Under the pieces are notes generated by a model, which saw only the letters and a program-made list of their open reading frames with translations, was not told the origin of the DNA and searched no databases. A stretch of DNA of 64,000 nt from contig NZ_JAIGNS010000003.1 of NCBI RefSeq assembly GCF_019711615.1, forward strand, positions 124,001 to 188,000. Reading direction: 5' to 3'. Numbering within the stretch: position 1 is the stretch's first letter; every line of letters begins with the position of its first letter. The stretch comes from Qipengyuania intermedia. Lineage in GTDB: Bacteria > Pseudomonadota > Alphaproteobacteria > Sphingomonadales > Sphingomonadaceae. The position numbers and the translations under genes were made by a program. This document shows, piece by piece, positions 1-64,000 of this stretch.

Positions 1-355
1 AATACAGCAAGGCCGCGATCAGGCAGCCCGTGATCGCGCCGAGCACATCGGCAGAGGTGCAGAACCAGATCAGGCGACCGAATCTTGGATGGTCGTCCTC
101 GAGGACCGGTTGCGCACCGAACCGCACCAGCGTCTGCCAGGTCTGGAAGCCCGCGATCGCCACCAGCGCCTGTGCGGTGCCGAAAATGAGCGAAAAGTGC
201 CCGAAATCCTTGAGGCCGAGCGAGCGCGCGAGGATCGCGAGGTAGAAGAAACTGCAAACCGCGCCGAACCCCTTGCCACCGAGGATCCAGGCAAGATTGC
301 GCAGGATATTCGACAGCCCGTCACGTCTTTTTGCGGGTTCTGAAGCCGGCTGCAT
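1..355 (-). CDS. Polysaccharide flippase (Wzx-like), N-terminal part only
   Basis: This minus-strand reading frame starts with ATG at 355 and runs off the left edge, so only about 118 N-terminal residues are visible. They show a short polar N-terminus, a hydrophobic stretch at about residues 14-40 containing FGAVCSFFYLAILARSLG, a second at about 45-65, and a third entering at the window edge. This layout and the ARSLGLKDFGHFSLI pattern are typical of the polysaccharide_synt/MATE flippase family, which moves lipid-linked sugar repeats across the inner membrane. It is divergent from the glycerophosphotransferase-like gene at 438, which fits a polysaccharide locus continuing to the left. The substrate cannot be told. 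Confidence 0.75.
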   Translation of the reverse strand, partial: MQPASEPAKRRDGLSNILRNLAWILGGKGFGAVCSFFYLAILARSLGLKDFGHFSLIFGTAQALVAIAGFQTWQTLVRFGAQPVLEDDHPRFGRLIWFCTSADVLGAITGCLIAALLY

Positions 356-437
356 GGCGCGGACCTTTGAACGAATTGTCCTTGCGGTGCAATTGCATGG
401 TTTGCGACTACCCACCGCCCGCACTATGGCGCCCCAC

Positions 438-1610
438 ATGCGGGCGATATTCCTCTTCAATCACGACGCGGGCCACCAGGTTGCTCACCTTGCCGGTATC
501 GCGGCGGCGACTGCCAGACTGCATCCCGAAATCGAGACGGTGGTTGCCTATGCCACGCCCGAGATACGTGGGCGCCTCGAAGAACTTGTCGAGCCTGCTT
601 CGGCCCGGCTGATCCGCTGGGAAGAATTGAAACTGTCCGGCTGGCGCAGGGCCTTGGCCTCGATCTTCGACCGCGTGCTCCCTGCAAGCCGGTTGATGCG
701 ACTGCGCGCCAACATTTCGCTTTTCGCGAGCGCGAACATGATCATCTCAACGGAGCGGACCTGCCTGCGGCTGAAAAAGTATCTCCCGCAAGAGAGTATG
801 CCCTACTTCGCGAAGGTGCCGCACGGCGCCGGGGATCGCAGCGTGGCCTATCATCCCGATTACACGCGCTTCGATCGCAGCTTTGTCGCCGGGCCGAAGG
901 TCGTCGACCAGCTTGTCGCCCACGGAGTCTCGCGCGAACGCCTCGTCATCGTCGGCTATCCCAAGTTCGAAGGCATCGACCTCGATGCCAAGCCGCACTT
1001 TTTCGACAACGACAAGCCGACCTTCGTCTACAACCCCCACTTCGATCCGAACCTGTCCAGCTGGTACGACGAGGGACCGGAGCTGTTGAAATGGTTCGCA
1101 AGCGACGCGGGGAAGGACTTCAACCTCATCTTCGCGCCGCACGTGATGCTCTTCAAGAAAGAGCTTCACGTCTCGCCCGAGTACAAGATCGCGCGCAAGC
1201 GTCCGGACGTGCCGGCCGAGGCACTCGAAGCCGAAAACGTCCTTATAGACCTCGATTCACCGCGCCTGTTCGACATGAGCTACACGCTCGCAGCCGACGG
1301 ATACATCGGGGACGTCTCGAGCCAGATCTACGAATTCCTCGCCCGTCCGCGGGCCGCGTTCTTCTTCGACAGCCGCCGCGAGAAGCTGGAGGAAGACGAC
1401 GAATGGCACCTGTTCTGGGACGCCGGTCCCGTCGTCCAGACGACCGCCGAACTTACGGCCCTCCTGCCCGATTACGAGCGCATCGCCTCCGAATATCGCG
1501 ACAAGCAGGTCGAGCTGTTCTCCTACACCATCGACCTCGGCGATCGGCCGGCAAGCGAGCGCGCGGCTGACGCGATTGCCGCAGCCGTCAAGGGACAAGC
1601 GGGTCGATAA
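438..1610 (+). CDS. CDP-glycerol glycerophosphotransferase-like protein
   Basis: A 390-residue protein with the two-lobed GT-B-like look of the CDP-glycerol:poly(glycerophosphate) glycerophosphotransferase family. The second lobe carries VPHGAGDR at about 127-134 and YIGDVSSQIYEFL at about 289-301, matching the family's H-G and D-x-S-S-x-x-x-E/D-F motifs. In Gram-positives the family builds teichoic acid. Here it more likely transfers a polyol phosphate or sugar to a surface glycan (inference). I chose the second ATG because MRAIFLFNHDAGHQ begins the conserved fold; ATG at 426 or 354 is possible and no Shine-Dalgarno decides it. It lies opposite the flippase, and its last 23 bases overlap the convergent HAD gene. 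Confidence 0.7.
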   Translation: MRAIFLFNHDAGHQVAHLAGIAAATARLHPEIETVVAYATPEIRGRLEELVEPASARLIRWEELKLSGWRRALASIFDRVLPASRLMRLRANISLFASANMIISTERTCLRLKKYLPQESMPYFAKVPHGAGDRSVAYHPDYTRFDRSFVAGPKVVDQLVAHGVSRERLVIVGYPKFEGIDLDAKPHFFDNDKPTFVYNPHFDPNLSSWYDEGPELLKWFASDAGKDFNLIFAPHVMLFKKELHVSPEYKIARKRPDVPAEALEAENVLIDLDSPRLFDMSYTLAADGYIGDVSSQIYEFLARPRAAFFFDSRREKLEEDDEWHLFWDAGPVVQTTAELTALLPDYERIASEYRDKQVELFSYTIDLGDRPASERAADAIAAAVKGQAGR

Positions 1611-2241
1611 CTTTCCAGCCACGCGCCCTCGCCTTCGCGGCTTCGGCAGGCGAACCGGTGACGAATAGGGGCTCGTCCGCCCAGTCGAGCAAGGGTGCAT
1701 CGGCGAAGCTGTCGCTGAGAAACCGTACGTGCGCCGCATTCCGGTCGATGGCCTGTTCGGCAAACCATGCAAGGACGCGGCCTTTCTTCACTTCGCCATA
1801 ACAGTTCCCGCCAGGAATTTGCGAGCCGTCCCAGCGCGTTGCGATCAAATGTTCGAACCCTAGACGGGTGGCGAAAGCTTGGGCGTAGAAACCGAAAGCA
1901 GCCGTCGCCACCATCATTTGCGCGCCGGAATTGCGGTCTTCTTCGACCAGTTTCATGACCGCGGGCATCAGGCCCGGATGCCTGATGCGCGCCCCGGCAT
2001 AGTCTTCGCCGATCTCCTCCAACCGGTCGAGCCCGGTATTGCCGAGCATCAGCTTCATCCCGAAACGCTTGAGCGCGGTCCGTGAATAGAAACCCATGCG
2101 ATAGCCAATCATGGCAGCAATCCACACGGGCATGAAGCCAAGTCGCCAAGGCGCAATCCGCCGCGCCGCAAAGGCGAGAAACGGGGTAAAGGTCGGACGG
2201 CGGGTCAAAGTCCGGTCGAGGTCGTAAATCGCGATGTGCAC
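1588..2241 (-). CDS. HAD-IB family hydrolase (phosphatase)
   Basis: A 217-residue haloacid-dehalogenase superfamily protein. The DxDxT nucleophile motif DLDRT is at residues 7-11, and the later KKGR and FLSDSFADAPLL segments supply the lysine and metal-binding aspartates of a HAD phosphatase (IB subclass, SerB-like). Start: GTG at 2241 puts the catalytic motif at the extreme N-terminus as usual; an in-frame ATG at 2313 would add 24 residues with no recognisable content. A hydrophobic segment near residues 28-45 could associate with the membrane. The substrate is unknown. It converges on the glycerophosphotransferase-like gene with a 23-base overlap, so a link to polysaccharide or phospholipid metabolism is plausible but unproven. 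Confidence 0.75.
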   Translation of the reverse strand: MHIAIYDLDRTLTRRPTFTPFLAFAARRIAPWRLGFMPVWIAAMIGYRMGFYSRTALKRFGMKLMLGNTGLDRLEEIGEDYAGARIRHPGLMPAVMKLVEEDRNSGAQMMVATAAFGFYAQAFATRLGFEHLIATRWDGSQIPGGNCYGEVKKGRVLAWFAEQAIDRNAAHVRFLSDSFADAPLLDWADEPLFVTGSPAEAAKARARGWKVIDPLVP

Positions 2242-2362
2242 TTCGATGCGCTGCCATGTGCGTGTTTTGCACGCAAGTCCGCTGAAAATTGGCCGTTCCG
2301 GGCCTTGCGCCACTCGTACGAACCGCTAGATGGGTTGCGTAAAGCAACAGGATCGCTTGAAA

Positions 2363-3145
2363 ATGGCTACGTTTACCCTCCCCAAGAACTCCAAGATCAG
2401 CGGCAAGGGCCGTGCACACTCGGCAGACGGCGGAACGCGGGTAAAGAAATTCAAGATCTATCGCTATGATCCCGACAGCGGCGAAAACCCGCGCTACGAC
2501 ACTTTCGAGATCGATCTCGACGAGTGTGGCCCGATGGTCCTCGACGCGCTGTTCAAGATCAAGAACGAGATCGATCCCACGCTGACTTTCCGTCGCTCCT
2601 GCCGCGAAGGCATTTGCGGTTCCTGTTCGATGAACCTCAACGGCAAGAACGGCCTCGCCTGCACCACGGCGATCGACGACCTCAAGGGCGAAATCCGCAT
2701 CACCCCGCTTCCGCACATGGAAGTGGTGAAGGACCTGGTGCCCGATTTCACGCACTTCTACGCACAATATGCCTCGATCCGTCCCTGGCTGCAGACCGTC
2801 AGCCCGACGCCGAGCGGCAAGGAACGCCTCCAGACCCCGGAACAGCGCGAACAGCTCGATGGCCTTTACGAGTGCATCCTGTGCGCCTGCTGCTCGACCG
2901 CATGCCCCAGCTATTGGTGGAACTCCGACAAGTTCCTCGGTCCGGCAATCCTGCTTCAGGCCTATCGCTGGCTCGCCGACAGCCGCGATGAAATGACCGG
3001 CGAACGCCTGGACCAGCTGGAAGATCCCTTCCGCCTCTATCGCTGCCACACGATCATGAACTGCGCGAACGTCTGCCCCAAGGGCCTCAGCCCGGCAAAG
3101 GCAATCGCGGAAACCAAGAAGATGATGGCCGAACGCGCTATCTGA
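2363..3145 (+). CDS. sdhB: Succinate dehydrogenase iron-sulfur subunit
   Basis: A 260-residue SdhB, the electron-transfer subunit of complex II that passes electrons from the SdhA flavin to ubiquinone at the inner membrane. The [2Fe-2S] ligands are Cys80, Cys85, Cys88 and Cys100. The C-terminal [4Fe-4S] and [3Fe-4S] ligands lie in [12 protein letters not shown] (171-182) and [12 protein letters not shown] (228-239). Length is normal for alphaproteobacteria, including the N-terminal basic extension. Start: ATG at 2363 gives [10 protein letters not shown]; an upstream ATG at 2330 would add 11 atypical residues. sdhC, sdhD and sdhA are not adjacent: a divergent HAD gene lies upstream and a thioesterase gene follows. 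Confidence 0.96.
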
Positions 3146-3146
3146 C

Positions 3147-3617
3147 GTGGTTCTGCCCGACACCGTTTTCGAACATGGCCCCGATCCGGAGAACCCGGGC
3201 TGGCGGCACTGGAACCTGAAAGACCAGACCCTTTTCAACGGCGCCGTGATGGGCAAGCTCATCACGCGCGTCGACGAGGACGGGCGGTCGCGCCTGCGGA
3301 TGTTCCCGGAGCGCCGGCACGAGAACCTGCAGGGTATCATTCACGGGGCGGTTTCGCTGTCCCTGATCGACATCTCTCTTTTCACGACCATGCACACGAT
3401 CGGGACGGGTAATGCAGGCCCTTCGGTAACGCTGGAGCTATCCACCCAGTTCGTTGGCGGTGGCGATCCGAAACGACCGCTGGACGCGGTGTGCGAGATC
3501 GTGCGCGAGACCGGCAGTCTCGTGTTCGTGCGGGGTTCGGTCGTGCAGGAAGAAGATGTCATTTGCGCCTTTTCCGGCATCGTGAAGAAGATGCGCCCGC
3601 GCCCCCTCCCCCAATGA
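3147..3617 (+). CDS. PaaI-family hotdog thioesterase
   Basis: A 156-residue protein with the hotdog-fold pattern of PaaI-type acyl-CoA thioesterases. ENLQGIIHGAVSLSLID at about residues 62-78 is the helix that holds the catalytic region, followed by the strand PSVTLELSTQFV. Such enzymes hydrolyse acyl-CoA thioesters; the substrate here is not predictable. It begins with GTG one base after the sdhB stop and ends in a 4-base ATGA overlap with zapE, so the three genes are probably co-transcribed. A functional link to sdhB is not implied. Confidence 0.8.
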   Translation: MVLPDTVFEHGPDPENPGWRHWNLKDQTLFNGAVMGKLITRVDEDGRSRLRMFPERRHENLQGIIHGAVSLSLIDISLFTTMHTIGTGNAGPSVTLELSTQFVGGGDPKRPLDAVCEIVRETGSLVFVRGSVVQEEDVICAFSGIVKKMRPRPLPQ

Positions 3618-4729
3618 CCGGAATGCTTGCCCGCTACGAACGCCTGGTGGCGGCAGGCGAGTTGCAGCCCGATCCGGACCAGAGGCGCGCTGCAGAACGG
3701 CTCGACAGGCTCCAGAAGGACCTCGAGGCCGAAGAGCCAGGCGGTCTCCTCTCGCGACTGTTCCAGGCAAAGAAGACCCGGCCGCAAGGCGTCTACATGT
3801 GGGGCGGCGTCGGGCGCGGCAAGTCGATGCTGATGGACCTGTTCGTGGAGAGCCTTTCGATCGCGGAAAAGCGGCGCGTCCATTTCCATGAGTTCATGCT
3901 GGAGGTTGACCGCATGATCCGCGACGAGCGGGCCAAGGAAGCGGGAAATCCCATCGCACCTGTGGCTGCCCGGATCGCAAAGGACGTCCGTTGCCTCGCG
4001 TTCGACGAGATGGTGGTCAACAACACCGCAGACGCAGCGATCATGGCGCGCCTCTTCACCGCGTTGATTTGCGACGAGGGCGTGACCATCGTCACGACCT
4101 CTAACCGTCCGCCGAGCGATCTCTACAAGGACGGCCTGAACCGCTCCCTGTTCCTGCCCTTCATCGACCTCGTGCAGGCCGAACTCGATGTCGTCCCTCT
4201 CAACGGGCCGACCGACTATCGCCTCGACCGCCTCGGCGATCTGGCGACGTGGCACACGCCGCTGGGGGAAGACGCCACCGCGCAGGTCCGGGAGGCCTTC
4301 TTCCGGCTTACCGATTACGCGCCCGAAGATGCAGAGCACGTGCCTAGCGGCGAACTGGACCTTGGCGGAGGGAGAACCCTGCATGTGCCCAAAAGCTTCA
4401 AGGGCGTAGGCGTGTTCAGCTTCAAGCGCCTTTGCGGCGAGAATCGCGGCGCTGCCGATTATCTCGCCATCGCGCATGCCTATCACTCGGTGATCGTCGT
4501 CGGCATCCCGCGCCTGTCGCCGGAGAACCGCAACGAGGCGATCCGCTTCACCAAGCTGATCGACGCGCTATACGAAAACAGCGTGAAGCTGTTCGCAACC
4601 GCCGCCGCGGAGCCGGAAGACCTCTACACATCGGGCGATGGATCGTTCGAGTTCGAGCGGACCGTCAGCCGGCTGAAGGAAATGCAGAGCGCCGATTACA
4701 TGGCGCGGGGCCACGGGTTGGCGGGTTAG
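3614..4729 (+). CDS. zapE: Cell division protein ZapE (AFG1-like ATPase)
   Basis: A 371-residue AFG1/ZapE-family ATPase. Walker A is GGVGRGKS at about 64-71 and Walker B is CLAFDEM at about 127-133, followed by TTSNRPPSDLYKDGLNR, a family signature. In E. coli ZapE modulates the Z-ring; mitochondrial homologues act in protein quality control. It is cytoplasmic or peripherally membrane bound. Start ATG at 3614 overlaps the thioesterase stop (ATGA), which argues for translational coupling. Its stop overlaps the stop of the convergent amidotransferase gene by four bases. Length and motifs are complete. Confidence 0.93.
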   Translation: MTGMLARYERLVAAGELQPDPDQRRAAERLDRLQKDLEAEEPGGLLSRLFQAKKTRPQGVYMWGGVGRGKSMLMDLFVESLSIAEKRRVHFHEFMLEVDRMIRDERAKEAGNPIAPVAARIAKDVRCLAFDEMVVNNTADAAIMARLFTALICDEGVTIVTTSNRPPSDLYKDGLNRSLFLPFIDLVQAELDVVPLNGPTDYRLDRLGDLATWHTPLGEDATAQVREAFFRLTDYAPEDAEHVPSGELDLGGGRTLHVPKSFKGVGVFSFKRLCGENRGAADYLAIAHAYHSVIVVGIPRLSPENRNEAIRFTKLIDALYENSVKLFATAAAEPEDLYTSGDGSFEFERTVSRLKEMQSADYMARGHGLAG

Positions 4730-6624
4730 GCGCTCGGCCGCAGGTGGCGCAGCGAACGCTCCAGCATCAGCAACTGCCACAGGGTGCGACAGTTATCGGA
4801 CCGCCCTTCGATATGGTTTTCCGCGAGGCGGACAAGCGCACTGCGCTGGAACCAACCGCTGTCGACCAGCAGGCTGCTCGACGCGATCCGCCGCGCCTCA
4901 TCGGCCAGCGGACCGCGGAACCACTGCGCCAGCGGCGTCACGAACCCCTGCTTTTTCCGATAGAGTATGTCGTGCGGAAGATAGCGCTCCATCGTGTGCT
5001 TCATCAGCCATTTGCCGTCATTGCCACGGATGCGCTCACGCTGCGGTAGGCTAGCACCGAACTCGACGAGGCGATGATCCAGCAACGGCTCGCGTGCTTC
5101 GAGGCCGACTGCCATGCTGGTGCGATCGGTCTTGGTGAGGATATCTCCGGGCAGCCAGAATTTCAGGTCCGCATATTGCGCCCGGTCGAGGCCGGAACGC
5201 GCCGGTGCATCGCGCATCAACTGTTCGAAGGGCTGTTCGGCGCGGTACTCGCCGCGCGCCTTGAGCAGCGCGTCTCCGTAAAGGCCATCGCGCAGTTCCG
5301 GCGAAAGGATCGCAAGGGCGCGCGCATATCCGCTTTCCCCGCTTTCGGCCAAGGACAGCAAGGTCGTTTTCGCACGCAAGGGACGCGGTGCCCAGTCAGC
5401 CTTGGGCCACGCCTTGCCGAGCGCGCCGAATACAGCGCCTCTAAGCCTTGCCGGCAAGACCGAGCGGGCCTGTTCTTCCCTCAGCTGGAAGAGGTGGCGA
5501 CGGTAGCCTGCAAACGCCTCGTCCGCCCCGTCGCCGCAAAGGGCGACCGTCACGTGCTCCCTCGCCAATTCGCAGACCCGCAAGGTCGGGAGGGCACTTG
5601 CATCGGCAAAAGGCTCATCGAAAATCGAGGCGATGCGGTCGATCTCGCCGAACTGGTCGGCAGAGACTATGCGCTCGTGATGGTCCGTCGCGAACAATTC
5701 CGCCACCTTGCGCGCGTGTGCCGTTTCATCGACGCGTTCGACATCGAAGCCGATCGAGCAGCTCGTCACCGCGCGATTGCTCGCCTCGCTCATCAGGGCG
5801 ACGACCGAAGAGCTGTCCACCCCGCCCGATAGGAAGGCGCCCAACGGCACGTCTGCCACCATGCGGCTGGTCACACCTTCGCGCATCAGGTGCAGCAGTT
5901 CGGCGGAGCGGTCGGCGGTCTTACCCTTCGCCCTCGCCTCGAAGCTCACATCCCACCATCTTCTGGGCTCAGGCAGGGGCCGTCCGTGGTCGAGGAGCAT
6001 GAAATGCCCGGCCGGAAGCTTGGTGACATTCTTCAGGATCGCGCGGTGATCGGGTACAAAGCCCCAGGTCATGTAATCCTCGATCGCCAGCGGATCGATC
6101 TCACGCCGCATCATCGGATGGGCCAGCAAGCCCTTCAATTCGCTCGCAAAGCCCAATGCGCCTCCGGGAAGATGCGCCAGATACAGCGGTTTGACGCCCA
6201 GGCGGTCGCGCGCGATGAACAGCTGCCGCCTGTCATGGTCGTACAGTGCGAAGACGAACATGCCATCGAGGCGCGAAAGGCAATCCGGACCCCATTTCTG
6301 CCAGGCGGCAAGGATCGTTTCGGTGTCGCCTTCGGTGAGAAATTTGGCCCCGTCCTGCGCAAGCTGGCGGCGAAGCGTGCGGTAGTTATAGATCTCGCCA
6401 TTGAAGACGATCGTCGCGCGGCCATCTGCCGAATGCATCGGCTGCGGCGAGCCTTCGAGATCGATGATCGACAGCCTGCGATGACCGAGCCCTACGCCGG
6501 GCGCAGTCCATACGCCCGCCCCGTCCGGCCCCCGATGTGCAAGGGCCAGCGTCATCGCTTCGACCCGTTTGGGATCGACCGGCTTCACCGTCTCGTAATG
6601 GAAGATACCCGCGATCCCGCACAT
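4726..6624 (-). CDS. XrtA/PEP-CTERM-associated amidotransferase (asparagine synthase-like)
   Basis: A 632-residue class II glutamine amidotransferase. Cys2 of MCGIAGIF is the glutaminase nucleophile. RGPDGAGVW (31-39) and FNGEIYN (74-80) belong to that N-terminal domain, and the ATP-pyrophosphatase loop SGGVDSSS is at 266-273 in the asparagine-synthase domain. Size and context match the exosortase-type-1-associated amidotransferase family, thought to amidate a sugar or precursor of the exopolysaccharide rather than make free asparagine (inference from context). It is the last gene of the ten-gene minus-strand EPS run, 11 bases after exosortase A. Confidence 0.93.
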   Translation of the reverse strand: MCGIAGIFHYETVKPVDPKRVEAMTLALAHRGPDGAGVWTAPGVGLGHRRLSIIDLEGSPQPMHSADGRATIVFNGEIYNYRTLRRQLAQDGAKFLTEGDTETILAAWQKWGPDCLSRLDGMFVFALYDHDRRQLFIARDRLGVKPLYLAHLPGGALGFASELKGLLAHPMMRREIDPLAIEDYMTWGFVPDHRAILKNVTKLPAGHFMLLDHGRPLPEPRRWWDVSFEARAKGKTADRSAELLHLMREGVTSRMVADVPLGAFLSGGVDSSSVVALMSEASNRAVTSCSIGFDVERVDETAHARKVAELFATDHHERIVSADQFGEIDRIASIFDEPFADASALPTLRVCELAREHVTVALCGDGADEAFAGYRRHLFQLREEQARSVLPARLRGAVFGALGKAWPKADWAPRPLRAKTTLLSLAESGESGYARALAILSPELRDGLYGDALLKARGEYRAEQPFEQLMRDAPARSGLDRAQYADLKFWLPGDILTKTDRTSMAVGLEAREPLLDHRLVEFGASLPQRERIRGNDGKWLMKHTMERYLPHDILYRKKQGFVTPLAQWFRGPLADEARRIASSSLLVDSGWFQRSALVRLAENHIEGRSDNCRTLWQLLMLERSLRHLRPSA

Positions 6625-6635
6625 GGCGGAGTGCC

Positions 6636-7646
6636 CTAGACCAGACGCACCAGAACGGCAAAAGCGATTAGCACTGCTGCGATAGCTAGGCCGACACGCA
6701 CGGTAGAGGGCGCGCCGTCGAACCTCTCGAGGGTGGGGAATCCGCCAGCCTGCTCGGCGGTGAATCCTGCATCTTCAGGGTCGCGCTGGAACCAGCGCCA
6801 TGCCACGCCCAGCACCAGCGCGATCACGATACCGAAGAAGAACCAGCCATAGACAATGTGGTCGAAGCTACCCGCCGCCTCCGCGCCCACATATTGCGCG
6901 ATGAAGATAGTGGCCCAGGCCCTGATTCCATTGGCCATGATAGGCACGACCACACAGGCTAGAAGCAACCAGAACCGCCGCTTCCAGCTGGTGAAACAGG
7001 CGTGTGCCACAAGGATGCCGAGCGTCACCATCGCGATCAGGAACTTTACCCCGGAACAGGCCTCGGCAACGATGAACAGTCCGGCAGGCGTGTCTATGTA
7101 GATCCCATCCGAAACCGTTTCGATCCCGCTCGCGACCGTCAGCCAGGTGGTGATGTGCGCGGTAATAGCCTGCAGCTGCGGAATGATCTCGTCGCCGAAG
7201 GGCACCAGGAACGAGGAATAGAACAGCGGAAAGGCAAGAACGAGGCTCGCCCGCGTGCCGATCATGGCCATCGCTGCGCCTTGGAATGCGGCCAGCGTCC
7301 CTGCCTGCGCGATCAGATTGATGTCGAGTGCACGGCCCGCCAGCCAGACGGCAAGGCCGAGGGCCAGCCATACGAACCCGATCCAGCCTCCCGAGGGGCG
7401 AATTTTGCGCAATTCCTCACTTCGCAACCACACCAGCCAGGCGATAATCGCCGGTATGAGGAGGATGTGGCTGTAGGTGTCGATATTCCACCACTGGTGC
7501 GCCATGCGCGTCCATTCGCGAAATGTGAGAGCGAAGAGGGCCGCCCATGCGACAAGGACGCGCAGGACCGCGCCCGACCAGCCCCGCCCTTCCTGTGTCG
7601 GGCTCTCGGCAGAAGCGACGTCAAGCTGCACGGCTATTCTTACCAT
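6636..7646 (-). CDS. xrtA: Exosortase A, short form without EpsI domain
   Basis: A 336-residue polytopic inner-membrane protein of the EpsH/exosortase family, which cleaves the PEP-CTERM sorting signal of exported proteins. The catalytic triad is visible: Cys197 in AEACSGVKF, Arg242 in NGIRAW and His263 in DHIVYGWFFFG. About eight hydrophobic helices precede a final one at about 316-334, where the protein stops. Many sphingomonad XrtA proteins continue into an EpsI domain; here the stop at 6636 is followed directly by the amidotransferase, so that domain is absent. The start overlaps the glycosyltransferase gene by 26 bases, indicating one operon. Confidence 0.94.
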   Translation of the reverse strand: MVRIAVQLDVASAESPTQEGRGWSGAVLRVLVAWAALFALTFREWTRMAHQWWNIDTYSHILLIPAIIAWLVWLRSEELRKIRPSGGWIGFVWLALGLAVWLAGRALDINLIAQAGTLAAFQGAAMAMIGTRASLVLAFPLFYSSFLVPFGDEIIPQLQAITAHITTWLTVASGIETVSDGIYIDTPAGLFIVAEACSGVKFLIAMVTLGILVAHACFTSWKRRFWLLLACVVVPIMANGIRAWATIFIAQYVGAEAAGSFDHIVYGWFFFGIVIALVLGVAWRWFQRDPEDAGFTAEQAGGFPTLERFDGAPSTVRVGLAIAAVLIAFAVLVRLV

Positions 7647-8835
7647 CGGTCTGCACGAGAGTGGCCACCTGCTTGTAGATCGCCTCCCAACTCATTTCGC
7701 TCGCGACGAATTGCCGCGCCTCTGCCCCGATCGCCCTGCCATCGAGCCGACCTTCGAGCAGGTCCCGTAATTTCGAAACCATGGCAGCGTCATCTCGCGC
7801 GATCAGAAAATGCTCGCCATCCGTCGCCGGTATGCCGGTGGCAGCCTCCTCCGAAAGGACCACCGGCCGCGCCATCGCCATCGCTTCAAGCACCTTGTTC
7901 TGCACGCCGCGCGCAATGGATAGAGGCGCGACGACTGCATCGGCTGCGGCCAAAAAGGGTCGCATGTCCGGCACCCCGCCCCAGACCGTCACATTGTCGA
8001 GCTCTCCAAGCTTGCGAACATCATCGGTCGGCGCGCGACCGACGATGTGAAACTGTGCCGCATGTGAAGCGACGAGCGTAGGTAAGACGCCGTGCGCAAA
8101 CCGCTCCACCGCCACGACATTGGGGGCGTAATCCATCTGGCCCGTGAAGAGAAAATTTGGCCCGGGCTGGGCGAATGGCGCTGGCGAAAGATCGATCGCC
8201 GGATCGAAGAATTGCGTGTCGACGCCGTTCCCGAAGACACGGATATCCGCCTCTGCCTGGGGGGAGATGCGTGAACGCAGGAGAGCCGCTTCGCTCTCGC
8301 TGATCAGGGTCGTCACATCGGCGCGTCGGGCAAGCCGCTCTTCCTCAGCGGCCAACAAGCGCCCCTCCCGCGCGTTGATCCAGGCCATGTCTCCCGCCTC
8401 GGCATAGGCCTCGAACTTAACGCTATCGACATCGCACAGATCGACGACCACGCGTCCGTCGAAACCCTCCGGCAAGTATTGGCCCATCTGGCCCGAAAAG
8501 ATAACGATGGTGTCGATCGCGTTTGCGGCAAGCGTCTGCTTTACCCAAGACTGCAAGCCGCGATCATAGAAAGCCGCGAGGCTGACCGGCTTGCCCGATA
8601 AGACTGCTTGAATGCCCGCAAGTACCAGGGGCTTGGTCCTGTCTGCCACATGGCTCGACGCCGCGATAACGGACAGCTCGGCGCAATGATCGCGGTCTTC
8701 CTGAGTTTCGGCAAAGGTGCCGACGTGCACGGGGCCAAGGCGCGCCAAGGCCTTGAGAAGGTGATGCGAGCGGATCTTGTCACCGCGGTTGGGCGGAAAC
8801 GGCATCCGGTGCGCAAGGAAGAGAATGTCGCCCAT
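7621..8835 (-). CDS. TIGR03087-type PEP-CTERM/XrtA system glycosyltransferase
   Basis: A 403-residue GT-B glycosyltransferase of the exosortase-A-linked sugar transferase group. The N-terminal lobe begins ILFLAHRMPFPPNRGDKIRS, which sets the ATG at 8835 (an upstream in-frame ATG at 8904 would add 23 residues). The C-terminal lobe has FTGQMDYAPN, the usual ANVVA-like segment, and VQNKVLEAMAMARPVV, the GT4-type nucleotide-sugar binding E-x-x-x-x-x-x-x-P/V pattern. It should act on the cytoplasmic face, adding a sugar to the lipid-linked repeat. It sits between the FemAB-like gene and xrtA. Confidence 0.9.
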   Translation of the reverse strand: MGDILFLAHRMPFPPNRGDKIRSHHLLKALARLGPVHVGTFAETQEDRDHCAELSVIAASSHVADRTKPLVLAGIQAVLSGKPVSLAAFYDRGLQSWVKQTLAANAIDTIVIFSGQMGQYLPEGFDGRVVVDLCDVDSVKFEAYAEAGDMAWINAREGRLLAAEEERLARRADVTTLISESEAALLRSRISPQAEADIRVFGNGVDTQFFDPAIDLSPAPFAQPGPNFLFTGQMDYAPNVVAVERFAHGVLPTLVASHAAQFHIVGRAPTDDVRKLGELDNVTVWGGVPDMRPFLAAADAVVAPLSIARGVQNKVLEAMAMARPVVLSEEAATGIPATDGEHFLIARDDAAMVSKLRDLLEGRLDGRAIGAEARQFVASEMSWEAIYKQVATLVQTDGKNSRAA

Positions 8836-8837
8836 GC

Positions 8838-9881
8838 CTAACCCAATCCGCGTGCAATCCACGGCCCGATCAGGTTCGCGACCGGCAGGGGCAATTTCTT
8901 CCAAAGCTCGATCTTGGCCGAATAGCCTTCGTCGGTCGGGTCGATATTGCGCGCCTCAACCCCCGGTGCAGTCCAGCGACGATAGGTGAGCGGCTCAGGC
9001 TCGAAGCCCCAGTTCTTCTTGAATGCAAAGGGGCCGCTACCGGTCTTGGAGCGACCGAAATCGAACCGGTCCATCCCCTTGCGGTGGGCGTGGCACATCA
9101 GTTCGTAATACATTCGCTCGTTCGCACGCAGGCCCCGCGCTTCCCAGCGGCCGCCGCCCCAATAAGGCATCACCGCCCCATCGTGATAAAGCGACAGAAC
9201 GCTCGAGATCGGGCGCCCCTCGTGCGACACCGTGAGGATGTCCGCGTCGTCCCCGAACGCATCGATCACGGCAGCAAACAGACTGCGCGGGAAGACCGGT
9301 GTGCCGAGGTTGCGGACACTTTCGGAATAGCACTGGTAGTGCGCCTCCAGATCCTGCTCGCTGCGACCGACAGTGATCTGCAGATCGTTTGCCAGGCCCT
9401 TGCGGACCTCTGCGCGCGCCTTGCGGGGGATGGAGAGGAGTTGCGCTTCGTCGTCGCTCTCAAGCGGGCGGATGAAGCCTGCATGCAGACCTTCGATCCG
9501 GTGCCAGCCTTTGCCCGCATCGGGCGCGCGCAGCTCTACGGTCGAGACGCTGTTCCGCATGGCGAGTTCGGCAGCGGAGGCGAGGAGCGCCTCTAGCACC
9601 CGTCCATCGGCAAACAGGGGGCCACCCCCGACCGCGAAACCGCTCGATACCAACGCCCTGCCAAACAGCGGCGAATGGACGTCGCTCAGCGGCAACCACC
9701 CGCAAATCGCACCGCTGAGTTCCGCGACCAATCCCAAGGCCTTCTGACCGGTGCCCGCTTCTATCGCGGCCAGCCATGTGGGACGCTGAAACACGTTGCC
9801 GTTCCGGTCGCGCACGAAATCCTCGATGCGAGCGCGATCCTTCGCGCTGCCGAGATCTGAAAGCGCGACAGATACATTCAT
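8838..9881 (-). CDS. FemAB-family XrtA/PEP-CTERM-associated protein
   Basis: A 347-residue protein of the FemAB/GNAT-like acyltransferase fold as found in exosortase A clusters. Two GNAT-like halves are recognisable, with NVFQRPTWLAAI near the N-terminus, KARAEVRKGLAN mid-protein and MDRFDFGRSKTGSGPFAFKK near the C-terminus, a strong family signature. FemAB relatives transfer aminoacyl or acyl groups; the substrate in this system is unknown. Start is uncertain: ATG at 9881 gives the usual N-terminus, while GTG at 9899 would overlap the deacetylase stop by four bases (GTGA) and add six residues. It is 2 bases from the glycosyltransferase gene. Confidence 0.88.
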   Translation of the reverse strand: MNVSVALSDLGSAKDRARIEDFVRDRNGNVFQRPTWLAAIEAGTGQKALGLVAELSGAICGWLPLSDVHSPLFGRALVSSGFAVGGGPLFADGRVLEALLASAAELAMRNSVSTVELRAPDAGKGWHRIEGLHAGFIRPLESDDEAQLLSIPRKARAEVRKGLANDLQITVGRSEQDLEAHYQCYSESVRNLGTPVFPRSLFAAVIDAFGDDADILTVSHEGRPISSVLSLYHDGAVMPYWGGGRWEARGLRANERMYYELMCHAHRKGMDRFDFGRSKTGSGPFAFKKNWGFEPEPLTYRRWTAPGVEARNIDPTDEGYSAKIELWKKLPLPVANLIGPWIARGLG

Positions 9882-9895
9882 GGCGACAGGTGCAT

Positions 9896-10768
9896 TCACG
9901 CAGCCCAGTCCATGGCGCGATCGCGTTCGATCCCGGCAATCTCGTCCATGCGACCCCAGGCAAAATCCTCCAGCAGGTCGCCAAGCTTGCCGGCCATGCG
10001 CGAAAGATTGGTGTAATGCCGCAGGCGCGAGCGCAGCGGCGCCTCGGCAACGCGCGGTTGCTCGGGGTCGATTTCCCAGGGGTGGAAGTAAAAAATCGCA
10101 GGGCGGCCTTCGTCCCGGTTGACCTGTCGGATAGCCCAGCGGCTGAAGCCATAGGGAAGCACGCGGAAGAACCCCCCGCCTCCCGCCGCCAGCCTGCGGT
10201 TGGCAAGCACGGCGGTGGTCACGGGGATTTCGACGAGGTCGCTGCCCGCGACCGGATTGAAGGCAAAGCGCGGGGCATCGGGCCAACCGTAATGGTCATG
10301 CACCACCGGCGCGACGCTGGAGGAATAGGCGTAGCCGTGCTCGGCCAGGACCTCGTGGGCCCAGGCGTTGCGCGCATCGATGGAGAAGCTCGGCGCGCGA
10401 TAGCCGGTGATTGCGCACCCGCCCGCGTCCTCGAGGATGGCGCGCGATTTCGCGAGATCGTCGGAAAACTGCTGCCGCGTGAAGGTGAACACCCGCGTGT
10501 GGTCATAGCCATGGCTGGCGAGTTCGTGACCACGCTCGACGATATCCCGCATGGCGGCCTTGTTGCGCTCGGCGATCCAGCCAAGCGTGAAGAAGGTCGC
10601 CTTGACGCCAGCGTCGTCGAACAGATCGAGGATGCGCGCCACATTGTCGGCGACGCGCAGTTCCAGCCCGTCCCAATCTTCGCGCTTGAGGGTCTTTTCG
10701 AAAGCGCCCACCTGGAACCAGTCCTCGACGTCGACCGACAGGCCGTTGACGATATCACCCGGTTTCAT
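9896..10768 (-). CDS. XrtA system polysaccharide deacetylase
   Basis: A 290-residue NodB-type carbohydrate esterase (CE4), exosortase A subgroup. SVDVEDWFQ at 11-19 contains the catalytic/metal aspartates, HELASHGYDH at 81-90 the zinc histidines, and TGYRAPSFSI the conserved arginine motif. It probably removes N-acetyl groups from polysaccharide repeats. Start: ATG at 10768 is preceded by a strong GGAGGGG with a 6-base spacer, better than GTG at 10792, which would overlap the ATPase stop. The length suits the family. It follows the ATPase gene and precedes the FemAB-like gene in the same run. Confidence 0.92.
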   Translation of the reverse strand: MKPGDIVNGLSVDVEDWFQVGAFEKTLKREDWDGLELRVADNVARILDLFDDAGVKATFFTLGWIAERNKAAMRDIVERGHELASHGYDHTRVFTFTRQQFSDDLAKSRAILEDAGGCAITGYRAPSFSIDARNAWAHEVLAEHGYAYSSSVAPVVHDHYGWPDAPRFAFNPVAGSDLVEIPVTTAVLANRRLAAGGGGFFRVLPYGFSRWAIRQVNRDEGRPAIFYFHPWEIDPEQPRVAEAPLRSRLRHYTNLSRMAGKLGDLLEDFAWGRMDEIAGIERDRAMDWAA

Positions 10769-10788
10769 GGACGCCCCCTCCGACGCCG

Positions 10789-11985
10789 TCACGCCGCTTC
10801 GCGGGTTCCGGTCGACTCGAAATAGTCGATCATCATGGTCAGCACGTGACGCAGCGAACGCTCCTGATCGTCGAGGCGCTGCTCGATGGCGGAGAGGCGC
10901 TGGTCGATGTCTTCCGGAAGAGCACCGCCACTATCCTTGGTGGCGGCAAGCTTTTCAACCTCGCGGCGCAGCGCCGCCATGTGCTTGTCCCGCTGGGCGA
11001 AAGCGCCTTCGATCGCTTCGATCTGGTGATCGAGCAGCCCCTTCTTGCGCGCCGCCGTATCGGCCTGGGTCATCGCCGGGGCAGCTTCCGTCCGTGCCTT
11101 GGCGATCGCATCCGACGCGGGCAGGTTGCGATCCGGGCGCGCACGCTGCGGAGCCTCTTGTGTTTCTGCAGAGGCATCGCCGCTCATCTCTTCGATCACC
11201 GCATCGAGCATATCGACTTCGAGCATCGACTGTTCTTCCAGCGAGCCCATCAGCAGCAGGCGGTTCATCACCTGGTTGACCTTGCGCGGGATGCCCAGGG
11301 TTGCCTTGTGGAGGCGCGGCCAGATCGCACTGGCGAATTCGGGATTGCCCGTCCAGCCAACATGCTCGAGCCGGTGGGTAACGTAGGGCTCCATCTCGCC
11401 CGGTTGCATGGGCTCTAGATGGTGCGCCGCAATCACGCGCTGGCGTAGCTGTTCGAGCTCGTCCGACTGGGCGAGCAAGTGCTTGAATTCCGGCTGGCCC
11501 AGCAACAGCGTCTGCAAGAGCGGGTGAGAGCCGAGCTGGAAGTTCGACAGCATTCGCAATTCTTCGAGCGCGCCGATGGACAGGTTCTGCGCTTCGTCGA
11601 CGATCAGCAGGACACGGCGGCCGCCGCGCGCTTCTTCATGGAGGAACAGTTCAATAGCGGCGAGCGCACTCGCCTTGTCGCCGCCTTCGACATCGAGGCC
11701 GAAGCTGCGCGCCGCGACGTGGATCATCTCCTCGCCGTCGAGCGCGCTGGTCACGACTTCGCCCACGGTCATGCGGCGTTCGTCGAGCTTCTGCTTGAGA
11801 TGCGCGACCAGCGTGGACTTACCCGCACCGACTTCGCCCGTGATGACGACGAAGCCTTCCCCCTGATTGAGGCCATAGCCGAGATAGCTCAGCGCCTTCT
11901 TGTGGGTGATGCTTTCGAAATAGAAAGCCGGATCGGGGGTGAGCTGGAAAGGGCGCTCGGTAAAGCCGTAGAATTCCTCGTACAT
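10789..11985 (-). CDS. XrtA/PEP-CTERM system-associated AAA ATPase
   Basis: A 398-residue GspA/ExeA-like AAA ATPase found in exosortase A loci. The N-terminus MYEEFYGFTERPFQLTPDP is characteristic; Walker A GEVGAGKST is at 50-58 and Walker B VLLIVDEAQ at 124-132. After the ATPase core comes a charged, alanine-rich linker and a predicted coiled coil at about 325-385, which could mediate oligomerisation. Its role in EPS export or protein sorting is not experimentally clear. It lies 13 bases downstream of the beta-barrel gene and is cytoplasmic or membrane-peripheral. Confidence 0.93.
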   Translation of the reverse strand: MYEEFYGFTERPFQLTPDPAFYFESITHKKALSYLGYGLNQGEGFVVITGEVGAGKSTLVAHLKQKLDERRMTVGEVVTSALDGEEMIHVAARSFGLDVEGGDKASALAAIELFLHEEARGGRRVLLIVDEAQNLSIGALEELRMLSNFQLGSHPLLQTLLLGQPEFKHLLAQSDELEQLRQRVIAAHHLEPMQPGEMEPYVTHRLEHVGWTGNPEFASAIWPRLHKATLGIPRKVNQVMNRLLLMGSLEEQSMLEVDMLDAVIEEMSGDASAETQEAPQRARPDRNLPASDAIAKARTEAAPAMTQADTAARKKGLLDHQIEAIEGAFAQRDKHMAALRREVEKLAATKDSGGALPEDIDQRLSAIEQRLDDQERSLRHVLTMMIDYFESTGTREAA

Positions 11986-11998
11986 CAGGGCGTCCTTA

Positions 11999-13639
11999 TC
12001 AGAAATCGTAGCGCAGGCCGAGAAGCGCGGTTGCCGCGCGAATATCCGCCTCGCTCAGTTCGGAATCAATGGCATAGATCGAAACTGCAGCGCGGGCGGA
12101 TAGGTTCTGCCAGATCGACTGGTAGTAGGAGGCGGAACTGCCGTAGGAGAAAGTATCGCCGAATTCGCCGACACCGCTGTCGTACCAGCTGCCGAACGTG
12201 TTCACGCTGAAACTGCCTTCCCAGACAGGCCCGCTGACACCGGCTGTCACGTAATAGCTTTCGTCCACAACGTCGTTTGCCGCGGCAAGGACCGTGCCTT
12301 GCGCCCCGATAAACTTGCGATTGTCGTAACCTGCGGCAATGCCGGCGGTCATCAGGCCGACGCGGTGCGAATAGCTTGCCACGACGCCGCGACCGCGAAA
12401 CACGGAAGAGCGGACCGAGCCAAGGAGACCCGCAAGGCAATTGCTGCCCACGGTCGGACTTGTGCACCCGGTGATGTCTCCCGAAACGGGATCGCGCAGC
12501 ACTTCGAAATCAGTCGGAAGCGCTGCCAGCGCATTGTTCACCCTGCCGCCGAAGCCCTGCAGCGAATCGTAAACGCCCACGGAAACGTTCGACCTGCTGC
12601 TCGGCTGCCAGTTGAAGCTGCCGTAGAAGGTGTCGCTATCGTAGCGGCGGCCGAAAGTGGCCTGCAGTTGGGTGCGGCTGCTGGGGCGCCAGACGACACC
12701 GACATCCCAGATCAGGCCGTCGGCCTCGTAGGCAATGCGACGGGGGCTGGTCTCGTCGACGAGATAACGTCCGTTGCCACCGATAACCGGATTACCGTCG
12801 CCATCGCGAACCGCATCACGCGAGGATACTTCGACATCCTCGACCCCTGCGCCAGCCACGATTGCAAGCGTGCGCGAAACCGGGATGGTCACATCGCCGC
12901 GTACGTAAGCATCCCGCACGCGCTGGTCGAGATTGTCGATATCTTCCTGGTAAAAGCCCGCTCCGACGCCGACGCCAACGGGGAATGGCATTCCCGGCGC
13001 CGTTGCCGCACGCACCATTGCTGAATGCGAGACGCTCTCGTCGAAGAGGTCGATTTCGTCGCCCTGCGAGGTGACGAATTCCGGACCATCTATCCTCGTA
13101 TAGCCGACGCGGTAATTCGCATCCATCTGAACGTCATCGACACGCGTGGTCAGTGTGGGACCGGCGTAGAGCGAATAGGTCCTGGTCGTCGTGTCGTCGT
13201 CGCCCACGATCGGGGCGATGACCGATCCACCGGCTCCGGCAATTCGCGTGCGGCTGGCAAGTGCGCCCGCCTCGACCTGCAAGGTACGCGGAACGATTGC
13301 GGCGTAGCCACGGGCGATCCCGGTAATGCGGTCTGTATCGCGGGCGTTGTTGTCCCATGCGAAATTGCGCTCGTAACGCACTGAAACCGCTGCTCCGCTG
13401 TTCCGCCCGCGCAATTGCGCATCCACGCCTGCTGCTAGCTGGGTGTAGGTGACGACATCGTCGCCCGGCGCCATCTGCCAGGTGAATACCTGCGAGGCTT
13501 CGATGTAGGGATCGATCCGCGTCCGATCGACCGTGCCGGGACGCTCGTCCTCCCGCGCGCCATCGCCATAGCCTTGCGCTGCCGCGGGTGCGGCACAGAG
13601 CGCAAGCGCCGTTGCGAGGAGAGCGAAAAGGCGGCTCAC
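11999..13639 (-). CDS. TIGR03016-type PEP-CTERM-associated outer membrane beta-barrel protein
   Basis: A 546-residue exported protein. The GTG start at 13639 opens a clean signal peptide (SRLFALLATALALCAAPAAAQG, cleavage after AAAQ or nearby), whereas the longer frame from 13702 adds a meaningless N-terminus. The mature part alternates short polar turns with aromatic, alternating-hydrophobicity strands and ends in Phe (LLGLRYDF), the outer-membrane insertion signature. It matches the PEP-CTERM-system-associated outer-membrane family, likely the EPS channel or a partner of the Wza-like lipoprotein (inference). Four bases separate it from the kinase gene. Confidence 0.9.
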   Translation of the reverse strand: MSRLFALLATALALCAAPAAAQGYGDGAREDERPGTVDRTRIDPYIEASQVFTWQMAPGDDVVTYTQLAAGVDAQLRGRNSGAAVSVRYERNFAWDNNARDTDRITGIARGYAAIVPRTLQVEAGALASRTRIAGAGGSVIAPIVGDDDTTTRTYSLYAGPTLTTRVDDVQMDANYRVGYTRIDGPEFVTSQGDEIDLFDESVSHSAMVRAATAPGMPFPVGVGVGAGFYQEDIDNLDQRVRDAYVRGDVTIPVSRTLAIVAGAGVEDVEVSSRDAVRDGDGNPVIGGNGRYLVDETSPRRIAYEADGLIWDVGVVWRPSSRTQLQATFGRRYDSDTFYGSFNWQPSSRSNVSVGVYDSLQGFGGRVNNALAALPTDFEVLRDPVSGDITGCTSPTVGSNCLAGLLGSVRSSVFRGRGVVASYSHRVGLMTAGIAAGYDNRKFIGAQGTVLAAANDVVDESYYVTAGVSGPVWEGSFSVNTFGSWYDSGVGEFGDTFSYGSSASYYQSIWQNLSARAAVSIYAIDSELSEADIRAATALLGLRYDF

Positions 13640-13643
13640 GGAA

Positions 13644-14669
13644 TTATTCCCCGTACCCGTAATAGCTGCCGAACTTGCGCCCGCTCGGGCTGAAGGTGGC
13701 ATCGTTAAGCAGCAGGCGAATATCGGGACATGCCGAAAGCAGGTCGATCGCGTCTTCGAGCGCGACTTGGCCGGTTACATCCGCACGCGCGACCAGGAGG
13801 GCCTGGCCGACGTGCTTTGCCAGTTCGCTGGCAGGCGTCGCTGCAAGCGCTGGCGGGCTGTCGAACACGATCATCCGGTTCGGCGCACCGCGGGTGAGAC
13901 GGTTGAGCACTTCCCACGTCCGCTCGCTGGCAAGATACTCGCTGTCACGCCCCGTGCGCGCTCCGGCCCCGAGAACCCAGAGGCCGGGAATATCGGTCCC
14001 GATGACATGGTCCTCGACATGGCTGGACGGGTCGGCAAGGACGTCCATAAAACCGGTTTCATGCGACAGGCCAAGCTTCGACAGGATGCACGGCTTGCCG
14101 AAATCGGCGTCGATCAGCAGGACTTCGCTGTCGCGTTCCGCTGCCATGGCCAGCGCAAGATTGAGAGCGCAGAAGGTCTTGCCTTCGTTGGGATGGGGTG
14201 AGCACACGAGCACCCGCCGCGATGCCGCAGTACCCTCGGCGCTGGCCAAGGAGAGCACCTGCCGCTTAACGATCCTGAATTCCTCCAGCAGGCGCGAGGC
14301 ACCGCCGTCGGGGTCGATCAGGCCCTGTTCGCGTAGGAGATCGCGGGATACCGGGTGGCGTTCGCCCGAAAATTGCACCGCAGGCTGCGCATCGCTGCGA
14401 CGGCGGCCCTGGATTTCGGGGACCGGTTGTTGTTCCGGCTCTGCAACAGGTCTCGCCTGTGCTTTTTCCTCCGGCGCGGGACCTGGCTGCGGAGCGCGCT
14501 TGGGCGCGAACTTCTTCTTGGCGTCCGCGTCCAGCATGACGGGGACGGCTGCGGGCGTAAGCTTGTCGAGGCCGAAGGCACCGCTCGCCCTTTCGAGCAG
14601 CGAATCCTTCTTGTCCTTCGCATCGGCCTTGTCGGCCGTAGTTATGTTGGTGGGCTTGTTCACACTCAT
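13644..14669 (-). CDS. XrtA-associated tyrosine autokinase (BY-kinase)
   Basis: A 341-residue bacterial tyrosine kinase of the exosortase A type. A long, charged, Pro/Glu-rich N-terminal arm (about 1-125) precedes the P-loop domain. Walker A is SPHPNEGKT at about 157-165, with His-Pro-Asn where Gly-rich residues are more usual. Walker A' is LLIDADFGKP near 184, and FDSPP supplies Walker B. The C-terminus GSYYGYGE is the expected tyrosine cluster for autophosphorylation. It should couple phosphorylation to chain-length control with the adjacent Wzz-like protein. ATG at 14669 has GAGG upstream. Its start lies inside the window of the chain-length gene's last codons (stop at 14674). Confidence 0.92.
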   Translation of the reverse strand: MSVNKPTNITTADKADAKDKKDSLLERASGAFGLDKLTPAAVPVMLDADAKKKFAPKRAPQPGPAPEEKAQARPVAEPEQQPVPEIQGRRRSDAQPAVQFSGERHPVSRDLLREQGLIDPDGGASRLLEEFRIVKRQVLSLASAEGTAASRRVLVCSPHPNEGKTFCALNLALAMAAERDSEVLLIDADFGKPCILSKLGLSHETGFMDVLADPSSHVEDHVIGTDIPGLWVLGAGARTGRDSEYLASERTWEVLNRLTRGAPNRMIVFDSPPALAATPASELAKHVGQALLVARADVTGQVALEDAIDLLSACPDIRLLLNDATFSPSGRKFGSYYGYGE

Positions 14670-14673
14670 GTCC

Positions 14674-16194
14674 TCACGCCACCGAACCAACCTGCACGAG
14701 CTCGACGACGAGCAGCAGCAGGCACAGCGCAGCCAAGGCACCGGTGCCGGCGAAGAATTGTTTCAGTCGCAGCTTTTCGTGGAGTTTGTTCGCCTCCGTC
14801 ATCGAGCGTGAAACAGTCCCGATCACCGGCAGATCCAGGGCGCTCTCCAACCGCTCTGCCGTGGTGAAGCTGGACTTCAGCAGACCAAGGACAAATGCGA
14901 CACCCGCGCCGATGGCGAGACCTGCCATGAGCACCCCGACCAGCAGGAGCGGCCGGTTCGGCGCGGCAGGGGTCTGCGGCAGGATCGGCGGATCGATCAC
15001 GTCGAACTGGAAGGAGTTGCGGTTCGTTTCATAGTCTCCGCGCACCCGCATCCGCTCCCGGCTCTGAAGGAGTTCGTCGTACTTCTCCTTCTGGACCTCG
15101 TAATCGCGGCTGATGCGGCGGGCTTCCGCAGCTACTGCCGGTTCGGACGCCTGCGAGGCGATAAGCGCGGTGATGTCGGATTGCAGGGCAACCTTGCGGG
15201 CCTGAAGGGCCTGCACATTGGCCTGGCGTTCGGCACGGATCGACACGAGCGAGCTATAGGCGGGATTTATCGAGGCGCCCGAACTGGACGGCGCTGCATT
15301 CGCCTGCTGGCGCAGCGCGTCGATCTGGCGCAGCTGGGCAACGACATCGGGGTGGCTGTCGGTGAGACCGCGTGCCCGCATCGAGGCAAGCTGCGATTCT
15401 GCCTGTACCAGCGCGCCTTGGGGGCCACCGCCTGCTCCCGGTGTCACGATCGTGCGCGGCGTCCCGGCAATCTGCCCGTTGATGGCTGCGAGCGAGCTTT
15501 GGGCAGCGGCAATATCGGCATCGACATTGCGCATTTCGCTGCGCATCGTTTGCAGGCGCAGCGCGCTGGCGCCTGCTCCCGCAACCGCTTCCGGATTGGC
15601 TGCCTCGAAGGCAAGGCGGCGTTCTTCGATCGCTTCGAGTTCGGCCTTGCGCTCTTCCAGCGCCTGCTCGAGGAAGATCATGGTCTGGGCCACATCACCC
15701 CTGTTGTCGGCGATGTTCTGTTCGCGAAACAGGTCGATCATGCGCTGGACCACTTCCTGGGCCAGCTTGGCGTTTTCCGCATCGGAAAAGCCGCTGCGCC
15801 CGATGGTCGCGGTAATCTCGAACAGGTTCTGCTGCTGCAGGCTCACGCGGATATTGTCGGACAGGTCGGCGACCGCGTTCTGCATCTCCAGATCGGTCTG
15901 CACCTTGTCCCCGAGCCGGGTCGAGCGGATTATCTTTTCGAGGTTCGTCGTGCTCGTTAGGGTCTGGCGAACGCGCGTGATCGCCTCTTCGCCACCATTC
16001 GCGATCTGCAGTTCCTCGCCCAGCACGTCTTCCAGTTCGACGAAGATTCGCGCCCTGCTCTCGTAGCTGTTCGGAATGAAGGCCACCGCCATCCAGCCCA
16101 GCACGCAAACGCCCCAGGCCACCGCCAGAGCTATCCAGCGGCGGTTCCAGATCGTGTGCAGCGCGCTGCGAAACTGGTCGATGATGTCCTGCAT
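14674..16194 (-). CDS. XrtA system polysaccharide chain-length determinant (Wzz/GumC-like)
   Basis: A 506-residue polysaccharide copolymerase. It has a first transmembrane helix at about 18-41, a long periplasmic part rich in coiled coil (for example ALEERKAELEAIEERR, and the region 330-390 of charged heptads), and a second helix at about 425-448 (LLLVGVLMAGLAIGAGVAFVLG) followed by a short cytoplasmic tail with SALDLPVIGTVSRS. No P-loop is present, so the kinase is separate and encoded just downstream. It sets polymer length and links synthesis to the export lipoprotein 15 bases upstream. Length fits the exosortase A subgroup. Confidence 0.93.
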   Translation of the reverse strand: MQDIIDQFRSALHTIWNRRWIALAVAWGVCVLGWMAVAFIPNSYESRARIFVELEDVLGEELQIANGGEEAITRVRQTLTSTTNLEKIIRSTRLGDKVQTDLEMQNAVADLSDNIRVSLQQQNLFEITATIGRSGFSDAENAKLAQEVVQRMIDLFREQNIADNRGDVAQTMIFLEQALEERKAELEAIEERRLAFEAANPEAVAGAGASALRLQTMRSEMRNVDADIAAAQSSLAAINGQIAGTPRTIVTPGAGGGPQGALVQAESQLASMRARGLTDSHPDVVAQLRQIDALRQQANAAPSSSGASINPAYSSLVSIRAERQANVQALQARKVALQSDITALIASQASEPAVAAEARRISRDYEVQKEKYDELLQSRERMRVRGDYETNRNSFQFDVIDPPILPQTPAAPNRPLLLVGVLMAGLAIGAGVAFVLGLLKSSFTTAERLESALDLPVIGTVSRSMTEANKLHEKLRLKQFFAGTGALAALCLLLLVVELVQVGSVA

Positions 16195-16209
16195 GCCCCC
16201 TGCTCCGCC

Positions 16210-16851
16210 TTAGAAGGCGCTTTCCGGGATGATGATCACATCTCCGGGCTGGAGGAGCACGTTGGCATCGCTGTCACCGCGCCTCAGGAGATCGGTCAGG
16301 CGCAGAGCATATTCGCGCTGCGATCCGGTATTCTTGTCGAACCGGATAAGCTTGGCGCGGTTGCCTGCTGCAAATTCGCTCAGGCCGCCGACGGAAATCA
16401 TTGCGTCGAGAACGGTCATGTTGGCGCGATACGGCAACGATGCGGGCTTTTCGGTCGCGCCGACGATGCGAATCTGTTGGCTGAAGGTGCCCGCAAACTC
16501 GTTCACGATTACCGAAACGAGAGGCTCTTCGATATACTGGCTCAGCTGGGCGCGGATGTCTTCCTCGAGCTGGGAGGGTGTTTTCCCGACAGCCGCCAGG
16601 TCCTTGACCAAGGGAATGGTGATCCTTCCGTCCGGACGGACCTGGATGTTCTCCGCACCGAGCTCCGGGTTGCGCCAGACGTGGATCGTCAGCTCGTCGA
16701 GGGGCCCGATGATGTATTCGGCGCCCGGCTCTTCCTGCGCGGAGACGAACGTCGCAGGCGGCAGTTCTTCTCCGCCGGTAGTAGCGCACCCTCCGAGGGC
16801 CAGACCGGCGCACAGGAAGGCAGCGAAAGCGGCAGATCGCGACGAATGCAT
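16210..16851 (-). CDS. XrtA system polysaccharide export lipoprotein (Wza-like)
   Basis: A 213-residue lipoprotein of the Poly_export/SLBB family. The lipobox ALGGC places the lipidated Cys at 22. The poly_export domain follows (YIIGPLDELTIHVWRN), then an SLBB region with RIVGATEKPASLPY and the closing LLQPGDVIIIPESAF. It should form the outer-membrane or periplasmic gate for the polysaccharide. It is the first gene of the ten-gene run; a perfect 12-base palindrome overlaps its start codon and a repeated 11-mer lies upstream. No good Shine-Dalgarno is visible at the ATG. Confidence 0.93.
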   Translation of the reverse strand: MHSSRSAAFAAFLCAGLALGGCATTGGEELPPATFVSAQEEPGAEYIIGPLDELTIHVWRNPELGAENIQVRPDGRITIPLVKDLAAVGKTPSQLEEDIRAQLSQYIEEPLVSVIVNEFAGTFSQQIRIVGATEKPASLPYRANMTVLDAMISVGGLSEFAAGNRAKLIRFDKNTGSQREYALRLTDLLRRGDSDANVLLQPGDVIIIPESAF

Positions 16852-16861
16852 TTACGTAAAT
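16850..16861. promoter_or_regulatory. Palindrome ATTTACGTAAAT at the start of the EPS operon
   Basis: A perfect 12-base palindrome whose first bases overlap the start codon of the export lipoprotein gene. Such AT-rich symmetry inside GC-rich DNA could be an operator for a dimeric repressor of the ten-gene run. The function is inferred; no matching regulator is encoded nearby. Confidence 0.35.
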
Positions 16862-16873
16862 CCCTGATACTGG

Positions 16874-16967
16874 ATGGACCCGCGGATTGCGCCGCACGCA
16901 CATCTTCCCAAATTCGCCGTGGTTCTTGCGCGAAAAAGGTGAACATACCGTTAGCCATGGACCCGCG
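16874..16967. repeat. Two direct copies of ATGGACCCGCG upstream of the EPS operon
   Basis: The 11-mer ATGGACCCGCG occurs at 16874-16884 and again at 16957-16967, both inside the 160-base gap between the PLP decarboxylase stop and the export lipoprotein start. The 83-base offset is close to eight helical turns, compatible with two regulator sites, but chance cannot be excluded. I saw no sigma-54-type -24/-12 promoter in this gap. Confidence 0.35.
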
Positions 16968-17011
16968 AACGCGCGGAATCACTAGGAATTAGCACGAATT
17001 GGCGAGGTGTC

Positions 17012-18238
17012 TCAAATCAGGACTTCCGCCGCGGGTCCCTGCCCTAGGAATGCGCTGGGAGAAGCGCTCGCGCCATAGGCTCCCGCGCAGAAAACGGCGA
17101 CCAGATCGCCGACTTCCGCGCGCGGCAGGAAAGCTTGGTCGGCCAGCCTGTCGAGCGGGGTACAAAGGCAGCCCACGACGTTGACCTCTTCGGACGGCTC
17201 GTCTCCGAAGCGATTGGCGATGGCTACCGGATAATTGCGACGGACCACGGTCCCGAAATTGCCCGATGCCGCGAGTTGGTGGTGAAGCCCTCCGTCGGTC
17301 ACGAGATAGGTCTGACCGTGGCTTTCCTTCCGGTCGATGATACGGGTGATGTAAACACCGGCTTCACCCACGATGTAACGACCCAGTTCCACGAAGAGAT
17401 CGGCTTCCGTCAAGCTTTCCGGAAGCTTTTTCAATCTCTTGTCCAAGGCTTCTCCCACCGAATCAAGATCGAGAGGCTCGTCGCCATGAAAATAGGGAAT
17501 GCCGAAACCCCCGCCCATGTTGAGCTTGGGCAACTCGACCTGGGCTTCCCGCGCCAATCTGTCCGCCAGCTCAAGGATATTCCCCTGTGAATCGACAATC
17601 GCATCCGCGCTCAGGGCCTGGCTGCCGGTGAAGATATGCAGGCCCCGCCATTCGCAACCTGCATCTACGATAGTCCGGATCAACGCGGGAACGCGCTCGG
17701 CATCGACGCCGAAGGGTTTGGCGCCGCCGCCCATCTTCATTCCTGAGCCCTTGAGCTCGAAATCCGGATTGACCCGCACCGCTAGCCGGGGAGTCTTCCC
17801 GACACGCTCCGCAATATCGAGGGCACGCGATGCTTCGTTCTCGCTTTCGAGGTTGAGGGTAACCCCTGCCGCGATCGCCGCTTCCAGTTCCGCGTCACGT
17901 TTGCCGGGACCCGCGAAACTGATGCGCGTACCGTCGATACCAAGCTGCTGAAGCATCTCCAGCTCGCCTCCGGAAGCGATGTCCAGGCCATCGACCAAAC
18001 CCGATACGAATTCGAGAAGAGGAGCGTAACTGTTTGCCTTGATTGCGTAATTGATCTTTATCCGATCGGGAAGTGAAGCGCGCAAATGCGCGATCCTGCG
18101 CTCGATCAGGGTCCTGGAATAGGCGAAGAAGGGTGTCCGTCCGGCCTTCGCCTCCATCTCAGCAAGTCCAACGCCGCCTGCCGCAAGCTCGCCATCGACG
18201 GCCTCGAAGCCGTGGGGGATCGGTCCGGTGGGCTTCAT
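17012..18238 (-). CDS. PLP-dependent decarboxylase, exosortase A system-associated
   Basis: A 408-residue fold-type III PLP enzyme related to diaminopimelate and ornithine decarboxylases. Lys67 in INYAIKANSY is the Schiff-base lysine, and the barrel contains NMGGGFGIPYF (phosphate-binding glycine loop). The C-terminal beta domain has VGCLCTPLD and AVFCAGAYGASASP, with the Cys and Tyr/Ser positions of the second active-site half. It is the exosortase-A-associated subgroup; the amino acid substrate is unknown and the product could feed the adjacent AMP-ligase/ACP enzymes (inference). Its ATG overlaps the ligase stop by four bases, indicating coupling. Confidence 0.92.
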   Translation of the reverse strand: MKPTGPIPHGFEAVDGELAAGGVGLAEMEAKAGRTPFFAYSRTLIERRIAHLRASLPDRIKINYAIKANSYAPLLEFVSGLVDGLDIASGGELEMLQQLGIDGTRISFAGPGKRDAELEAAIAAGVTLNLESENEASRALDIAERVGKTPRLAVRVNPDFELKGSGMKMGGGAKPFGVDAERVPALIRTIVDAGCEWRGLHIFTGSQALSADAIVDSQGNILELADRLAREAQVELPKLNMGGGFGIPYFHGDEPLDLDSVGEALDKRLKKLPESLTEADLFVELGRYIVGEAGVYITRIIDRKESHGQTYLVTDGGLHHQLAASGNFGTVVRRNYPVAIANRFGDEPSEEVNVVGCLCTPLDRLADQAFLPRAEVGDLVAVFCAGAYGASASPSAFLGQGPAAEVLI

Positions 18239-19788
18239 GTCTCGATTTCCTGCTTGATCGCGGTCCGGTCGATCTTGCCGTTCGGATTGAGCGGCATGGT
18301 GCCCCGCCAGTGATAGGCATGCGGTTGCATGAAATTCGGCAATTCGCGCGCAAGCTGGCGTTTCAATTGCTTTTCCAGTTCATCGGTAGGTCCTGCCTCC
18401 TGGGGCCGGGTAACGAGGTGGATGGCGTGGCCAAGCTTGGGATCGGCGATGCCGAACGCGACCGCTTCCGCAACAAGTCCGGTCGAGAGCGCGGCGTTTT
18501 CGATCTCCTGCGGGCTGATACGGTTTCCTGCGCTCTTGATCATCGCGTCGCGGCGTCCGACGAAATAGAGCAGCCCATCATGGTCGCGCCTGACCCTGTC
18601 GCCGGACCATACGGCAACGCCGCCATATCGGGAGGAAGCGGGGGCAGGCTTGAACCGTTCCGCCGTGCGAGCTTCATCCTGCCAGTAGCCTTGGGCAACG
18701 AGGGGACCGCAATGCACAAGCTCGCCCTCCTCGCCAGCAGCGGCGAGTGCACCTTCGTCGTCGATCACGAGTATCTCCGCGAAGGGGATAGCTTGACCCA
18801 TCGAAGTCGGATGCGTGTCCACCAGCGCGGGATCGAGGTAGGTAGACCGGAACGCCTCCGTCAGGCCATACATCGGAAATAGACGCGCATCGGGGAACAT
18901 CGCGCGCAGGTCTGCGACCAGATCCTCCGTCAAAGCCCCGCCGCTGTTGGTCATCCTGCGCATCGATGCGACAGCTTCAGGTGGCCATTCTAACTCGGTG
19001 AGCTGCACCCAGAGAGGCGGGACTGCCGCGAGCGTCGTCACCGCGTGCCGGGCGCAGGCCTTCACGACGTCCTTGGGGAACAGGTAATCGAGCGGGACTA
19101 CGCAGCCGCCTGCATACCAGGTGCTGAGCAGCTGGTTCTGCCCGTAGTCGAAACTCAACGGCAGCACGGCAAGCGTAACGTCGTCCGCCTCCATGCCAAG
19201 GTAATGGGCGACCGAAACCGCACCCAGCCACAGGTTTGCATGGCTGAGCATCACGCCCTTGGGCGCGCCGGTCGATCCGCTGGTGTAGAGAATTGCAGCC
19301 AATTCTTCGGGGTCCCGATCCGAAGGACCTAGCGACTGACCGACCGCACTCGCCAAAGACGACACCTCGTCTTCCGCAACCACCTCGCAATGCGGCGGGA
19401 TGTCACCGGGTTCCAGCGATTTGAGGCGTGCAGCAGTGGCTACCAAAAGGCACGCCCCGCTGTCATGCAGGATATGCGCAACCTGGCTATGCTTGAGCAG
19501 CGGATTGATGGGAACGTGGATCATTCCTGCCCGTGCCGCAGCGAGGGGCAGGAGGCAGGTGAACTCTCCCTTCGCGGCCCAGCTGGCGACGCGCGATCCT
19601 TCTTCGCATTTGCTCGCCAGCCAGCCAGCGAGCAGTGATACGCTTTCACGAAGCTGCGCATAGGTCAGCACCTTGTCTCGCAGCACGAGCGCGCATGACT
19701 GTGCATCGCCCAATTCGGCGAGTTGATCCAGCGGTTGCGGCGTGGGATCAGGCTGGAGCGATCCAGGCGGGGAGTTACCGGTGGTCAT
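18235..19788 (-). CDS. Acyl-CoA ligase (AMP-forming), exosortase A system-associated
   Basis: A 517-residue ANL-superfamily adenylating enzyme. The phosphate loop ILYTSGSTGAPKG is at about 167-179, MYGLTEAFRSTY is the A5 motif, and GDRVRRDHDGLLYFVGRRD with MIKSAGNRISPQEIE forms the A7-A8 hinge. It should activate a carboxylic acid as an acyl adenylate, then load it onto CoA or onto the ACP encoded on the other strand (inference). Start: ATG at 19788, with GTG immediately before it at 19791. Both lie inside the 5' end of the divergent acyltransferase gene, which starts at 19781. Confidence 0.92.
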   Translation of the reverse strand: MTTGNSPPGSLQPDPTPQPLDQLAELGDAQSCALVLRDKVLTYAQLRESVSLLAGWLASKCEEGSRVASWAAKGEFTCLLPLAAARAGMIHVPINPLLKHSQVAHILHDSGACLLVATAARLKSLEPGDIPPHCEVVAEDEVSSLASAVGQSLGPSDRDPEELAAILYTSGSTGAPKGVMLSHANLWLGAVSVAHYLGMEADDVTLAVLPLSFDYGQNQLLSTWYAGGCVVPLDYLFPKDVVKACARHAVTTLAAVPPLWVQLTELEWPPEAVASMRRMTNSGGALTEDLVADLRAMFPDARLFPMYGLTEAFRSTYLDPALVDTHPTSMGQAIPFAEILVIDDEGALAAAGEEGELVHCGPLVAQGYWQDEARTAERFKPAPASSRYGGVAVWSGDRVRRDHDGLLYFVGRRDAMIKSAGNRISPQEIENAALSTGLVAEAVAFGIADPKLGHAIHLVTRPQEAGPTDELEKQLKRQLARELPNFMQPHAYHWRGTMPLNPNGKIDRTAIKQEIET

Positions 19789-20767
19789 CACGGTCAGCTA
19801 TCACGACACGGTTACAAAACTGCAAGGGCTCGGCAGCCCCGAGGCGGGACCTTTCGACCGATATGAATGGTACCGCCTGCTCGAAACGCATGGCGCGAAG
19901 CCGCTGGTCGCGGTCGGCACCGACGGTGAAAGAACCCTCGCCGTTCCTCTGATGCGCGGATCGAAGGGCCTCGAGCCACTCACGAATTGGTTTGCATTTT
20001 CCTGGAGGCCCGTTGCGAAAGGTGAGGACACCACGCGCATCCTCGTCGAGATCGCTCACGACCTGAAAAAACATACGCATCGACTGGACCTGTTCCCGCT
20101 GACGGCGGAGGACGGATGTTACCAGCAGCTTTGCCAGGCATTCGAGCATGCCGGCTGGTCGGTTCATGGAGAGCAATACGACAAAAACCACGTGCTTCAT
20201 GTCAATGGCCGCAGTTTCGCTGAGTATTGGGATGGCCGCCCTGGCCGGATGAGATCTACCGTCAAGCGCAAGGCCTCCAAGGTAGACATTCAAATATCCA
20301 ATGTCTTTCAATTAGATGAGTGGGAAACCTACCGCTGGATCTACGACCGTAGCTGGAAACCCATCGAAGAGCGCGCCGATATCCTCGAGGCGTTCGCTCG
20401 CCTGGAAGACAGCCGCGGAGCATACCGCCTTGGCATTGCACGGATCGATGGCGAACCCGTCGCGGCCCAATTCTGGAGCGTCGAGAGCGATATGGCCTTC
20501 ATTCACAAACTCGCCCATCTCGAGAGTGCTCAACCTTACTCGGCAGGCACGGTACTTTCTGCGGCCCTATTCAAGTACGTAATCGACGTCGATCGCGTCG
20601 GCCTGATCGACTTCGGGACCGGTTCCGATGCTTACAAACGCGACTGGATGGACGAGAGACGTCCCCGCTTTCACCTGACCTGTCTCGATATCAGGCAGCC
20701 GGCTGCCTGGCCGGCGCTGGCCAAGAGGATGCTGGGCCGCCTTGCACCGCGCAAGGCGCAAGGCTAA
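19781..20767 (+). CDS. GNAT/FemAB-like acyltransferase, exosortase A locus
   Basis: A 328-residue protein of the BioF2-like/FemAB type GNAT fold. A first half ends near WDGRPGRMRSTVKRKASKV, and a second half contains RIDGEPVAAQFWSV, the acceptor strand, and VGLIDFGTGSDAYKRDWM, which parallels the DFGRSKTGSG-type motif of the FemAB-like protein at 8838. It likely transfers an acyl or aminoacyl group; the adjacent ACP is a candidate donor (inference). GTG at 19781 has GGGGAG upstream with a 6-base spacer and gives a natural N-terminus. The 5' end overlaps the divergent ligase start. Confidence 0.85.
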   Translation: MVITVSYHDTVTKLQGLGSPEAGPFDRYEWYRLLETHGAKPLVAVGTDGERTLAVPLMRGSKGLEPLTNWFAFSWRPVAKGEDTTRILVEIAHDLKKHTHRLDLFPLTAEDGCYQQLCQAFEHAGWSVHGEQYDKNHVLHVNGRSFAEYWDGRPGRMRSTVKRKASKVDIQISNVFQLDEWETYRWIYDRSWKPIEERADILEAFARLEDSRGAYRLGIARIDGEPVAAQFWSVESDMAFIHKLAHLESAQPYSAGTVLSAALFKYVIDVDRVGLIDFGTGSDAYKRDWMDERRPRFHLTCLDIRQPAAWPALAKRMLGRLAPRKAQG

Positions 20768-20804
20768 GGCGGCCTCCGCTTCAAGAGGGGAACCTTTCAG
20801 ACCT

Positions 20805-21104
20805 ATGGGCGAAACCGCCACATCCCAGCCGACCGGTCCGAGCCGTACCGCCATCGACACCGCCCTGCGGTCGATCATGTCCGACGTGCTGGCGCTCGAC
20901 CCCGAACAGGTTGCCGAATTCGACGGCGACACCGGCTTGTTCGGCCACCTGCCCGAACTTGATTCCATGGCTGTGGCGACGCTACTCACCGAAATGGAAG
21001 ATCGCCTCGATATCATCATCGAAGATGACGATGTCGACGGGGAGATGCTGGAAACCTACGGCGCGCTGCTGGCCTTTGCCGAGGCCAAGGTCATCGAAGG
21101 CTGA
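20805..21104 (+). CDS. Acyl carrier protein, exosortase A locus
   Basis: A 99-residue acidic carrier protein. Ser54 in LPELDSMAVATLL is the 4'-phosphopantetheine attachment site in helix II context, and the rest is helical and rich in Asp/Glu. It is a secondary, cluster-specific ACP rather than the fatty-acid AcpP, whose motif is usually DSLD. It probably carries the acyl group activated by the ligase at 18235. ATG at 20805 follows AGAGGGG at about 11 bases. It sits between the acyltransferase and hydrolase genes in the same direction. Confidence 0.9.
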   Translation: MGETATSQPTGPSRTAIDTALRSIMSDVLALDPEQVAEFDGDTGLFGHLPELDSMAVATLLTEMEDRLDIIIEDDDVDGEMLETYGALLAFAEAKVIEG

Positions 21105-21116
21105 GCGCGCGCTGCC

Positions 21117-21797
21117 GTGTTCATAGATTGGCCCGCCCCGCTGCCCGATGGCGGGACGAGCATGGAAATGGCGGTTTCCACGGCCCGCAAGGATGAGCCG
21201 GAACTCCTTATAATCCCGCCGCTGTTCGAGGAAGCCAACCGCATGCGTGCGCAACTGGTCCTGATGATGCGCATGCTGCAGGACCTTGGCATATCCAGTG
21301 TGATGCCCGACCTGCCGGGTATGAACGAAAGCCTTCGACCACAGGCATCGCAAACCCTCTCGGCATGGCGTGCCGCAGCCGCCTCCGCGGCGAAACATTT
21401 CGGCGTCAGGCACGCACTTTACGTCAGGCAGGCTTGTGTGCTCGATACAGGAACGGCTCCGGCTTCCCATTACGCGCCGTCGGAACCTTCGAAGCTCTTC
21501 AGAGCAATGGTCCGTGCCCAAAGCCTCGCCGAAAAGGAGGCAGGCAAGGACCGCACCGCATCCCAGATCCTCGACGCAGCAAGCGTCCAAGGCGATCTGG
21601 TCGCCGGATGGGACATCGGGCGCACCATGGCGCAGGAGCTTTGCGAAAGCGCGGAGGTCACCAATGAAGCCGCCACGCCGATCACTCACGAGGAGATCGG
21701 TGGGCGTCCCCTCTGGCTCAGCAACGAGGGCGGCGTCGACGAGAGACAGGCGCAAGCGTTGGCCAAAGTTCTTGCGGAACGGATAGGCACCCGATGA
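21117..21797 (+). CDS. Hydrolase 2, exosortase A system-associated (no visible nucleophile)
   Basis: A 226-residue alpha/beta-hydrolase-like protein. PPLFEEANRMR at about 34-44 and the strand SSVMPDLPGMNESL correspond to the PPFxEExNxxR and DLxGxGDS signatures of the exosortase-type-1 ortholog 2 family. Where the nucleophile elbow should be, the sequence reads LYVRQACVLD, so no GxSxG is seen, and no clear catalytic His follows. It may be a non-catalytic or scaffolding partner of hydrolase 1. GTG start at 21117 lies 12 bases after the ACP stop; the end overlaps hydrolase 1 by four bases. Confidence 0.82.
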   Translation: MFIDWPAPLPDGGTSMEMAVSTARKDEPELLIIPPLFEEANRMRAQLVLMMRMLQDLGISSVMPDLPGMNESLRPQASQTLSAWRAAAASAAKHFGVRHALYVRQACVLDTGTAPASHYAPSEPSKLFRAMVRAQSLAEKEAGKDRTASQILDAASVQGDLVAGWDIGRTMAQELCESAEVTNEAATPITHEEIGGRPLWLSNEGGVDERQAQALAKVLAERIGTR

Positions 21798-22567
21798 GCC
21801 GCCTCCATCTCGCATTCCATTGCGGTGGCCTCAGCCTCGGCGGAACACTGGATAATGCGCCGGGAACGACCGGTTTGCTCATCGTGACGGGTGGGCAAGA
21901 GCCCCGTGCGGGGGCGTTTGGATGGCAGGCTCGTCTTGCGGCAGAGGTGGCAAAGGCCGGCTTCCCGGTCTTCCGCTTCGACAGGCGGGGGATCGGAGAC
22001 AGCGAAGGCGAAGATCGCGGTTACGAAAGGTCCCGCAAGGACATCGCGTCCGCGCTGCAGGCGTTTCGCGCTCTCTCACCCCAGGTGAACCGCGTGGTCG
22101 GGTTCGGAAACTGCGACGGTGCCGCTGCACTCATGCTGGCGGGGGGTTCGGGGTTCGATGCCCTCATCCTGAGTAACCCCTGGGCGATTGCGGACACTTC
22201 CGATTTGCTACCGCCTGCCGCCACCGTCCGATCGCGCTATATGGCAAAACTTGCCAAGCCGAAGGAAATCTGGCGCCTGCTGAGCGGCAAGGTCGATCTC
22301 GATAAGTTGGCAACCGGTATTCGCCACGCGTCCGGAACCGGCCAAACGACCAATCCCCTCATCGCGCCCTTGCGGGAAGGTCTTTCGAAATTCGAAGGCA
22401 GGGTTCTCTTCCTCATCGCCGGGAACGACCGGACAGCGCAGATCTTCGCGGCCGATTGGGGACCCGACGAGCGTATCGCCTGCTGCGGATCGGCTGGCCA
22501 CGCATATGCCGAACCGCACGCCCGCGAATGGCTTCGTGCGCAGATACTGGCGGCGCTTCGCTCCTAG
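21794..22567 (+). CDS. Hydrolase 1, exosortase A system-associated (Cys nucleophile)
   Basis: A 257-residue alpha/beta hydrolase. The nucleophile elbow is GFGNCDG with Cys107 in place of serine; Asp212 in AGNDRTA and His236 in SAGHAYA complete the apparent triad. The oxyanion region follows VTGGQEPR, and FDRRGIGDSEG at about 62-72 is the usual strand 4 motif. It matches the exosortase-type-1 ortholog 1 family. A Cys elbow suits acyl transfer or thioester cleavage, so ACP offloading is an attractive role (inference). Its stop codon shares a CTAG with the stop of the convergent methyltransferase gene. Confidence 0.9.
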   Translation: MSRLHLAFHCGGLSLGGTLDNAPGTTGLLIVTGGQEPRAGAFGWQARLAAEVAKAGFPVFRFDRRGIGDSEGEDRGYERSRKDIASALQAFRALSPQVNRVVGFGNCDGAAALMLAGGSGFDALILSNPWAIADTSDLLPPAATVRSRYMAKLAKPKEIWRLLSGKVDLDKLATGIRHASGTGQTTNPLIAPLREGLSKFEGRVLFLIAGNDRTAQIFAADWGPDERIACCGSAGHAYAEPHAREWLRAQILAALRS

Positions 22568-23760
22568 CGCGTAAAGTAGCTGGTAAGCTCCACATGCGTC
22601 GACCAGCGGAACTGGCCGACAGGGCGCAGCGCTTGCAGCTTGAACCCGGCATCGACCAGGGTCCGTGCATCGCGGGCCCAGCTCGACGGGTTGCAACTGA
22701 CATAGACGACCCGCTCGATTTCACTTGCGGCGATCTGGGCGACCTGTTCCCGGGCACCAGCACGCGGCGGATCGAGAAGCACGGAAGAAAACTTCGATAT
22801 CTCGGCCGCTTGAAGCGGGTTTCTGAAAAGATCTCTATGCATCGCATGAACGGGAATGCCTCGGCAGTTGGCGGCCGATTTGCAGGCGAGATGCGCATCC
22901 CGCGCCGCTTCTGCGGCTAGGACCTTTGCCGGACCTGCAAGTGCAAAGGCAAAGGTCCCGAGGCCCGAGAACAGGTCGGCGACCGTGACGGCCCCTTCCA
23001 GCCACCGCTTCGCATCGCCGAGCAACACCTCCTCGCCGTCCGCCGTAGGCTGCAGGAATGCGCCTTGCGGGAGGCCGACAGGCACCTCCCCGAGCGTTAT
23101 CGTCACGGGTTGAGGCTCCCAGACTGGTTCCGGGCCGAACCCTTGGTCCAGCGACAGGCGTGCCAGCGAATGGTCGCGCGCGAAGTCAAGCATGGCTTCG
23201 GTTGCTGCCAGTCCGTCGGCCTCGATGCCCTTGAGCGCACAATCGATACCTTGATCGGCAAGGGTCAGCGAAACATCGACCGGTCCTCGCCCGGCATGGT
23301 CTGCAACCAGCTTGCGCAAGGGTGCAACGAGGGAAAACAGGCGCGGATCGATGATATGGCATTCCTGCATATCGACGATGCGGTTGCTCCGAGCTTCGTG
23401 AAAACCGATCGCCGCGCCCTTGCCCGCCTTATGCGCATGGAGCGTCGTCCGGCGTCTCGATTGCGGCGGCGACAGGTGGGTCGGCAGGAGTTCGCGAAGC
23501 TCGATTTCCTGTCCGAGGGCGGCATTGACCACACGGTCGGTGACGAACCGGGTCAAAGCCGCTTCGTCGGCGTGCTGGAGCTGGCAACCGCCACAATTGC
23601 CGAAGTGGCGGCACGGTGGCGTCACGTGGTGAGGCCCGGCTTCGATCGATCCGTCTGGCGTCACCGTGTCGCCGGTGACGGCACCCGTCACATGCCGGCC
23701 CGACTGGGTGACGCCGTCTCCCTTGGCGGCAATCCGGATAATGTCTTCTGTGTCGCTCAT
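22564..23760 (-). CDS. 23S rRNA (uracil-5-)-methyltransferase, RlmD/TrmA family
   Basis: A 398-residue SAM-dependent RNA m5U methyltransferase. Cys50, Cys56, Cys59 and Cys134 fit the CX5CX2C...C [4Fe-4S] pattern of RlmD; the SAM site is DLFSGLGTFAFALAG and the catalytic motif YVSCNPSSW carries Cys356. The target uridine cannot be read from sequence. I used the ATG at 23760, giving MSDTEDIIRIA; the frame extends further upstream with no clear content. It is convergent with hydrolase 1 (4-base overlap), and its start overlaps the stop of the NAD(P)HX repair gene. Confidence 0.9.
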   Translation of the reverse strand: MSDTEDIIRIAAKGDGVTQSGRHVTGAVTGDTVTPDGSIEAGPHHVTPPCRHFGNCGGCQLQHADEAALTRFVTDRVVNAALGQEIELRELLPTHLSPPQSRRRTTLHAHKAGKGAAIGFHEARSNRIVDMQECHIIDPRLFSLVAPLRKLVADHAGRGPVDVSLTLADQGIDCALKGIEADGLAATEAMLDFARDHSLARLSLDQGFGPEPVWEPQPVTITLGEVPVGLPQGAFLQPTADGEEVLLGDAKRWLEGAVTVADLFSGLGTFAFALAGPAKVLAAEAARDAHLACKSAANCRGIPVHAMHRDLFRNPLQAAEISKFSSVLLDPPRAGAREQVAQIAASEIERVVYVSCNPSSWARDARTLVDAGFKLQALRPVGQFRWSTHVELTSYFTR

Positions 23761-25142
23761 AAAAACGACGCCACGGCCGGTTTGACGCAATGTGCAAGCT
23801 GCGAGGCGGTAAATGCCGGACCCGCAAGACGTGCCGCCTCGTGATGCAACCAGACCGCGTCCTGCGCTGCCTGCATCGGATCACGAGACCACGCGAGCCG
23901 TGCCGCGCAAATTCCCGCGAGGACATCGCCAGAGCCTGCCACCGACAGCCAGCTGCTCCCTTTGGGGAAAAATACAGCCGCTCCCTCTCCCGCGAGGATG
24001 GTGTCGGGCCCTTTGGCCAGAATCGTCAGGCCCGTTGTGCCCGAGAGTTTCCGCGCCTTGTCGAGTTTGCCGTTAGCTTCGACTTCGAAGGATTTGCACA
24101 ATGCCGCCAGTTCCCCCTCATGCGGCGTCAGAAGGAGCCGGGACGGATCGACGCCTTCCAGAATGTCGTCGTCGAGCAGGTGAAGCGCATCGGCGTCGAG
24201 AACGCAGTGCCTGCCTGACGTCAGAGCTGCTGCCAGTCGCTCTCGCGAAGCGGCACTTCGTCCCAGTCCCGGTCCGACGAGCAATGCGTCGATGCGCCCG
24301 TCACCCAGCGCTTCGTCGAGATCGCTTTCGACGATGACCAGATCGGCCGGTGCGTCCGGGTGCGATCGGTCGCTGAAAAGCTTCACATAACCCGCACCCG
24401 CGCGCATCGCCGCTTCGCAAGACAGCAAAGGCGCACCAGGCATGTCTCCGGCCACGACCGAGACCAGGCCGCGCGTGTATTTGTGCGCATCCGCTGCGGG
24501 GGCCGAGAGCGAAGGTCGGTTCGAAACTACCCCTGCAGGATCACCAAGCGGCAAGCCGAGATCGACTAACCTCTTCGCGCCCATAATTGCCATGGAGGGC
24601 ATCAGGAAATGCGCCTGTTTCCATGCGCCGAGCGCGAGCGTCAGGTCGTATCGCGGCAAGGGTCCGAGCGTCGATCCGCAATCGCTTTTCACGGAGCTGG
24701 GAACGTCGATTGCTATTTTGAAACAGTCACTTGCAGCAAGATTTTCAAGCAGCACGCGAAAATCGCCCTCGACTTCGCGCGAAAGGCCATATCCGAACAG
24801 GCAGTCGACCACGATTGCGTGCTCGAAGGGACCGTGCTGCCGCGTTTCGCCTTGGAAATGGCTGCGCGCCGTTCGGGCGGTATCGCTCGCAGGCTCGACC
24901 GGCGCGATGACATCGATATCATAGCCGCGGGCCCGCAAGTCCTCGGCGATTACATAGCCATCGCCGCCGTTGTTACCCGGACCGCACAGAATGGTGACCG
25001 GCCTTCCGCCTGCCGCACGGTGTACCCATCGGGCGGCGCCCTGCCCGGCCTTCAGCATCAGCTCCCATTCGCTGATGCCCGCATCCATTGCAGCCTTCTC
25101 AGCGGCTACCATTTCGGCGACTGTCAGGACCGCTTCACTCAC
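23757..25142 (-). CDS. nnr: Bifunctional NAD(P)H-hydrate epimerase/dehydratase
   Basis: A 461-residue fusion that repairs hydrated NAD(P)H. The N-terminal epimerase domain (YjeF_N) has LCGPGNNGGDGYVIAEDLR at about 52-70, and the C-terminal ADP-dependent dehydratase (YjeF_C) has LLTPHEGELAAL and SVAGSGDVLAGI. GTG at 25142 starts the conserved epimerase N-terminus (SEAVLTVAEMVAAE) with AAAGAG upstream; the longer frames at 25175 and 25412 add sequence without homology clues. It overlaps the small lipoprotein gene upstream by 8 bases and the methyltransferase downstream by 4. Confidence 0.9.
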   Translation of the reverse strand: MSEAVLTVAEMVAAEKAAMDAGISEWELMLKAGQGAARWVHRAAGGRPVTILCGPGNNGGDGYVIAEDLRARGYDIDVIAPVEPASDTARTARSHFQGETRQHGPFEHAIVVDCLFGYGLSREVEGDFRVLLENLAASDCFKIAIDVPSSVKSDCGSTLGPLPRYDLTLALGAWKQAHFLMPSMAIMGAKRLVDLGLPLGDPAGVVSNRPSLSAPAADAHKYTRGLVSVVAGDMPGAPLLSCEAAMRAGAGYVKLFSDRSHPDAPADLVIVESDLDEALGDGRIDALLVGPGLGRSAASRERLAAALTSGRHCVLDADALHLLDDDILEGVDPSRLLLTPHEGELAALCKSFEVEANGKLDKARKLSGTTGLTILAKGPDTILAGEGAAVFFPKGSSWLSVAGSGDVLAGICAARLAWSRDPMQAAQDAVWLHHEAARLAGPAFTASQLAHCVKPAVASFL

Positions 25143-25488
25143 CGATCGGCTCTTTCCAACGATAGCGATCGTCATCAATGGTGAGGATGACCCAGTCGCC
25201 CTGCCTTTCGCTAGTCGCCTCCTCCGCTCCGTCACCTGCGTCGAAGCCAGTCGGGCTTTCGGACAGTTCGAGGCGCCGGAAACCGCCATCGGGATGACGT
25301 ACGACAAATTCGGCATTAGCCCCTGGCAACTGTTCGGATAGGCGGCATTGGCGGACGAACTCGTCCGAGCCATCGAGCGCGCATTCGATCGCGATACCGC
25401 CCTGTTCGGCAATGTCGGGCGCAGGCTCCGGCTCGGGTGAGCAGGCCGCGAGAAGACCGATGGCGAGGGTCGGGAGCACAGTTCTCAT
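25135..25488 (-). CDS. Small putative lipoprotein
   Basis: A 117-residue protein with a short signal and lipobox (IGLLAAC, Cys16), followed by a Glu/Pro-rich linker and a compact domain with two Cys (IECALDG...VRQC) that could form a disulfide, ending RQGDWVILTIDDDRYRWKE. I recognise no domain. The ATG at 25488 gives the proper lipoprotein signal. It lies between ilvD and the NAD(P)HX repair gene in one leftward run and overlaps the latter by 8 bases. Confidence 0.7.
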   Translation of the reverse strand: MRTVLPTLAIGLLAACSPEPEPAPDIAEQGGIAIECALDGSDEFVRQCRLSEQLPGANAEFVVRHPDGGFRRLELSESPTGFDAGDGAEEATSERQGDWVILTIDDDRYRWKEPIGE

Positions 25489-25536
25489 CGCAAGAGGCGC
25501 TGCCACTTCGTGCGCCAAGGTGCAAGCGTGCTCGGC

Positions 25537-27393
25537 TTAGCGACGCCTCAGCTGATCGACATCGCGAATTGCGCCCCTTGCTGCCGAGGTCGTCATCGCA
25601 GCATAGGCTTTGAGGGCCGGAGAGATGGCTCGCGGACGCTCGTTCGCAGGTTGCCAGGCCCTGTCGCCCTGCTCGTTCATCGCTGCACGCCGCCGCTCCA
25701 TCTCGGCATCGTCGATCACCAGGTTGATCAAGCGGTTCGGGATGTCGATTTCGATCCGGTCGCCATTTTCGACGAGTGCGATCTCGCCGCCTTCTGCCGC
25801 TTCGGGCGAGACGTGACCGATGGAAAGGCCCGACGTCCCGCCCGAAAAACGTCCGTCGGTTAGCAAGGCGCAAGCCGCGCCCAGCCCTTTCGATTTGAGA
25901 TAGCTGGTCGGGTAGAGCATTTCCTGCATCCCCGGCCCGCCGCGTGGTCCTTCATAGCGGATGACGACGACATCGCCTGCGACCACCTGTTCGGTGAGAA
26001 TCGCGGTCACGGCGTCATCCTGGCTTTCGTAGACTTTCGCCGTCCCGGAAAAAGTCAGGATGCTCTCGTCGACACCGGCGGTCTTCACGATACAGCCATC
26101 GCGAGCGATATTGCCGTACAGGACGGCAAGGCCACCATCCTGGCTGAACGCATGCTCTGCGCTGCGGATGACACCCTTCTCGCGGTCGAGATCGAGCGAT
26201 TCCCACCGCCGCGACTGGCTGAAAGCGGTCTGCGTGGGCACGCCGCCGGGGGCCGCAGAGAAGAACTCGCGAACCTTGTTGTTCTGCGTGCGGCCGATGT
26301 CCCAATCGTCCAGCGCGTCGCCCATGGTGGGGCTGTGCACCGTGGGCAATGCCGTGTGCAGCAGGCCGGCTTTCTCCAGTTCGCCGAGGATCGACATGAT
26401 GCCGCCAGCGCGGTGAACGTCCTCCATGTGGACATCGTCCTTCGCGGGGGCGACCTTGGACAGGCACGGCACCTTGCGGCTGAGGCGGTCGATATCCTTC
26501 ATCGTGAAATCCACCCCTGCTTCATGCGCGGCGGCAAGCAGGTGAAGAACGGTATTGGTCGACCCGCCCATGGCGATGTCGAGGCTCATCGCGTTTTCGA
26601 AGGCTTCGAAACTGGCGATGCTGCGGGGAAGAACGCTGGCGTCGTCTTCCTCGTAATAGCGACGAGCCAGCGTGACGATCAGCCGCCCTGCCCGCTCGAA
26701 CAGGCCCTGCCGATCGGCATGGGTTGCCAATGTCGAACCGTTGCCAGGCAGAGAAAGTCCAAGCGCTTCGGTCAGGCAGTTCATCGAGTTTGCGGTGAAC
26801 ATTCCCGAGCACGAGCCGCAGGTCGGACAGGCAGACCTTTCGATCTCGGCGACCTGCTCGTCGGTGTAGGAATCGTCTGCTGCCGCCACCATCGCGTCCA
26901 CAAGGTCCAGCGCCTTTTCCTTGCCGTCGAGCACGACCTTGCCGGCCTCCATCGGCCCGCCGGAGACGAATACGGCAGGAATGTTGAGCCGCATCGCTGC
27001 CATCAGCATGCCCGGAGTGATCTTGTCGCAGTTGGAGATGCACACCATTGCGTCGGCGCAGTGGGCGTTGACCATGTACTCCACGCTGTCGGCAATGAGA
27101 TCGCGACTGGGGAGCGAATACAGCATCCCGTCGTGACCCATCGCGATCCCGTCATCCACGGCGATGGTGTTGAATTCCTTGGCGACGCCCCCGGCCTCCT
27201 CCACCTGGCGGGCGACCAGCTGGCCCAGGTCCTTGAGGTGCACGTGGCCTGGCACGAACTGGGTGAAGCTGTTCACGATGGCGATGATCGGTTTGCCGAA
27301 ATCCTCGTCCTTCATGCCTGTTGCACGCCACAGGCCGCGCGCTCCGGCCATGTTGCGGCCATGAGTGGTGGTGCGTGAACGATAGGCGGGCAT
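25537..27393 (-). CDS. ilvD: Dihydroxy-acid dehydratase
   Basis: A 618-residue IlvD, the dehydratase of branched-chain amino acid synthesis that converts dihydroxy-acids to 2-keto acids. Iron-sulfur ligands are Cys122 in [11 protein letters not shown] and [11 protein letters not shown] further on, and the substrate segments [11 protein letters not shown] and [18 protein letters not shown] are intact. Length is typical. A good GGAGAAG precedes the ATG at 27393. The gene is monocistronic or first of a run; a 117-base gap separates it from the amidohydrolase gene upstream. Confidence 0.97.
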
Positions 27394-27510
27394 GGCGATC
27401 TTCTCCGTCTGGAGCCTTAGTCCTAGCAGACAGATCGATGCGGGATAACGGGTATTCGGCGGCAGATTTACCGCAGATCCCCCAAGTTGGCCTTTATCGG
27501 ACGGGTAGGA

Positions 27511-28239
27511 TCAGACTTCGAGAGCGACGCGGCCCATGACATCGGCCAGCATCACAGCCCAGCGGGCCTGGCCCGCTTCGTTGGCGATCTGGTCCTGACG
27601 GATCTCGACCGTGCAATAAGGAATGCCCGCAGCTTCGGCGTGGCGATCCATCGTGGCGTTGAGTTCCTTGCCCGAATACGGTTCGTTATCCCCGACGGTC
27701 AGGCCCTGTTCGCCGAAGAGGCGGATTGCGTGACGTGCTGCACGGTCGTCCTGGTTGTAGAGCAGCGAGACCTCCCATGGGCGGTCTTCGTCGCTGGTTT
27801 TCATCTCAGGCGTAAAGCTATGCAGCGCCACGATCATACGCGGCTGGATACGGGAAATGAGCTTGCTCAGCGCATCGTGATAGGGCCGATGGAACCGATC
27901 GAGGCGCGCCTCGATATTTGCGCCGATGTTGCCCGCGATAAGACGGCCATCGCTTTCGGTCGGGACTACGGCGGGGTCGTCCTCTGTGCGATGGAAATCG
28001 CAGACTAGGCGGCTGACGCAGGCGATGTGCGCGGGGATATTGTGACGACGTGCGAGACGGTCGGCGATGCCCTCCACCCCGATGTCGACGGCTATATGCT
28101 GGTCCAGCAGCGCGGGATCGATGCCGAGTTCGATATCCTCGGGCACGAAATTCGACGCGTGGTCGGCAACGCAAAGCAGGCCGCCGGGTCGCAGGTCGTC
28201 CGTGCCGACCTGGCGATACGGCAAATTGTCGATCATCAT
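27511..28239 (-). CDS. N-formylglutamate amidohydrolase family protein
   Basis: A 242-residue N-formylglutamate amidohydrolase-fold protein. The motif VADHASNFVPEDIELGI, with zinc-binding His, and the later VALHSFTP and VEIRQDQI with Glu/Arg are family features. True HutG members act in histidine degradation; no hut genes are near, so it may act on another N-acyl amino acid. ATG at 28239 overlaps the ispE stop (ATGA), implying co-transcription with ispE. Confidence 0.85.
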   Translation of the reverse strand: MMIDNLPYRQVGTDDLRPGGLLCVADHASNFVPEDIELGIDPALLDQHIAVDIGVEGIADRLARRHNIPAHIACVSRLVCDFHRTEDDPAVVPTESDGRLIAGNIGANIEARLDRFHRPYHDALSKLISRIQPRMIVALHSFTPEMKTSDEDRPWEVSLLYNQDDRAARHAIRLFGEQGLTVGDNEPYSGKELNATMDRHAEAAGIPYCTVEIRQDQIANEAGQARWAVMLADVMGRVALEV

Positions 28240-29048
28240 CTGAGAAGGCCCTTCATCTGCCACCAGTCGGGATGCGAGGCAGCGATGTTTTCGGCTGCCG
28301 CATCCCGCGCGGGAATATCGTCGTAGAGTGCGAAACAGGTTGCACCCGAGCCTGACATACGGGCCAGAAACGGGTCGGTTCCGCGCATTTGATCTAGTAT
28401 CTGGGCAATGACCGGACGCAATTCAATCGCCGGCTTTTCAAGGTCGTTGCGACCGGTTAGCGCGATTTCGCGTGCATCGCCTTGCGGTAACGGACCGCGA
28501 TCGCTCCCGTCCCACAGCTTGAAGACCGGCCCGGTCGCGAGCGACTGGCGCGGATTGACCAGCAATACGGGCGTGCCGGCGAGGCTGTCGTCCGCTGGTT
28601 CCAGGTCGGTTCCGGTCCCCCGTCCGATGCACGTGCGGCTTTCGACACAGGCGGGCACATCCGCCCCCAGAGCGGTTGCCCGCGTGTGCCAATCGTCCGG
28701 GAGGCCGTGCAATTCGCGAACGATGCGGAACACGGCACCTGCATCGGCAGAGCCGCCGCCAAGGCCAGCCGCGACGGGAAGGTTCTTCTCCAGAATGAGC
28801 GCTAGCCCGCCATTGCGTGGCAGCTTTCCGAGGGCTTTCGCCACCAGATTGTCGAACGGATCGTCCAGCCCGGATGCAAACTCCCCGATAGCGGAGACCG
28901 TGTCCCGCTCTGCCGGGCTTGCGGTTAGCCTGTCACCAGCATCGACGAAGGCGAACAGCGTCTCGAGCTCGTGATAGCCGTCCTCGCGCCGCTTGCGGAC
29001 ATGCAGCGCGAGGTTGATCTTGGCGAATGCGGTTTCTGCGATCGTCAC
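28236..29048 (-). CDS. ispE: 4-diphosphocytidyl-2-C-methyl-D-erythritol kinase
   Basis: A 270-residue GHMP-family kinase of the MEP isoprenoid pathway. KINLALHVRKRREDGYHELE at 10-29 carries the conserved Lys and His residues. The ATP loop PVAAGLGGGSADAGA is at about 91-105, and MSGSGATCFALY is the third motif. It precedes the amidohydrolase gene and follows etfQO by 12 bases. Complete and typical. Confidence 0.96.
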   Translation of the reverse strand: MTIAETAFAKINLALHVRKRREDGYHELETLFAFVDAGDRLTASPAERDTVSAIGEFASGLDDPFDNLVAKALGKLPRNGGLALILEKNLPVAAGLGGGSADAGAVFRIVRELHGLPDDWHTRATALGADVPACVESRTCIGRGTGTDLEPADDSLAGTPVLLVNPRQSLATGPVFKLWDGSDRGPLPQGDAREIALTGRNDLEKPAIELRPVIAQILDQMRGTDPFLARMSGSGATCFALYDDIPARDAAAENIAASHPDWWQMKGLLR

Positions 29049-29060
29049 GCGGGGCGCGGA

Positions 29061-30707
29061 TCACATGTTCGGATAGTTCGGCCCGCCGCCACCTTCGGGC
29101 GTGGTCCATTCGATGTTCTGGTTCGGATCCTTGATGTCGCAGGTCTTGCAGTGGACACAGTTCTGCGAATTGATCTGGAACTTGGGTTCCTTCCCCTCCT
29201 CCTCGATCCATTCGTAGACGCCCGCCGGACAATAGCGGGTCGAAGGGCCGGCAAAGACTTCCAGCTCGCTTTCGCGCTGCAATTCGCGGTCGCAAACCTT
29301 GAGGTGAACCGGCTGGTCTTCCGCATGGTTGGTGTAGCTGTAGGCCACATTCGTGAGGCGATCGAAGCTGAGCACGCCGTCGGGCTTGGGATAGGCGATC
29401 TTCTTGTGCAGGTCGGCCCGCTCGAGCGTTTCGTAGTCGCGGTGGTGCTTCATCGTGATCGGCAGGCCGATCTTGAGCGTGCGCATCCACATGTCGATAC
29501 CAGCGAGCACCGTACCAATGTCGCCGCCGTATTTCGCAACGGCAGGCTGGGCATTTTTGACCAGCTTGAGCTCGTCCGCGATCCAGCTGGAGCGCACGGC
29601 CTCGTCGTAATCCATCAGCTCGGTGTGTTCGCTACCCGCAGCGACGGCGGCAGCAATGCTTTCGGCTGCCAGCATACCGCTCTTCATCGCGGTGTGGCTG
29701 CCCTTAATGCGCGGCACGTTCACGAAACCGGCCGCACAGCCGATCAGTGCGCCGCCCGGGAAAGCGAGCTTGGGCACGCTCTGCCAGCCGCCTTCGTTGA
29801 TGACGCGCGCGCCATAGGCCACGCGCTTTCCGCCTTCGAGCAGCTCGGCGATGGCCGGGTGGTGCTTGTAGCGCTGGAATTCCTGATAGGGCGAAACATA
29901 GGGGTTCTTGTAGTCGAGCGAGGTAACGAAGCCGATCGCAACCTGCCCCGCAGCCTGGTGGTAGATGAACCCCCCGCCCCAGGTATCGCTTTCCGACAGG
30001 GGCCAGCCCTGCGTGTGAATCACCTTGCCCGGTTCGTGCTTTGCAGGATCGACATCCCACAATTCCTTGATGCCGAGACCGTAGACCTGCGGCTGGCAAT
30101 CCGCCTCCAGATCGTACTTTGCTTTCATCTTCTTGGTGAGGTTGCCCCGCGCGCCCTCTGCGAAGAGCGTATATTTCGCGTGGATTTCCATGCCGGGCTG
30201 GTAGTCGCCCTTCTGGCTGCCGTCTTCGGCAATGCCCATGTCCTGCGTCACGACGCCCGTAACCGCGCCCTTGTCGTCGAACAGCACTTCTGCTGCCGGG
30301 AAACCCGGGAAAACCATGACGCCAAGCCCTTCGGCCTGTTCGCCCAGCCAGCGAGCGAGATTGCCGAGCGAACCGGTGTACTTGCCTTCATTCGACATGA
30401 AGGGCGGCATCATGAATTCGGGCAGGTCCGACTTGCCGGTGGCCGACAGGACCCAGTGATGGTTTTCCGTCACCGGCGTCTGCGCCATCGGGCAGTCCAT
30501 GTCGCGCCATTCGGGCAGCAATTCGTCGAGCGCCTTGGGATCGACCACCGCACCTGAGAGGATATGCGCCCCGATTTCGCTGCCCTTTTCGAGCACCACG
30601 ACTTCGAGTTCTTCGTTGATCTGCTTAAGCCGGATTGCCGCTGCAAGGCCCGCCACACCGCCGCCGATGATGACGACGTCGCAGGGCATGGATTCACGTT
30701 CGCTCAT
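29061..30707 (-). CDS. Electron transfer flavoprotein-ubiquinone oxidoreductase
   Basis: A 548-residue ETF-QO, which passes electrons from acyl-CoA dehydrogenases through ETF to ubiquinone. FAD binding GGGVAGLAAAIRLK is at the N-terminus. The C-terminal [4Fe-4S] cluster uses Cys493 in RYCPAG and Cys517, Cys520 and Cys523 in CVHCKTCDIKDP. Length and membrane-surface segments fit the family. It is divergent from the UDG-like gene across about 80 bases. Known partner etfAB genes are not in the window. Confidence 0.96.
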   Translation of the reverse strand: MSERESMPCDVVIIGGGVAGLAAAIRLKQINEELEVVVLEKGSEIGAHILSGAVVDPKALDELLPEWRDMDCPMAQTPVTENHHWVLSATGKSDLPEFMMPPFMSNEGKYTGSLGNLARWLGEQAEGLGVMVFPGFPAAEVLFDDKGAVTGVVTQDMGIAEDGSQKGDYQPGMEIHAKYTLFAEGARGNLTKKMKAKYDLEADCQPQVYGLGIKELWDVDPAKHEPGKVIHTQGWPLSESDTWGGGFIYHQAAGQVAIGFVTSLDYKNPYVSPYQEFQRYKHHPAIAELLEGGKRVAYGARVINEGGWQSVPKLAFPGGALIGCAAGFVNVPRIKGSHTAMKSGMLAAESIAAAVAAGSEHTELMDYDEAVRSSWIADELKLVKNAQPAVAKYGGDIGTVLAGIDMWMRTLKIGLPITMKHHRDYETLERADLHKKIAYPKPDGVLSFDRLTNVAYSYTNHAEDQPVHLKVCDRELQRESELEVFAGPSTRYCPAGVYEWIEEEGKEPKFQINSQNCVHCKTCDIKDPNQNIEWTTPEGGGGPNYPNM

Positions 30708-30787
30708 GTCTCTCTCTTTTCGTCGCTATTCGCTTGCGCGATGCCTTGATTGTTGGAGCGTTCGAGGTCAAGACCTGCGCTGGACGG

Positions 30788-31576
30788 ATGATGCACGAAA
30801 ATCCCAAGCAAACCGGCGATTTCGCCACTGCAGAAGCTCTCGAAGCGGCCTTCGACTGGTGGCTGGAGGCGGGTGTCGACATGGATTATTCGGATGACAC
30901 CGCCAACTGGCTGGCAGAACCCGAAGTCGAAGAAGCCGTAGCGGCGCCAAAGCCCGTCAAACGCATCGAAGAGCCCAAGCAGACTCCGGTCGAAAGGGCG
31001 TTCGAGGGAACAGCGCAAACTACCTCGATCGGTGGCGACCGCTCGACCTGGCCGCAAGACCTGGCAAAATTTCGCGAATGGTGGCTGAGCGAGCCTTCGC
31101 TTGGCCATGCGCGGGTCGAAGACCGGCTTCCCCCGCGCGGAGTCGCGAAGTCGCGCCTGATGATTATCGTGGCCGAACCCTATGGCGATGATGCGGCAGA
31201 ATTGCTTTCGGGCGGCGCAGGACACTTTGCAGGCGCAATCCTGCGGGCAATGGATATCGCACCGCACGAGGCCTATCTGGCGAGCGCCCTACCAGCGCCC
31301 ACGGCTTATCCCGACTGGAATGCCCTCGCAGCGAGCGGCCTGTCCGAAGTGCTGGCGCATCACATCAAGCTTGCCGAGCCGGAGCGCGTGCTTGCCTTCG
31401 GGCGCGGACTTGCCCCGCTCTTCGGTATCGACGCGGCACAGGCGCGTGAGGCCAGTTCGCTCGATATTTCGGGGCGAGAGGTGCCGCTGTTGCTCGCACC
31501 CGATCTCGCCGAACTTTCGCGGTCGGCCCAACGCCGCCGTAATTTCTGGAACCGCTGGCTCGAATGGACCGCATGA
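30788..31576 (+). CDS. Uracil-DNA glycosylase-like protein, degenerate
   Basis: A 262-residue protein with a roughly 100-residue acidic N-terminal arm and a C-terminal UDG-superfamily-like core: KSRLMIIVAEPYGDD aligns with the GExPG-type motif, and LSGGAGHFAGAILRAMDI with the phosphate loop. The iron-sulfur Cys residues of family 4/5 enzymes and the usual catalytic Asn/Asp-rich motif are missing, so catalytic activity is doubtful. ATG at 30788 is followed directly by another at 30791. It overlaps the next gene by four bases (ATGA). Confidence 0.65.
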   Translation: MMHENPKQTGDFATAEALEAAFDWWLEAGVDMDYSDDTANWLAEPEVEEAVAAPKPVKRIEEPKQTPVERAFEGTAQTTSIGGDRSTWPQDLAKFREWWLSEPSLGHARVEDRLPPRGVAKSRLMIIVAEPYGDDAAELLSGGAGHFAGAILRAMDIAPHEAYLASALPAPTAYPDWNALAASGLSEVLAHHIKLAEPERVLAFGRGLAPLFGIDAAQAREASSLDISGREVPLLLAPDLAELSRSAQRRRNFWNRWLEWTA

Positions 31577-33294
31577 CCAAACGCTTGCTTATCCTCGCCT
31601 GCCTCGCATCGACGGCAGGCACGCTCGCAACTCCACTGATGGCTCAGTCTTCCGACAGCCTGCGCTATTTCACACGCTCGCATTCGGCAGCACTGCCCCG
31701 TCTGCTGTCGCAGGACGACCAGCTTTATTACCGCTCGCTGTTCGAGGCGATCGAAGCGCGCAACTGGGACCGTGTCGAAGTCATGCTCCAGCAGCGCGAC
31801 AACGGGCCACTCCACGGCTCCGCCCTTGCGGCCTATTATCTCCATCCCGAAAGTCCGCGGATCGAACTGCCGCGTATCGAGGCCTGGCTCGACCGCTTTT
31901 CCCGCTTACCTGAGGCGGCGGCAATCATACGTTTGGGACAGACGAGGGGCCTCGAAAGCCCGCCCTCGCTCCCGCGCGCACAGCAATTGTCACGCCAGCC
32001 CTATTCGACGAAGCGGATCCTGCCTCGCACCGTCGATGACGGCACCATGCGCGACGATATCAAAAGCGCCATCCTCGAGCGCATTTCCAACGACGATCCG
32101 GATGGTGCGCGCCTGCTCCTCGACGGCGTCGATGCCTCGCTTTCCCGGGAAGCGCGCGCGGAATGGCGTCAGCGTGTCGCGTGGTCCTACTACATCGAGA
32201 ACCGCGACCGTGAAGCTTTCGGCATGGCACAGCTTGTCGCGCAAGGCTCGGGCGCATGGGTCGCGGAAGGTGACTGGGTGGCCGGGCTCGCCGCCTGGCG
32301 CCTCGGCGATTGCGGCAATTCCGCTGACTTCTTCCGTCGCAGCGCAGCCGGGTCGACGAACCCTTCTTTGACAGCAGCTGCACACTACTGGGCTGCCCGC
32401 GCGCTGGTCCGCTGCCGCCAACCGGAGAAGGCCGACGAGCAGCTGCGCGGAGCCGCGCGCTTCGACGAAACGCTGTACGGCATGCTGGCCCACGAACAAT
32501 TGGCCCAGCAGCTGCCCGGGGACCACGCCTCGCCCGATCTCACCGCCGACGACTGGCGCAGGTTGCAGGATGAAGCTGCTGTCCGCGAAGCTGTCATGCT
32601 CGCCGAAGTCGGCCGCCGCGATCTCGCCGACGAAGCGCTGCGCTGGCAGGCTCGTCATATCGAAGCTTCCGATTACCCAGCGCTCACCCGCCTCGCCCGC
32701 GCGCTTGGTCTCGCAGGCACGCAGACCTTCATGGCGTACAACGCGCCGCGGGGGGCATCGTCGCCACCGAACCTGCGCTATCCGATCGCCTATCACGAGC
32801 CGACCGGCGGCTGGCGCGTCGATCCGGCCCTCGCCTTCGCCCATGCGCTACAGGAATCGAATTTCCGCGAGACCGTGGTCAGCCCGGCCAATGCCATCGG
32901 CCTGATGCAGATCCGCCCGATCGCCGCACGTGAGTATGCCGCCTCGATCAACATGAGCTCCAGCGCCGATCTCAAGGATGCGCGCACCAATCTCGCTTTT
33001 GGTCAACGCGCGCTGCAGGCGTTGGCCGATGCGGGATACACACGTGGCCACCTGCCCAAGGTCATGGCAGCCTACAACGCAGGCCCCACGCCCGTTGCGC
33101 GCTGGAACAGCGAAATCAACGACCAGGGCGATCCGCTGCTCTGGATGGAGTCCATCCCCTACTGGGAAACGCGCGGGTATGTCGCCATCGTGATGCGCAA
33201 TTACTGGATGTACCTGCGCCAGGCCGAAGCCATGGCGGAAAGCCGCACTGCGCTGGCCCAGAACGACTGGCCGCAATTCCCCCGGACCCGATGA
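31573..33294 (+). CDS. Lytic transglycosylase with SLT domain
   Basis: A 573-residue exported Slt70-like lytic transglycosylase. A signal peptide (LLILACLASTAGTLATPLMA) precedes a long helical superhelix of alpha repeats, and the SLT domain lies at about 420-560. Glu428 in LQESNFRE is the catalytic acid; GLMQIRP and MAAYNAGP are the other family motifs. It cleaves peptidoglycan in the periplasm. The ATG at 31573 overlaps the UDG-like stop; the in-frame ATG nine bases earlier is less likely. Confidence 0.93.
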   Translation: MTKRLLILACLASTAGTLATPLMAQSSDSLRYFTRSHSAALPRLLSQDDQLYYRSLFEAIEARNWDRVEVMLQQRDNGPLHGSALAAYYLHPESPRIELPRIEAWLDRFSRLPEAAAIIRLGQTRGLESPPSLPRAQQLSRQPYSTKRILPRTVDDGTMRDDIKSAILERISNDDPDGARLLLDGVDASLSREARAEWRQRVAWSYYIENRDREAFGMAQLVAQGSGAWVAEGDWVAGLAAWRLGDCGNSADFFRRSAAGSTNPSLTAAAHYWAARALVRCRQPEKADEQLRGAARFDETLYGMLAHEQLAQQLPGDHASPDLTADDWRRLQDEAAVREAVMLAEVGRRDLADEALRWQARHIEASDYPALTRLARALGLAGTQTFMAYNAPRGASSPPNLRYPIAYHEPTGGWRVDPALAFAHALQESNFRETVVSPANAIGLMQIRPIAAREYAASINMSSSADLKDARTNLAFGQRALQALADAGYTRGHLPKVMAAYNAGPTPVARWNSEINDQGDPLLWMESIPYWETRGYVAIVMRNYWMYLRQAEAMAESRTALAQNDWPQFPRTR

Positions 33295-33307
33295 AAGGCA
33301 CGCGCTG

Positions 33308-33835
33308 ATGGCCATAGACGAAAGCCTCGAGTTCAAGCCGGTGAATATCGCGCTGCTGACGATATCCGACAGCCGGAGCGTCGCCGAAGATACCTCGGGC
33401 GATATCCTTGCCGGCCGGATCGAAGCGAGCGGCCATCGCCTCGCTGCGCGAGAGATCAGCAAGGACGACAAGAACGAGATCGCCGCGCATCTCCACCGCT
33501 GGATCGACGACGAGAACGTCGATGCGGTCATCACCACCGGTGGCACGGGCCTTACCGGCAGGGACGTGACGCCCGAGGCGCTGGACCGGGTAAAGGACAA
33601 GGACATCCCGGGCTTCGGCGAATATTTCCGCTACATCAGCATCGAGAGCATCGGGACCAGCACGATCCAGAGCCGCGCCTGCGCCGTGCTGGCGCGCGGG
33701 ACCTATATTTTCGCACTGCCCGGATCGAATGGCGCGGTGAAAGACGGGTGGGACAAGATCCTCGCCTTCCAGCTCGACAGCCGCCACCGCCCCTGTAATT
33801 TCGTCGACATCATGCCGCGCCTGCGGGAGCGCTGA
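33308..33835 (+). CDS. moaB: Molybdenum cofactor biosynthesis protein B-type
   Basis: A 175-residue MoaB/MogA-family protein. ALLTISDSRS opens the fold, and TTGGTGLTGRDVTPEAL at about 76-92 is the molybdopterin-binding signature; ALPGSNGAVKDGWDKIL is the second. It should adenylylate or bind molybdopterin in cofactor assembly. No other mo genes are nearby. It starts 13 bases after the transglycosylase stop with AAAGG upstream, so it is probably co-transcribed. Confidence 0.9.
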   Translation: MAIDESLEFKPVNIALLTISDSRSVAEDTSGDILAGRIEASGHRLAAREISKDDKNEIAAHLHRWIDDENVDAVITTGGTGLTGRDVTPEALDRVKDKDIPGFGEYFRYISIESIGTSTIQSRACAVLARGTYIFALPGSNGAVKDGWDKILAFQLDSRHRPCNFVDIMPRLRER

Positions 33836-33939
33836 CGGCTTGGCGGGGTAGCCGCCCTTCTCCTTCAGGAACGGCCTGGTCGGGAACTTGCAATCGGTTC
33901 GCTCGTCGGAGAGGGCAAGACCCGACCCGGAGCAAGCCC

Positions 33940-34974
33940 CTGCCAGAAATCGCTTTATTCACAACGACCACCGTTCTTCTCATTTTCGGTGGCAGTGCGA
34001 TCCTGATTGCGCTTCTGGGTACGAAAATGGCAGGCTATGCCGACACTATCGCCGATCGCACGCGTTTCGGCGAGGCCCTGATCGGGTCGGTACTGCTTGG
34101 TGCCGGCACCAGTATCGCCGGTATCGTCACCTCCACCAGTACCGCAGCATCGGGCGCCCCTGATCTTGCCGTTTCGAACGCCCTTGGTGGGATCGCTGCG
34201 CAGACGATGTTCCTGGCACTGGCCGATGTGGCCTATCGCAAGGTCAATCTCGAACATGCTGCCGCTAGCCCGGTTAACCTGGGCCAGGCGACAGTGCTCA
34301 TCATTCTTGTTGCGCTGCCGATCATGGCGTGGGCCGCCCCACCCTTCGCCATATTCGCGGTGAACCCGCTGACCCCAGTGTTGATCGCCGTTTATTTCAT
34401 CGGCCTGCACAACGCACACCGGATCCACGAACGGCCGATGTGGCTTCCGCGAAAGACCGAGCATACGCGCCAGGAAGACGACGACGAATGTGACGACCAG
34501 CGCCCTCTCTGGATTATCGGGAGCCTGTTCGCCGCCCTCGTCGTGGTGGTGGGTTTCACTGGCTGGATCGTGGGCGAGACCGGCATCGAATTGTCGCGGC
34601 GCTTCGGTATATCGCACGGCGTCGTCGGTGCCCTTGGCACGGCGGTCGTCACCTCACTGCCAGAGCTCGTGACGACCATTGCGGCAGTCAGGCGCGGCGC
34701 GCTCCAGCTGGCGATCGGCGGCATCATCGGCGGCAATATGTTCGACGCATTGTTCATCGCGTCGAGCGATATCGCCTATCGCGAAGGCTCTATCTACAAC
34801 GCCATATCCGAGCGCACCGTCTTCTGGATGGCCCTTACCCTGGTGATGACGGCCGTGCTGCTCATGGGTCTTCTCAGGCGCGAGCGGCAGGGGCCGGCGG
34901 GGATCGGCTGGGAAAGCGTGCTTCTGATTATCCTGTGGGGCGGCGGCGCGGGCCTACAAATCTACCTCGGCTGA
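33940..34974 (+). CDS. Sodium/calcium exchanger-family membrane protein, probable CTG start
   Basis: A CaCA-superfamily antiporter of about 344 residues. Two homologous halves each contain a G/S-E/D-type alpha repeat: GSVLLGAGTSIAGIVTSTSTAAS in half one and GTAVVTSLPELVTTIAAVRRGA in half two. Ten to eleven hydrophobic helices are seen, with an Asp/Glu-rich loop (RQEDDDECDDQ) between halves. From ATG at 34027 the first helix would be lost. The in-frame region upstream codes PEIALFTTTVLLIFGGSAILIALLG, a perfect first helix, and GGAG at 33929-33932 sits 7 bases before CTG at 33940 with no ATG, GTG or TTG alternative. Half one has changed the acidic residue typical of active exchangers. Confidence 0.82.
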   Translation: MPEIALFTTTTVLLIFGGSAILIALLGTKMAGYADTIADRTRFGEALIGSVLLGAGTSIAGIVTSTSTAASGAPDLAVSNALGGIAAQTMFLALADVAYRKVNLEHAAASPVNLGQATVLIILVALPIMAWAAPPFAIFAVNPLTPVLIAVYFIGLHNAHRIHERPMWLPRKTEHTRQEDDDECDDQRPLWIIGSLFAALVVVVGFTGWIVGETGIELSRRFGISHGVVGALGTAVVTSLPELVTTIAAVRRGALQLAIGGIIGGNMFDALFIASSDIAYREGSIYNAISERTVFWMALTLVMTAVLLMGLLRRERQGPAGIGWESVLLIILWGGGAGLQIYLG

Positions 34975-34993
34975 CCTCTCGACTGCAACGTAT

Positions 34994-35008
34994 GTTCCGT
35001 TTATGTTC
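34994..35008. promoter_or_regulatory. LexA-like SOS box GTTC-N7-GTTC
   Basis: The exact direct repeat GTTC, seven bases, GTTC lies just upstream of the radical SAM gene at 35014. This is the alphaproteobacterial LexA operator. Its position, 6 to 20 bases ahead of the start codon, would let LexA block a promoter there. The binding itself is inferred. Confidence 0.6.
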
Positions 35009-35020
35009 CACTTATGGAAC
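35005..35020. repeat. Inverted repeat GTTCC-N6-GGAAC over the start codon
   Basis: A five-base stem (GTTCC/GGAAC) with a six-base spacer contains the ATG at 35014 in its spacer and right arm. It shares its left half with the LexA-like box. As RNA it could weakly hide the start codon, or it could widen the protein binding site. Confidence 0.4.
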
Positions 35021-36099
35021 GAAGCAATGAGTCGCCCTTCGCGGGACGTGGTGCGCAGTCGCGCGCGGTCCCTACCCGCTTCGGCCTTGCCACGCGCGAG
35101 GCGGATGGCGACTGGCGCGATCACATGGAAGCTTTGGATGGTCCGGCTGTAAAGCTGCGCACGCATGTGACGGAGGAAAATCCCCGCACCATCCTCAGCT
35201 TCAACCAGTCGCCCGACATCTTTTTCGACCGGTCGATCAATGCCTATCGAGGGTGCGAGCACGGCTGCGTCTATTGCTTCGCCCGCCCGACCCATGCATA
35301 TCACGACCTATCGCCCGGGCTGGATTTCGAGACCCGGCTGTTTGCGAAGCCGAATGCGGCGGAGCTTCTCCGCGCGACACTGTCGAAGCCCAAATACCGC
35401 CCGAGGCCCATTGCGATGGGGACCAATACCGACCCCTACCAGCCGATCGAGCGGCGCTATCGCATCACGCGGCAAGTGCTGGAAGTCTGCCTCGACGCGC
35501 ACCATCCCGTTACGATCACCACCAAGTCGGACAGGGTATGTGACGATCTGGACCTGCTGGCGGAAATGGCGAAGCGCCGGCTCGTCGCGGTCGCGATTTC
35601 GGTAACCAGCCTCGACCCAAAGCTTTCGGGCAAGCTCGAACCGCGCGCAGCATCGCCTGCCAAGCGACTCTCGGCATTGCAAAAACTGGCCGAGGCGGGA
35701 GTTCCCACCCACTGCTCCGTAGCGCCAGTCATCCCGGCCATTACCGACGAATACATGGAGGAGATCGTCCAGCGCGCTGCCGCCATCGGGGTGGACAGTG
35801 TGGGCTGGATCCCGCTCCGCCTGCCGCACGAAGTCGCCCCGCTGTTCCGCGAATGGCTATCCGTCCACTACCCCGAACGCGGCGACAAGGTGATGAGCAT
35901 CGTCCAGTCGATCCGCAACGGAAAGGACAACGATCCGAACTTCTTCTCGCGGCTGAGGCCCACTGGCGTCTGGGCCGACCTCTTCCGCGCCAGGTTCCGA
36001 GTGGCCTGCAAGCGAGCTGGACTGGGCAAGGCGAAGTTCGAGCTGGATTGTACGCAATTCAGGCCGCCTGCGGTGGGCGGTCAGCTACGGCTACTTTAG
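35014..36099 (+). CDS. PA0069-family radical SAM protein
   Basis: A 361-residue radical SAM enzyme of the PA0069/SplB-like group. Cys81, Cys85 and Cys88 in CEHGCVYC bind the [4Fe-4S] cluster, within a TIM-barrel-like core; TNTDPYQPIER and VTITTKSDR are group features. The substrate is unknown; relatives of spore photoproduct lyase repair thymine dimers. A LexA-like box and an inverted repeat precede it. No Shine-Dalgarno is seen ahead of the ATG, so translation may be leaderless. The downstream lipoprotein gene is convergent, 8 bases away. Confidence 0.9.
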   Translation: MERSNESPFAGRGAQSRAVPTRFGLATREADGDWRDHMEALDGPAVKLRTHVTEENPRTILSFNQSPDIFFDRSINAYRGCEHGCVYCFARPTHAYHDLSPGLDFETRLFAKPNAAELLRATLSKPKYRPRPIAMGTNTDPYQPIERRYRITRQVLEVCLDAHHPVTITTKSDRVCDDLDLLAEMAKRRLVAVAISVTSLDPKLSGKLEPRAASPAKRLSALQKLAEAGVPTHCSVAPVIPAITDEYMEEIVQRAAAIGVDSVGWIPLRLPHEVAPLFREWLSVHYPERGDKVMSIVQSIRNGKDNDPNFFSRLRPTGVWADLFRARFRVACKRAGLGKAKFELDCTQFRPPAVGGQLRLL

Positions 36100-36107
36100 G
36101 GAGCCAC

Positions 36108-36452
36108 CTAGGGGCGGTAGGTCGTTGCAGGCCCCTTGGTAAACCACTCCGAATACTGCGTTTCCCGTTCAAGTCTCGTGACGATGACGAATGGCTTGCC
36201 GTAGATGTCGACGGCCTTCTGCTCGCAAGTTGCCTCGAGCAAATAGGAGTTCACGTAGCTGCATTCAGCCGGTCCATAGTCATCAGGCCATGGGCAACTG
36301 CCATGCACCGGATCGCAATTCGAGGTGTCGGCGCGGATCGTCGCCGATATGATCTCGTCACCCGATACGGTGAAGTGTACCGGCTTTTCTGTCGTTGCGC
36401 ATCCGGCCAAGGCCACGACGCTCGCTAAGAGCAGACAATCACTGTTTCTCAA
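36108..36452 (-). CDS. Small lipoprotein, TTG start
   Basis: A 114-residue putative lipoprotein. From TTG at 36452 the N-terminus is a short signal with lipobox ALAGC (Cys18), followed by a Cys-containing domain (SNCDPVHGSCPW...AECSY...EATCEQ) probably held by disulfides. GGGAG lies 8 bases upstream, and the TTG overlaps the upstream stop (TTGA). The longer frame starting at 36656 only reads the DUF1330 gene out of frame. No family is recognised. Confidence 0.7.
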   Translation of the reverse strand: MRNSDCLLLASVVALAGCATTEKPVHFTVSGDEIISATIRADTSNCDPVHGSCPWPDDYGPAECSYVNSYLLEATCEQKAVDIYGKPFVIVTRLERETQYSEWFTKGPATTYRP

Positions 36453-36880
36453 AACCCTTCTCCCGCATCTCCCGGAGCGAACCGCACCAATCTGCTGTCT
36501 GCCAGAGCCGCTGTCCGATTGACCACCGCCTTCTGGTAATCGTGATCCTTGATCATCTCGAAGAAGGCCCCTGCATTGGGATATTGCGCGACGAAACCGT
36601 CGTGCCATTGCATCGCTTCCGGCCCGGTCACCACCGTCTGGAACGCGCCGCGCCACACGATGCTGCCTCCGACCCTCCGAAAGATCGGACCGCTGGTCTT
36701 GCCGTATTCCTCGTAGGCGCGGCGGCCGGTCCAGCCGTTGCCGTGATGCTTGTGCCCCTCGGGGTACTCTGCCTTATCGCGATACTGGAGGAGGTTGAGC
36801 ATATGGATCGGCTCGTCGCGCGGGAGGTCCTTGAACGCCTGGAAGTTGGCGGGGCTCGGATCGATGTAGGTTGCGCTCAC
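36449..36880 (-). CDS. DUF1330-like protein
   Basis: A 143-residue protein resembling the DUF1330/dimeric ferredoxin-like family: EPIHMLNLLQYRDKAEYPEG at the front, a YGKTSGPIFRRVGG middle and QWHDGFVAQYPNAGAFFEM near the end. The function is unknown. GTG at 36880 is preceded by GAGGAGAG; the longer frame to 36985 has no domain content. It lies downstream of the pseudouridine synthase and couples to the lipoprotein. Confidence 0.75.
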   Translation of the reverse strand: MSATYIDPSPANFQAFKDLPRDEPIHMLNLLQYRDKAEYPEGHKHHGNGWTGRRAYEEYGKTSGPIFRRVGGSIVWRGAFQTVVTGPEAMQWHDGFVAQYPNAGAFFEMIKDHDYQKAVVNRTAALADSRLVRFAPGDAGEGF

Positions 36881-36890
36881 GTCTCTCTCC

Positions 36891-37436
36891 TCAGACTTCG
36901 ATTTCACGATAGGTGCCGGGTGCGATGCCGTCGACGCTCCAGTCCCCGATGCGCCAGCGGATGAGGCGCAGGGTCGGCAACCCAACCGCAGCCGTCATGC
37001 GGCGGACCTGCCGGTTGCGGCCTTCGGTGATCTCCAGCGCGATCCAGCTGTCCGGTACGCTCTTGCGATAGCGCACTGGCGGCTCTCGGCCCCACACGGG
37101 CGGCGGATCGATACGTTTCGCACGGGCGGGCCGCGTCATGCCGTCCTTGAGTTCGACGCCGCGCGCCAGTTTCTCCAGCGCCTCATCGTCAGCCTCGCCC
37201 TCTACCTGCACGAGATAAGTCTTCGCCATCTTGTAGCGTGGTTCGGCAATGCGCGATTGCAGCCGGCCGTCATCGGTCAGCAGGAGCAATCCTTCGCTAT
37301 CCTTGTCCAGCCGACCTGCGGGATAGACGCCCGACACATCGACGAGATGCGCCAGCGTATCGTCCACCCCCTCCTTGCCCCCGGTGAACTGCGACAGCAC
37401 ACCGAACGGCTTGTTCAGCAGGATAAGCCTGCTCAC
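36891..37436 (-). CDS. RluB/RluE-type rRNA pseudouridine synthase
   Basis: A 181-residue RsuA-family pseudouridine synthase lacking a separate S4 domain, as in RluE. The catalytic motif GRLDKDSEGLLLLTDDG is at 41-57, with Asp44 as nucleophile; ITEGRNRQVRRM is the second motif. It most likely modifies one uridine of 23S rRNA. The GTG at 37436 overlaps the acyl-CoA ligase stop (GTGA), so it is translated with that gene. Confidence 0.9.
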   Translation of the reverse strand: MSRLILLNKPFGVLSQFTGGKEGVDDTLAHLVDVSGVYPAGRLDKDSEGLLLLTDDGRLQSRIAEPRYKMAKTYLVQVEGEADDEALEKLARGVELKDGMTRPARAKRIDPPPVWGREPPVRYRKSVPDSWIALEITEGRNRQVRRMTAAVGLPTLRLIRWRIGDWSVDGIAPGTYREIEV

Positions 37437-39031
37437 GTCTCAAGCTTGTAGTCGGCGAACCGGTCGCGCAGGTCCTTCTTGCTGATCTTGCCGGTGGCGG
37501 TGTGCGGGATATCGTCCACGAATTCGACCGCATCGGGCAGCCACCACTTGGCGATCTTGTCCGACAGGAAGTTGACGACCTGTTCTGCAGTGACGTCCTG
37601 TCCCTCTTTTTTGACCACGAACAGGACCGGGCGTTCGTCCCACTTCGGATGGTACATGCCGATGCAGGCAGCCTCGGCGACGCCGGGGTGGCCCACGGCC
37701 GCGTTTTCGAGCTCTACAGAGCTGATCCATTCGCCACCTGACTTGATCACGTCCTTGGTGCGGTCGGTCAGTTGCAACGTGCCGTCGGGATGCAGCATGC
37801 CAACATCGCCGGTGTCGAACCAGCCATCCTCGGTCACCGCATCCTCTTCCGCCTTGAAGTAGCGCTTCACCACCCAGGGGCCGCGGATCTGCAAGGCGCC
37901 CGAAGTCTCGCCATCGCGGGGCAGGACCTTGGTCGGATCGTCGAGATCGACGGTACGCAGTTCCACGCCGAAGATCGGGCGGCCCTGCTTCATGGTCTTG
38001 AGGACCTTTTCCTCGAAGCTGAGCTGGTCCCAGTCATGCGTCGGGCCGCCGACCGTGCCGATGGGCGAGGTTTCGGTCATACCCCAGGCGTGCTGGACGC
38101 GCGTGCCATTCTTCATCAGCCGTTCGATCATGAACCTCGGCGCGGCGGAACCGCCGATGGTGGCGGCCTTGAGCGGTGGCAGGTCGATGCCCTCCGCATC
38201 GCAATACTGGAAATGGGCGAGCCAGACGGTTGGCACGCCCGCGCTGTCGGTGACGCCTTCCTTGAGCATCATCTCGTGCAGTACCGCAGGGTCGTTGACC
38301 GCGCTGAACACGAATTTGATGCCCGCCATCGCGCCTGCATAGGGAAGCCCCCAGCTGGCCGCGTGGAACATCGGGACCACCGGCAACATCACCGAGGATG
38401 CGCTGAAGTTGAAGGTCGAGGGCTGAAGGCCCGCAAGCGCATGCAGCACCGTGCTGCGGTGTTCGTACTGGACACCCTTGGGATTGCCCGTGGTGCCGCT
38501 GGTATAGCAGATCATGCAAGGATCGCGTTCGTCGCCATCGACCCATTCGAAGTCGCCCGATTGCTCGCCGATCCAGTCTTCGAACGAGGTCGTATGCTCG
38601 CCGCTATCGAAGCAGATGTAGTGGTCCACGGTCTTCCATCGGTCGCGCATCTTGTCGACGATCGGCTGGAAAGCGGCGTCGTAGATCATCACGCGGTCTT
38701 CGGCATGATTGACGATGTATTCGAGCTGGTCCTCGAAAAGGCGCGGGTTCACCGTGTGGAGGACGCCGCCCATTCCCGCGACACCATACCAGCTGACGAG
38801 GTGGCGGGAGTGGTTCATGGCGAGGCTGGCGACCTTGTCACCCTTCTTCAGGCCGAGTGCCTGCAGGGCCTGCGCCATCTTCAGCGCATCGGTGCGAATA
38901 CCGGCCCAGTTGGTGCGCGTCTCACTTCCATCCGCCCAGCGTGTGACGATTTCGCGATCCGGTGCTTCGCGCGCCGCGTGATCGATCACGTGGGTCACGC
39001 GCATGGTCCAGTCCTGCATCGCTCCGAGCAT
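37433..39031 (-). CDS. Long-chain fatty acid-CoA ligase
   Basis: A 532-residue ANL-family acyl-CoA synthetase. MICYTSGTTGNPKG lies at about 173-186, AWGMTETSPIGT is A5, and WFDTGDVGMLHPDGTLQLTDR with DVIKSGGEWISSVELE are A7 and A8. It should activate medium or long chain fatty acids. GAGGAGAG precedes the ATG at 39031. It is transcribed with the pseudouridine synthase gene and lies 44 bases from the dnaE stop. Confidence 0.92.
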   Translation of the reverse strand: MLGAMQDWTMRVTHVIDHAAREAPDREIVTRWADGSETRTNWAGIRTDALKMAQALQALGLKKGDKVASLAMNHSRHLVSWYGVAGMGGVLHTVNPRLFEDQLEYIVNHAEDRVMIYDAAFQPIVDKMRDRWKTVDHYICFDSGEHTTSFEDWIGEQSGDFEWVDGDERDPCMICYTSGTTGNPKGVQYEHRSTVLHALAGLQPSTFNFSASSVMLPVVPMFHAASWGLPYAGAMAGIKFVFSAVNDPAVLHEMMLKEGVTDSAGVPTVWLAHFQYCDAEGIDLPPLKAATIGGSAAPRFMIERLMKNGTRVQHAWGMTETSPIGTVGGPTHDWDQLSFEEKVLKTMKQGRPIFGVELRTVDLDDPTKVLPRDGETSGALQIRGPWVVKRYFKAEEDAVTEDGWFDTGDVGMLHPDGTLQLTDRTKDVIKSGGEWISSVELENAAVGHPGVAEAACIGMYHPKWDERPVLFVVKKEGQDVTAEQVVNFLSDKIAKWWLPDAVEFVDDIPHTATGKISKKDLRDRFADYKLET

Positions 39032-39075
39032 TCGTCTCTCCTCTCTCGTCCCCGGCCCGTCCGTGCGGGCCCGAA

Positions 39076-42000
39076 TTAGCTGACGAGTCGGAGATGTGCT
39101 CCGCCGCGTCGCTTGTCGAGCTGCACCTTGGCAAGGCTCGGCACGCTTGCCAAGCGTTCGGCCAGCTCGCCATCGAGCGCGAAATTGCGGCCAAGACGCA
39201 TGACGGGATCGGCAGCCCCGCCAGTCCGTAACGTCACGAGCACTTCGTCCTTGCCGCCCATCGCTTCGAGCAGTTCTGCTTTCAGGGCCTCAAGCGCTGC
39301 CGCATCGTGCACGTCCAGCGTCATGATCATGGGCATGGACCCGCGCATTTCGGAGAGCGGCGTCCCTCCGCGGACGGTGATCCGCGGCGGCTCGTCGGGG
39401 CTCGGAGAATCGAGCTCCACCTGCAGCAGGACGCAGGTTTGTTCTTCCGCCCAGGTCAGGAACTTATCGACCATGCTTTCTTCAAAGCAGGCCGCGCTGA
39501 ACTGGCCTGAGGCGTCCGAGAAATCCGCGCGAATAAATGGCTTGCCGCGCCGCGTGGTGCCCTTGTTCACCTTCTCCACCATCGCCGCCATCACCGCGTT
39601 GGAGCGGCCACCAGCAGGCGCGCCGCCCGCCATGAGCGAGGCGTAGGTCCGCGCGCCATTGGCTGAGGCTACGTCCTTCCACGCTGCCACCGGATGGGCG
39701 GAGAAGTAGAACCCGAAATTCTCGCGTTCGCGCGCCATGCGCTCGACCCGCGGCCAGTCCTCGACTTCTTTCAGCCGCAGCGTGTCGCCCTGCTCCTCTT
39801 CGCCGCCGAACAGGCCCGCCTGCCCGCTCGAACGTTCGCGTTCCGCGGCATCGGCCACGGCCAAGAGGAGGTCGGCATTTTCGAAAACCTTGGCACGGTT
39901 GGGCTCCAGCGCGTCGAGTGCGCCTGCACTCGCCAGCGCTTCCAGCTGCCGCGAATTTAGCGAGCCCTTGGGGATGCGCTGGAAGAGGTCCTGCAGGCTT
40001 TCGAACTGGCCCGAAACCTCGCGTTCATGGACGATGGCATCCATCGCCTTTTCGCCGACATTGCGGATCCCGGCGAGCGCATAGCGCACGGCATAACCGT
40101 CGTCGGTCTGCTCGACGGTGAACTCGGCCTCGGACTTGTTGAGGCACGGTGGCTCAACCGCGATCCCCTGTCGCCGCGCATCATCGACGAAGATCGTCAG
40201 CTTTTCCGACTGGTGCATGTCGAAGCACATCGATGCGGCGAAGAACTCTTCGGGGTAATGCGCCTTCAGCCACGCGGTCTGGTATGCAAGCAGCGCATAG
40301 GCGGCAGCGTGGGACTTGTTGAAGCCGTAGCCGGCGAACTTGTCGATCAAATCGAACAGTTCGTTTGCCTTGGCCTTCTCGATGCCCGAGACTTCCTTGC
40401 ACCCGGCCACGAAACGTTCGCGCTGCGCGTCCATTTCCGCCTGGACCTTCTTACCCATCGCGCGGCGCAGCAAGTCTGCATCGCCGAGCGAGTATCCGGC
40501 GAGGATCTGCGCGGCCTGCATGACCTGTTCCTGGTAGACGAAAATGCCGTAGGTCTCGGCGAGGATGCCTTCCAGTTTCTCGTGCGGGTATTCGATCGGC
40601 ACCTCGCCCGCCTTGCGCTTGCCGAACAGCGGGATGTTGTCCATCGGACCCGGACGATAAAGCGAGACGAGTGCGATAATGTCGCCGAAATTGGTCGGCT
40701 TCACCGCGGTAAGCGTCCGGCGCATCCCTTCCGATTCCAGCTGGAACACGCCGACCGTATTACCCGCCTTCATCAGTTCGTAGACGGCCGGATCGTCCAG
40801 TTCGAGCTGCGACAAATCGATCGTGATGTCGCGCTTTTTCAGGAGGTCGGTCGCCTTCTTGAGCACCGACAGCGTCTTCAGCCCGAGAAAGTCGAATTTG
40901 ACGAGACCGCTGCTTTCGACATTTTTCATGTCGTACTGGGTCACCGGCATATCCGAGCGCGGATCGCGGTAAAGCGGCACCAGTTGCGCCAGCGGACGGT
41001 CCCCGATCACCACGCCGGCCGCGTGGGTCGAGCTGTTGCGCGGAAACCCTTCCAGCTGCATTGCGAGGTCGATGAGGCGTTTGACCTCGTTGTCGTTATC
41101 GTACTCGGACTTGAAATCTGCCGCCCCGTTGAGCGCGCGTGGCAGTGTCCATGGGTCGGTCGGATGGTTCGGCACCATCTTGCAGATGCGGTCGACATGA
41201 CCGTAGCTCATCTGCAGGATGCGGCCCGTATCGCGCAGCACGGCGCGGGCCTTCAGCTTACCGAAGGTGATGATCTGCGCGACGTGGTCGTGGCCGTATT
41301 TCTGCTGGACATAACGGATCACCTCGCCTCGGCGGGTTTCGCAGAAGTCGATATCGAAGTCGGGCATCGAAACGCGTTCCGGGTTGAGGAAGCGTTCGAA
41401 CAGTAGGCCCAGCTGGATCGGGTCGAGATCGGTAATCGTTAACGCCCAGGCGACCAGGCTGCCCGCACCCGAACCACGGCCCGGCCCGACGGGGATGTCG
41501 TGATCCTTGGCCCATTTGATGAAGTCGGCAACGATCAGGAAGTAGCCGGGAAAGCCCATCTGGTTGATGATCCCGACCTCGTAATCGAGCCGGTCGAGAT
41601 AGACCTTGCGCTCTTCCTCCGACATTTCGCCATAGGGCTCGAGGCGCGCCTCCAGTCCCTTGCGGGCATCGGCTTCGAGCATACGCGCTTCGCCCTCGAG
41701 GTCGCCCGCGAGGCTCGGCAGGATAGGATCGCGATAGGGCGGCGCGTAAGCACACCGCTGCGCGATCACGAGCGAATTGGCCGTCGCCTCGGGAAGGTCG
41801 GCGAAGGCCTCTTCCATCATATGCGCTGTCTTCACATAGCCTTCCGGATTGGACTTGGGCCGCTCCTCCGCGTCGACATGCGTGGAATTGGCAATGCACA
41901 GCATGGCGTCATGCGCCTTGTACATGTGCGGCTCGGCAAAGTTGGCCGGATTGGTAGCAACCAGCGGAAGGTCGCGTTCATACGCAAGGTCGATCAGCGC

Positions 42001-42549
42001 CGCCTCGGCAGCCTCCTCCACTGCGTTTCCGCGCCGTGCAAGTTCGATATAGAGCCGGCCCGGGAAAAGCGCCTCGAGCTTGTCGAGCATGGCGGTCGCG
42101 TGACTTACCTGACCTTCAGCAAGCAAGCGCGTGACCCCGCCTTCGCTCGCACCGGTTAGCGCGATCAAGCCGTCGGTGTGCCCTTTGAGATCCTCGATCC
42201 TGATATGCGGTTCGAATTCCAGCGGCCGGTCGAGATGCGCGCGGCTGACCAGGTGACAGAGGTTGTCATAGCCCTTCTCGTCCTGCGCATAGAGCGGCAC
42301 GTAATCGACCACTCGCCCTTCTTCGTCACGCGCGACGCCGAGGAGCGTGCCGGTGATCGGCTGGATGCCCTCCGCCTTGCAGGCATTGGCGAACATGACC
42401 GCGCCATAAAGCCCGTTGCGGTCGGCAATCGCGATCGCGGGAAAGCCGCGTTCCTTCGCCAGCTTGGCCATTGCCTTGGGATCGATCGCCCCTTCGAGCA
42501 TCGAATAGGCGGACAGGACACGCAGGGGAACGAAGGGCTTGTAGGGCAT
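39076..42549 (-). CDS. dnaE: DNA polymerase III alpha subunit
   Basis: A 1157-residue replicative polymerase. The N-terminal PHP domain is present, but its first motif reads FVPLRVLSAYSMLEGA, without the metal-binding histidines of intact PHP domains. The polymerase core has GPGRGSGAGSLVAW at about 355-368 and the catalytic aspartates in PDFDIDFCE (396-404). Helix-hairpin-helix and OB-fold regions follow. Length is normal. An inverted repeat lies just upstream of the start. It is the main replicase, not the error-prone DnaE2 form, judging by length and motifs. Confidence 0.96.
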   Translation of the reverse strand: MPYKPFVPLRVLSAYSMLEGAIDPKAMAKLAKERGFPAIAIADRNGLYGAVMFANACKAEGIQPITGTLLGVARDEEGRVVDYVPLYAQDEKGYDNLCHLVSRAHLDRPLEFEPHIRIEDLKGHTDGLIALTGASEGGVTRLLAEGQVSHATAMLDKLEALFPGRLYIELARRGNAVEEAAEAALIDLAYERDLPLVATNPANFAEPHMYKAHDAMLCIANSTHVDAEERPKSNPEGYVKTAHMMEEAFADLPEATANSLVIAQRCAYAPPYRDPILPSLAGDLEGEARMLEADARKGLEARLEPYGEMSEEERKVYLDRLDYEVGIINQMGFPGYFLIVADFIKWAKDHDIPVGPGRGSGAGSLVAWALTITDLDPIQLGLLFERFLNPERVSMPDFDIDFCETRRGEVIRYVQQKYGHDHVAQIITFGKLKARAVLRDTGRILQMSYGHVDRICKMVPNHPTDPWTLPRALNGAADFKSEYDNDNEVKRLIDLAMQLEGFPRNSSTHAAGVVIGDRPLAQLVPLYRDPRSDMPVTQYDMKNVESSGLVKFDFLGLKTLSVLKKATDLLKKRDITIDLSQLELDDPAVYELMKAGNTVGVFQLESEGMRRTLTAVKPTNFGDIIALVSLYRPGPMDNIPLFGKRKAGEVPIEYPHEKLEGILAETYGIFVYQEQVMQAAQILAGYSLGDADLLRRAMGKKVQAEMDAQRERFVAGCKEVSGIEKAKANELFDLIDKFAGYGFNKSHAAAYALLAYQTAWLKAHYPEEFFAASMCFDMHQSEKLTIFVDDARRQGIAVEPPCLNKSEAEFTVEQTDDGYAVRYALAGIRNVGEKAMDAIVHEREVSGQFESLQDLFQRIPKGSLNSRQLEALASAGALDALEPNRAKVFENADLLLAVADAAERERSSGQAGLFGGEEEQGDTLRLKEVEDWPRVERMARERENFGFYFSAHPVAAWKDVASANGARTYASLMAGGAPAGGRSNAVMAAMVEKVNKGTTRRGKPFIRADFSDASGQFSAACFEESMVDKFLTWAEEQTCVLLQVELDSPSPDEPPRITVRGGTPLSEMRGSMPMIMTLDVHDAAALEALKAELLEAMGGKDEVLVTLRTGGAADPVMRLGRNFALDGELAERLASVPSLAKVQLDKRRGGAHLRLVS

Positions 42550-42600
42550 TGCTCCAAATTAGTGATTTCCCACCAATTCGGAAGAGCGCCGCCCGCCTTA

Positions 42601-42621
42601 TTCTCCACAGATGGTGGAGAA
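42601..42621. repeat. Inverted repeat between membrane protein gene and dnaE
   Basis: Two perfect 8-base arms, TTCTCCAC and GTGGAGAA, flank a 5-base loop in the 74-base gap upstream of dnaE. No run of U follows on either strand, so it is a weak terminator at best; a regulator site is possible. Confidence 0.4.
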
Positions 42622-42623
42622 AA

Positions 42624-42953
42624 TCAGTCGTCCCTCACCGCCGCGATCTTGCGCCGTGCGTCGCGGATGGTCGACCACGCGCCATAGGCGACCAGCACGC
42701 CGAGGAAGACCCACACCCAGACCGGGATATTGCGGCCCGCGATGGCGAGATAGAGATAGGCCGACACAAAGCAGAACCCTGCGCACAGCGTCGGGAGGAC
42801 CGTGGATTTCTTCGCCCTCGCCCGTTTCACGAGCCACGCCATCGAGGCGAGGAAAAAAGGGATCGCGCCAACATAAATGGCGCCGAAAATGTATGGATTG
42901 ACGCCGTATTCGGCACCAAGCGACAGAAACCACTGATTGATATCGGCAAGCAT
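42624..42953 (-). CDS. Small membrane protein with three helices
   Basis: A 109-residue protein with hydrophobic helices at about 20-40, 53-71 and 77-92, and a charged C-terminus (TIRDARRKIAAVRDD). No family is recognised beyond general resemblance to small uncharacterised inner-membrane proteins. It sits between glutathione peroxidase and dnaE, both in the same direction. Confidence 0.65.
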   Translation of the reverse strand: MLADINQWFLSLGAEYGVNPYIFGAIYVGAIPFFLASMAWLVKRARAKKSTVLPTLCAGFCFVSAYLYLAIAGRNIPVWVWVFLGVLVAYGAWSTIRDARRKIAAVRDD

Positions 42954-42984
42954 GGCCTATACTTCGCTCGCTATGCCCACGCGG

Positions 42985-43464
42985 TTACAGCAGCTTTTCG
43001 ATATCCTTGGCGATGGCCTTGGGCGCATCGTTCGGGCCATAACGTTTCACCACCTTGCCATCGCGATCGATCAGGAACTTGGTGAAGTTCCATTTGATCG
43101 ATTTCGAACCCATCAGGCCCGGCTTTTCATTCTTCATCCAGTCGAACAGCGGGCTGGCATTCTCGCCATTGACATCGACCTTGGCCATCAGCGGGAAGGT
43201 CAGGCCGAAATTGACCTTGCAGAACTCAGCGATTTCTTCCGCATCGCCCGGCTCCTGGTTGCCGAACTGGTTGCAGGGAAACGCCAGCACCTCGAACCCC
43301 TTGCCGGAGTATTCCTGGAACAGCTTTTCCAGCCCGTCATACTGCGGCGTAAATCCGCATTTGCTGGCCGTGTTGACCACCAGCAGGACCTTGCCGAGCT
43401 TGCCCGACAAGTCGACTTTCTCGCCCTTGTTATTGGCTACGGTAAAATCGGCGATGGTTGTCAT
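42985..43464 (-). CDS. Glutathione peroxidase family protein
   Basis: A 159-residue GPX-fold peroxidase. The peroxidatic cysteine is Cys36 in NTASKCGFTPQY; FPCNQFGNQEPG and WNFTKFLIDRDG give the Gln and Trp of the catalytic tetrad. As a Cys enzyme it probably uses thioredoxin rather than glutathione (family knowledge). ATG at 43464 starts MTTIADFTV; an upstream in-frame ATG adds 19 odd residues. It likely reduces organic hydroperoxides in the cytoplasm. Confidence 0.93.
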   Translation of the reverse strand: MTTIADFTVANNKGEKVDLSGKLGKVLLVVNTASKCGFTPQYDGLEKLFQEYSGKGFEVLAFPCNQFGNQEPGDAEEIAEFCKVNFGLTFPLMAKVDVNGENASPLFDWMKNEKPGLMGSKSIKWNFTKFLIDRDGKVVKRYGPNDAPKAIAKDIEKLL

Positions 43465-43646
43465 GCGGATGTGTCCTTGCGGCAATTGATGCGATCGTAA
43501 CTTTCCCGGCACGTCGGCCATGATCGACGCAGCCCTGCCCGCGCAGGCAGACAGGACTATCGCCTTGCACGCCGCAGGTCATCCGCACAAGTTGCGAGTT
43601 TCCGAGCTCGCCCATGCGGATTGCTCGCACGGCCTCCGCGAATTCG

Positions 43647-43925
43647 CTACGTGCGCGGAAAATCCGGTCGACGGGAGAGCTCCGCGATCTCCTCCGCATG
43701 GTATTCGCGATCGCCCGCCTTCTCGATGTAATATCCCGTCCGCTCTTCTTTCGGGAGGAGCATCATGTGCTTCACGAGATCGGCAAACGTGCCGGAACGC
43801 AGGCCTTTTGCTGCGTCGAGGACGCCGTCGCCATCCCCCTTGCGATGAAGCGATGCCCGGTCGTCCCACTGGATGCCGGGTGTGTGGGTGTCGTCTGCCT
43901 TGAATGTGCTTGGGTGGTCGGTCAT
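43647..43925 (-). CDS. Small conserved-looking protein of unknown function
   Basis: A 92-residue, charged protein (DGDGVLDAAKGLRSGTFADL, KHMMLLPKEERTGYYIEK) with no signal or membrane helix. A strong AAAGGAGA lies 6 to 8 bases before the ATG at 43925, supporting translation. I recognise no domain. A 181-base gap with no recognised element separates it from glutathione peroxidase; lolD lies upstream in the same direction. Confidence 0.6.
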   Translation of the reverse strand: MTDHPSTFKADDTHTPGIQWDDRASLHRKGDGDGVLDAAKGLRSGTFADLVKHMMLLPKEERTGYYIEKAGDREYHAEEIAELSRRPDFPRT

Positions 43926-43972
43926 CGATTGTCTCCTTTCCCGATTAACGAGCGAGAAGACCTTCGGGTCCG

Positions 43973-44647
43973 CTATCCCAGCACGCCCTCGTGCAAGCGG
44001 ACGACACGGTCCATGCGCTGGGCGAGGCGTTCGTTATGCGTCGCGACCAGCGCCGCGCTGCCTTCCCCGCGTACCAGCTGGAGGAACTGCTCCAGCACCT
44101 TGTCGGAAGTCGCCTCGTCGAGGTTGCCGGTGGGCTCGTCTGCGAGGACCAGCGCCGGCCGGTTGGCGAGACCGCGCGCGACCGCAACGCGCTGCTGTTC
44201 GCCGCCGGAAAGCTGGCTCGGCCGGTGAGTGAGACGGTGACCGAGGCCCAGCGCGGTCAGCAATTGCTCCGCACGCTCTTCCGCTTCGGCACGCGAGCGC
44301 CCTGCTACGAGCTGCGGGAGAACCACGTTTTCGCGGGCATCGAAGTCCGGCAGGAGGTGATGAAACTGGTATACGAAGCCCAGATGATCGCGGCGCAGCG
44401 TCGTGCGCGCATTGGCATCGGACTTCTCTGCCGAATTGCCGGCGATAACGATCTCGCCTCCGAAACCGCCCTCCAGCAAACCGACCGCCTGCAGGAGCGT
44501 CGACTTGCCCGAGCCGGACGGGCCAAGCAGCGCGACGATCTCGCCGGGCATGATCTGCAAATCGACGCCGCGCAGGACATCGATCCTTTCGCCGCCCTGC
44601 TCGAAGCTGCGGGTCAGGCCTTTGAGTTCGACGACGGGATTACTCAT
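43973..44647 (-). CDS. lolD: Lipoprotein-releasing ABC transporter ATP-binding protein
   Basis: A 224-residue ABC ATPase. Walker [10 protein letters not shown] is at 42-50, the ABC signature [15 protein letters not shown] at about 146-160, and Walker B ALVLADEP at 165-172. MacB/LolD-type features ([17 protein letters not shown]) are present. With the adjacent permease it extracts lipoproteins from the inner membrane for transfer to LolA. It overlaps lolC by 8 bases. Confidence 0.95.
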
Positions 44648-45881
44648 AACGAAGGACCTGTACCGGATCGGTGCTAGCCGCCTTGAGCGCGGGGTAGAGT
44701 GTGGCGAGGAAGCTCATCACCAGGGCGAGGCCAACGATCATGGCGATTTCGACAGGATCGACCTTCGCCGGGATGGTGCTGAGGAACCGCACTTGCGGGT
44801 CCCACAGGTCGGCGCCCGTGAGCCAGCTGATGCCTTTCACGATCTGCTCTCGGAAGGCCAGCACCAGTGCGCCGAGCAACAGCCCTGCGATCGTCCCGAG
44901 TGCCCCGACGGTGAAGCCGGTCGTCACGAAAATCTTGGTCAGGCTGCGGCGTGTGGCACCCATAGTGCGCATGATTGCAATGTCCCGCGTCTTGGCACGG
45001 ACCAGCATCACCAGGCTTGAAAGTATATTGAAAGCAGCCACCAGGACCATGAAACTCAACGCGAAAGCCATCGCGGCGCGTTCGACCTGAAGCGCTTCGA
45101 AAAGGGTCGAATTTATCGTCTTCCAATCCTGGACGACCGCCCTGCCTGCCAACTGCATCTGCACCGGCTCGAGAATGTTCTCGACCTCGTCGGGATCGGT
45201 GACCTTGACCTCGATCATGCCGACCGTGTCACCGATCAGCAGCAACGTCTGCGCGTCCTGCATCGGCATGACCACAAAAGCGCCGTCGTAATCGTAGACA
45301 CCGATCTCGAAGATCGCCGAGACTTCGTAGCCGACCTGGCGCGGGACGGTGCCGAAAGGGGTCGAGCGGCCCTGCGGATTGATGACCGTAATCGTATCGC
45401 CGACACGCGCACCGATATCCTCTGCAAGCCGCACGCCGATGGCGACCTTGCCTGAGCCGGGCTGGAGCGTGTCCATATTACCGCTGATCGTCTTCTGGCC
45501 CAGTTCGCGCAGGTCTTCCAGCGTATTGCCTCGCAGCAGGATCGCCTTGGCGCGGCCATTGAACGTCACCAGCAGTGGCTGTTCGATCAGCGGAGAAGCC
45601 TCGACCACGCCCGGTGTCTCGCGCACTTCCTGCAGCACGTTTTCCCAGTCATCCAGCTTGCCGCCATAGGCCTGTACGATGGCGTGACCGTTGAGGCCCA
45701 CGATCTTGTCCAGCAGTTCGGCGCGGAAGCCGTTCATCACGCTCATCACGATGACCAGCATGGCCACCGAGAGCATGACCACCGTGATGGAAATACCTGC
45801 GACAAGCGCAATGAATGCCTCGCTCCTGCCAGGGAGCAGGTAACGCTTGGCGATGGCACGTTCGAAAGGAGAAAGGATCAA
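44640..45881 (-). CDS. lolC: Lipoprotein-releasing ABC transporter permease
   Basis: A 413-residue LolC/LolE-family permease. It has a first helix at about 24-46 ([22 protein letters not shown]), a large periplasmic domain with [21 protein letters not shown], and three C-terminal helices ending [12 protein letters not shown] at 45881 begins the natural [16 protein letters not shown]-terminus; the frame extends to 45944 only with unrelated residues. One permease gene is present instead of a LolC/LolE pair. It is divergent from purF across about 170 bases. Confidence 0.93.
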
Positions 45882-46048
45882 GGCGGCTCTTGTCTGTCGT
45901 TGTCCGTGGCCAGAGCGTTTAGGCAGACAAATCTGGCCGCGCAATGAATTGCGCCGTTTGGTCCACCATTCTCCTGACCAATACCCTTGTAATCGGCCCG
46001 TAACATCGCCATTGGACCGCCATCGGTTGGCAGCGCGGACAGCACCCT

Positions 46049-47536
46049 GTGAAAACGCCCCTTGGGAACCTCACCCACCCTTTCCTCGACGAGGATGGCG
46101 ACAAGCTGCGCGAAGAGTGCGGCGTGTTCGGCGTTATCAACGCGGCGGACGCCTCGGCGGCGACGGCCCTCGGACTCCACGCCCTGCAGCATCGCGGCCA
46201 GGAAGCCGCCGGTATCGTGGCTTGGGACGGCGCCGAATTCCGTGCCCGCCGCGGACTTGGCCATGTTGCCGAGAATTTCTCTTCCGCAGAGGCAATCGCC
46301 GAACTGCCAGGCCATATGGCTGCCGGCCACGTACGCTATTCGACGACAGGCGGCGCGGGCCTGCGCAACGTACAGCCTCTTTATGCCGATCTCGCCAGCG
46401 GCGGCTTCGCCGTCGCACATAACGGCAATATCTCCAACGCGGGCAAGCTGCGCGAAGAACTGGTGCAGCGCGGGGCTATCTTCCAGTCGACGTCCGACAC
46501 CGAAGTCATCATCCACCTCGTCGCGACGAGCCGCTATCCCACGATCGTCGACCGGCTGGTCGATGCGCTCCGCCTGCTCGAAGGGGCCTATGCGCTTATC
46601 GTGATGACGCCGGAAGGCATGATCGCCTGCCGCGACCCGCTCGGTATCCGTCCGCTCGTCATGGGCCGGATCGGCGATGCCATCGCCTTTGCCAGTGAAA
46701 GCGTAGCCTTCGACGTCGTCGGCGCGGAAATGGTGCGCGAAGTCGAGCCGGGCGAACTGATCAGGGTCGATTACGACGGCAATGTGGATTCGCTCCACCC
46801 CTTCGGCACGCACAAGCCCCGCCCCTGCATCTTCGAACACGTCTATTTCAGCCGCCCGGACAGCTTTTTCGCAGGCCGCAGCGTCTACGAAGCGCGCAAG
46901 GCGATCGGCGCGGAACTCGCCAAGGAAAAGCCGGTCGAAGCCGATCTCGTCGTGCCCGTTCCGGACAGCGGCGTCCCTGCCGCCATCGGATATGCGCAGG
47001 AAGCAGGCATCCCGTTCGAACTGGGCATCATTCGCTCGCACTATGTCGGCCGGACATTCATCCAGCCCTCCGACGGCGCGCGCCATGCCGGCGTGAAACG
47101 CAAGCACAACGCCAACCGCAAGCTCGTGGAAGGCAAGCGGATCGTCCTCATCGACGATTCCATCGTGCGCGGCACCACTTCGATGCAGATCGTCGAGATG
47201 ATGCGCGATGCGGGCGCCAAGGAAGTGCATTTCCGCGTCGCCAGCCCGCCGACCGCCCACAGCTGTTATTACGGCGTCGATACGCCCGAACGCTCCAAGC
47301 TGCTGGCCGCTCGCATGGATGTCGAACCCATGCGCGAATTCATCAAGGCGGACAGCCTTGCCTTCGTTTCGATCGACGGCCTTTATCGCGCCGTGGGCGA
47401 AAAGCCGCGCGTGAAGGAATGTCCGCAATTCTGCGATGCCTGTTTCACAGGGGACTATCCCACCTCGCTGACCGATCTCAACCGGCGCGACGACAAACAG
47501 AAACAGCTCGCATTTCCGGTAAACAAGGTCGCCTGA
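46049..47536 (+). CDS. purF: Amidophosphoribosyltransferase
   Basis: A 495-residue PurF, the first committed enzyme of purine synthesis. Cys24 in REECGVFGV is the glutaminase nucleophile, revealed after propeptide removal. HALQHRGQEAAGI is a glutaminase motif, and IVLIDDSIVRGTTS is the PRPP-binding loop. GTG at 46049 is the start; an alternative downstream start would cut the propeptide. C-terminal Cys residues (CPQFCDACF) match the iron-sulfur-type PurF. It precedes an SDR gene by one base. Confidence 0.96.
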   Translation: MKTPLGNLTHPFLDEDGDKLREECGVFGVINAADASAATALGLHALQHRGQEAAGIVAWDGAEFRARRGLGHVAENFSSAEAIAELPGHMAAGHVRYSTTGGAGLRNVQPLYADLASGGFAVAHNGNISNAGKLREELVQRGAIFQSTSDTEVIIHLVATSRYPTIVDRLVDALRLLEGAYALIVMTPEGMIACRDPLGIRPLVMGRIGDAIAFASESVAFDVVGAEMVREVEPGELIRVDYDGNVDSLHPFGTHKPRPCIFEHVYFSRPDSFFAGRSVYEARKAIGAELAKEKPVEADLVVPVPDSGVPAAIGYAQEAGIPFELGIIRSHYVGRTFIQPSDGARHAGVKRKHNANRKLVEGKRIVLIDDSIVRGTTSMQIVEMMRDAGAKEVHFRVASPPTAHSCYYGVDTPERSKLLAARMDVEPMREFIKADSLAFVSIDGLYRAVGEKPRVKECPQFCDACFTGDYPTSLTDLNRRDDKQKQLAFPVNKVA

Positions 47537-47537
47537 C

Positions 47538-48248
47538 ATGACGAAACCACTCGATGGAAAACTCGCCCTGGTGACGGGTGCGAGCAAGGGTATCGGCGCC
47601 GCAACGGCGGTCGCGCTTGCCGAGGCGGGCGCACACGTGGTCCTTACCGGGCGGGATGTCCGGGCGCTCGAACAGGTCGAGGACCAGATCCATGCCGTCG
47701 GCGGGGCATCGACCATCGCACCTGTGGACCTGGCCGAAAGCGATGGCATCGCCCGCCTCGCGACTGCTATTTCCGGCCGCTGGGACCAGCTCGATATCCT
47801 TGTTATTTCCGCAGCTTACCTCCCGGCATTGACACCGGTTACGCAGATCGACGGCAAGCAGTTTAGCCAGGCGGTCACGGTCAATGTGCTGGCAACGCAG
47901 GCCCTCCTCGCCAATTTCGACCCGCTGCTGAAGCGTGCGGACGCCGCTCGCGTGATCGGCCTCACCAGCAGCGTCGGCGAGACCCCGCGCGCCTACTGGT
48001 CCGCCTATGGCAGCACGAAGGCCGCCTTCGACAATTTACTCGAATCCTACGCGCACGAAGTCGAGAAGATCTCCGGCGTGCGCGTGGCGATTATCGACCC
48101 CGGTGCAACGCGCACCTCGATGCGGGCGAAAGCCTATCCGGGCGAAGATCCGCAGACGGTCAAGCCGCCGCAAGCGGTCGGCTCTCGCCTGGTGGAGCTG
48201 CTTGTTAACGATTTCGAGACCCGCCACCGAGAGCGGATCGAAAGCTAG
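47538..48248 (+). CDS. SDR family oxidoreductase
   Basis: A 236-residue classical short-chain dehydrogenase. The TGASKGIG NAD(P) motif lies at about 14-21, the catalytic SAYGSTK (Tyr/Lys) near 153-160, and Ser in LTSSVGET. The substrate is unknown. Its ATG follows the purF stop by a single base, so they are probably co-transcribed, though the functional link is unclear. Confidence 0.88.
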   Translation: MTKPLDGKLALVTGASKGIGAATAVALAEAGAHVVLTGRDVRALEQVEDQIHAVGGASTIAPVDLAESDGIARLATAISGRWDQLDILVISAAYLPALTPVTQIDGKQFSQAVTVNVLATQALLANFDPLLKRADAARVIGLTSSVGETPRAYWSAYGSTKAAFDNLLESYAHEVEKISGVRVAIIDPGATRTSMRAKAYPGEDPQTVKPPQAVGSRLVELLVNDFETRHRERIES

Positions 48249-48367
48249 GTTAACCCTATACCGCGACTCTTCCGTAATCCTCCTGAGAGAGATTCCGCTA
48301 AACAACACGCGCGTTTTTACCCGGACGTGCAGTTTCGGAAAAACTCAGTCTCAGCAAGGTGCCGGAT

Positions 48368-48715
48368 ATGACCTACCAGACCCAGGATCGCTACTCGGTA
48401 GCATCGCAGGAAGACCGGTGCGCGCCGCGTACCAAGCTGACCATTCCCGGCCAGCTGCGCGCCAGCGGTGGCCGCGCCTTCCAGACGGTGGTGCACGACC
48501 TCTCGATCTCGGGCTTCTCGGCAGCGGCCATCAACCGGATGCACGAAGGCCAGATGTGCTGGCTCACCCTGCCCGGCCTTGAATCGCTACAGGCGCAGGT
48601 CGTGTGGTGGGAAAACTGCATGGTCGGTTGCGCGTTCAACGAACTGCTTTCGCCGATCGTCCATGACAACATCCTCGCCCGTTACAGCGGCGAAGGCGCA
48701 TACCGCCCCTACTGA
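48368..48715 (+). CDS. PilZ domain protein
   Basis: A 115-residue PilZ-like protein. DRCAPRTKLTIPGQLR carries the RxxxR-like stretch, and VHDLSISGFSA the D/NxSxxG motif of c-di-GMP binding proteins. One cysteine-rich strand follows (WWENCMVGCAF). It may sense c-di-GMP, which often controls exopolysaccharide. ATG at 48368 is preceded by AAGG; GTG at 48359 is an alternative. A 118-base gap lies upstream. Confidence 0.8.
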   Translation: MTYQTQDRYSVASQEDRCAPRTKLTIPGQLRASGGRAFQTVVHDLSISGFSAAAINRMHEGQMCWLTLPGLESLQAQVVWWENCMVGCAFNELLSPIVHDNILARYSGEGAYRPY

Positions 48716-48798
48716 TTACGCGAGACAGGCGACAGTGCCGACGCAATGGCGGCGACCGCTGGGCGCTGGCCTGAACCTTCGTCCGGTATCTCGTCGTC

Positions 48799-48830
48799 GG
48801 TGGCGGTGCGCCCTACCGGCCTCCGCCACC
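48799..48830. terminator. Inverted repeat in convergent gap, possible terminator
   Basis: Perfect 8-base arms, GGTGGCGG at 48799-48806 and CCGCCACC at 48823-48830, flank a 16-base loop between the PilZ gene and the convergent serine hydrolase gene. No U run follows, so the terminator call is tentative. Confidence 0.35.
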
Positions 48831-48844
48831 ACTCGTTTCCAGGC

Positions 48845-50044
48845 TCAGTCCGAAGCGTTGGCCAATCTATAGACGAGATCGCGGAACTTGGCGCGGTAAG
48901 GGTTGCTCGTGGCCGTCGGCCAGTTGCTGACCACTGCCACCACCAGATCGCTTTCCGGAACGATGGTGATTGCCTGGCCGAAGATACCCTGCGCACCGTA
49001 GGCACCCTCAGGATAGGCCCACCACTGGTAACCGTATCCGAAGCCCGGTGCATTGGGAGCGAAGGAAACCTGCGCCGCGCCTGAATCGGCAAACCAGCCC
49101 TCCGGCACGACGCCCTCCCCGCCTTCGAGCACGAACTGGCCGAAACGGGCATAGTCCGACAGACGCAGCGAAAGGCAGCAACCACCGATATTGCCGCCGG
49201 TCAGATCCTGCATCCAGAAGAGGCGGCCTTCGAAGCCCGCGGGCTCCACGATATTTTCCGCCGCATAGGCAGCAAGCGATTTGCCGGTAGCTTCCTCGAC
49301 GATGAGGCCGAGCAAATTGGTCTCCAGCGTCTTGTAGACCCATTTCTCACCCGCCGGTGCCTCGCGCGTCAACGTGCGGGCATAGGTCACTGCCTGCGAT
49401 TCCCCTGCAACCGGCGCGATGGCGAGCATCTTCGCAACATCGCTGTCGGGATCGGTGTAATCCTCGTTCCACGCCACGCCCGACGTCATCGTGGCGATCT
49501 GGCCAACCGTGACGCCATCGTAGGCGGTGCCTGCGAGAGCGGGAATGATCGACGTCACCGGTGTGTCGAGGCTTTCGATGTAGCCATCCTCGATCGCCGA
49601 ACCGAGCAGGGATGAGGTAAAGCTCTTTGCGACGGAAAAGCTCGTCCAGCGATCCTGCGCGCCAAGGCCCAGGCCATATTCCTCGAACCGGACCTTCCCG
49701 TCTTCGAGCACCATCACCCCGCCGGCCTGCGTGTCGGCCATGAAGCTGCGTATCGCGGCGACAGTTTCGGCATCGAGGCTTTCACCGCGTGGAAAAGAGC
49801 GAACCGTATTGGCGGGCGCGACTTCCAGGCCCGGAAAGAGGGATTCCATGTCGCGGAAAGCAGCGGAGCGGCGCTCGTCGCTCCAGAAGAGGATCGAATC
49901 GCCCGGATCCATGCTCGCCATCTGCTCCGGCATGCTCTGGCTTACGGCGGGAGGCGCGGCATCGGCCGTCTCGAGCGGACCCGAATAGGCTGCAGAGCAA
50001 CCGGCCACGGCCAGTGCGGTCATCGAAGCAAGTATCGCACGCAT
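48845..50044 (-). CDS. Class C beta-lactamase-fold serine hydrolase (NylB-like), lipoprotein
   Basis: A 399-residue serine hydrolase. Ser137-x-x-Lys140 in FSVAKSFTSS is the catalytic pair, and WVYKTLETNLLG resembles the YxS/N-type region of 6-aminohexanoate-dimer hydrolases. The N-terminus has a lipobox-like AVAGC at Cys16, so it is probably an outer- or inner-membrane lipoprotein. ATG at 50044 with GGGAGAG upstream overlaps the CFA synthase stop by one base. The substrate is unknown. Confidence 0.85.
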   Translation of the reverse strand: MRAILASMTALAVAGCSAAYSGPLETADAAPPAVSQSMPEQMASMDPGDSILFWSDERRSAAFRDMESLFPGLEVAPANTVRSFPRGESLDAETVAAIRSFMADTQAGGVMVLEDGKVRFEEYGLGLGAQDRWTSFSVAKSFTSSLLGSAIEDGYIESLDTPVTSIIPALAGTAYDGVTVGQIATMTSGVAWNEDYTDPDSDVAKMLAIAPVAGESQAVTYARTLTREAPAGEKWVYKTLETNLLGLIVEEATGKSLAAYAAENIVEPAGFEGRLFWMQDLTGGNIGGCCLSLRLSDYARFGQFVLEGGEGVVPEGWFADSGAAQVSFAPNAPGFGYGYQWWAYPEGAYGAQGIFGQAITIVPESDLVVAVVSNWPTATSNPYRAKFRDLVYRLANASD

Positions 50045-51291
50045 CAAATCTCTCCCTCTTTCACCAGTGTCACCTGATGCACATCGATGCCGCCCCCGCG
50101 GAAGCCGCCTTCGCAATACATCAGGTAGTAGCGCCACAGGTTGCAGAATTGCGCATCGAAACCTTGCGGCAATGCGCCATCGCGTTCCGCGCGGTCGAAT
50201 GCCTCGCGCCATATTCGCAGGGTTTCCGCGTAGTCGAGCCCGAAATCGGCCTGGTCGCGCCACTCGAGGCCGCGCTCCTCCGCCAGTTCGCGGAACTCGC
50301 TCGTCCTGATCAGCAAGCCGCCGGGGAAGATATAGGCCTGGATGAAATCGGCGCTCTTTGCATAGTCGTCGAACAGCTCGTCGCGCATCGAGATGTACTG
50401 GATTGCGGCGCGTCCTCCCGGTTTCAGGTTGCGCGCGATGCAGTCCATGAAGGTGGGCCAGTATTCCTGGCCGAGCGCTTCGACCATCTCCACGCTGACG
50501 ATGGCGTCGTAGCTGCCTGCGGCGTCGCGATAGTCCTGCTTGCGAAAGTCGACCGCCGGATCGTGGCGCTGCCTCGCCCATTGCAGCTGTTCGTCGGACA
50601 GGCTGATCGCCGTGACGTCACTGCCTCGCGATGCGAAGAAATCCGCCAGGGCGCCCCATCCGCAGCCGATCTCGAGCAGGCGCTGGTGGTCACCAAGCCG
50701 CGATGCCAAGGCATCCCACTTGCGCCTCTGGCCCGCTTCGAGGTCGTCGTCCGCAATCCCGAGACCGGAGGAATAGCTCATCGTCGGATCGAGCCAGGCG
50801 GCGTAAAAATCATTGCCGAGATCGTAATGGGCGCTGATGTTCTTCTGCGCGCCTTCATGCGTATTGCGATTGACGAGGTGCGCCAGCTTCAAACCGTGGC
50901 GGAAAGGACCCTTGGCCCGCGCCGTGTCACCGAGGCGCGAGGCGTGCTGCATGAACAGGGCGAATAGCGGCACCGGATCGGAGCTCCACCACTCTCCCGC
51001 TTCCCACGCCTGGTACCAGCCTACCGAGCCATTGCTCGCAAGTCGCACCAGCGCGTTCCAGCTGCGCAGTTCGACGTCGCACTCGAAGCCGGGTTTGCGA
51101 CCGCCAAGGACACGCTTCGTGCCATCGGGCAAAGTGGCGCGGATCGCACCGGAGACGATCGCCCCGTCGATACGATCGAGGATCTTGCCGAAGCCGGGAG
51201 CGACAAGACGCGCCAGAAATCCCGGCTTGCGGGCGAAGGGTTTCGCCCCGTCGAGCAGGTCGCGTCCGCGCTGGCTGGTAGGCATATCCAT
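50044..51291 (-). CDS. cfa: Cyclopropane-fatty-acyl-phospholipid synthase
   Basis: A 415-residue CFA synthase that adds a methylene bridge to unsaturated membrane lipid chains. KNISAHYDLGNDFYAAWLD and the SAM site LEIGCGWGALADFFA are present, with FIQAYIFPGG later on. An N-terminal extension of about 150 residues is usual. The ATG at 51291 is chosen, but TTG at 51327, just after the photolyase stop, is possible; no Shine-Dalgarno decides. It sits between photolyase and the serine hydrolase in one operon. Confidence 0.92.
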   Translation of the reverse strand: MDMPTSQRGRDLLDGAKPFARKPGFLARLVAPGFGKILDRIDGAIVSGAIRATLPDGTKRVLGGRKPGFECDVELRSWNALVRLASNGSVGWYQAWEAGEWWSSDPVPLFALFMQHASRLGDTARAKGPFRHGLKLAHLVNRNTHEGAQKNISAHYDLGNDFYAAWLDPTMSYSSGLGIADDDLEAGQRRKWDALASRLGDHQRLLEIGCGWGALADFFASRGSDVTAISLSDEQLQWARQRHDPAVDFRKQDYRDAAGSYDAIVSVEMVEALGQEYWPTFMDCIARNLKPGGRAAIQYISMRDELFDDYAKSADFIQAYIFPGGLLIRTSEFRELAEERGLEWRDQADFGLDYAETLRIWREAFDRAERDGALPQGFDAQFCNLWRYYLMYCEGGFRGGGIDVHQVTLVKEGEI

Positions 51292-51332
51292 GGGCGCCGC
51301 TATGCCGTGCAGCGAAGCGGGCGACAAGTCCG

Positions 51333-52727
51333 CTACGACTTGCTTGCCCGGTAGGCTTCAAGCGCCCGTTCGCGCGCTTCCTTGTGGCCGATCATCTTGA
51401 CCGGATAATCGCCGCGCTTGTCGTCGGGCGGATCGTGGATATTGTCGTCGGACAGGCCTTCGAGTTCGGGAACATATTGCCTGATATAGTCCGCGGCATC
51501 GAACTTCTGGCTCTGCGTAAGCGGGGCCATGATGCGGCTGAACATATTGCTGTCGACGCCGGTGCCGCTGATCCATTGCCAGTTGACGCCGTTATTGCCG
51601 TAATCGGCATCCACCAGGCAGTCCCAGTACCACTGCTCGCCGAAGCGCCAGTCGATCAGCAGGTGTTTGACGAGAAAGCTGGCGCAGATCATCCGTACGC
51701 GGTTGTGCATCCAGCCCGTCTGCCACAGCTGGCGCATCCCCGCATCTACGATGGGATAGCCGGTCATGCCGCGCTGCCAGCACTTAAGGTCCTCTTCGAT
51801 GAGGTGCCCGGCATTCGGATTTCGCCACAAGGTCCGCTCGTCGTAATCGCGATAGCTCTCGCGCGGATAGTCCGGGAACTGGTCGATCACGTTCTGAGCG
51901 TAGTCGCGCCAGATGATCTCCTTCGCGTAGGTTTTCCAACCGTCGCTGCGCTTGTCCTTGAGCTTGTGCCAGACCTGTGCGGGACTGATCTCGCCCCAGT
52001 GAAGATGCGGCGAAAGGCGCGACGTGATGTCCTTCGACGGCAGGTTTCGCCCCTCGTCATAGTCTGCGACCTCGTCCGTCCACCAGTCGAGCCGTTCGTG
52101 TGCGGCGGCTTCGCCGAACTCCCAGAAATCGCGGATGCCACCCGCCCAGTCGGGCTTTGTCGGAAGCAGGTCCCAATCGGAAATTTCATCGCTCTCCGGC
52201 CAGCTATCAGGTGACGAGATAGTCTCCGGCTCACCAAGCACATCGCGGGGGGGCATCACTTCGAGCATGGCCTTGGAGAAAGGCGTGTAGATCTTGTACG
52301 GATCCCCCGAGCCTGTCGTCACCGAGCCGGGCGGCAACAGGTAATTGCCGTCGTAGAGGCACAGCTTGCGATCTTCGCCAAGCGCATCTCGAAGCTCGTC
52401 CTCTGCCTCTTTCCACCACGGCTCGTAGTGGCGCATGGCGTGAATGCAGCTTGCCCCGACTTCATCGGCAATCGAGGCGAGGATTTGCGGCGCATCACCT
52501 TTGCGCAGGACGATTTTCGAGCGGCGGCTGCCGAAGCTCCTACCGAGGCTTTCGAGCGAATAATTCAGCCATACCAGCGAGGCGCCGCCATAGGCATGGT
52601 CGCCAGCCCGGTCCTGGTCGAGGACGAATACCGGTATGACTGGACCGGCCTGGGCGGCTGCATGGAGGGCGGGCTGGTCGGCCATGCGCAGGTCGCGCCG
52701 CAGCCAGACGATTTGGGGAGAGCTCAT
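51333..52727 (-). CDS. phrB: Deoxyribodipyrimidine photolyase
   Basis: A 464-residue class I photolyase/cryptochrome-family protein. The N-terminal Rossmann domain starts VWLRRDLRMADQPAL. The FAD domain has RLSPHLHWGEISP, GWMHNRVRMICASFLVK and DADYGNNGVNWQW, which include the tryptophans of the electron-transfer chain. It repairs cyclobutane pyrimidine dimers with light. The membrane-hydrolase gene upstream ends 6 bases away, and cfa follows. Confidence 0.94.
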   Translation of the reverse strand: MSSPQIVWLRRDLRMADQPALHAAAQAGPVIPVFVLDQDRAGDHAYGGASLVWLNYSLESLGRSFGSRRSKIVLRKGDAPQILASIADEVGASCIHAMRHYEPWWKEAEDELRDALGEDRKLCLYDGNYLLPPGSVTTGSGDPYKIYTPFSKAMLEVMPPRDVLGEPETISSPDSWPESDEISDWDLLPTKPDWAGGIRDFWEFGEAAAHERLDWWTDEVADYDEGRNLPSKDITSRLSPHLHWGEISPAQVWHKLKDKRSDGWKTYAKEIIWRDYAQNVIDQFPDYPRESYRDYDERTLWRNPNAGHLIEEDLKCWQRGMTGYPIVDAGMRQLWQTGWMHNRVRMICASFLVKHLLIDWRFGEQWYWDCLVDADYGNNGVNWQWISGTGVDSNMFSRIMAPLTQSQKFDAADYIRQYVPELEGLSDDNIHDPPDDKRGDYPVKMIGHKEARERALEAYRASKS

Positions 52728-52733
52728 GCGGAC

Positions 52734-53678
52734 CTAACCGCCGTTCCCTTCCGACGGTTCCGTTTTGACGCCGTCGCAAATGTCGGACGGCAGCCTGACC
52801 TCGAACCGGCCTGTGGCGCGGGGATCGGAAAAGCGCGCATCCCTCAGCCAAAGCGTGCCGTCTTCTTCGGGCACGATATAGGGCGTTCGCGCCCAGAACA
52901 GGAAGGCATCTATCTGGCTATCCGCAGCGCGAGCACGCTCGAGATCGCAGCGGTCGAGCGGCACGCCGGGAAAGGTGGTATCCTCGCCAAGTGTATAGAG
53001 GCCGTTCCCGCCGGTAATCATGTCGCGTTCCCACGACCACAGCGGCGGCGGGCTGGCGATCACGATCTCGGTGCCGGTCGGACTGCCGGTGACCCCGCGC
53101 TCCGCATTGCCCGTGATGAAGCCTTGCAATGCGATGTAAATGCTGGCGAGCGAAAGCGCGATGCGCGCGGGCTGCTTCCATTCCCCTTCCCGCTTCTCGC
53201 GCCGCAGGGAAAACCATGTCGCGAAGCCCATCCCGAGCCACAGCCATATGTCGATGATGAACAGTGTGTCGCCGTAGAACCATCGGCTCGAGAACGGCTC
53301 GAGCAGGCGGATGCCGTAGACGTTCAGCCAGTCGAGCGCCGGGTGGGTCAGGCAGCCGATAAAGCTCAACAAGAACAGCCATTTGAAGCTGACTGGTAAG
53401 CGGTCGTCTGGCCGTTTCCCGCGGCTCGCCTGCCAGCGGTCGAAGCCGTAGAGCAGCCCCGCGAGGATCAGGGGAAGCAGTATTAGCGCAGGCGGACCAT
53501 GGGTAATCCCGCGCCGGAATCCGAGATGCTCCACGCCCTCCAGCCAGAAGAAGCACGCCGCATCCACATCGGGCAGGTTCGCGCCGAAGATCAGCGCGGG
53601 CATGGCGAGCCCAGTCTTCTTTTTAAGCCCCGCCTGTCCGATCAAGGCACCGACCAGGCTGTGAGTCAGATTGTCCAA
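52734..53678 (-). CDS. Metal-dependent hydrolase-like membrane protein (YdjM/DUF457)
   Basis: A 314-residue protein with 5-6 hydrophobic helices and conserved HSL, ANLPDVDA, RGITHGP and LTHPALDWLN segments, which give the His and Asp pattern of YdjM-like predicted metal-dependent hydrolases of the inner membrane. TTG at 53678 is preceded by GGGAGG at 6-7 bases and is the natural start. Function is unproven. It is the first gene of the photolyase-cfa-hydrolase run. Confidence 0.85.
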   Translation of the reverse strand: MDNLTHSLVGALIGQAGLKKKTGLAMPALIFGANLPDVDAACFFWLEGVEHLGFRRGITHGPPALILLPLILAGLLYGFDRWQASRGKRPDDRLPVSFKWLFLLSFIGCLTHPALDWLNVYGIRLLEPFSSRWFYGDTLFIIDIWLWLGMGFATWFSLRREKREGEWKQPARIALSLASIYIALQGFITGNAERGVTGSPTGTEIVIASPPPLWSWERDMITGGNGLYTLGEDTTFPGVPLDRCDLERARAADSQIDAFLFWARTPYIVPEEDGTLWLRDARFSDPRATGRFEVRLPSDICDGVKTEPSEGNGG

Positions 53679-53728
53679 GCATTTCCTCCCGCCGATACCC
53701 GATAGCTTACTTCGTGAGTTGGACCGTT

Positions 53729-54475
53729 ATGACCACTCCGCAATTGCTGCGCCTCGCGCAAGGCCTTTGGCAGAAAATCCAGGACGAATACCGGCTGCTC
53801 CTCGGCTTTGTTGCCGCGATTGGCCTCGCGGTCACCTTCGGAGCGCTGGCGGGAGAAATGCTGGAGGGTGACTTCGGTGCCTTCGACAGGAATTTTCTTC
53901 TCGCTCTCCGTCATTCGGATGACCTCGCAACTCCGATCGGGCCGCATTTCATCCAGACCGCCATGCTGGACATCACCGCCATGGGAAGCGAGACGATCCT
54001 GACGCTCGTCACGCTGATGGCGCTCGGATTCCTCCTTTTGCGCAAGCGCTATCGACAGACCATGCTGGTGGCGGCAGCGGTCGGCGGCGGGGCTATCCTC
54101 AGTGGCATCCTCAAATCGCTTTTCTCTCGTGCGCGCCCGGATGTCGTGCCGCGCCTTGCCGAGGTCAGTTCCGGCAGTTTTCCCAGCGGGCATGCGATGA
54201 ACAGCGCCATCATCTACCTCACGATCGCAGTGCTGATCGCGCGCAGTTACGAAGACCCGCGCACGCGCAGTTTCATCGTCGGGCTCGCTGCACTGGCAAC
54301 GCTGACCATCGGGTTCTCACGGGCTTATCTTGGCGTTCACTGGCCGACCGATGTCGCGGCTGGCTGGCTGGTCGGCCTCGCCTGGGCGCTGCTGATGGGG
54401 ATGATCGCCATCACCCTCCAGAAACGCCACCAGATCGAACAGCCGGTCGACGATACGACCGAATCCGAGGATTAG
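53729..54475 (+). CDS. PAP2 family phosphatase
   Basis: A 248-residue membrane phosphatase of the PAP2 type. Motif C1 is KSLFSRARP, C2 SFPSGHAMNS and C3 SRAYLGVHWPTDV, with five to six hydrophobic helices. It may act on phosphatidic acid or undecaprenyl pyrophosphate, the latter relevant to polysaccharide lipid carriers (inference). ATG at 53729 is used; a GTG 15 bases upstream is possible. It converges on korB, with two bases between stops. Confidence 0.9.
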   Translation: MTTPQLLRLAQGLWQKIQDEYRLLLGFVAAIGLAVTFGALAGEMLEGDFGAFDRNFLLALRHSDDLATPIGPHFIQTAMLDITAMGSETILTLVTLMALGFLLLRKRYRQTMLVAAAVGGGAILSGILKSLFSRARPDVVPRLAEVSSGSFPSGHAMNSAIIYLTIAVLIARSYEDPRTRSFIVGLAALATLTIGFSRAYLGVHWPTDVAAGWLVGLAWALLMGMIAITLQKRHQIEQPVDDTTESED

Positions 54476-54477
54476 CT

Positions 54478-55512
54478 TTAGATCGGGTCCTGCGCCGTAC
54501 CGCTGACGGTCCAGGTCTGACCCTTGCCGAGCAGCTTGGCGAGATTGGCTTCCTTGCCCTCGCTCGCCCGCTTGCGCTCTTCGATCACCGCGTCCTCGAA
54601 CGTCGGGCGCGGATCGTCGTAAAGCACGCCGAGCGCCATCGGGAACGGGCCGAAGGGCATTTCGATCAGCATGTGCGCGACCGAGCGGTTGGTGACGTCG
54701 TGGACGATCACGCCCGCCGATTGCCAATCGCCATCCGTCACATCGACGACCTCCAGGCTCAAGGTCTCGCGATTGAGCGCGATGCCCTTGGTGTCGCCAG
54801 CGAACAGCATCGGCTTGCCATTCTCCAGCCAGAGCTGGCGATCTTCCGCACCTTTGGGCGCAGCGAAGTCGTTGAAGACGTCCTTGTTGTAGACGATGCA
54901 GTTCTGGAAAATCTCGATGAAAGCCGCGCCCTTGTGGGCATGGGCGGCCTTGAGCACGTCGGGCAGGTGCTTCGACACGTCGAACCCGCGCCCGATGAAG
55001 CGCGCGCCGCTGCCGAGGGCGAATGCCGCCGGGCGTGCCGGATGGTCGTAGCTGCCGATCGGCGTGGAAGGCGACTTGGTGCCTTCGCGACTGGTAGGCG
55101 AGGCCTGACCCTTGGTGAGCCCGTAGATCTCGTTGTTGAACAGCATGATCTGCATGTTCACGTTGCGACGCAGGACATGCATCAAGTGGTTGCCGCCGAT
55201 GGACAGGCCATCGCCGTCACCCGTCACCAGCCACACGTCGAGGTCCGGATTGGCAAGCTTTGCACCCGTGGCAAAAGCAGGCGCACGGCCATGGATGGTG
55301 TGGAAGCCGTAACTCTCGATGTAATAGGGAAAGCGGCTCGAACAGCCGATGCCCGAAATGAACACCGTGTTCGCCGGGTCTGCCCCCAGCTGCGGCAGCG
55401 TGCGCTGCACGGCTTTCAGGATCGCGTAGTCACCGCACCCCGGACACCAGCGAACTTCCTGGTCGGTTTCCCAGTCCTTGAGCGTGGTTTCGATTTTAGC
55501 GGGTGCGTTCAT
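54478..55512 (-). CDS. korB: 2-oxoacid:ferredoxin oxidoreductase beta subunit
   Basis: A 344-residue KorB. CPGCGDYAIL opens the TPP domain, the TPP-Mg motif is TGDGDGLSIGG...NNEIYGLTKGQ, and HTIHGRAPAFATG is a further family segment. It decarboxylates 2-oxoacids such as 2-oxoglutarate, reducing ferredoxin. Its ATG overlaps the stop of the small membrane gene that lies between it and korA. Confidence 0.93.
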   Translation of the reverse strand: MNAPAKIETTLKDWETDQEVRWCPGCGDYAILKAVQRTLPQLGADPANTVFISGIGCSSRFPYYIESYGFHTIHGRAPAFATGAKLANPDLDVWLVTGDGDGLSIGGNHLMHVLRRNVNMQIMLFNNEIYGLTKGQASPTSREGTKSPSTPIGSYDHPARPAAFALGSGARFIGRGFDVSKHLPDVLKAAHAHKGAAFIEIFQNCIVYNKDVFNDFAAPKGAEDRQLWLENGKPMLFAGDTKGIALNRETLSLEVVDVTDGDWQSAGVIVHDVTNRSVAHMLIEMPFGPFPMALGVLYDDPRPTFEDAVIEERKRASEGKEANLAKLLGKGQTWTVSGTAQDPI

Positions 55513-55913
55513 ATCAGGCTCGTTTTCCGTCTAAGATAGGCAGACAGGTTTTCTACTGCTTGTGCCAAGAGAAAGCCCCCCATGAATGGAGAGAAGTAAT
55601 CGGCGTTTCCAACTGACCGTTCCTGAGACCAAACGATCAAAAAATAGGCGATGGCCACGGCTAGGGCAGCGCCAGTGAGTTCGCCCCAAATACCTTTCTC
55701 TTTGCGGTCATTTTCGGGGAGATAACGGCCCCGAACTGCTTCTCGCATGATCGGATGGCTTGCGAAGCTGGCGATCAGTCCGACAAAAAGGCCAACCGCC
55801 GCCGCAATCCAAACCGACTCTCTGGGTGTCGCGAGGTATTCGGCGACGAAGCCGCCTCCAATCAGAGCGGCAATCAATCCGGAAATGGAAAGAAAGAGTT
55901 TGAGGAGACTCAC
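55509..55913 (-). CDS. Membrane protein gene inserted between korA and korB
   Basis: A 134-residue membrane protein with helices at about 7-25, 36-54 and 79-95, a possible further one near 107-123, and a basic C-terminus. No family is recognised. It overlaps korB by 4 bases and starts 2 bases after korA. Three hand-counted 60-base rows (55561-55740) give 52-55% GC, lower than flanking korA, suggesting later insertion that kept coupling. Confidence 0.7.
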   Translation of the reverse strand: MSLLKLFLSISGLIAALIGGGFVAEYLATPRESVWIAAAVGLFVGLIASFASHPIMREAVRGRYLPENDRKEKGIWGELTGAALAVAIAYFLIVWSQERSVGNADYFSPFMGGFLLAQAVENLSAYLRRKTSLI

Positions 55914-55915
55914 GG

Positions 55916-57853
55916 CTAAACTTCCGTGCTCGGAAGCTGCTGGTCGTTGGCGGGGACCTGCCCGCCTTCGTTGCCGGGGACGCCGTCGAAGAACTTGCCG
56001 ATTTCGCGCTCGAGCTCGGCGATCTGGAACGGCTGTCCGCTGGTCTTGGTGAGCGGCCGGGCATCGACGAGGAACTGGTCGCGCAGCACCGTCTTGAACT
56101 GGCCGGTGTTCATTTCCGGCACGAGGACGTGGTCGAACCCGCGCAGCAGGTCGCCGAGGTTACTCGGCATGGGCCAGATGTGGCGGACATGGATGTGGCT
56201 CACGTCCATGCCCTTGGCGCGGCAATTGTCGACAGCGCGATGGATCGGGCCATAGGTCGAGCCCCAGCCCACCACGGCCAGCTTGCCGGACGTCTCGCCG
56301 AGGCAGACATCCTGGTCGGGCACGGCGATATTGTCGACCTTGGCCTTGCGCAGGTCGGTCATGCGTTGGTGGTTGTCGGGCGAATAATCGATGTTGCCGG
56401 TAAGCTCGTGCTTCTCGATCCCACCGATGCGATGCATCATGCCGGGCGTACCGGGCTTGATCCACGGACGCGCGCCCTTTTCGTCGCGCTTGTAGGGAAG
56501 CAATTCCTCGCCGCGCGGTTCGGTCAGGAATTGGGCCGGGAACGGCTCGAAATCGGCCGGGTTAGGCACCTTCCACGGCTCGGCCGCATTGGCGATATAG
56601 CCGTCGGTCAGCAGCATGACGGGCGTCATGTACTGGGTTGCGATACGGCAGGCCTCGATAGCGACTTCGAAAGCATCGGACGGGCTGCGGGCCGCAATCA
56701 CCGGCATGGGCGCATCGCCGTTGCGGCCATAGACCGCCTGGTAAAGGTCGCTCTGTTCGGTCTTGGTCGGCAGGCCGGTCGAGGGGCCGCCGCGCTGCGA
56801 ATTGACGATCACCAGCGGCAGTTCGGTCATGATGCCAAGCCCGATGGCTTCGGTCTTCAGCGCAATGCCGGGGCCGGAGGACGAGGTCACGCCAAGCTGG
56901 CCGGCATAGCTCGCGCCGATGGCCGCGCAGATCGCGGCGATCTCGTCTTCCGCCTGGAAGGTCGTGACGCCGAATTCCTTCAGCCGCGCGAGGTGGTGGA
57001 GGATCGCCGAAGCAGGCGTGATCGGATAGCCGCCGAAGAACATCGGCAGTTCGGCCAGCTGCGCACCCGCGACAAGGCCAAGGCTGACGGCTTCCGCTCC
57101 GGTAACCGTGCGATAGAGGCCAGGTGCGCTGGGCGTCGGATCGATATGGACCTGCTTGAGCGGCCCGGCGAGCTCCGCCGTCTCGCCATAGGCATGGCCT
57201 GCATCGAGCGCGGCGATATTCGCATCGGCAATATCCGGCTTGGACTTGAACTTGGCCTTCAGCCAGTCATGGATCGGCTCGCGCGGGCGATCGAACATCC
57301 ACAGGGCAAGGCCCAGCGTCCACATGTTTTTGGACCGCAACGCATCCTTGTTGCCGAGGCCGAAGGGCTTCACCGCCTCGATCGTCTTCTCGGAAATGTC
57401 GAAAGCCAGCACGTCGAACTTGGCGAGGCTGCCGTCCTCGAGCGGATTGGCGTCGTAATGCGCCTTGTCCAGGTTGCGCTTGGTGAAGGCGCCGGTGTCG
57501 GCAATGATCAGGCCGCCGGGCTTCAGGGCGGCAAGGTTCACCTTCAGCGCGGCCGGGTTCATTGCGACCAGCACATCGGGCGCATCGCCTGCCGTGTTGA
57601 TCTCGCGGCTGCCGAAATTGATCTGGAAAGCGGAAACACCGAACAGCGTGCCCTGCGGCGCGCGGATTTCCGCCGGGAAATCGGGGAAGGTCGCGAGGTC
57701 GTTACCCGCCAGCGCAGTGGAGAGCGTGAACTGTCCGCCGGTCAGCTGCATGCCGTCGCCGGAATCTCCGGCGAAGCGCACAACCACGGCTTCGGGGCTT
57801 GCGGGAAGGCCGCTATGCGGCCGGTCGGCGTCGCTCGGGGCGGCTGTTGCCAT
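55916..57853 (-). CDS. korA: 2-oxoacid:ferredoxin oxidoreductase alpha subunit (gamma-alpha fusion)
   Basis: A 645-residue KorA in which the gamma domain (VVRFAGDSGDGMQLTGG...FPAEIRAPQGT) is fused to the alpha domain (GGYPITPASAILHHLARL, QAEDEIAAICAAIGASYAG). It pairs with KorB. AAGGA lies upstream of the ATG at 57853; the longer frame to 57886 adds 11 odd residues. It is divergent from an esterase gene over 175 bases, which hold an inverted repeat. Confidence 0.93.
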   Translation of the reverse strand: MATAAPSDADRPHSGLPASPEAVVVRFAGDSGDGMQLTGGQFTLSTALAGNDLATFPDFPAEIRAPQGTLFGVSAFQINFGSREINTAGDAPDVLVAMNPAALKVNLAALKPGGLIIADTGAFTKRNLDKAHYDANPLEDGSLAKFDVLAFDISEKTIEAVKPFGLGNKDALRSKNMWTLGLALWMFDRPREPIHDWLKAKFKSKPDIADANIAALDAGHAYGETAELAGPLKQVHIDPTPSAPGLYRTVTGAEAVSLGLVAGAQLAELPMFFGGYPITPASAILHHLARLKEFGVTTFQAEDEIAAICAAIGASYAGQLGVTSSSGPGIALKTEAIGLGIMTELPLVIVNSQRGGPSTGLPTKTEQSDLYQAVYGRNGDAPMPVIAARSPSDAFEVAIEACRIATQYMTPVMLLTDGYIANAAEPWKVPNPADFEPFPAQFLTEPRGEELLPYKRDEKGARPWIKPGTPGMMHRIGGIEKHELTGNIDYSPDNHQRMTDLRKAKVDNIAVPDQDVCLGETSGKLAVVGWGSTYGPIHRAVDNCRAKGMDVSHIHVRHIWPMPSNLGDLLRGFDHVLVPEMNTGQFKTVLRDQFLVDARPLTKTSGQPFQIAELEREIGKFFDGVPGNEGGQVPANDQQLPSTEV

Positions 57854-57900
57854 CCGGTCAATTCCTTGTCGCGCACCGAGTTTCACGGCGCATTGTCAAT

Positions 57901-57926
57901 GGGAGCGCCACCTAGGACCCGCTCCC
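57901..57926. repeat. Inverted repeat upstream of korA
   Basis: Arms GGGAGCG (57901-57907) and CGCTCCC (57920-57926) flank a 12-base loop containing CCTAGG. It lies in the divergent korA/esterase gap and could be an operator or hairpin. No regulator is assigned. Confidence 0.35.
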
Positions 57927-58028
57927 TCCTCTCGCAATGAAGTTTCTCTGCTAGCGGTAAAAAGCGCAGTGGAAAAGCGTAGCCGACACGCTAAGTCTCT
58001 TTTCGCAACGAAAGAGGAGAGAGACGCC

Positions 58029-58979
58029 ATGGCCGATACCGAACATTTTGTGCGCGACGATGTGCGCGGCTTCCTGGACATGCTGGAGCAGATCGGTGGC
58101 AAGGGCGTCGAGGAAGTGGGCGCGGTCGAAGGCCGTGTGCAGATGAAGACCATGGGCCAGCTGGCAGAAGCCCCGCCCCGCGACCTGGCGGTCAAGAAGG
58201 ACCTCACCTGCCCCGGCCCCGCAGGCGATATCCCGCTGCGTTTCTATGACGCCAAGGACACGCGCGAAGCCGGTCCTTGCGTGATTTTCATCCATGGCGG
58301 CGGTTTCGTCATCGGCGATATCGAGGTTTACGATTCGCTCTGCACCGAAATCGCCCATCAGCTCGATTTGCCGGTCGTGTCGATCGAATACCGCCTTGCG
58401 CCCGAACACCCCTTCCCCGCTGCGCCAGACGATTGCGAAGCCGCAGCCCGCTGGGTGGCCTCCTCGCCCGAGGCGCTGGGCCGCGAGATCACCGGGCTCG
58501 TCATCACGGGTGACAGTGCGGGCGGCAATCTCACCATCGTCACGACCAACCAGCTCGTCAACGAACCTGCCGACGTGCCGGTGATCGTCCAGGCACCAAT
58601 CTATCCGGTGGCGAGCGACGTGTCGCAGCATCGCAGCCTCAAGGACTTCGCCGAGGGCTTCCTCCTCACCGGCGCGGCGATGGCCTGGTTTACCGAGCAA
58701 TATGGCGGCGATCCCAAGGATCCGCGCAACACTCCGATGGTCGGCGATTGCAGCAACACTCCGCCCACGGTGGTGTGCACGGCAGGCCTCGATCCCTTGC
58801 GCGATTCAGGCCGCGAATATGCCTCGCACCTGATCCAGCAGGGCACCGAAGTCATCTATCTCGAATTCCCCGGGATCATTCACGGCTTTACGACGCTGAG
58901 AAAAGCGATACCGAGCGGGCAGAAGGATCTCGATGCCTTCCTCGATGCGATCAAGCTGATGGTGGAGCGTTACAGGTGA
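58029..58979 (+). CDS. Alpha/beta hydrolase, HSL-type esterase
   Basis: A 316-residue esterase of the hormone-sensitive-lipase family. HGGG at 89-92 forms the oxyanion hole, Ser163 in GDSAGGN is the nucleophile, and the catalytic His lies in the GIIHGFT segment near the C-terminus. An N-terminal helix region precedes the core. GAGGAGAG is upstream of the ATG. Its stop overlaps the rppH start (GTGA). The substrate is unknown. Confidence 0.9.
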   Translation: MADTEHFVRDDVRGFLDMLEQIGGKGVEEVGAVEGRVQMKTMGQLAEAPPRDLAVKKDLTCPGPAGDIPLRFYDAKDTREAGPCVIFIHGGGFVIGDIEVYDSLCTEIAHQLDLPVVSIEYRLAPEHPFPAAPDDCEAAARWVASSPEALGREITGLVITGDSAGGNLTIVTTNQLVNEPADVPVIVQAPIYPVASDVSQHRSLKDFAEGFLLTGAAMAWFTEQYGGDPKDPRNTPMVGDCSNTPPTVVCTAGLDPLRDSGREYASHLIQQGTEVIYLEFPGIIHGFTTLRKAIPSGQKDLDAFLDAIKLMVERYR

Positions 58980-59449
58980 GTGAACTGGGTTACCGGCCCT
59001 GTGTCGGGGTGATGCTGGTCAATGGCGACGGTCGCGTGTTCGTCGGTCGCCGGATCGACAACAAGGAAGGCGACTGGTGGCAGATGCCCCAGGGCGGTGT
59101 CGACGAAGGCGAAGACCTCGACCAGGCCGCCCTGCGCGAACTTGCGGAAGAAACCGGCGCGAGGCCCGAACACGTCGCCATCATCGACCGCATGGCAGAG
59201 CCAGTGCGCTACGATCTGCCCGAAGAACTGATCGGCAAGCTATGGGGAGGGAAATATCGCGGGCAGGAGCAGGTGTGGTTCCTCGCCCGTTTCTCCGGCA
59301 GCGACGAGGATATCGACCTCAACGCCCATGACCCGGCGGAATTCTGCGATTGGAAATGGGCCGAGCCCGAGCAGCTTCCCGAGCTGATCGTGCCGTTCAA
59401 GAAGCGCGTCTACCGCGCCGTCGTCGAGGCGTTTCGCGAGCTGGTCTGA
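58976..59449 (+). CDS. rppH: RNA pyrophosphohydrolase
   Basis: A 157-residue Nudix protein. The Nudix box GGVDEGEDLDQAALRELAEETGA is split across about 40-62, with its glutamates at REL-x-EE. YRPCVGVML and WWQMPQGGV are RppH signatures. It removes pyrophosphate from mRNA 5' ends to start decay. GTG at 58976 overlaps the esterase stop, and GGAG is 8 bases upstream. Confidence 0.92.
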   Translation: MSELGYRPCVGVMLVNGDGRVFVGRRIDNKEGDWWQMPQGGVDEGEDLDQAALRELAEETGARPEHVAIIDRMAEPVRYDLPEELIGKLWGGKYRGQEQVWFLARFSGSDEDIDLNAHDPAEFCDWKWAEPEQLPELIVPFKKRVYRAVVEAFRELV

Positions 59450-59453
59450 GCGG

Positions 59454-59960
59454 TCAGTTCGCCTGAACATCCCGCGTTTCGGGCAGGGTTGCTTCGGCGG
59501 TCATCACAGGGGTGCGCGGACCCGCGGCGATGGCGGCCGCGATTTGCTGCGTTTCGGGGCAGGTTTCGCCGCATAGCGACTGGACCGCCGCCAGCTTTTC
59601 GCGCGCCTTTTCCAAGGCGCCTTTCTCTGCCAGCGCGGCCCCTTCGCCAGCCATGGCGACGAGGTTTTGCGGGTCGCGGTCGAGCGCCTCGCGATAGTAG
59701 CGGATTGCCTTGCCCTGCAGATTATCCGCCCGCGCCGCTTCGGCGAGGTGGATGAAAATGGGGGTGTACCCGGGATCGACTGCCAGTGCGGCCTCGAACG
59801 CGTCGATGGCGCCCTGCGTATCGCCAGCATCCAGTGCAGACTGACCTTCTGCAATCAAGACACCTGCCCGCGGCGCCGGATCGCGCTCGTTCCCCCAGCT
59901 GACGCTCGCCGTAAGCGCGAGGGCTAGCGAAAGGGCAGCAGCAGCGGGAGCAAAACGCAT
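59454..59960 (-). CDS. Exported TPR protein
   Basis: A 168-residue protein with a signal peptide (FAPAAAALSLALALTASVSWG) and about three TPR units (AIDAFEAALAVDPGYTP, AIRYYREALDRDPQNL, ALEKAREKLAAV). A Cys pair follows (SLCGETCPETQ). It is probably periplasmic; the partner is unknown. ATG at 59960 has GGAG upstream; the longer frame to 60008 adds a non-signal stretch. Confidence 0.8.
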   Translation of the reverse strand: MRFAPAAAALSLALALTASVSWGNERDPAPRAGVLIAEGQSALDAGDTQGAIDAFEAALAVDPGYTPIFIHLAEAARADNLQGKAIRYYREALDRDPQNLVAMAGEGAALAEKGALEKAREKLAAVQSLCGETCPETQQIAAAIAAGPRTPVMTAEATLPETRDVQAN

Positions 59961-60020
59961 TATCGTCTCCGTCAGGGGCGTAATCGCAGATGGGCGCGGA
60001 TCGGCCATGTCACAAGGCTA

Positions 60021-61199
60021 TCACGACTTTTCTGCACGGGCGATGAAAAAACCGTCCGTCCCGTCGTGGTGCGGGGTGAGGCGGATGCCCCGCCCTCGTG
60101 CACGCCCGGCAGGGAGGTCCATCAGGGATGCTGCGAATGCCGGATCGCGCGCAAGGAAGGCGTCGAATTGGTCCGCGCCCTCCTCGTCCAGCAGGGAGCA
60201 GGTGACGTAGATCAGACGCCCACCCGGCTTGACGAGACGAGCGCCGATGTCGAGCAGGCGGGCTTGCAATTCGGTGAGACGCGCCAGTTCCTTCTCGTCC
60301 AGCCTCCAGCGCGCTTCGGGATTCCGGCGCCAGGTGCCGACGCCCGAACACGGGGCGTCGATCAGGACCGCATCCGCCTGACCCTCGAATTTAGCAAGAA
60401 CATCAAGTTCCTGACCGGGATTGAGCAGCACCGTCTCGATATTGGTCGCCCCGGCACGCTCCGCACGCGGCATCAGGGCCGACAGGCGATTGCGATCGGT
60501 GTCGCTGGCCACAAGGCGGCCAAGATTGTCCATCGCTGCGGCCAGCGACAAGGTCTTGCCACCCCCGCCCGCGCACAGGTCGATGATGGTTTCACCCGGC
60601 TGCGCAACGGCAGCAAGGCAGGCGATCTGGGAGCCGGTGTCCTGGATCTCGACCTTGCCGTCACGCCATTCCGGCCATTGCTCGACCTGCGTGCCAGCCT
60701 CGAGGCGGAGGCCATTCGGCGCAGCGGTAGGCGTGGTTTCCACTGGCAGCGCCAGGGTGGAGCGCTCGGCTTTCAGCGTGTTGACGCGAATGTCCAGCGG
60801 TGCGCGATCCAGCAGAGACGCTGCTTCGGGACCGGAGATATCCGACGCGGCGAGCTTCCGCTCCAGCCACTCGGGCGCAATTCCCCCCGCTCCCACAGGT
60901 TCATCGCCAGCCAGCTCTGCCGGACCATAGTTCGAACCGTCGAAAAGGGCGCGGATATGCTCGTCCGTCTCGGCAAGGCGCAGCATCGCGGCGCGGCCTG
61001 TTTCCGGGACCGGACCGCATGCGCGAATGGCCGCATAGACCAGCTCGCGGATGGCGCGGCGATCCTTGGACCCGGCGAACCGGTTGTTGCGAAACCACTC
61101 GGCGAGAATGCGGTCGGCAGGCGCACCTTTCGACCGTGCCGACGCGATAATGCTATCTAGCAACTCGATCGATGTTTGGACTCTGGCAGCGGGGGTCAT
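60021..61199 (-). CDS. RsmB/NOL1-type RNA cytosine-5 methyltransferase
   Basis: A 392-residue m5C methyltransferase. Cys284 in DAPCSGVGTW and Cys334 in YVTCSLLDEEG are the two catalytic cysteines; IDLCAGGGGKTLSLAA is the SAM site. An N-terminal NusB-like region precedes it. It most likely methylates 16S rRNA at position 967 (RsmB), though subfamily is unsure. It lies 3 bases from the guaB stop. Confidence 0.9.
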   Translation of the reverse strand: MTPAARVQTSIELLDSIIASARSKGAPADRILAEWFRNNRFAGSKDRRAIRELVYAAIRACGPVPETGRAAMLRLAETDEHIRALFDGSNYGPAELAGDEPVGAGGIAPEWLERKLAASDISGPEAASLLDRAPLDIRVNTLKAERSTLALPVETTPTAAPNGLRLEAGTQVEQWPEWRDGKVEIQDTGSQIACLAAVAQPGETIIDLCAGGGGKTLSLAAAMDNLGRLVASDTDRNRLSALMPRAERAGATNIETVLLNPGQELDVLAKFEGQADAVLIDAPCSGVGTWRRNPEARWRLDEKELARLTELQARLLDIGARLVKPGGRLIYVTCSLLDEEGADQFDAFLARDPAFAASLMDLPAGRARGRGIRLTPHHDGTDGFFIARAEKS

Positions 61200-61202
61200 G
61201 CC

Positions 61203-63065
<1,863 letters not shown>

Positions 63066-63069
<4 letters not shown>

Positions 63070-63821
63070 TCCGCCGTCCAGCCGCCATCGACGCTCCAGT
63101 TCGCGCCGTTCACGTTTTGCGCCTCGTCCCGGCACAGGAATACCGCGAGCGCGCCGATCTCTTCCGGCTGGACGAACTTCTTGGTGGCCTGCTTCACCAG
63201 CAGCACGTCGTTAATGACTTCGTCGCGGGTCATCCCGCGCGCTTTCATCGTGTCGGGGATCTGGTTTTCGACCAGCGGGGTCCAGACGTAGCCTGGGCTG
63301 ATGCAATTGGCGGTAATGCCATGCTCGGCCAGCTCAAGAGCGATCGTCTTGGTGAAACCGTCGAGGCCGTGCTTGGCCGAATTGTAGGCGCTCTTGAAGG
63401 GAGAGGCGACCTTGGAGTGCGCGCTGGCGGTGTTGATGATGCGGCCCCAGCCCTTCTCCTTCATGTGCGGCACAACGAGCCGCGTCGTGTGGAAGGCGGC
63501 CGTAAGGTTCAGCGCGATGATCGTGTCCCACTTGGCGATGGGGAATTCCTCGACCGGCGCGACATGCTGCATCCCGGCATTGTTGACGAGGATGTCGACC
63601 CCGCCGGTGTCGGCCATCATCGCCTCGATCTGGGCGACATCGGTCAGGTCGGCGCCCGAATGTGTCGCGCCCAGTTTCTCGCACAGCTTGGCGATCTCGC
63701 CCTCGTCCCCGAAGCCGTTCAGGACGACTTGCGCGCCTTCTGCCGCGAGGGCCCGTGCGGTCGCCAGGCCGATGCCCGAAGTCGATCCGGTGACAAGTGC
63801 GCGCTTTCCTTCGAGAAACAT
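63066..63821 (-). CDS. 3-hydroxybutyrate dehydrogenase
   Basis: A 251-residue SDR. TGSTSGIG (11-18) binds NAD, NTASAHSK has the catalytic Ser, and AYNSAKHGLDG the Tyr/Lys. The QIPDTMKARGMTRDEV and KKFVQPEEIGALAVFL segments are characteristic of 3-hydroxybutyrate dehydrogenase, which links to polyhydroxybutyrate use. The ATG at 63821 has GAGG 6 bases upstream. Confidence 0.92.
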
Positions 63822-63899
63822 TTGTGGCCTCAAGTGTTGTGACTAACATGCAAGCCATTGCGCAGCAGCGCTGAACGGTCAATCGCGGGGGATGCAGGA

Positions 63900-64000
63900 A
63901 TGCGGCTAAATCCATTCAATACCGATAATATCCAGGTTCGCTCCAGCGGAGGCGCCGGCAAGGCAGGCGGCATTGGCTGCGGCACGATCATCATCGCTGC
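63900..64000 (+). CDS. Neutral zinc metallopeptidase (YpfJ/KPN_02809 family), N-terminal fragment
   Basis: The first 33 residues run to the window edge. RLNPFNTDNIQVRSSGG followed by GGIGCGTIIIA, a Gly-rich helix entrance, resembles the N-terminus of the YpfJ zinc metallopeptidase family. The HExxH motif would lie beyond the window. The gene is divergent from 3-hydroxybutyrate dehydrogenase. Confidence 0.6.
   Translation, partial: MRLNPFNTDNIQVRSSGGAGKAGGIGCGTIIIA

Follow-up and report, generated by a model that had tools for sequence, protein, structure and literature searches.

What reaction is carried out by proteins known only as companions of exosortase A (XrtA)? We addressed this question in Qipengyuania intermedia, where six genes lie about 10 kb from exosortase A in a 64,000-nucleotide stretch of contig NZ_JAIGNS010000003.1 (hereafter the window). 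The ligase, the decarboxylase and the protein that we call hydrolase 1 pass the cut-offs of TIGR03098, TIGR03099 and TIGR03100, respectively, which NCBIfam names "exosortase A system-associated". The literature that we searched contained neither an assayed enzyme nor published chemistry for these families, and no publication on exosortase A together with a decarboxylase and an acyl carrier protein (ACP). The available portions of the exosortase/PEP-CTERM and XrtA literature, including PMC9850573, PMC3684757 and PMC8092127, give no chemistry for these genes, and in a full-text term search of PMC1569441 (Haft 2006) decarboxylase, ligase, hydrolase and acyl carrier were all absent.

Here, drawing on gene content, conservation, fusions, residues, predicted folds and co-occurrence, we propose that the six genes probably encode an aminoacyl-ACP pathway in the manner of butirosin BtrI/BtrJ/BtrK and vicenistatin VinL/VinN/VinO, for which we infer the reactions, the amino acid and the acceptor.

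A first-pass annotation had described six genes in two divergent arms, and we found all six open frames in place at positions 17012–22567 of the window (Table 1). One arm carries the ligase followed by the decarboxylase, the two joined by an ATGA overlap; the other runs from the GNAT-like transferase through the ACP to hydrolase 2 and hydrolase 1, which likewise share an ATGA overlap. As the called frames of ligase and transferase overlap divergently, their exact starts are unsure. The right-hand neighbor (22564–23790) matches RlmD models, which places the end of the cluster at 22567. Relatives of the six genes are grouped in nine loci (L064–L072) from the taxonomic order to which the window belongs, and are also grouped in named records, mostly betaproteobacterial, indicating that the arrangement is more than chance.

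Table 1. Predicted genes of the cluster and neighboring XrtA-related genes given as context (window coordinates).
Feature	Position	Strand	Assignment and remarks
Decarboxylase	17012..18238	-	Predicted BtrK/VinO-like fold III PLP decarboxylase, ACP-bound aminoacyl substrate predicted; TIGR03099
ANL ligase	18235..19791	-	Predicted isoaspartyl- or gamma-glutamyl-[ACP] synthetase; TIGR03098; start uncertain
Tandem-GNAT, Fem-like aminoacyltransferase (predicted)	19742..20767	+	PF13480; start probably GTG at 19778
Dedicated acyl carrier protein	20805..21104	+	PF00550; best-placed start ATG 20805, stop 21104
Hydrolase 2	21117..21797	+	Alpha/beta-hydrolase-like, without nucleophile; TIGR03101-like, far under cut-off
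Hydrolase 1	21794..22567	+	Alpha/beta-hydrolase fold, Cys107-Asp212-His236; TIGR03100
Exosortase A (XrtA), context	6636..7646	-	TIGR03109, 309 bits
FemAB-family XrtA-associated protein, context	8838..10286	-	TIGR03019, 316 bits; PF13480
XrtA system polysaccharide deacetylase, context	9896..10792	-	TIGR03006, 421 bits
XrtA/PEP-CTERM system amidotransferase, context	4726..6624	-	TIGR03108, 910 bits

The decarboxylase scores 586 bits against TIGR03099 (cut-off 478). Among PDB entries it matches BtrK best, the butirosin L-glutamyl-[ACP] decarboxylase (E 1.8e-67, 231 bits), followed by a diaminopimelate (DAP) decarboxylase (E 3.1e-43, 151 bits). The motif C-T-[PST]-x-D occurs in the window protein, in 25/25 relatives and in BtrK, whereas all 12 usable rows of the DAP decarboxylase (LysA) type have C-E-[ST]-[GS]-D; the row LysAlike_L234, a wrongly extracted frame that forms a long branch in the decarboxylase tree, was left out of these counts. 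BtrK is also a long branch in that tree, and its position is flagged as unsure. With BtrK as the comparison sequence for the BtrK/VinO type, the window enzyme appears more similar to BtrK than it is to DAP decarboxylase, and it carries C-T-x-x-D rather than C-E-x-x-D.

The ligase scores 637 bits against TIGR03098 (cut-off 592) and also matches long-chain acyl-CoA ligase models. The best single-stretch PDB match of its core fragment, at 107 bits, is 3wv4/3wvn, which is labelled a non-ribosomal peptide synthetase (NRPS) and which we take to be VinN; the next protein matched in one stretch reaches 67 bits. The residue spacing in 3wv4/3wvn (69/32) agrees with the published VinN numbering, and Asp215, Ser283 and Arg315 of the window ligase align with VinN Asp230, Ser299 and Arg331. 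Among the 102 ligases scoring at least 450, these positions hold Asp in 102/102, Ser or Thr in 101 (Ala in the other) and Arg in 102/102. Asp is kept in four and Arg in none of six lower-scoring ligase-like rows outside this set; the nine other ANL enzymes of the same genome have Asp once and Arg never. By its residues, the ligase is predicted to be a VinN-type amino-diacid:[ACP] ligase.

The long-chain models, together with the NCBIfam name "acyl-CoA ligase", could instead point to ordinary acyl-CoA/ACP lipid chemistry, in which an activated fatty acid acylates the amine from the decarboxylase; N-acyl amino acid synthases, which Craig et al. are said to have linked to the PEP-CTERM system in 2011, also speak for this reading. 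We consider this very unlikely, given that the amino-group Asp and alpha-carboxyl Arg are invariant here and absent, save for one Asp, in the genome's nine other ligases, and that the solved structures closest to the ligase core are VinN, on our identification, and NRPS adenylation domains. The evidence favors an aminoacyl-ACP ligase and suggests that the name "acyl-CoA ligase" is wrong.

The same comparisons bear on the order of the reactions. According to the available part of PMC11284099, VinN loads 3-methylaspartate onto an ACP and does not recognize the decarboxylated acid, and VinO decarboxylates the VinL-bound substrate. The first-pass annotation had the decarboxylase product or another acid adenylated and loaded; with decarboxylation coming first, a free amine-bearing acid (for instance beta-alanine, GABA or lysine) would be made by the decarboxylase and then activated and loaded by the ligase. 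Most PDB relatives of the decarboxylase do bear names for free amino acids, and gene order alone does not set reaction order. Nevertheless this sequence is probably wrong, and we give it little chance: the closest characterized relatives, BtrK and VinN with VinO, imply that loading comes before decarboxylation, which then takes place on the ACP; the nearest relative of the decarboxylase is ACP-dependent; VinN recognizes 3-methylaspartate and not its decarboxylated product; and the invariant ligase Arg (102/102), proposed in VinN to recognize the alpha-carboxyl, would be pointless if that group had already been removed.

In the loading-first order that we favor, the ligase would adenylate an amino diacid, most likely L-aspartate and less likely L-glutamate, at its side-chain carboxyl and load it onto the dedicated ACP. 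The PLP decarboxylase would then strip the alpha-carboxyl on the ACP to yield beta-alanyl-ACP (or 4-aminobutyryl-, that is GABA-, ACP). The substrate cues conflict, which counts against the scheme: the ligase points to aspartate by its likeness to VinN, and the decarboxylase to glutamate by its likeness to BtrK.

As in aminoacyl-ACP modules, the ACP is dedicated and standalone and has a phosphopantetheine Ser (20964–20966, PELDSMAV), which is kept in 78/78 aligned ACPs. In a sample of 249 genomes, the dedicated ACP family and decarboxylases over the cut-off occur in the identical 14, of which 13 have TIGR03098 over its cut-off and one (G270) below. Where the ligase locus has no ACP, a dedicated ACP is encoded elsewhere in all ten such genomes tested.

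The transferase matches Pfam PF13480 and no NCBIfam model at E <= 0.001, and its profile gave a single match among PDB sequences (E 0.64). In its structural model (pLDDT 82), most of the chain adopts a tandem-GNAT fold. Foldseek ranks FemX and MprF first, and VIA places FemX and Sbb17-type peptide synthases, which are aminoacyl-tRNA-dependent, on top (Z 20.1 to 15.8 for FemX, peptide synthases and MprF; FemX 6snr, Z 20.1, rmsd 4.5, 286 aligned; MprF 7duw, Z 16.9, rmsd 3.3, 262 aligned). The modeled protein would accordingly be a Fem/MprF-like tandem GNAT. Acetyl-CoA tandem GNATs, including glucosamine N-acetyltransferases, match lower (Z about 13 to 15), so the fold does not fix the donor.

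The Fem-like enzymes known so far take aminoacyl-tRNA as donor. Here, GNAT-ACP fusions in relatives from three genomes (L065, L208, L209) suggest that the donor is aminoacyl-ACP instead and, together with the FemX-like model, that the transferase probably takes its acyl group from the dedicated ACP. Where present, it would take the amine-bearing group off the ACP and pass it on to an acceptor, for which our first guess is a glycan, most likely a sugar of the same cluster's exopolysaccharide. Of the ligase/ACP/acyltransferase outline in the first-pass annotation, the pairing of ligase with dedicated ACP and the draw of the transferase on that ACP survive, and the step order probably does not.

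The transferase is not universal among loci, which also counts against the scheme: strong matches (score over 200) occur in only 20/80 named loci and in 91/149 genomes from the window's family. Another family, with GNAT-like motifs on our reading, is encoded immediately upstream of ligase, decarboxylase and ACP (hereafter the trio) in Micromonospora, a Streptosporangiaceae MAG and G251, and these three loci are near polysaccharide genes. Proteins of this alternative family in L177, L188, L054, L132, L126 and L063 had no Pfam match, and the window transferase did not match its profile.

Two hydrolases had also been annotated, of which only one now looks catalytic. Hydrolase 1 scores 212 bits against TIGR03100 (cut-off 168) and has a nucleophile-acid-His triad with a cysteine nucleophile (Cys107 in 51/53, Asp212 in 52/53 and His236 in 51/53 sequences, gaps scored as misses). 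Its model is closest to the thioesterase DcsB, with feruloyl/cinnamoyl esterases tied; DcsB and GrgF use cysteine. GrgF is described, in the available part of a review, as a chain-fusing enzyme of alpha/beta-hydrolase fold. Hydrolase 1 is a possible acyl-ACP transferase or editing thioesterase.

Hydrolase 2 reaches 25.2 bits against TIGR03101, a family whose name implies a second hydrolase and whose cut-off is 202.75. It lies at the expected position, is a row of family alignment A5 and has that alignment's invariant residues; the A5 profile failed to detect hydrolase 2 in G047, although it is present at L072, and had four matches outside the set. Arg104 and Arg133 are found in 56/56 aligned sequences, and Arg replaces the nucleophile at the elbow, in a column that matches Cys107 when hydrolase 2 is aligned to hydrolase 1 (hhalign, 97% probability). 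Relatives of the two proteins are fused in L058, L130 and L160. With no nucleophile at the elbow, hydrolase 2 is apparently dead, a non-catalytic partner, which suggests that its name is wrong. Together, the pair may perform or assist acyl transfer, or may edit mischarged ACP.

A strict dependence of the trio on exosortase A is ruled out by the 249 genomes, as G153 and G161 have XrtA over the cut-off without the trio and G030 and G251 the trio without XrtA over the cut-off. On this co-occurrence we treat the decoration of a PEP-CTERM protein, raised in the first-pass annotation, as speculative. In the sample, hydrolase 1 is present in all 12 genomes with both and in no other, the four with just one included; nine of the 12 belong to a single family. 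Its value as a marker of trio and XrtA occurring together stands up in this sample, and is weakened by 24 named trio genomes chosen for having no hydrolase 1 near the ligase, 12 of which have no hydrolase 1 at all. Only one of 80 named loci (L163) has XrtA within reach, so its absence at L177 and L188 means little.

Few contexts support a surface link, a further point against our scheme: core XrtA/exopolysaccharide-cluster genes over 100 bits are within reach in only 3/80 named loci (L163, L176, L179), and most have other neighbors. This scarcity would suit a trio whose product is a diffusible small molecule, or beta-alanine or GABA set free by thioesterase action of hydrolase 1, with no tie to the cell surface, as would the service of Vin and Btr modules to secondary metabolites and the complete triad of hydrolase 1 with its DcsB and esterase matches. 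We regard such a product as unlikely, since in the window and L064–L072 the genes are embedded in an exopolysaccharide/XrtA cluster, the trio of Micromonospora, the Streptosporangiaceae MAG and G251 has a polysaccharide deacetylase (L177, L054) or a Wzy-like polymerase (L188) close by, and G030 and G251 keep the trio without hydrolase 1.

The proposed pathway recalls several known systems. With VinN/VinL/VinO, and the proposed bolagladin BolO/BolC/BolN, it shares an ANL ligase with the Asp230/Ser299/Arg331 set, a standalone ACP and a PLP decarboxylase, and in the characterized system loading precedes decarboxylation as we propose. In contrast to that beta-aminoacyl-ACP starter module, the window genes lie in an exopolysaccharide/exosortase cluster and include no polyketide synthase among the six; transfer is likely to fall to a Fem-like GNAT, accompanied by a Cys alpha/beta-hydrolase-fold protein and its apparently dead partner. 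To our knowledge, neither hydrolase corresponds to any component of the Vin or Btr modules, which is another point against the scheme. The likeness to butirosin lies in the decarboxylase, closest to BtrK by sequence and motif, and in BtrK's work with a small dedicated ACP. Butirosin biosynthesis also relies on the ATP-grasp ligase BtrJ, on a second glutamate that serves as protection and on another acyltransferase; we identified none of these among the six genes. In the Dlt system (DltA/DltC/DltB/DltD), a ligase and carrier protein charge the amine-bearing group destined for a polymer of the cell surface, much as proposed here, but Pfam detected no MBOAT (DltB) transferase among the six genes, which add a decarboxylase and a likely transferase of GNAT fold. 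FemX and MprF share the tandem-GNAT fold at only about 12% sequence identity, and the predicted donor here is aminoacyl-ACP rather than aminoacyl-tRNA.

In Gram-positive bacteria, sortases attach proteins to amines of the cross-bridges, which Fem enzymes put in place. By analogy, the beta-alanyl (or GABA) group might be the amine nucleophile still sought for exosortase A, placed on a glycan or lipid by the ACP, GNAT and hydrolase 1, with XrtA joining PEP-CTERM proteins to it. The tracking of hydrolase 1 with the 12 genomes that have trio and XrtA speaks for this long shot; the two XrtA genomes without the trio, the origin of 9/12 in one family and the 12/24 named genomes without hydrolase 1 speak against it.

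The proposed aminoacyl-ACP pathway turns four NCBIfam families labelled only "exosortase A system-associated" into a single testable reaction sequence. If true, it would give a function to families known so far just as exosortase companions, and it predicts that many environmental bacteria make an amine-bearing group on a carrier protein, perhaps destined for surface glycans. Aminoacyl-ACP decarboxylation, which we otherwise know only from antibiotics and lipopeptides, would then extend into cell-envelope biology, and the pathway would offer a concrete handle on the acceptor of exosortase A.

The first-pass annotation described six genes in two divergent arms, and we found this arrangement in the window. 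The minus arm runs from the ligase to the decarboxylase through an ATGA overlap; the plus arm runs GNAT, ACP, hydrolase 2 and hydrolase 1, with an ATGA overlap joining the two hydrolases, and the next gene to the right matches RlmD models. To the left lies an exosortase A (XrtA) cluster encoding an export protein, a chain-length protein, a tyrosine kinase, an ATPase, a polysaccharide deacetylase, a FemAB-family protein, a glycosyltransferase, XrtA, an amidotransferase and one frame with weak likeness to an outer-membrane protein family. Searches of NCBIfam and Pfam, at the thresholds applied, matched none of the three large frames (A–C) at its left edge.

Coordinates of the features discussed (window numbering, or the named locus)
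Sequence	Feature	Position	Strand
Window	Large frame A	273-1610	
Window	Large frame B	1523-3340	
Window	Large frame C	3341-4486	
Window	XrtA	6636-7646	-
Window	Decarboxylase	17012-18238	-
Window	Ligase	18235-19791	-
Window	GNAT	19742-20767	+
Window	ACP	20805-21104	+
Window	Hydrolase 2	21117-21797	+
Window	Hydrolase 1	21794-22567	+
L177	Actinobacterial ligase-decarboxylase-ACP set, preceded by GNAT-like gene without Pfam match	9058-13014	
L188	Actinobacterial ligase-decarboxylase-ACP set, preceded by GNAT-like gene without Pfam match	9037-13134	
L113	Two small frames	11602-12275	
L137	Two small frames	11531-12308	

We propose that the ligase, the decarboxylase and the dedicated ACP (hereafter the trio) would build an aminoacyl-ACP. 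Aspartate, or less likely glutamate, would be loaded onto the ACP through its side-chain carboxyl and decarboxylated there to beta-alanyl-ACP (or GABA-ACP), and the beta-alanyl (or GABA) would then be transferred as an amine-bearing group. We consider the core of this scheme, loading followed by decarboxylation, quite probable, and we lean toward the explanation taken as a whole; transfer of the group by the GNAT to a polysaccharide or its precursor is a tentative assignment.

The ligase scored 637 bits against TIGR03098, and the best solved structures for its core fragment were 3wv4 and 3wvn (107 bits; labeled non-ribosomal peptide synthetase), which we take to be VinN; the next single-stretch protein match scored 67 bits. 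The window ligase has D, S and R at the positions aligned to VinN Asp230, Ser299 and Arg331, with spacings of exactly 69 and 32, and across 102 ligases including the window's these positions hold Asp in 102, Ser or Thr in 101 (one Ala) and Arg in 102. By contrast, nine other ANL enzymes of the same genome, serving as a control, have the Arg in none and the Asp in one. The invariance of the ligase residue for the alpha-carboxyl argues that this carboxyl is still there when the acid is loaded, and its retention would fit later decarboxylation on the ACP by a BtrK-like enzyme. PMC11284099 places decarboxylation by the vicenistatin enzymes after loading, on the ACP.

The decarboxylase (586 bits against TIGR03099) has as its best solved-structure match BtrK, the L-glutamyl-[BtrI acyl-carrier protein] decarboxylase (231 bits, E 1.8e-67), with a diaminopimelate (DAP) decarboxylase second at 151 bits. 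We aligned the window enzyme and 25 relatives with BtrK, 11 usable LysA-like frames of the window's order and the Aquifex enzyme. Around a conserved Cys, the window decarboxylase, BtrK and 25 of 25 relatives read C-T-[PST]-x-D, and all 12 DAP-type rows read C-E-[ST]-[GS]-D at the same segment. A tree, which also took in one wrongly extracted row, put BtrK and the relatives on one side of a fully supported split and the 12 DAP-type rows on the other, with BtrK on a long branch that the program flagged as unsure. According to PMC7857480, BtrK decarboxylates BtrI-S-glutamate.

The phosphopantetheine serine of the ACP is invariant (78/78). Of the solved structures, PDB 2lki alone matched the window ACP (E 7e-12). 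It is labeled putative uncharacterized protein and is presumably holo-ACP NE2163 of Nitrosomonas europaea, for which PMC4249514 mentions a holo structure; the window ACP possibly belongs to this same family, whose holo form would then be known already.

We surveyed 249 genomes from the phylum of the window. The 14 in which TIGR03099 passes its cut-off are also the 14 that encode the dedicated ACP (E <= 1e-15); TIGR03098 passes its cut-off in 13 of them and falls below it in genome G270. Sub-cut-off ligase matches (E <= 1e-150) appear in seven further genomes, two of them outscoring G270, and sub-cut-off decarboxylase matches (E <= 1e-100) in 13 further genomes, with six common to both lists. 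The loci of the seven ligase genomes (L056, L057, L059-L063) hold low-scoring ACP-like frames, which makes a divergent branch of the module probable; the Asp and Arg are retained in the ligases of these loci. In 80 loci from named records, often cut by contig ends, we found the ligase in 80, the decarboxylase in 78, the ACP in 64, hydrolase 1 in 46 and hydrolase 2 in 45, and the ligase-decarboxylase gap is <300 bases in 67 of the 78 with both. Sixteen have no nearby ACP, and genome-wide searches for ten of them found it elsewhere every time; the distant ACP and hydrolase 1 lie <=2 kb apart in 8 of 9 genomes searched for both. Two small frames separate ligase and decarboxylase in L113 and in L137, and by eye these may be toxin-antitoxin pairs (PHD/PIN-like; MNT/HEPN-like).

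A Foldseek search with the AlphaFold model of the GNAT (pLDDT 82, pTM 0.82) put FemX at the top (E 2e-13), followed by MprF-type lysyl/alanyl-phosphatidylglycerol synthases and, lower in the list, aminoacyl-tRNA-dependent peptide synthases. VIA-align gave Z 20.1 for FemX 6snr (rmsd 4.5, 286 aligned) and 19.8 for Sbb17 (3.0, 260 aligned). Acetyl-CoA-dependent tandem GNATs, including glucosamine N-acetyltransferases, also matched (Z about 13 to 15), so fold by itself leaves the donor of the GNAT unsettled. A single open frame encodes both GNAT and ACP in 1 of 100 loci (L065) and in 2 of 15 loci chosen mostly for long frames (L208, L209). The window-type GNAT is not universal: it scores >200 in 20 of the 80 named loci, and within the window's family 91 of 149 genomes have it.

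A second family, which in our reading carries putative GNAT-like motifs, lies directly upstream of the ligase-decarboxylase-ACP genes in three loci: L177 of Micromonospora costi, L188 of a Streptosporangiaceae MAG, and L054 of G251, a genome from the window's class. It had no match in a Pfam search; it turns up again in four named loci (L117, L126, L132, L160) and, weakly, in L063. Near the trio in L177, L188 and L054 we found polysaccharide deacetylase matches (L177, L054), a glycosyltransferase (L177) and a Wzy-type polymerase match (L188; below cut-off in L054), with further glycosyltransferases in L188 and L054 judged by eye. The L177 and L188 ligases share 58-60% identity with the first query sequence (from G165), and these actinobacterial sets may have been horizontally transferred.

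Across 53 hydrolase 1 sequences Cys107 is conserved in 51, Asp212 in 52 and His236 in 51, and the top VIA matches of its model (pLDDT 83.5) are the DcsB thioesterase (Z 23.1), tied with a cinnamoyl esterase (Z 23.0), and GrgF (22.2). Hydrolase 2 has Arg at its nucleophile elbow in 56 of 56 sequences, and hhalign aligned this elbow on that of hydrolase 1 with 97% probability. The two are fused in 3 of 100 loci (L058, L130, L160) and are most simply read as a pair of one catalytic and one non-catalytic partner. Window hydrolase 2 scored 25 bits against TIGR03101 (cut-off 203) and would therefore be missed by automatic annotation; with a profile built here for hydrolase 2, the relatives in L064-L067 and L070-L072 scored 70-142 and nearly all named loci 180-253. 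Of the 249 genomes, 12 have hydrolase 1 (E <= 1e-30), and these are exactly the ones with both the trio and XrtA over cut-off; G153 and G161, with XrtA but no trio, lack it, as do G030 and G251, with the trio but no XrtA. Since nine of the 12 belong to one family, few independent events lie behind this overlap. Among 24 named genomes, all selected for no nearby hydrolase 1, it is wholly missing in 12.

In the window and in L064-L072, loci that all come from the window's order, these genes sit inside the exopolysaccharide/XrtA cluster. Among the 80 named loci, only L163, L176 and L179 had core cluster genes above 100 bits within reach, indicating that the trio mostly travels apart from the cluster there; an XrtA-type amidotransferase occurs in 13 of the 80. 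The evidence for a cell-surface link comes from the window's order and the few polysaccharide contexts (L177, L188, L054), and the scarcity of polysaccharide neighbors in the named loci slightly lowered our confidence in polysaccharide transfer and in the statement as a whole. Several of these clusters (those of the window, G030, G251 and Micromonospora) carry a deacetylase, and we conjecture that it could free the amine that is later acylated.

The proposed pathway would work like the vicenistatin/bolagladin (Vin/Bol) and butirosin (Btr) modules; should it serve the surface, it would also resemble Dlt. The setting of such a pathway in an envelope cluster, alongside a Fem-like transferase and a Cys/pseudo-hydrolase pair, is seemingly undescribed in the openly licensed papers searched.

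In genome G030 (locus L201), which belongs to the window's family, searches for XrtA (E <= 1e-40) and hydrolase 1 (E <= 1e-30) found no match, and neither did FemAB in the L201 stretch. This genome keeps the ligase, decarboxylase, ACP, deacetylase and ATPase, and homologues of window frames B and C adjoin its trio. G030 offers a natural test of the role of the trio without sorting.
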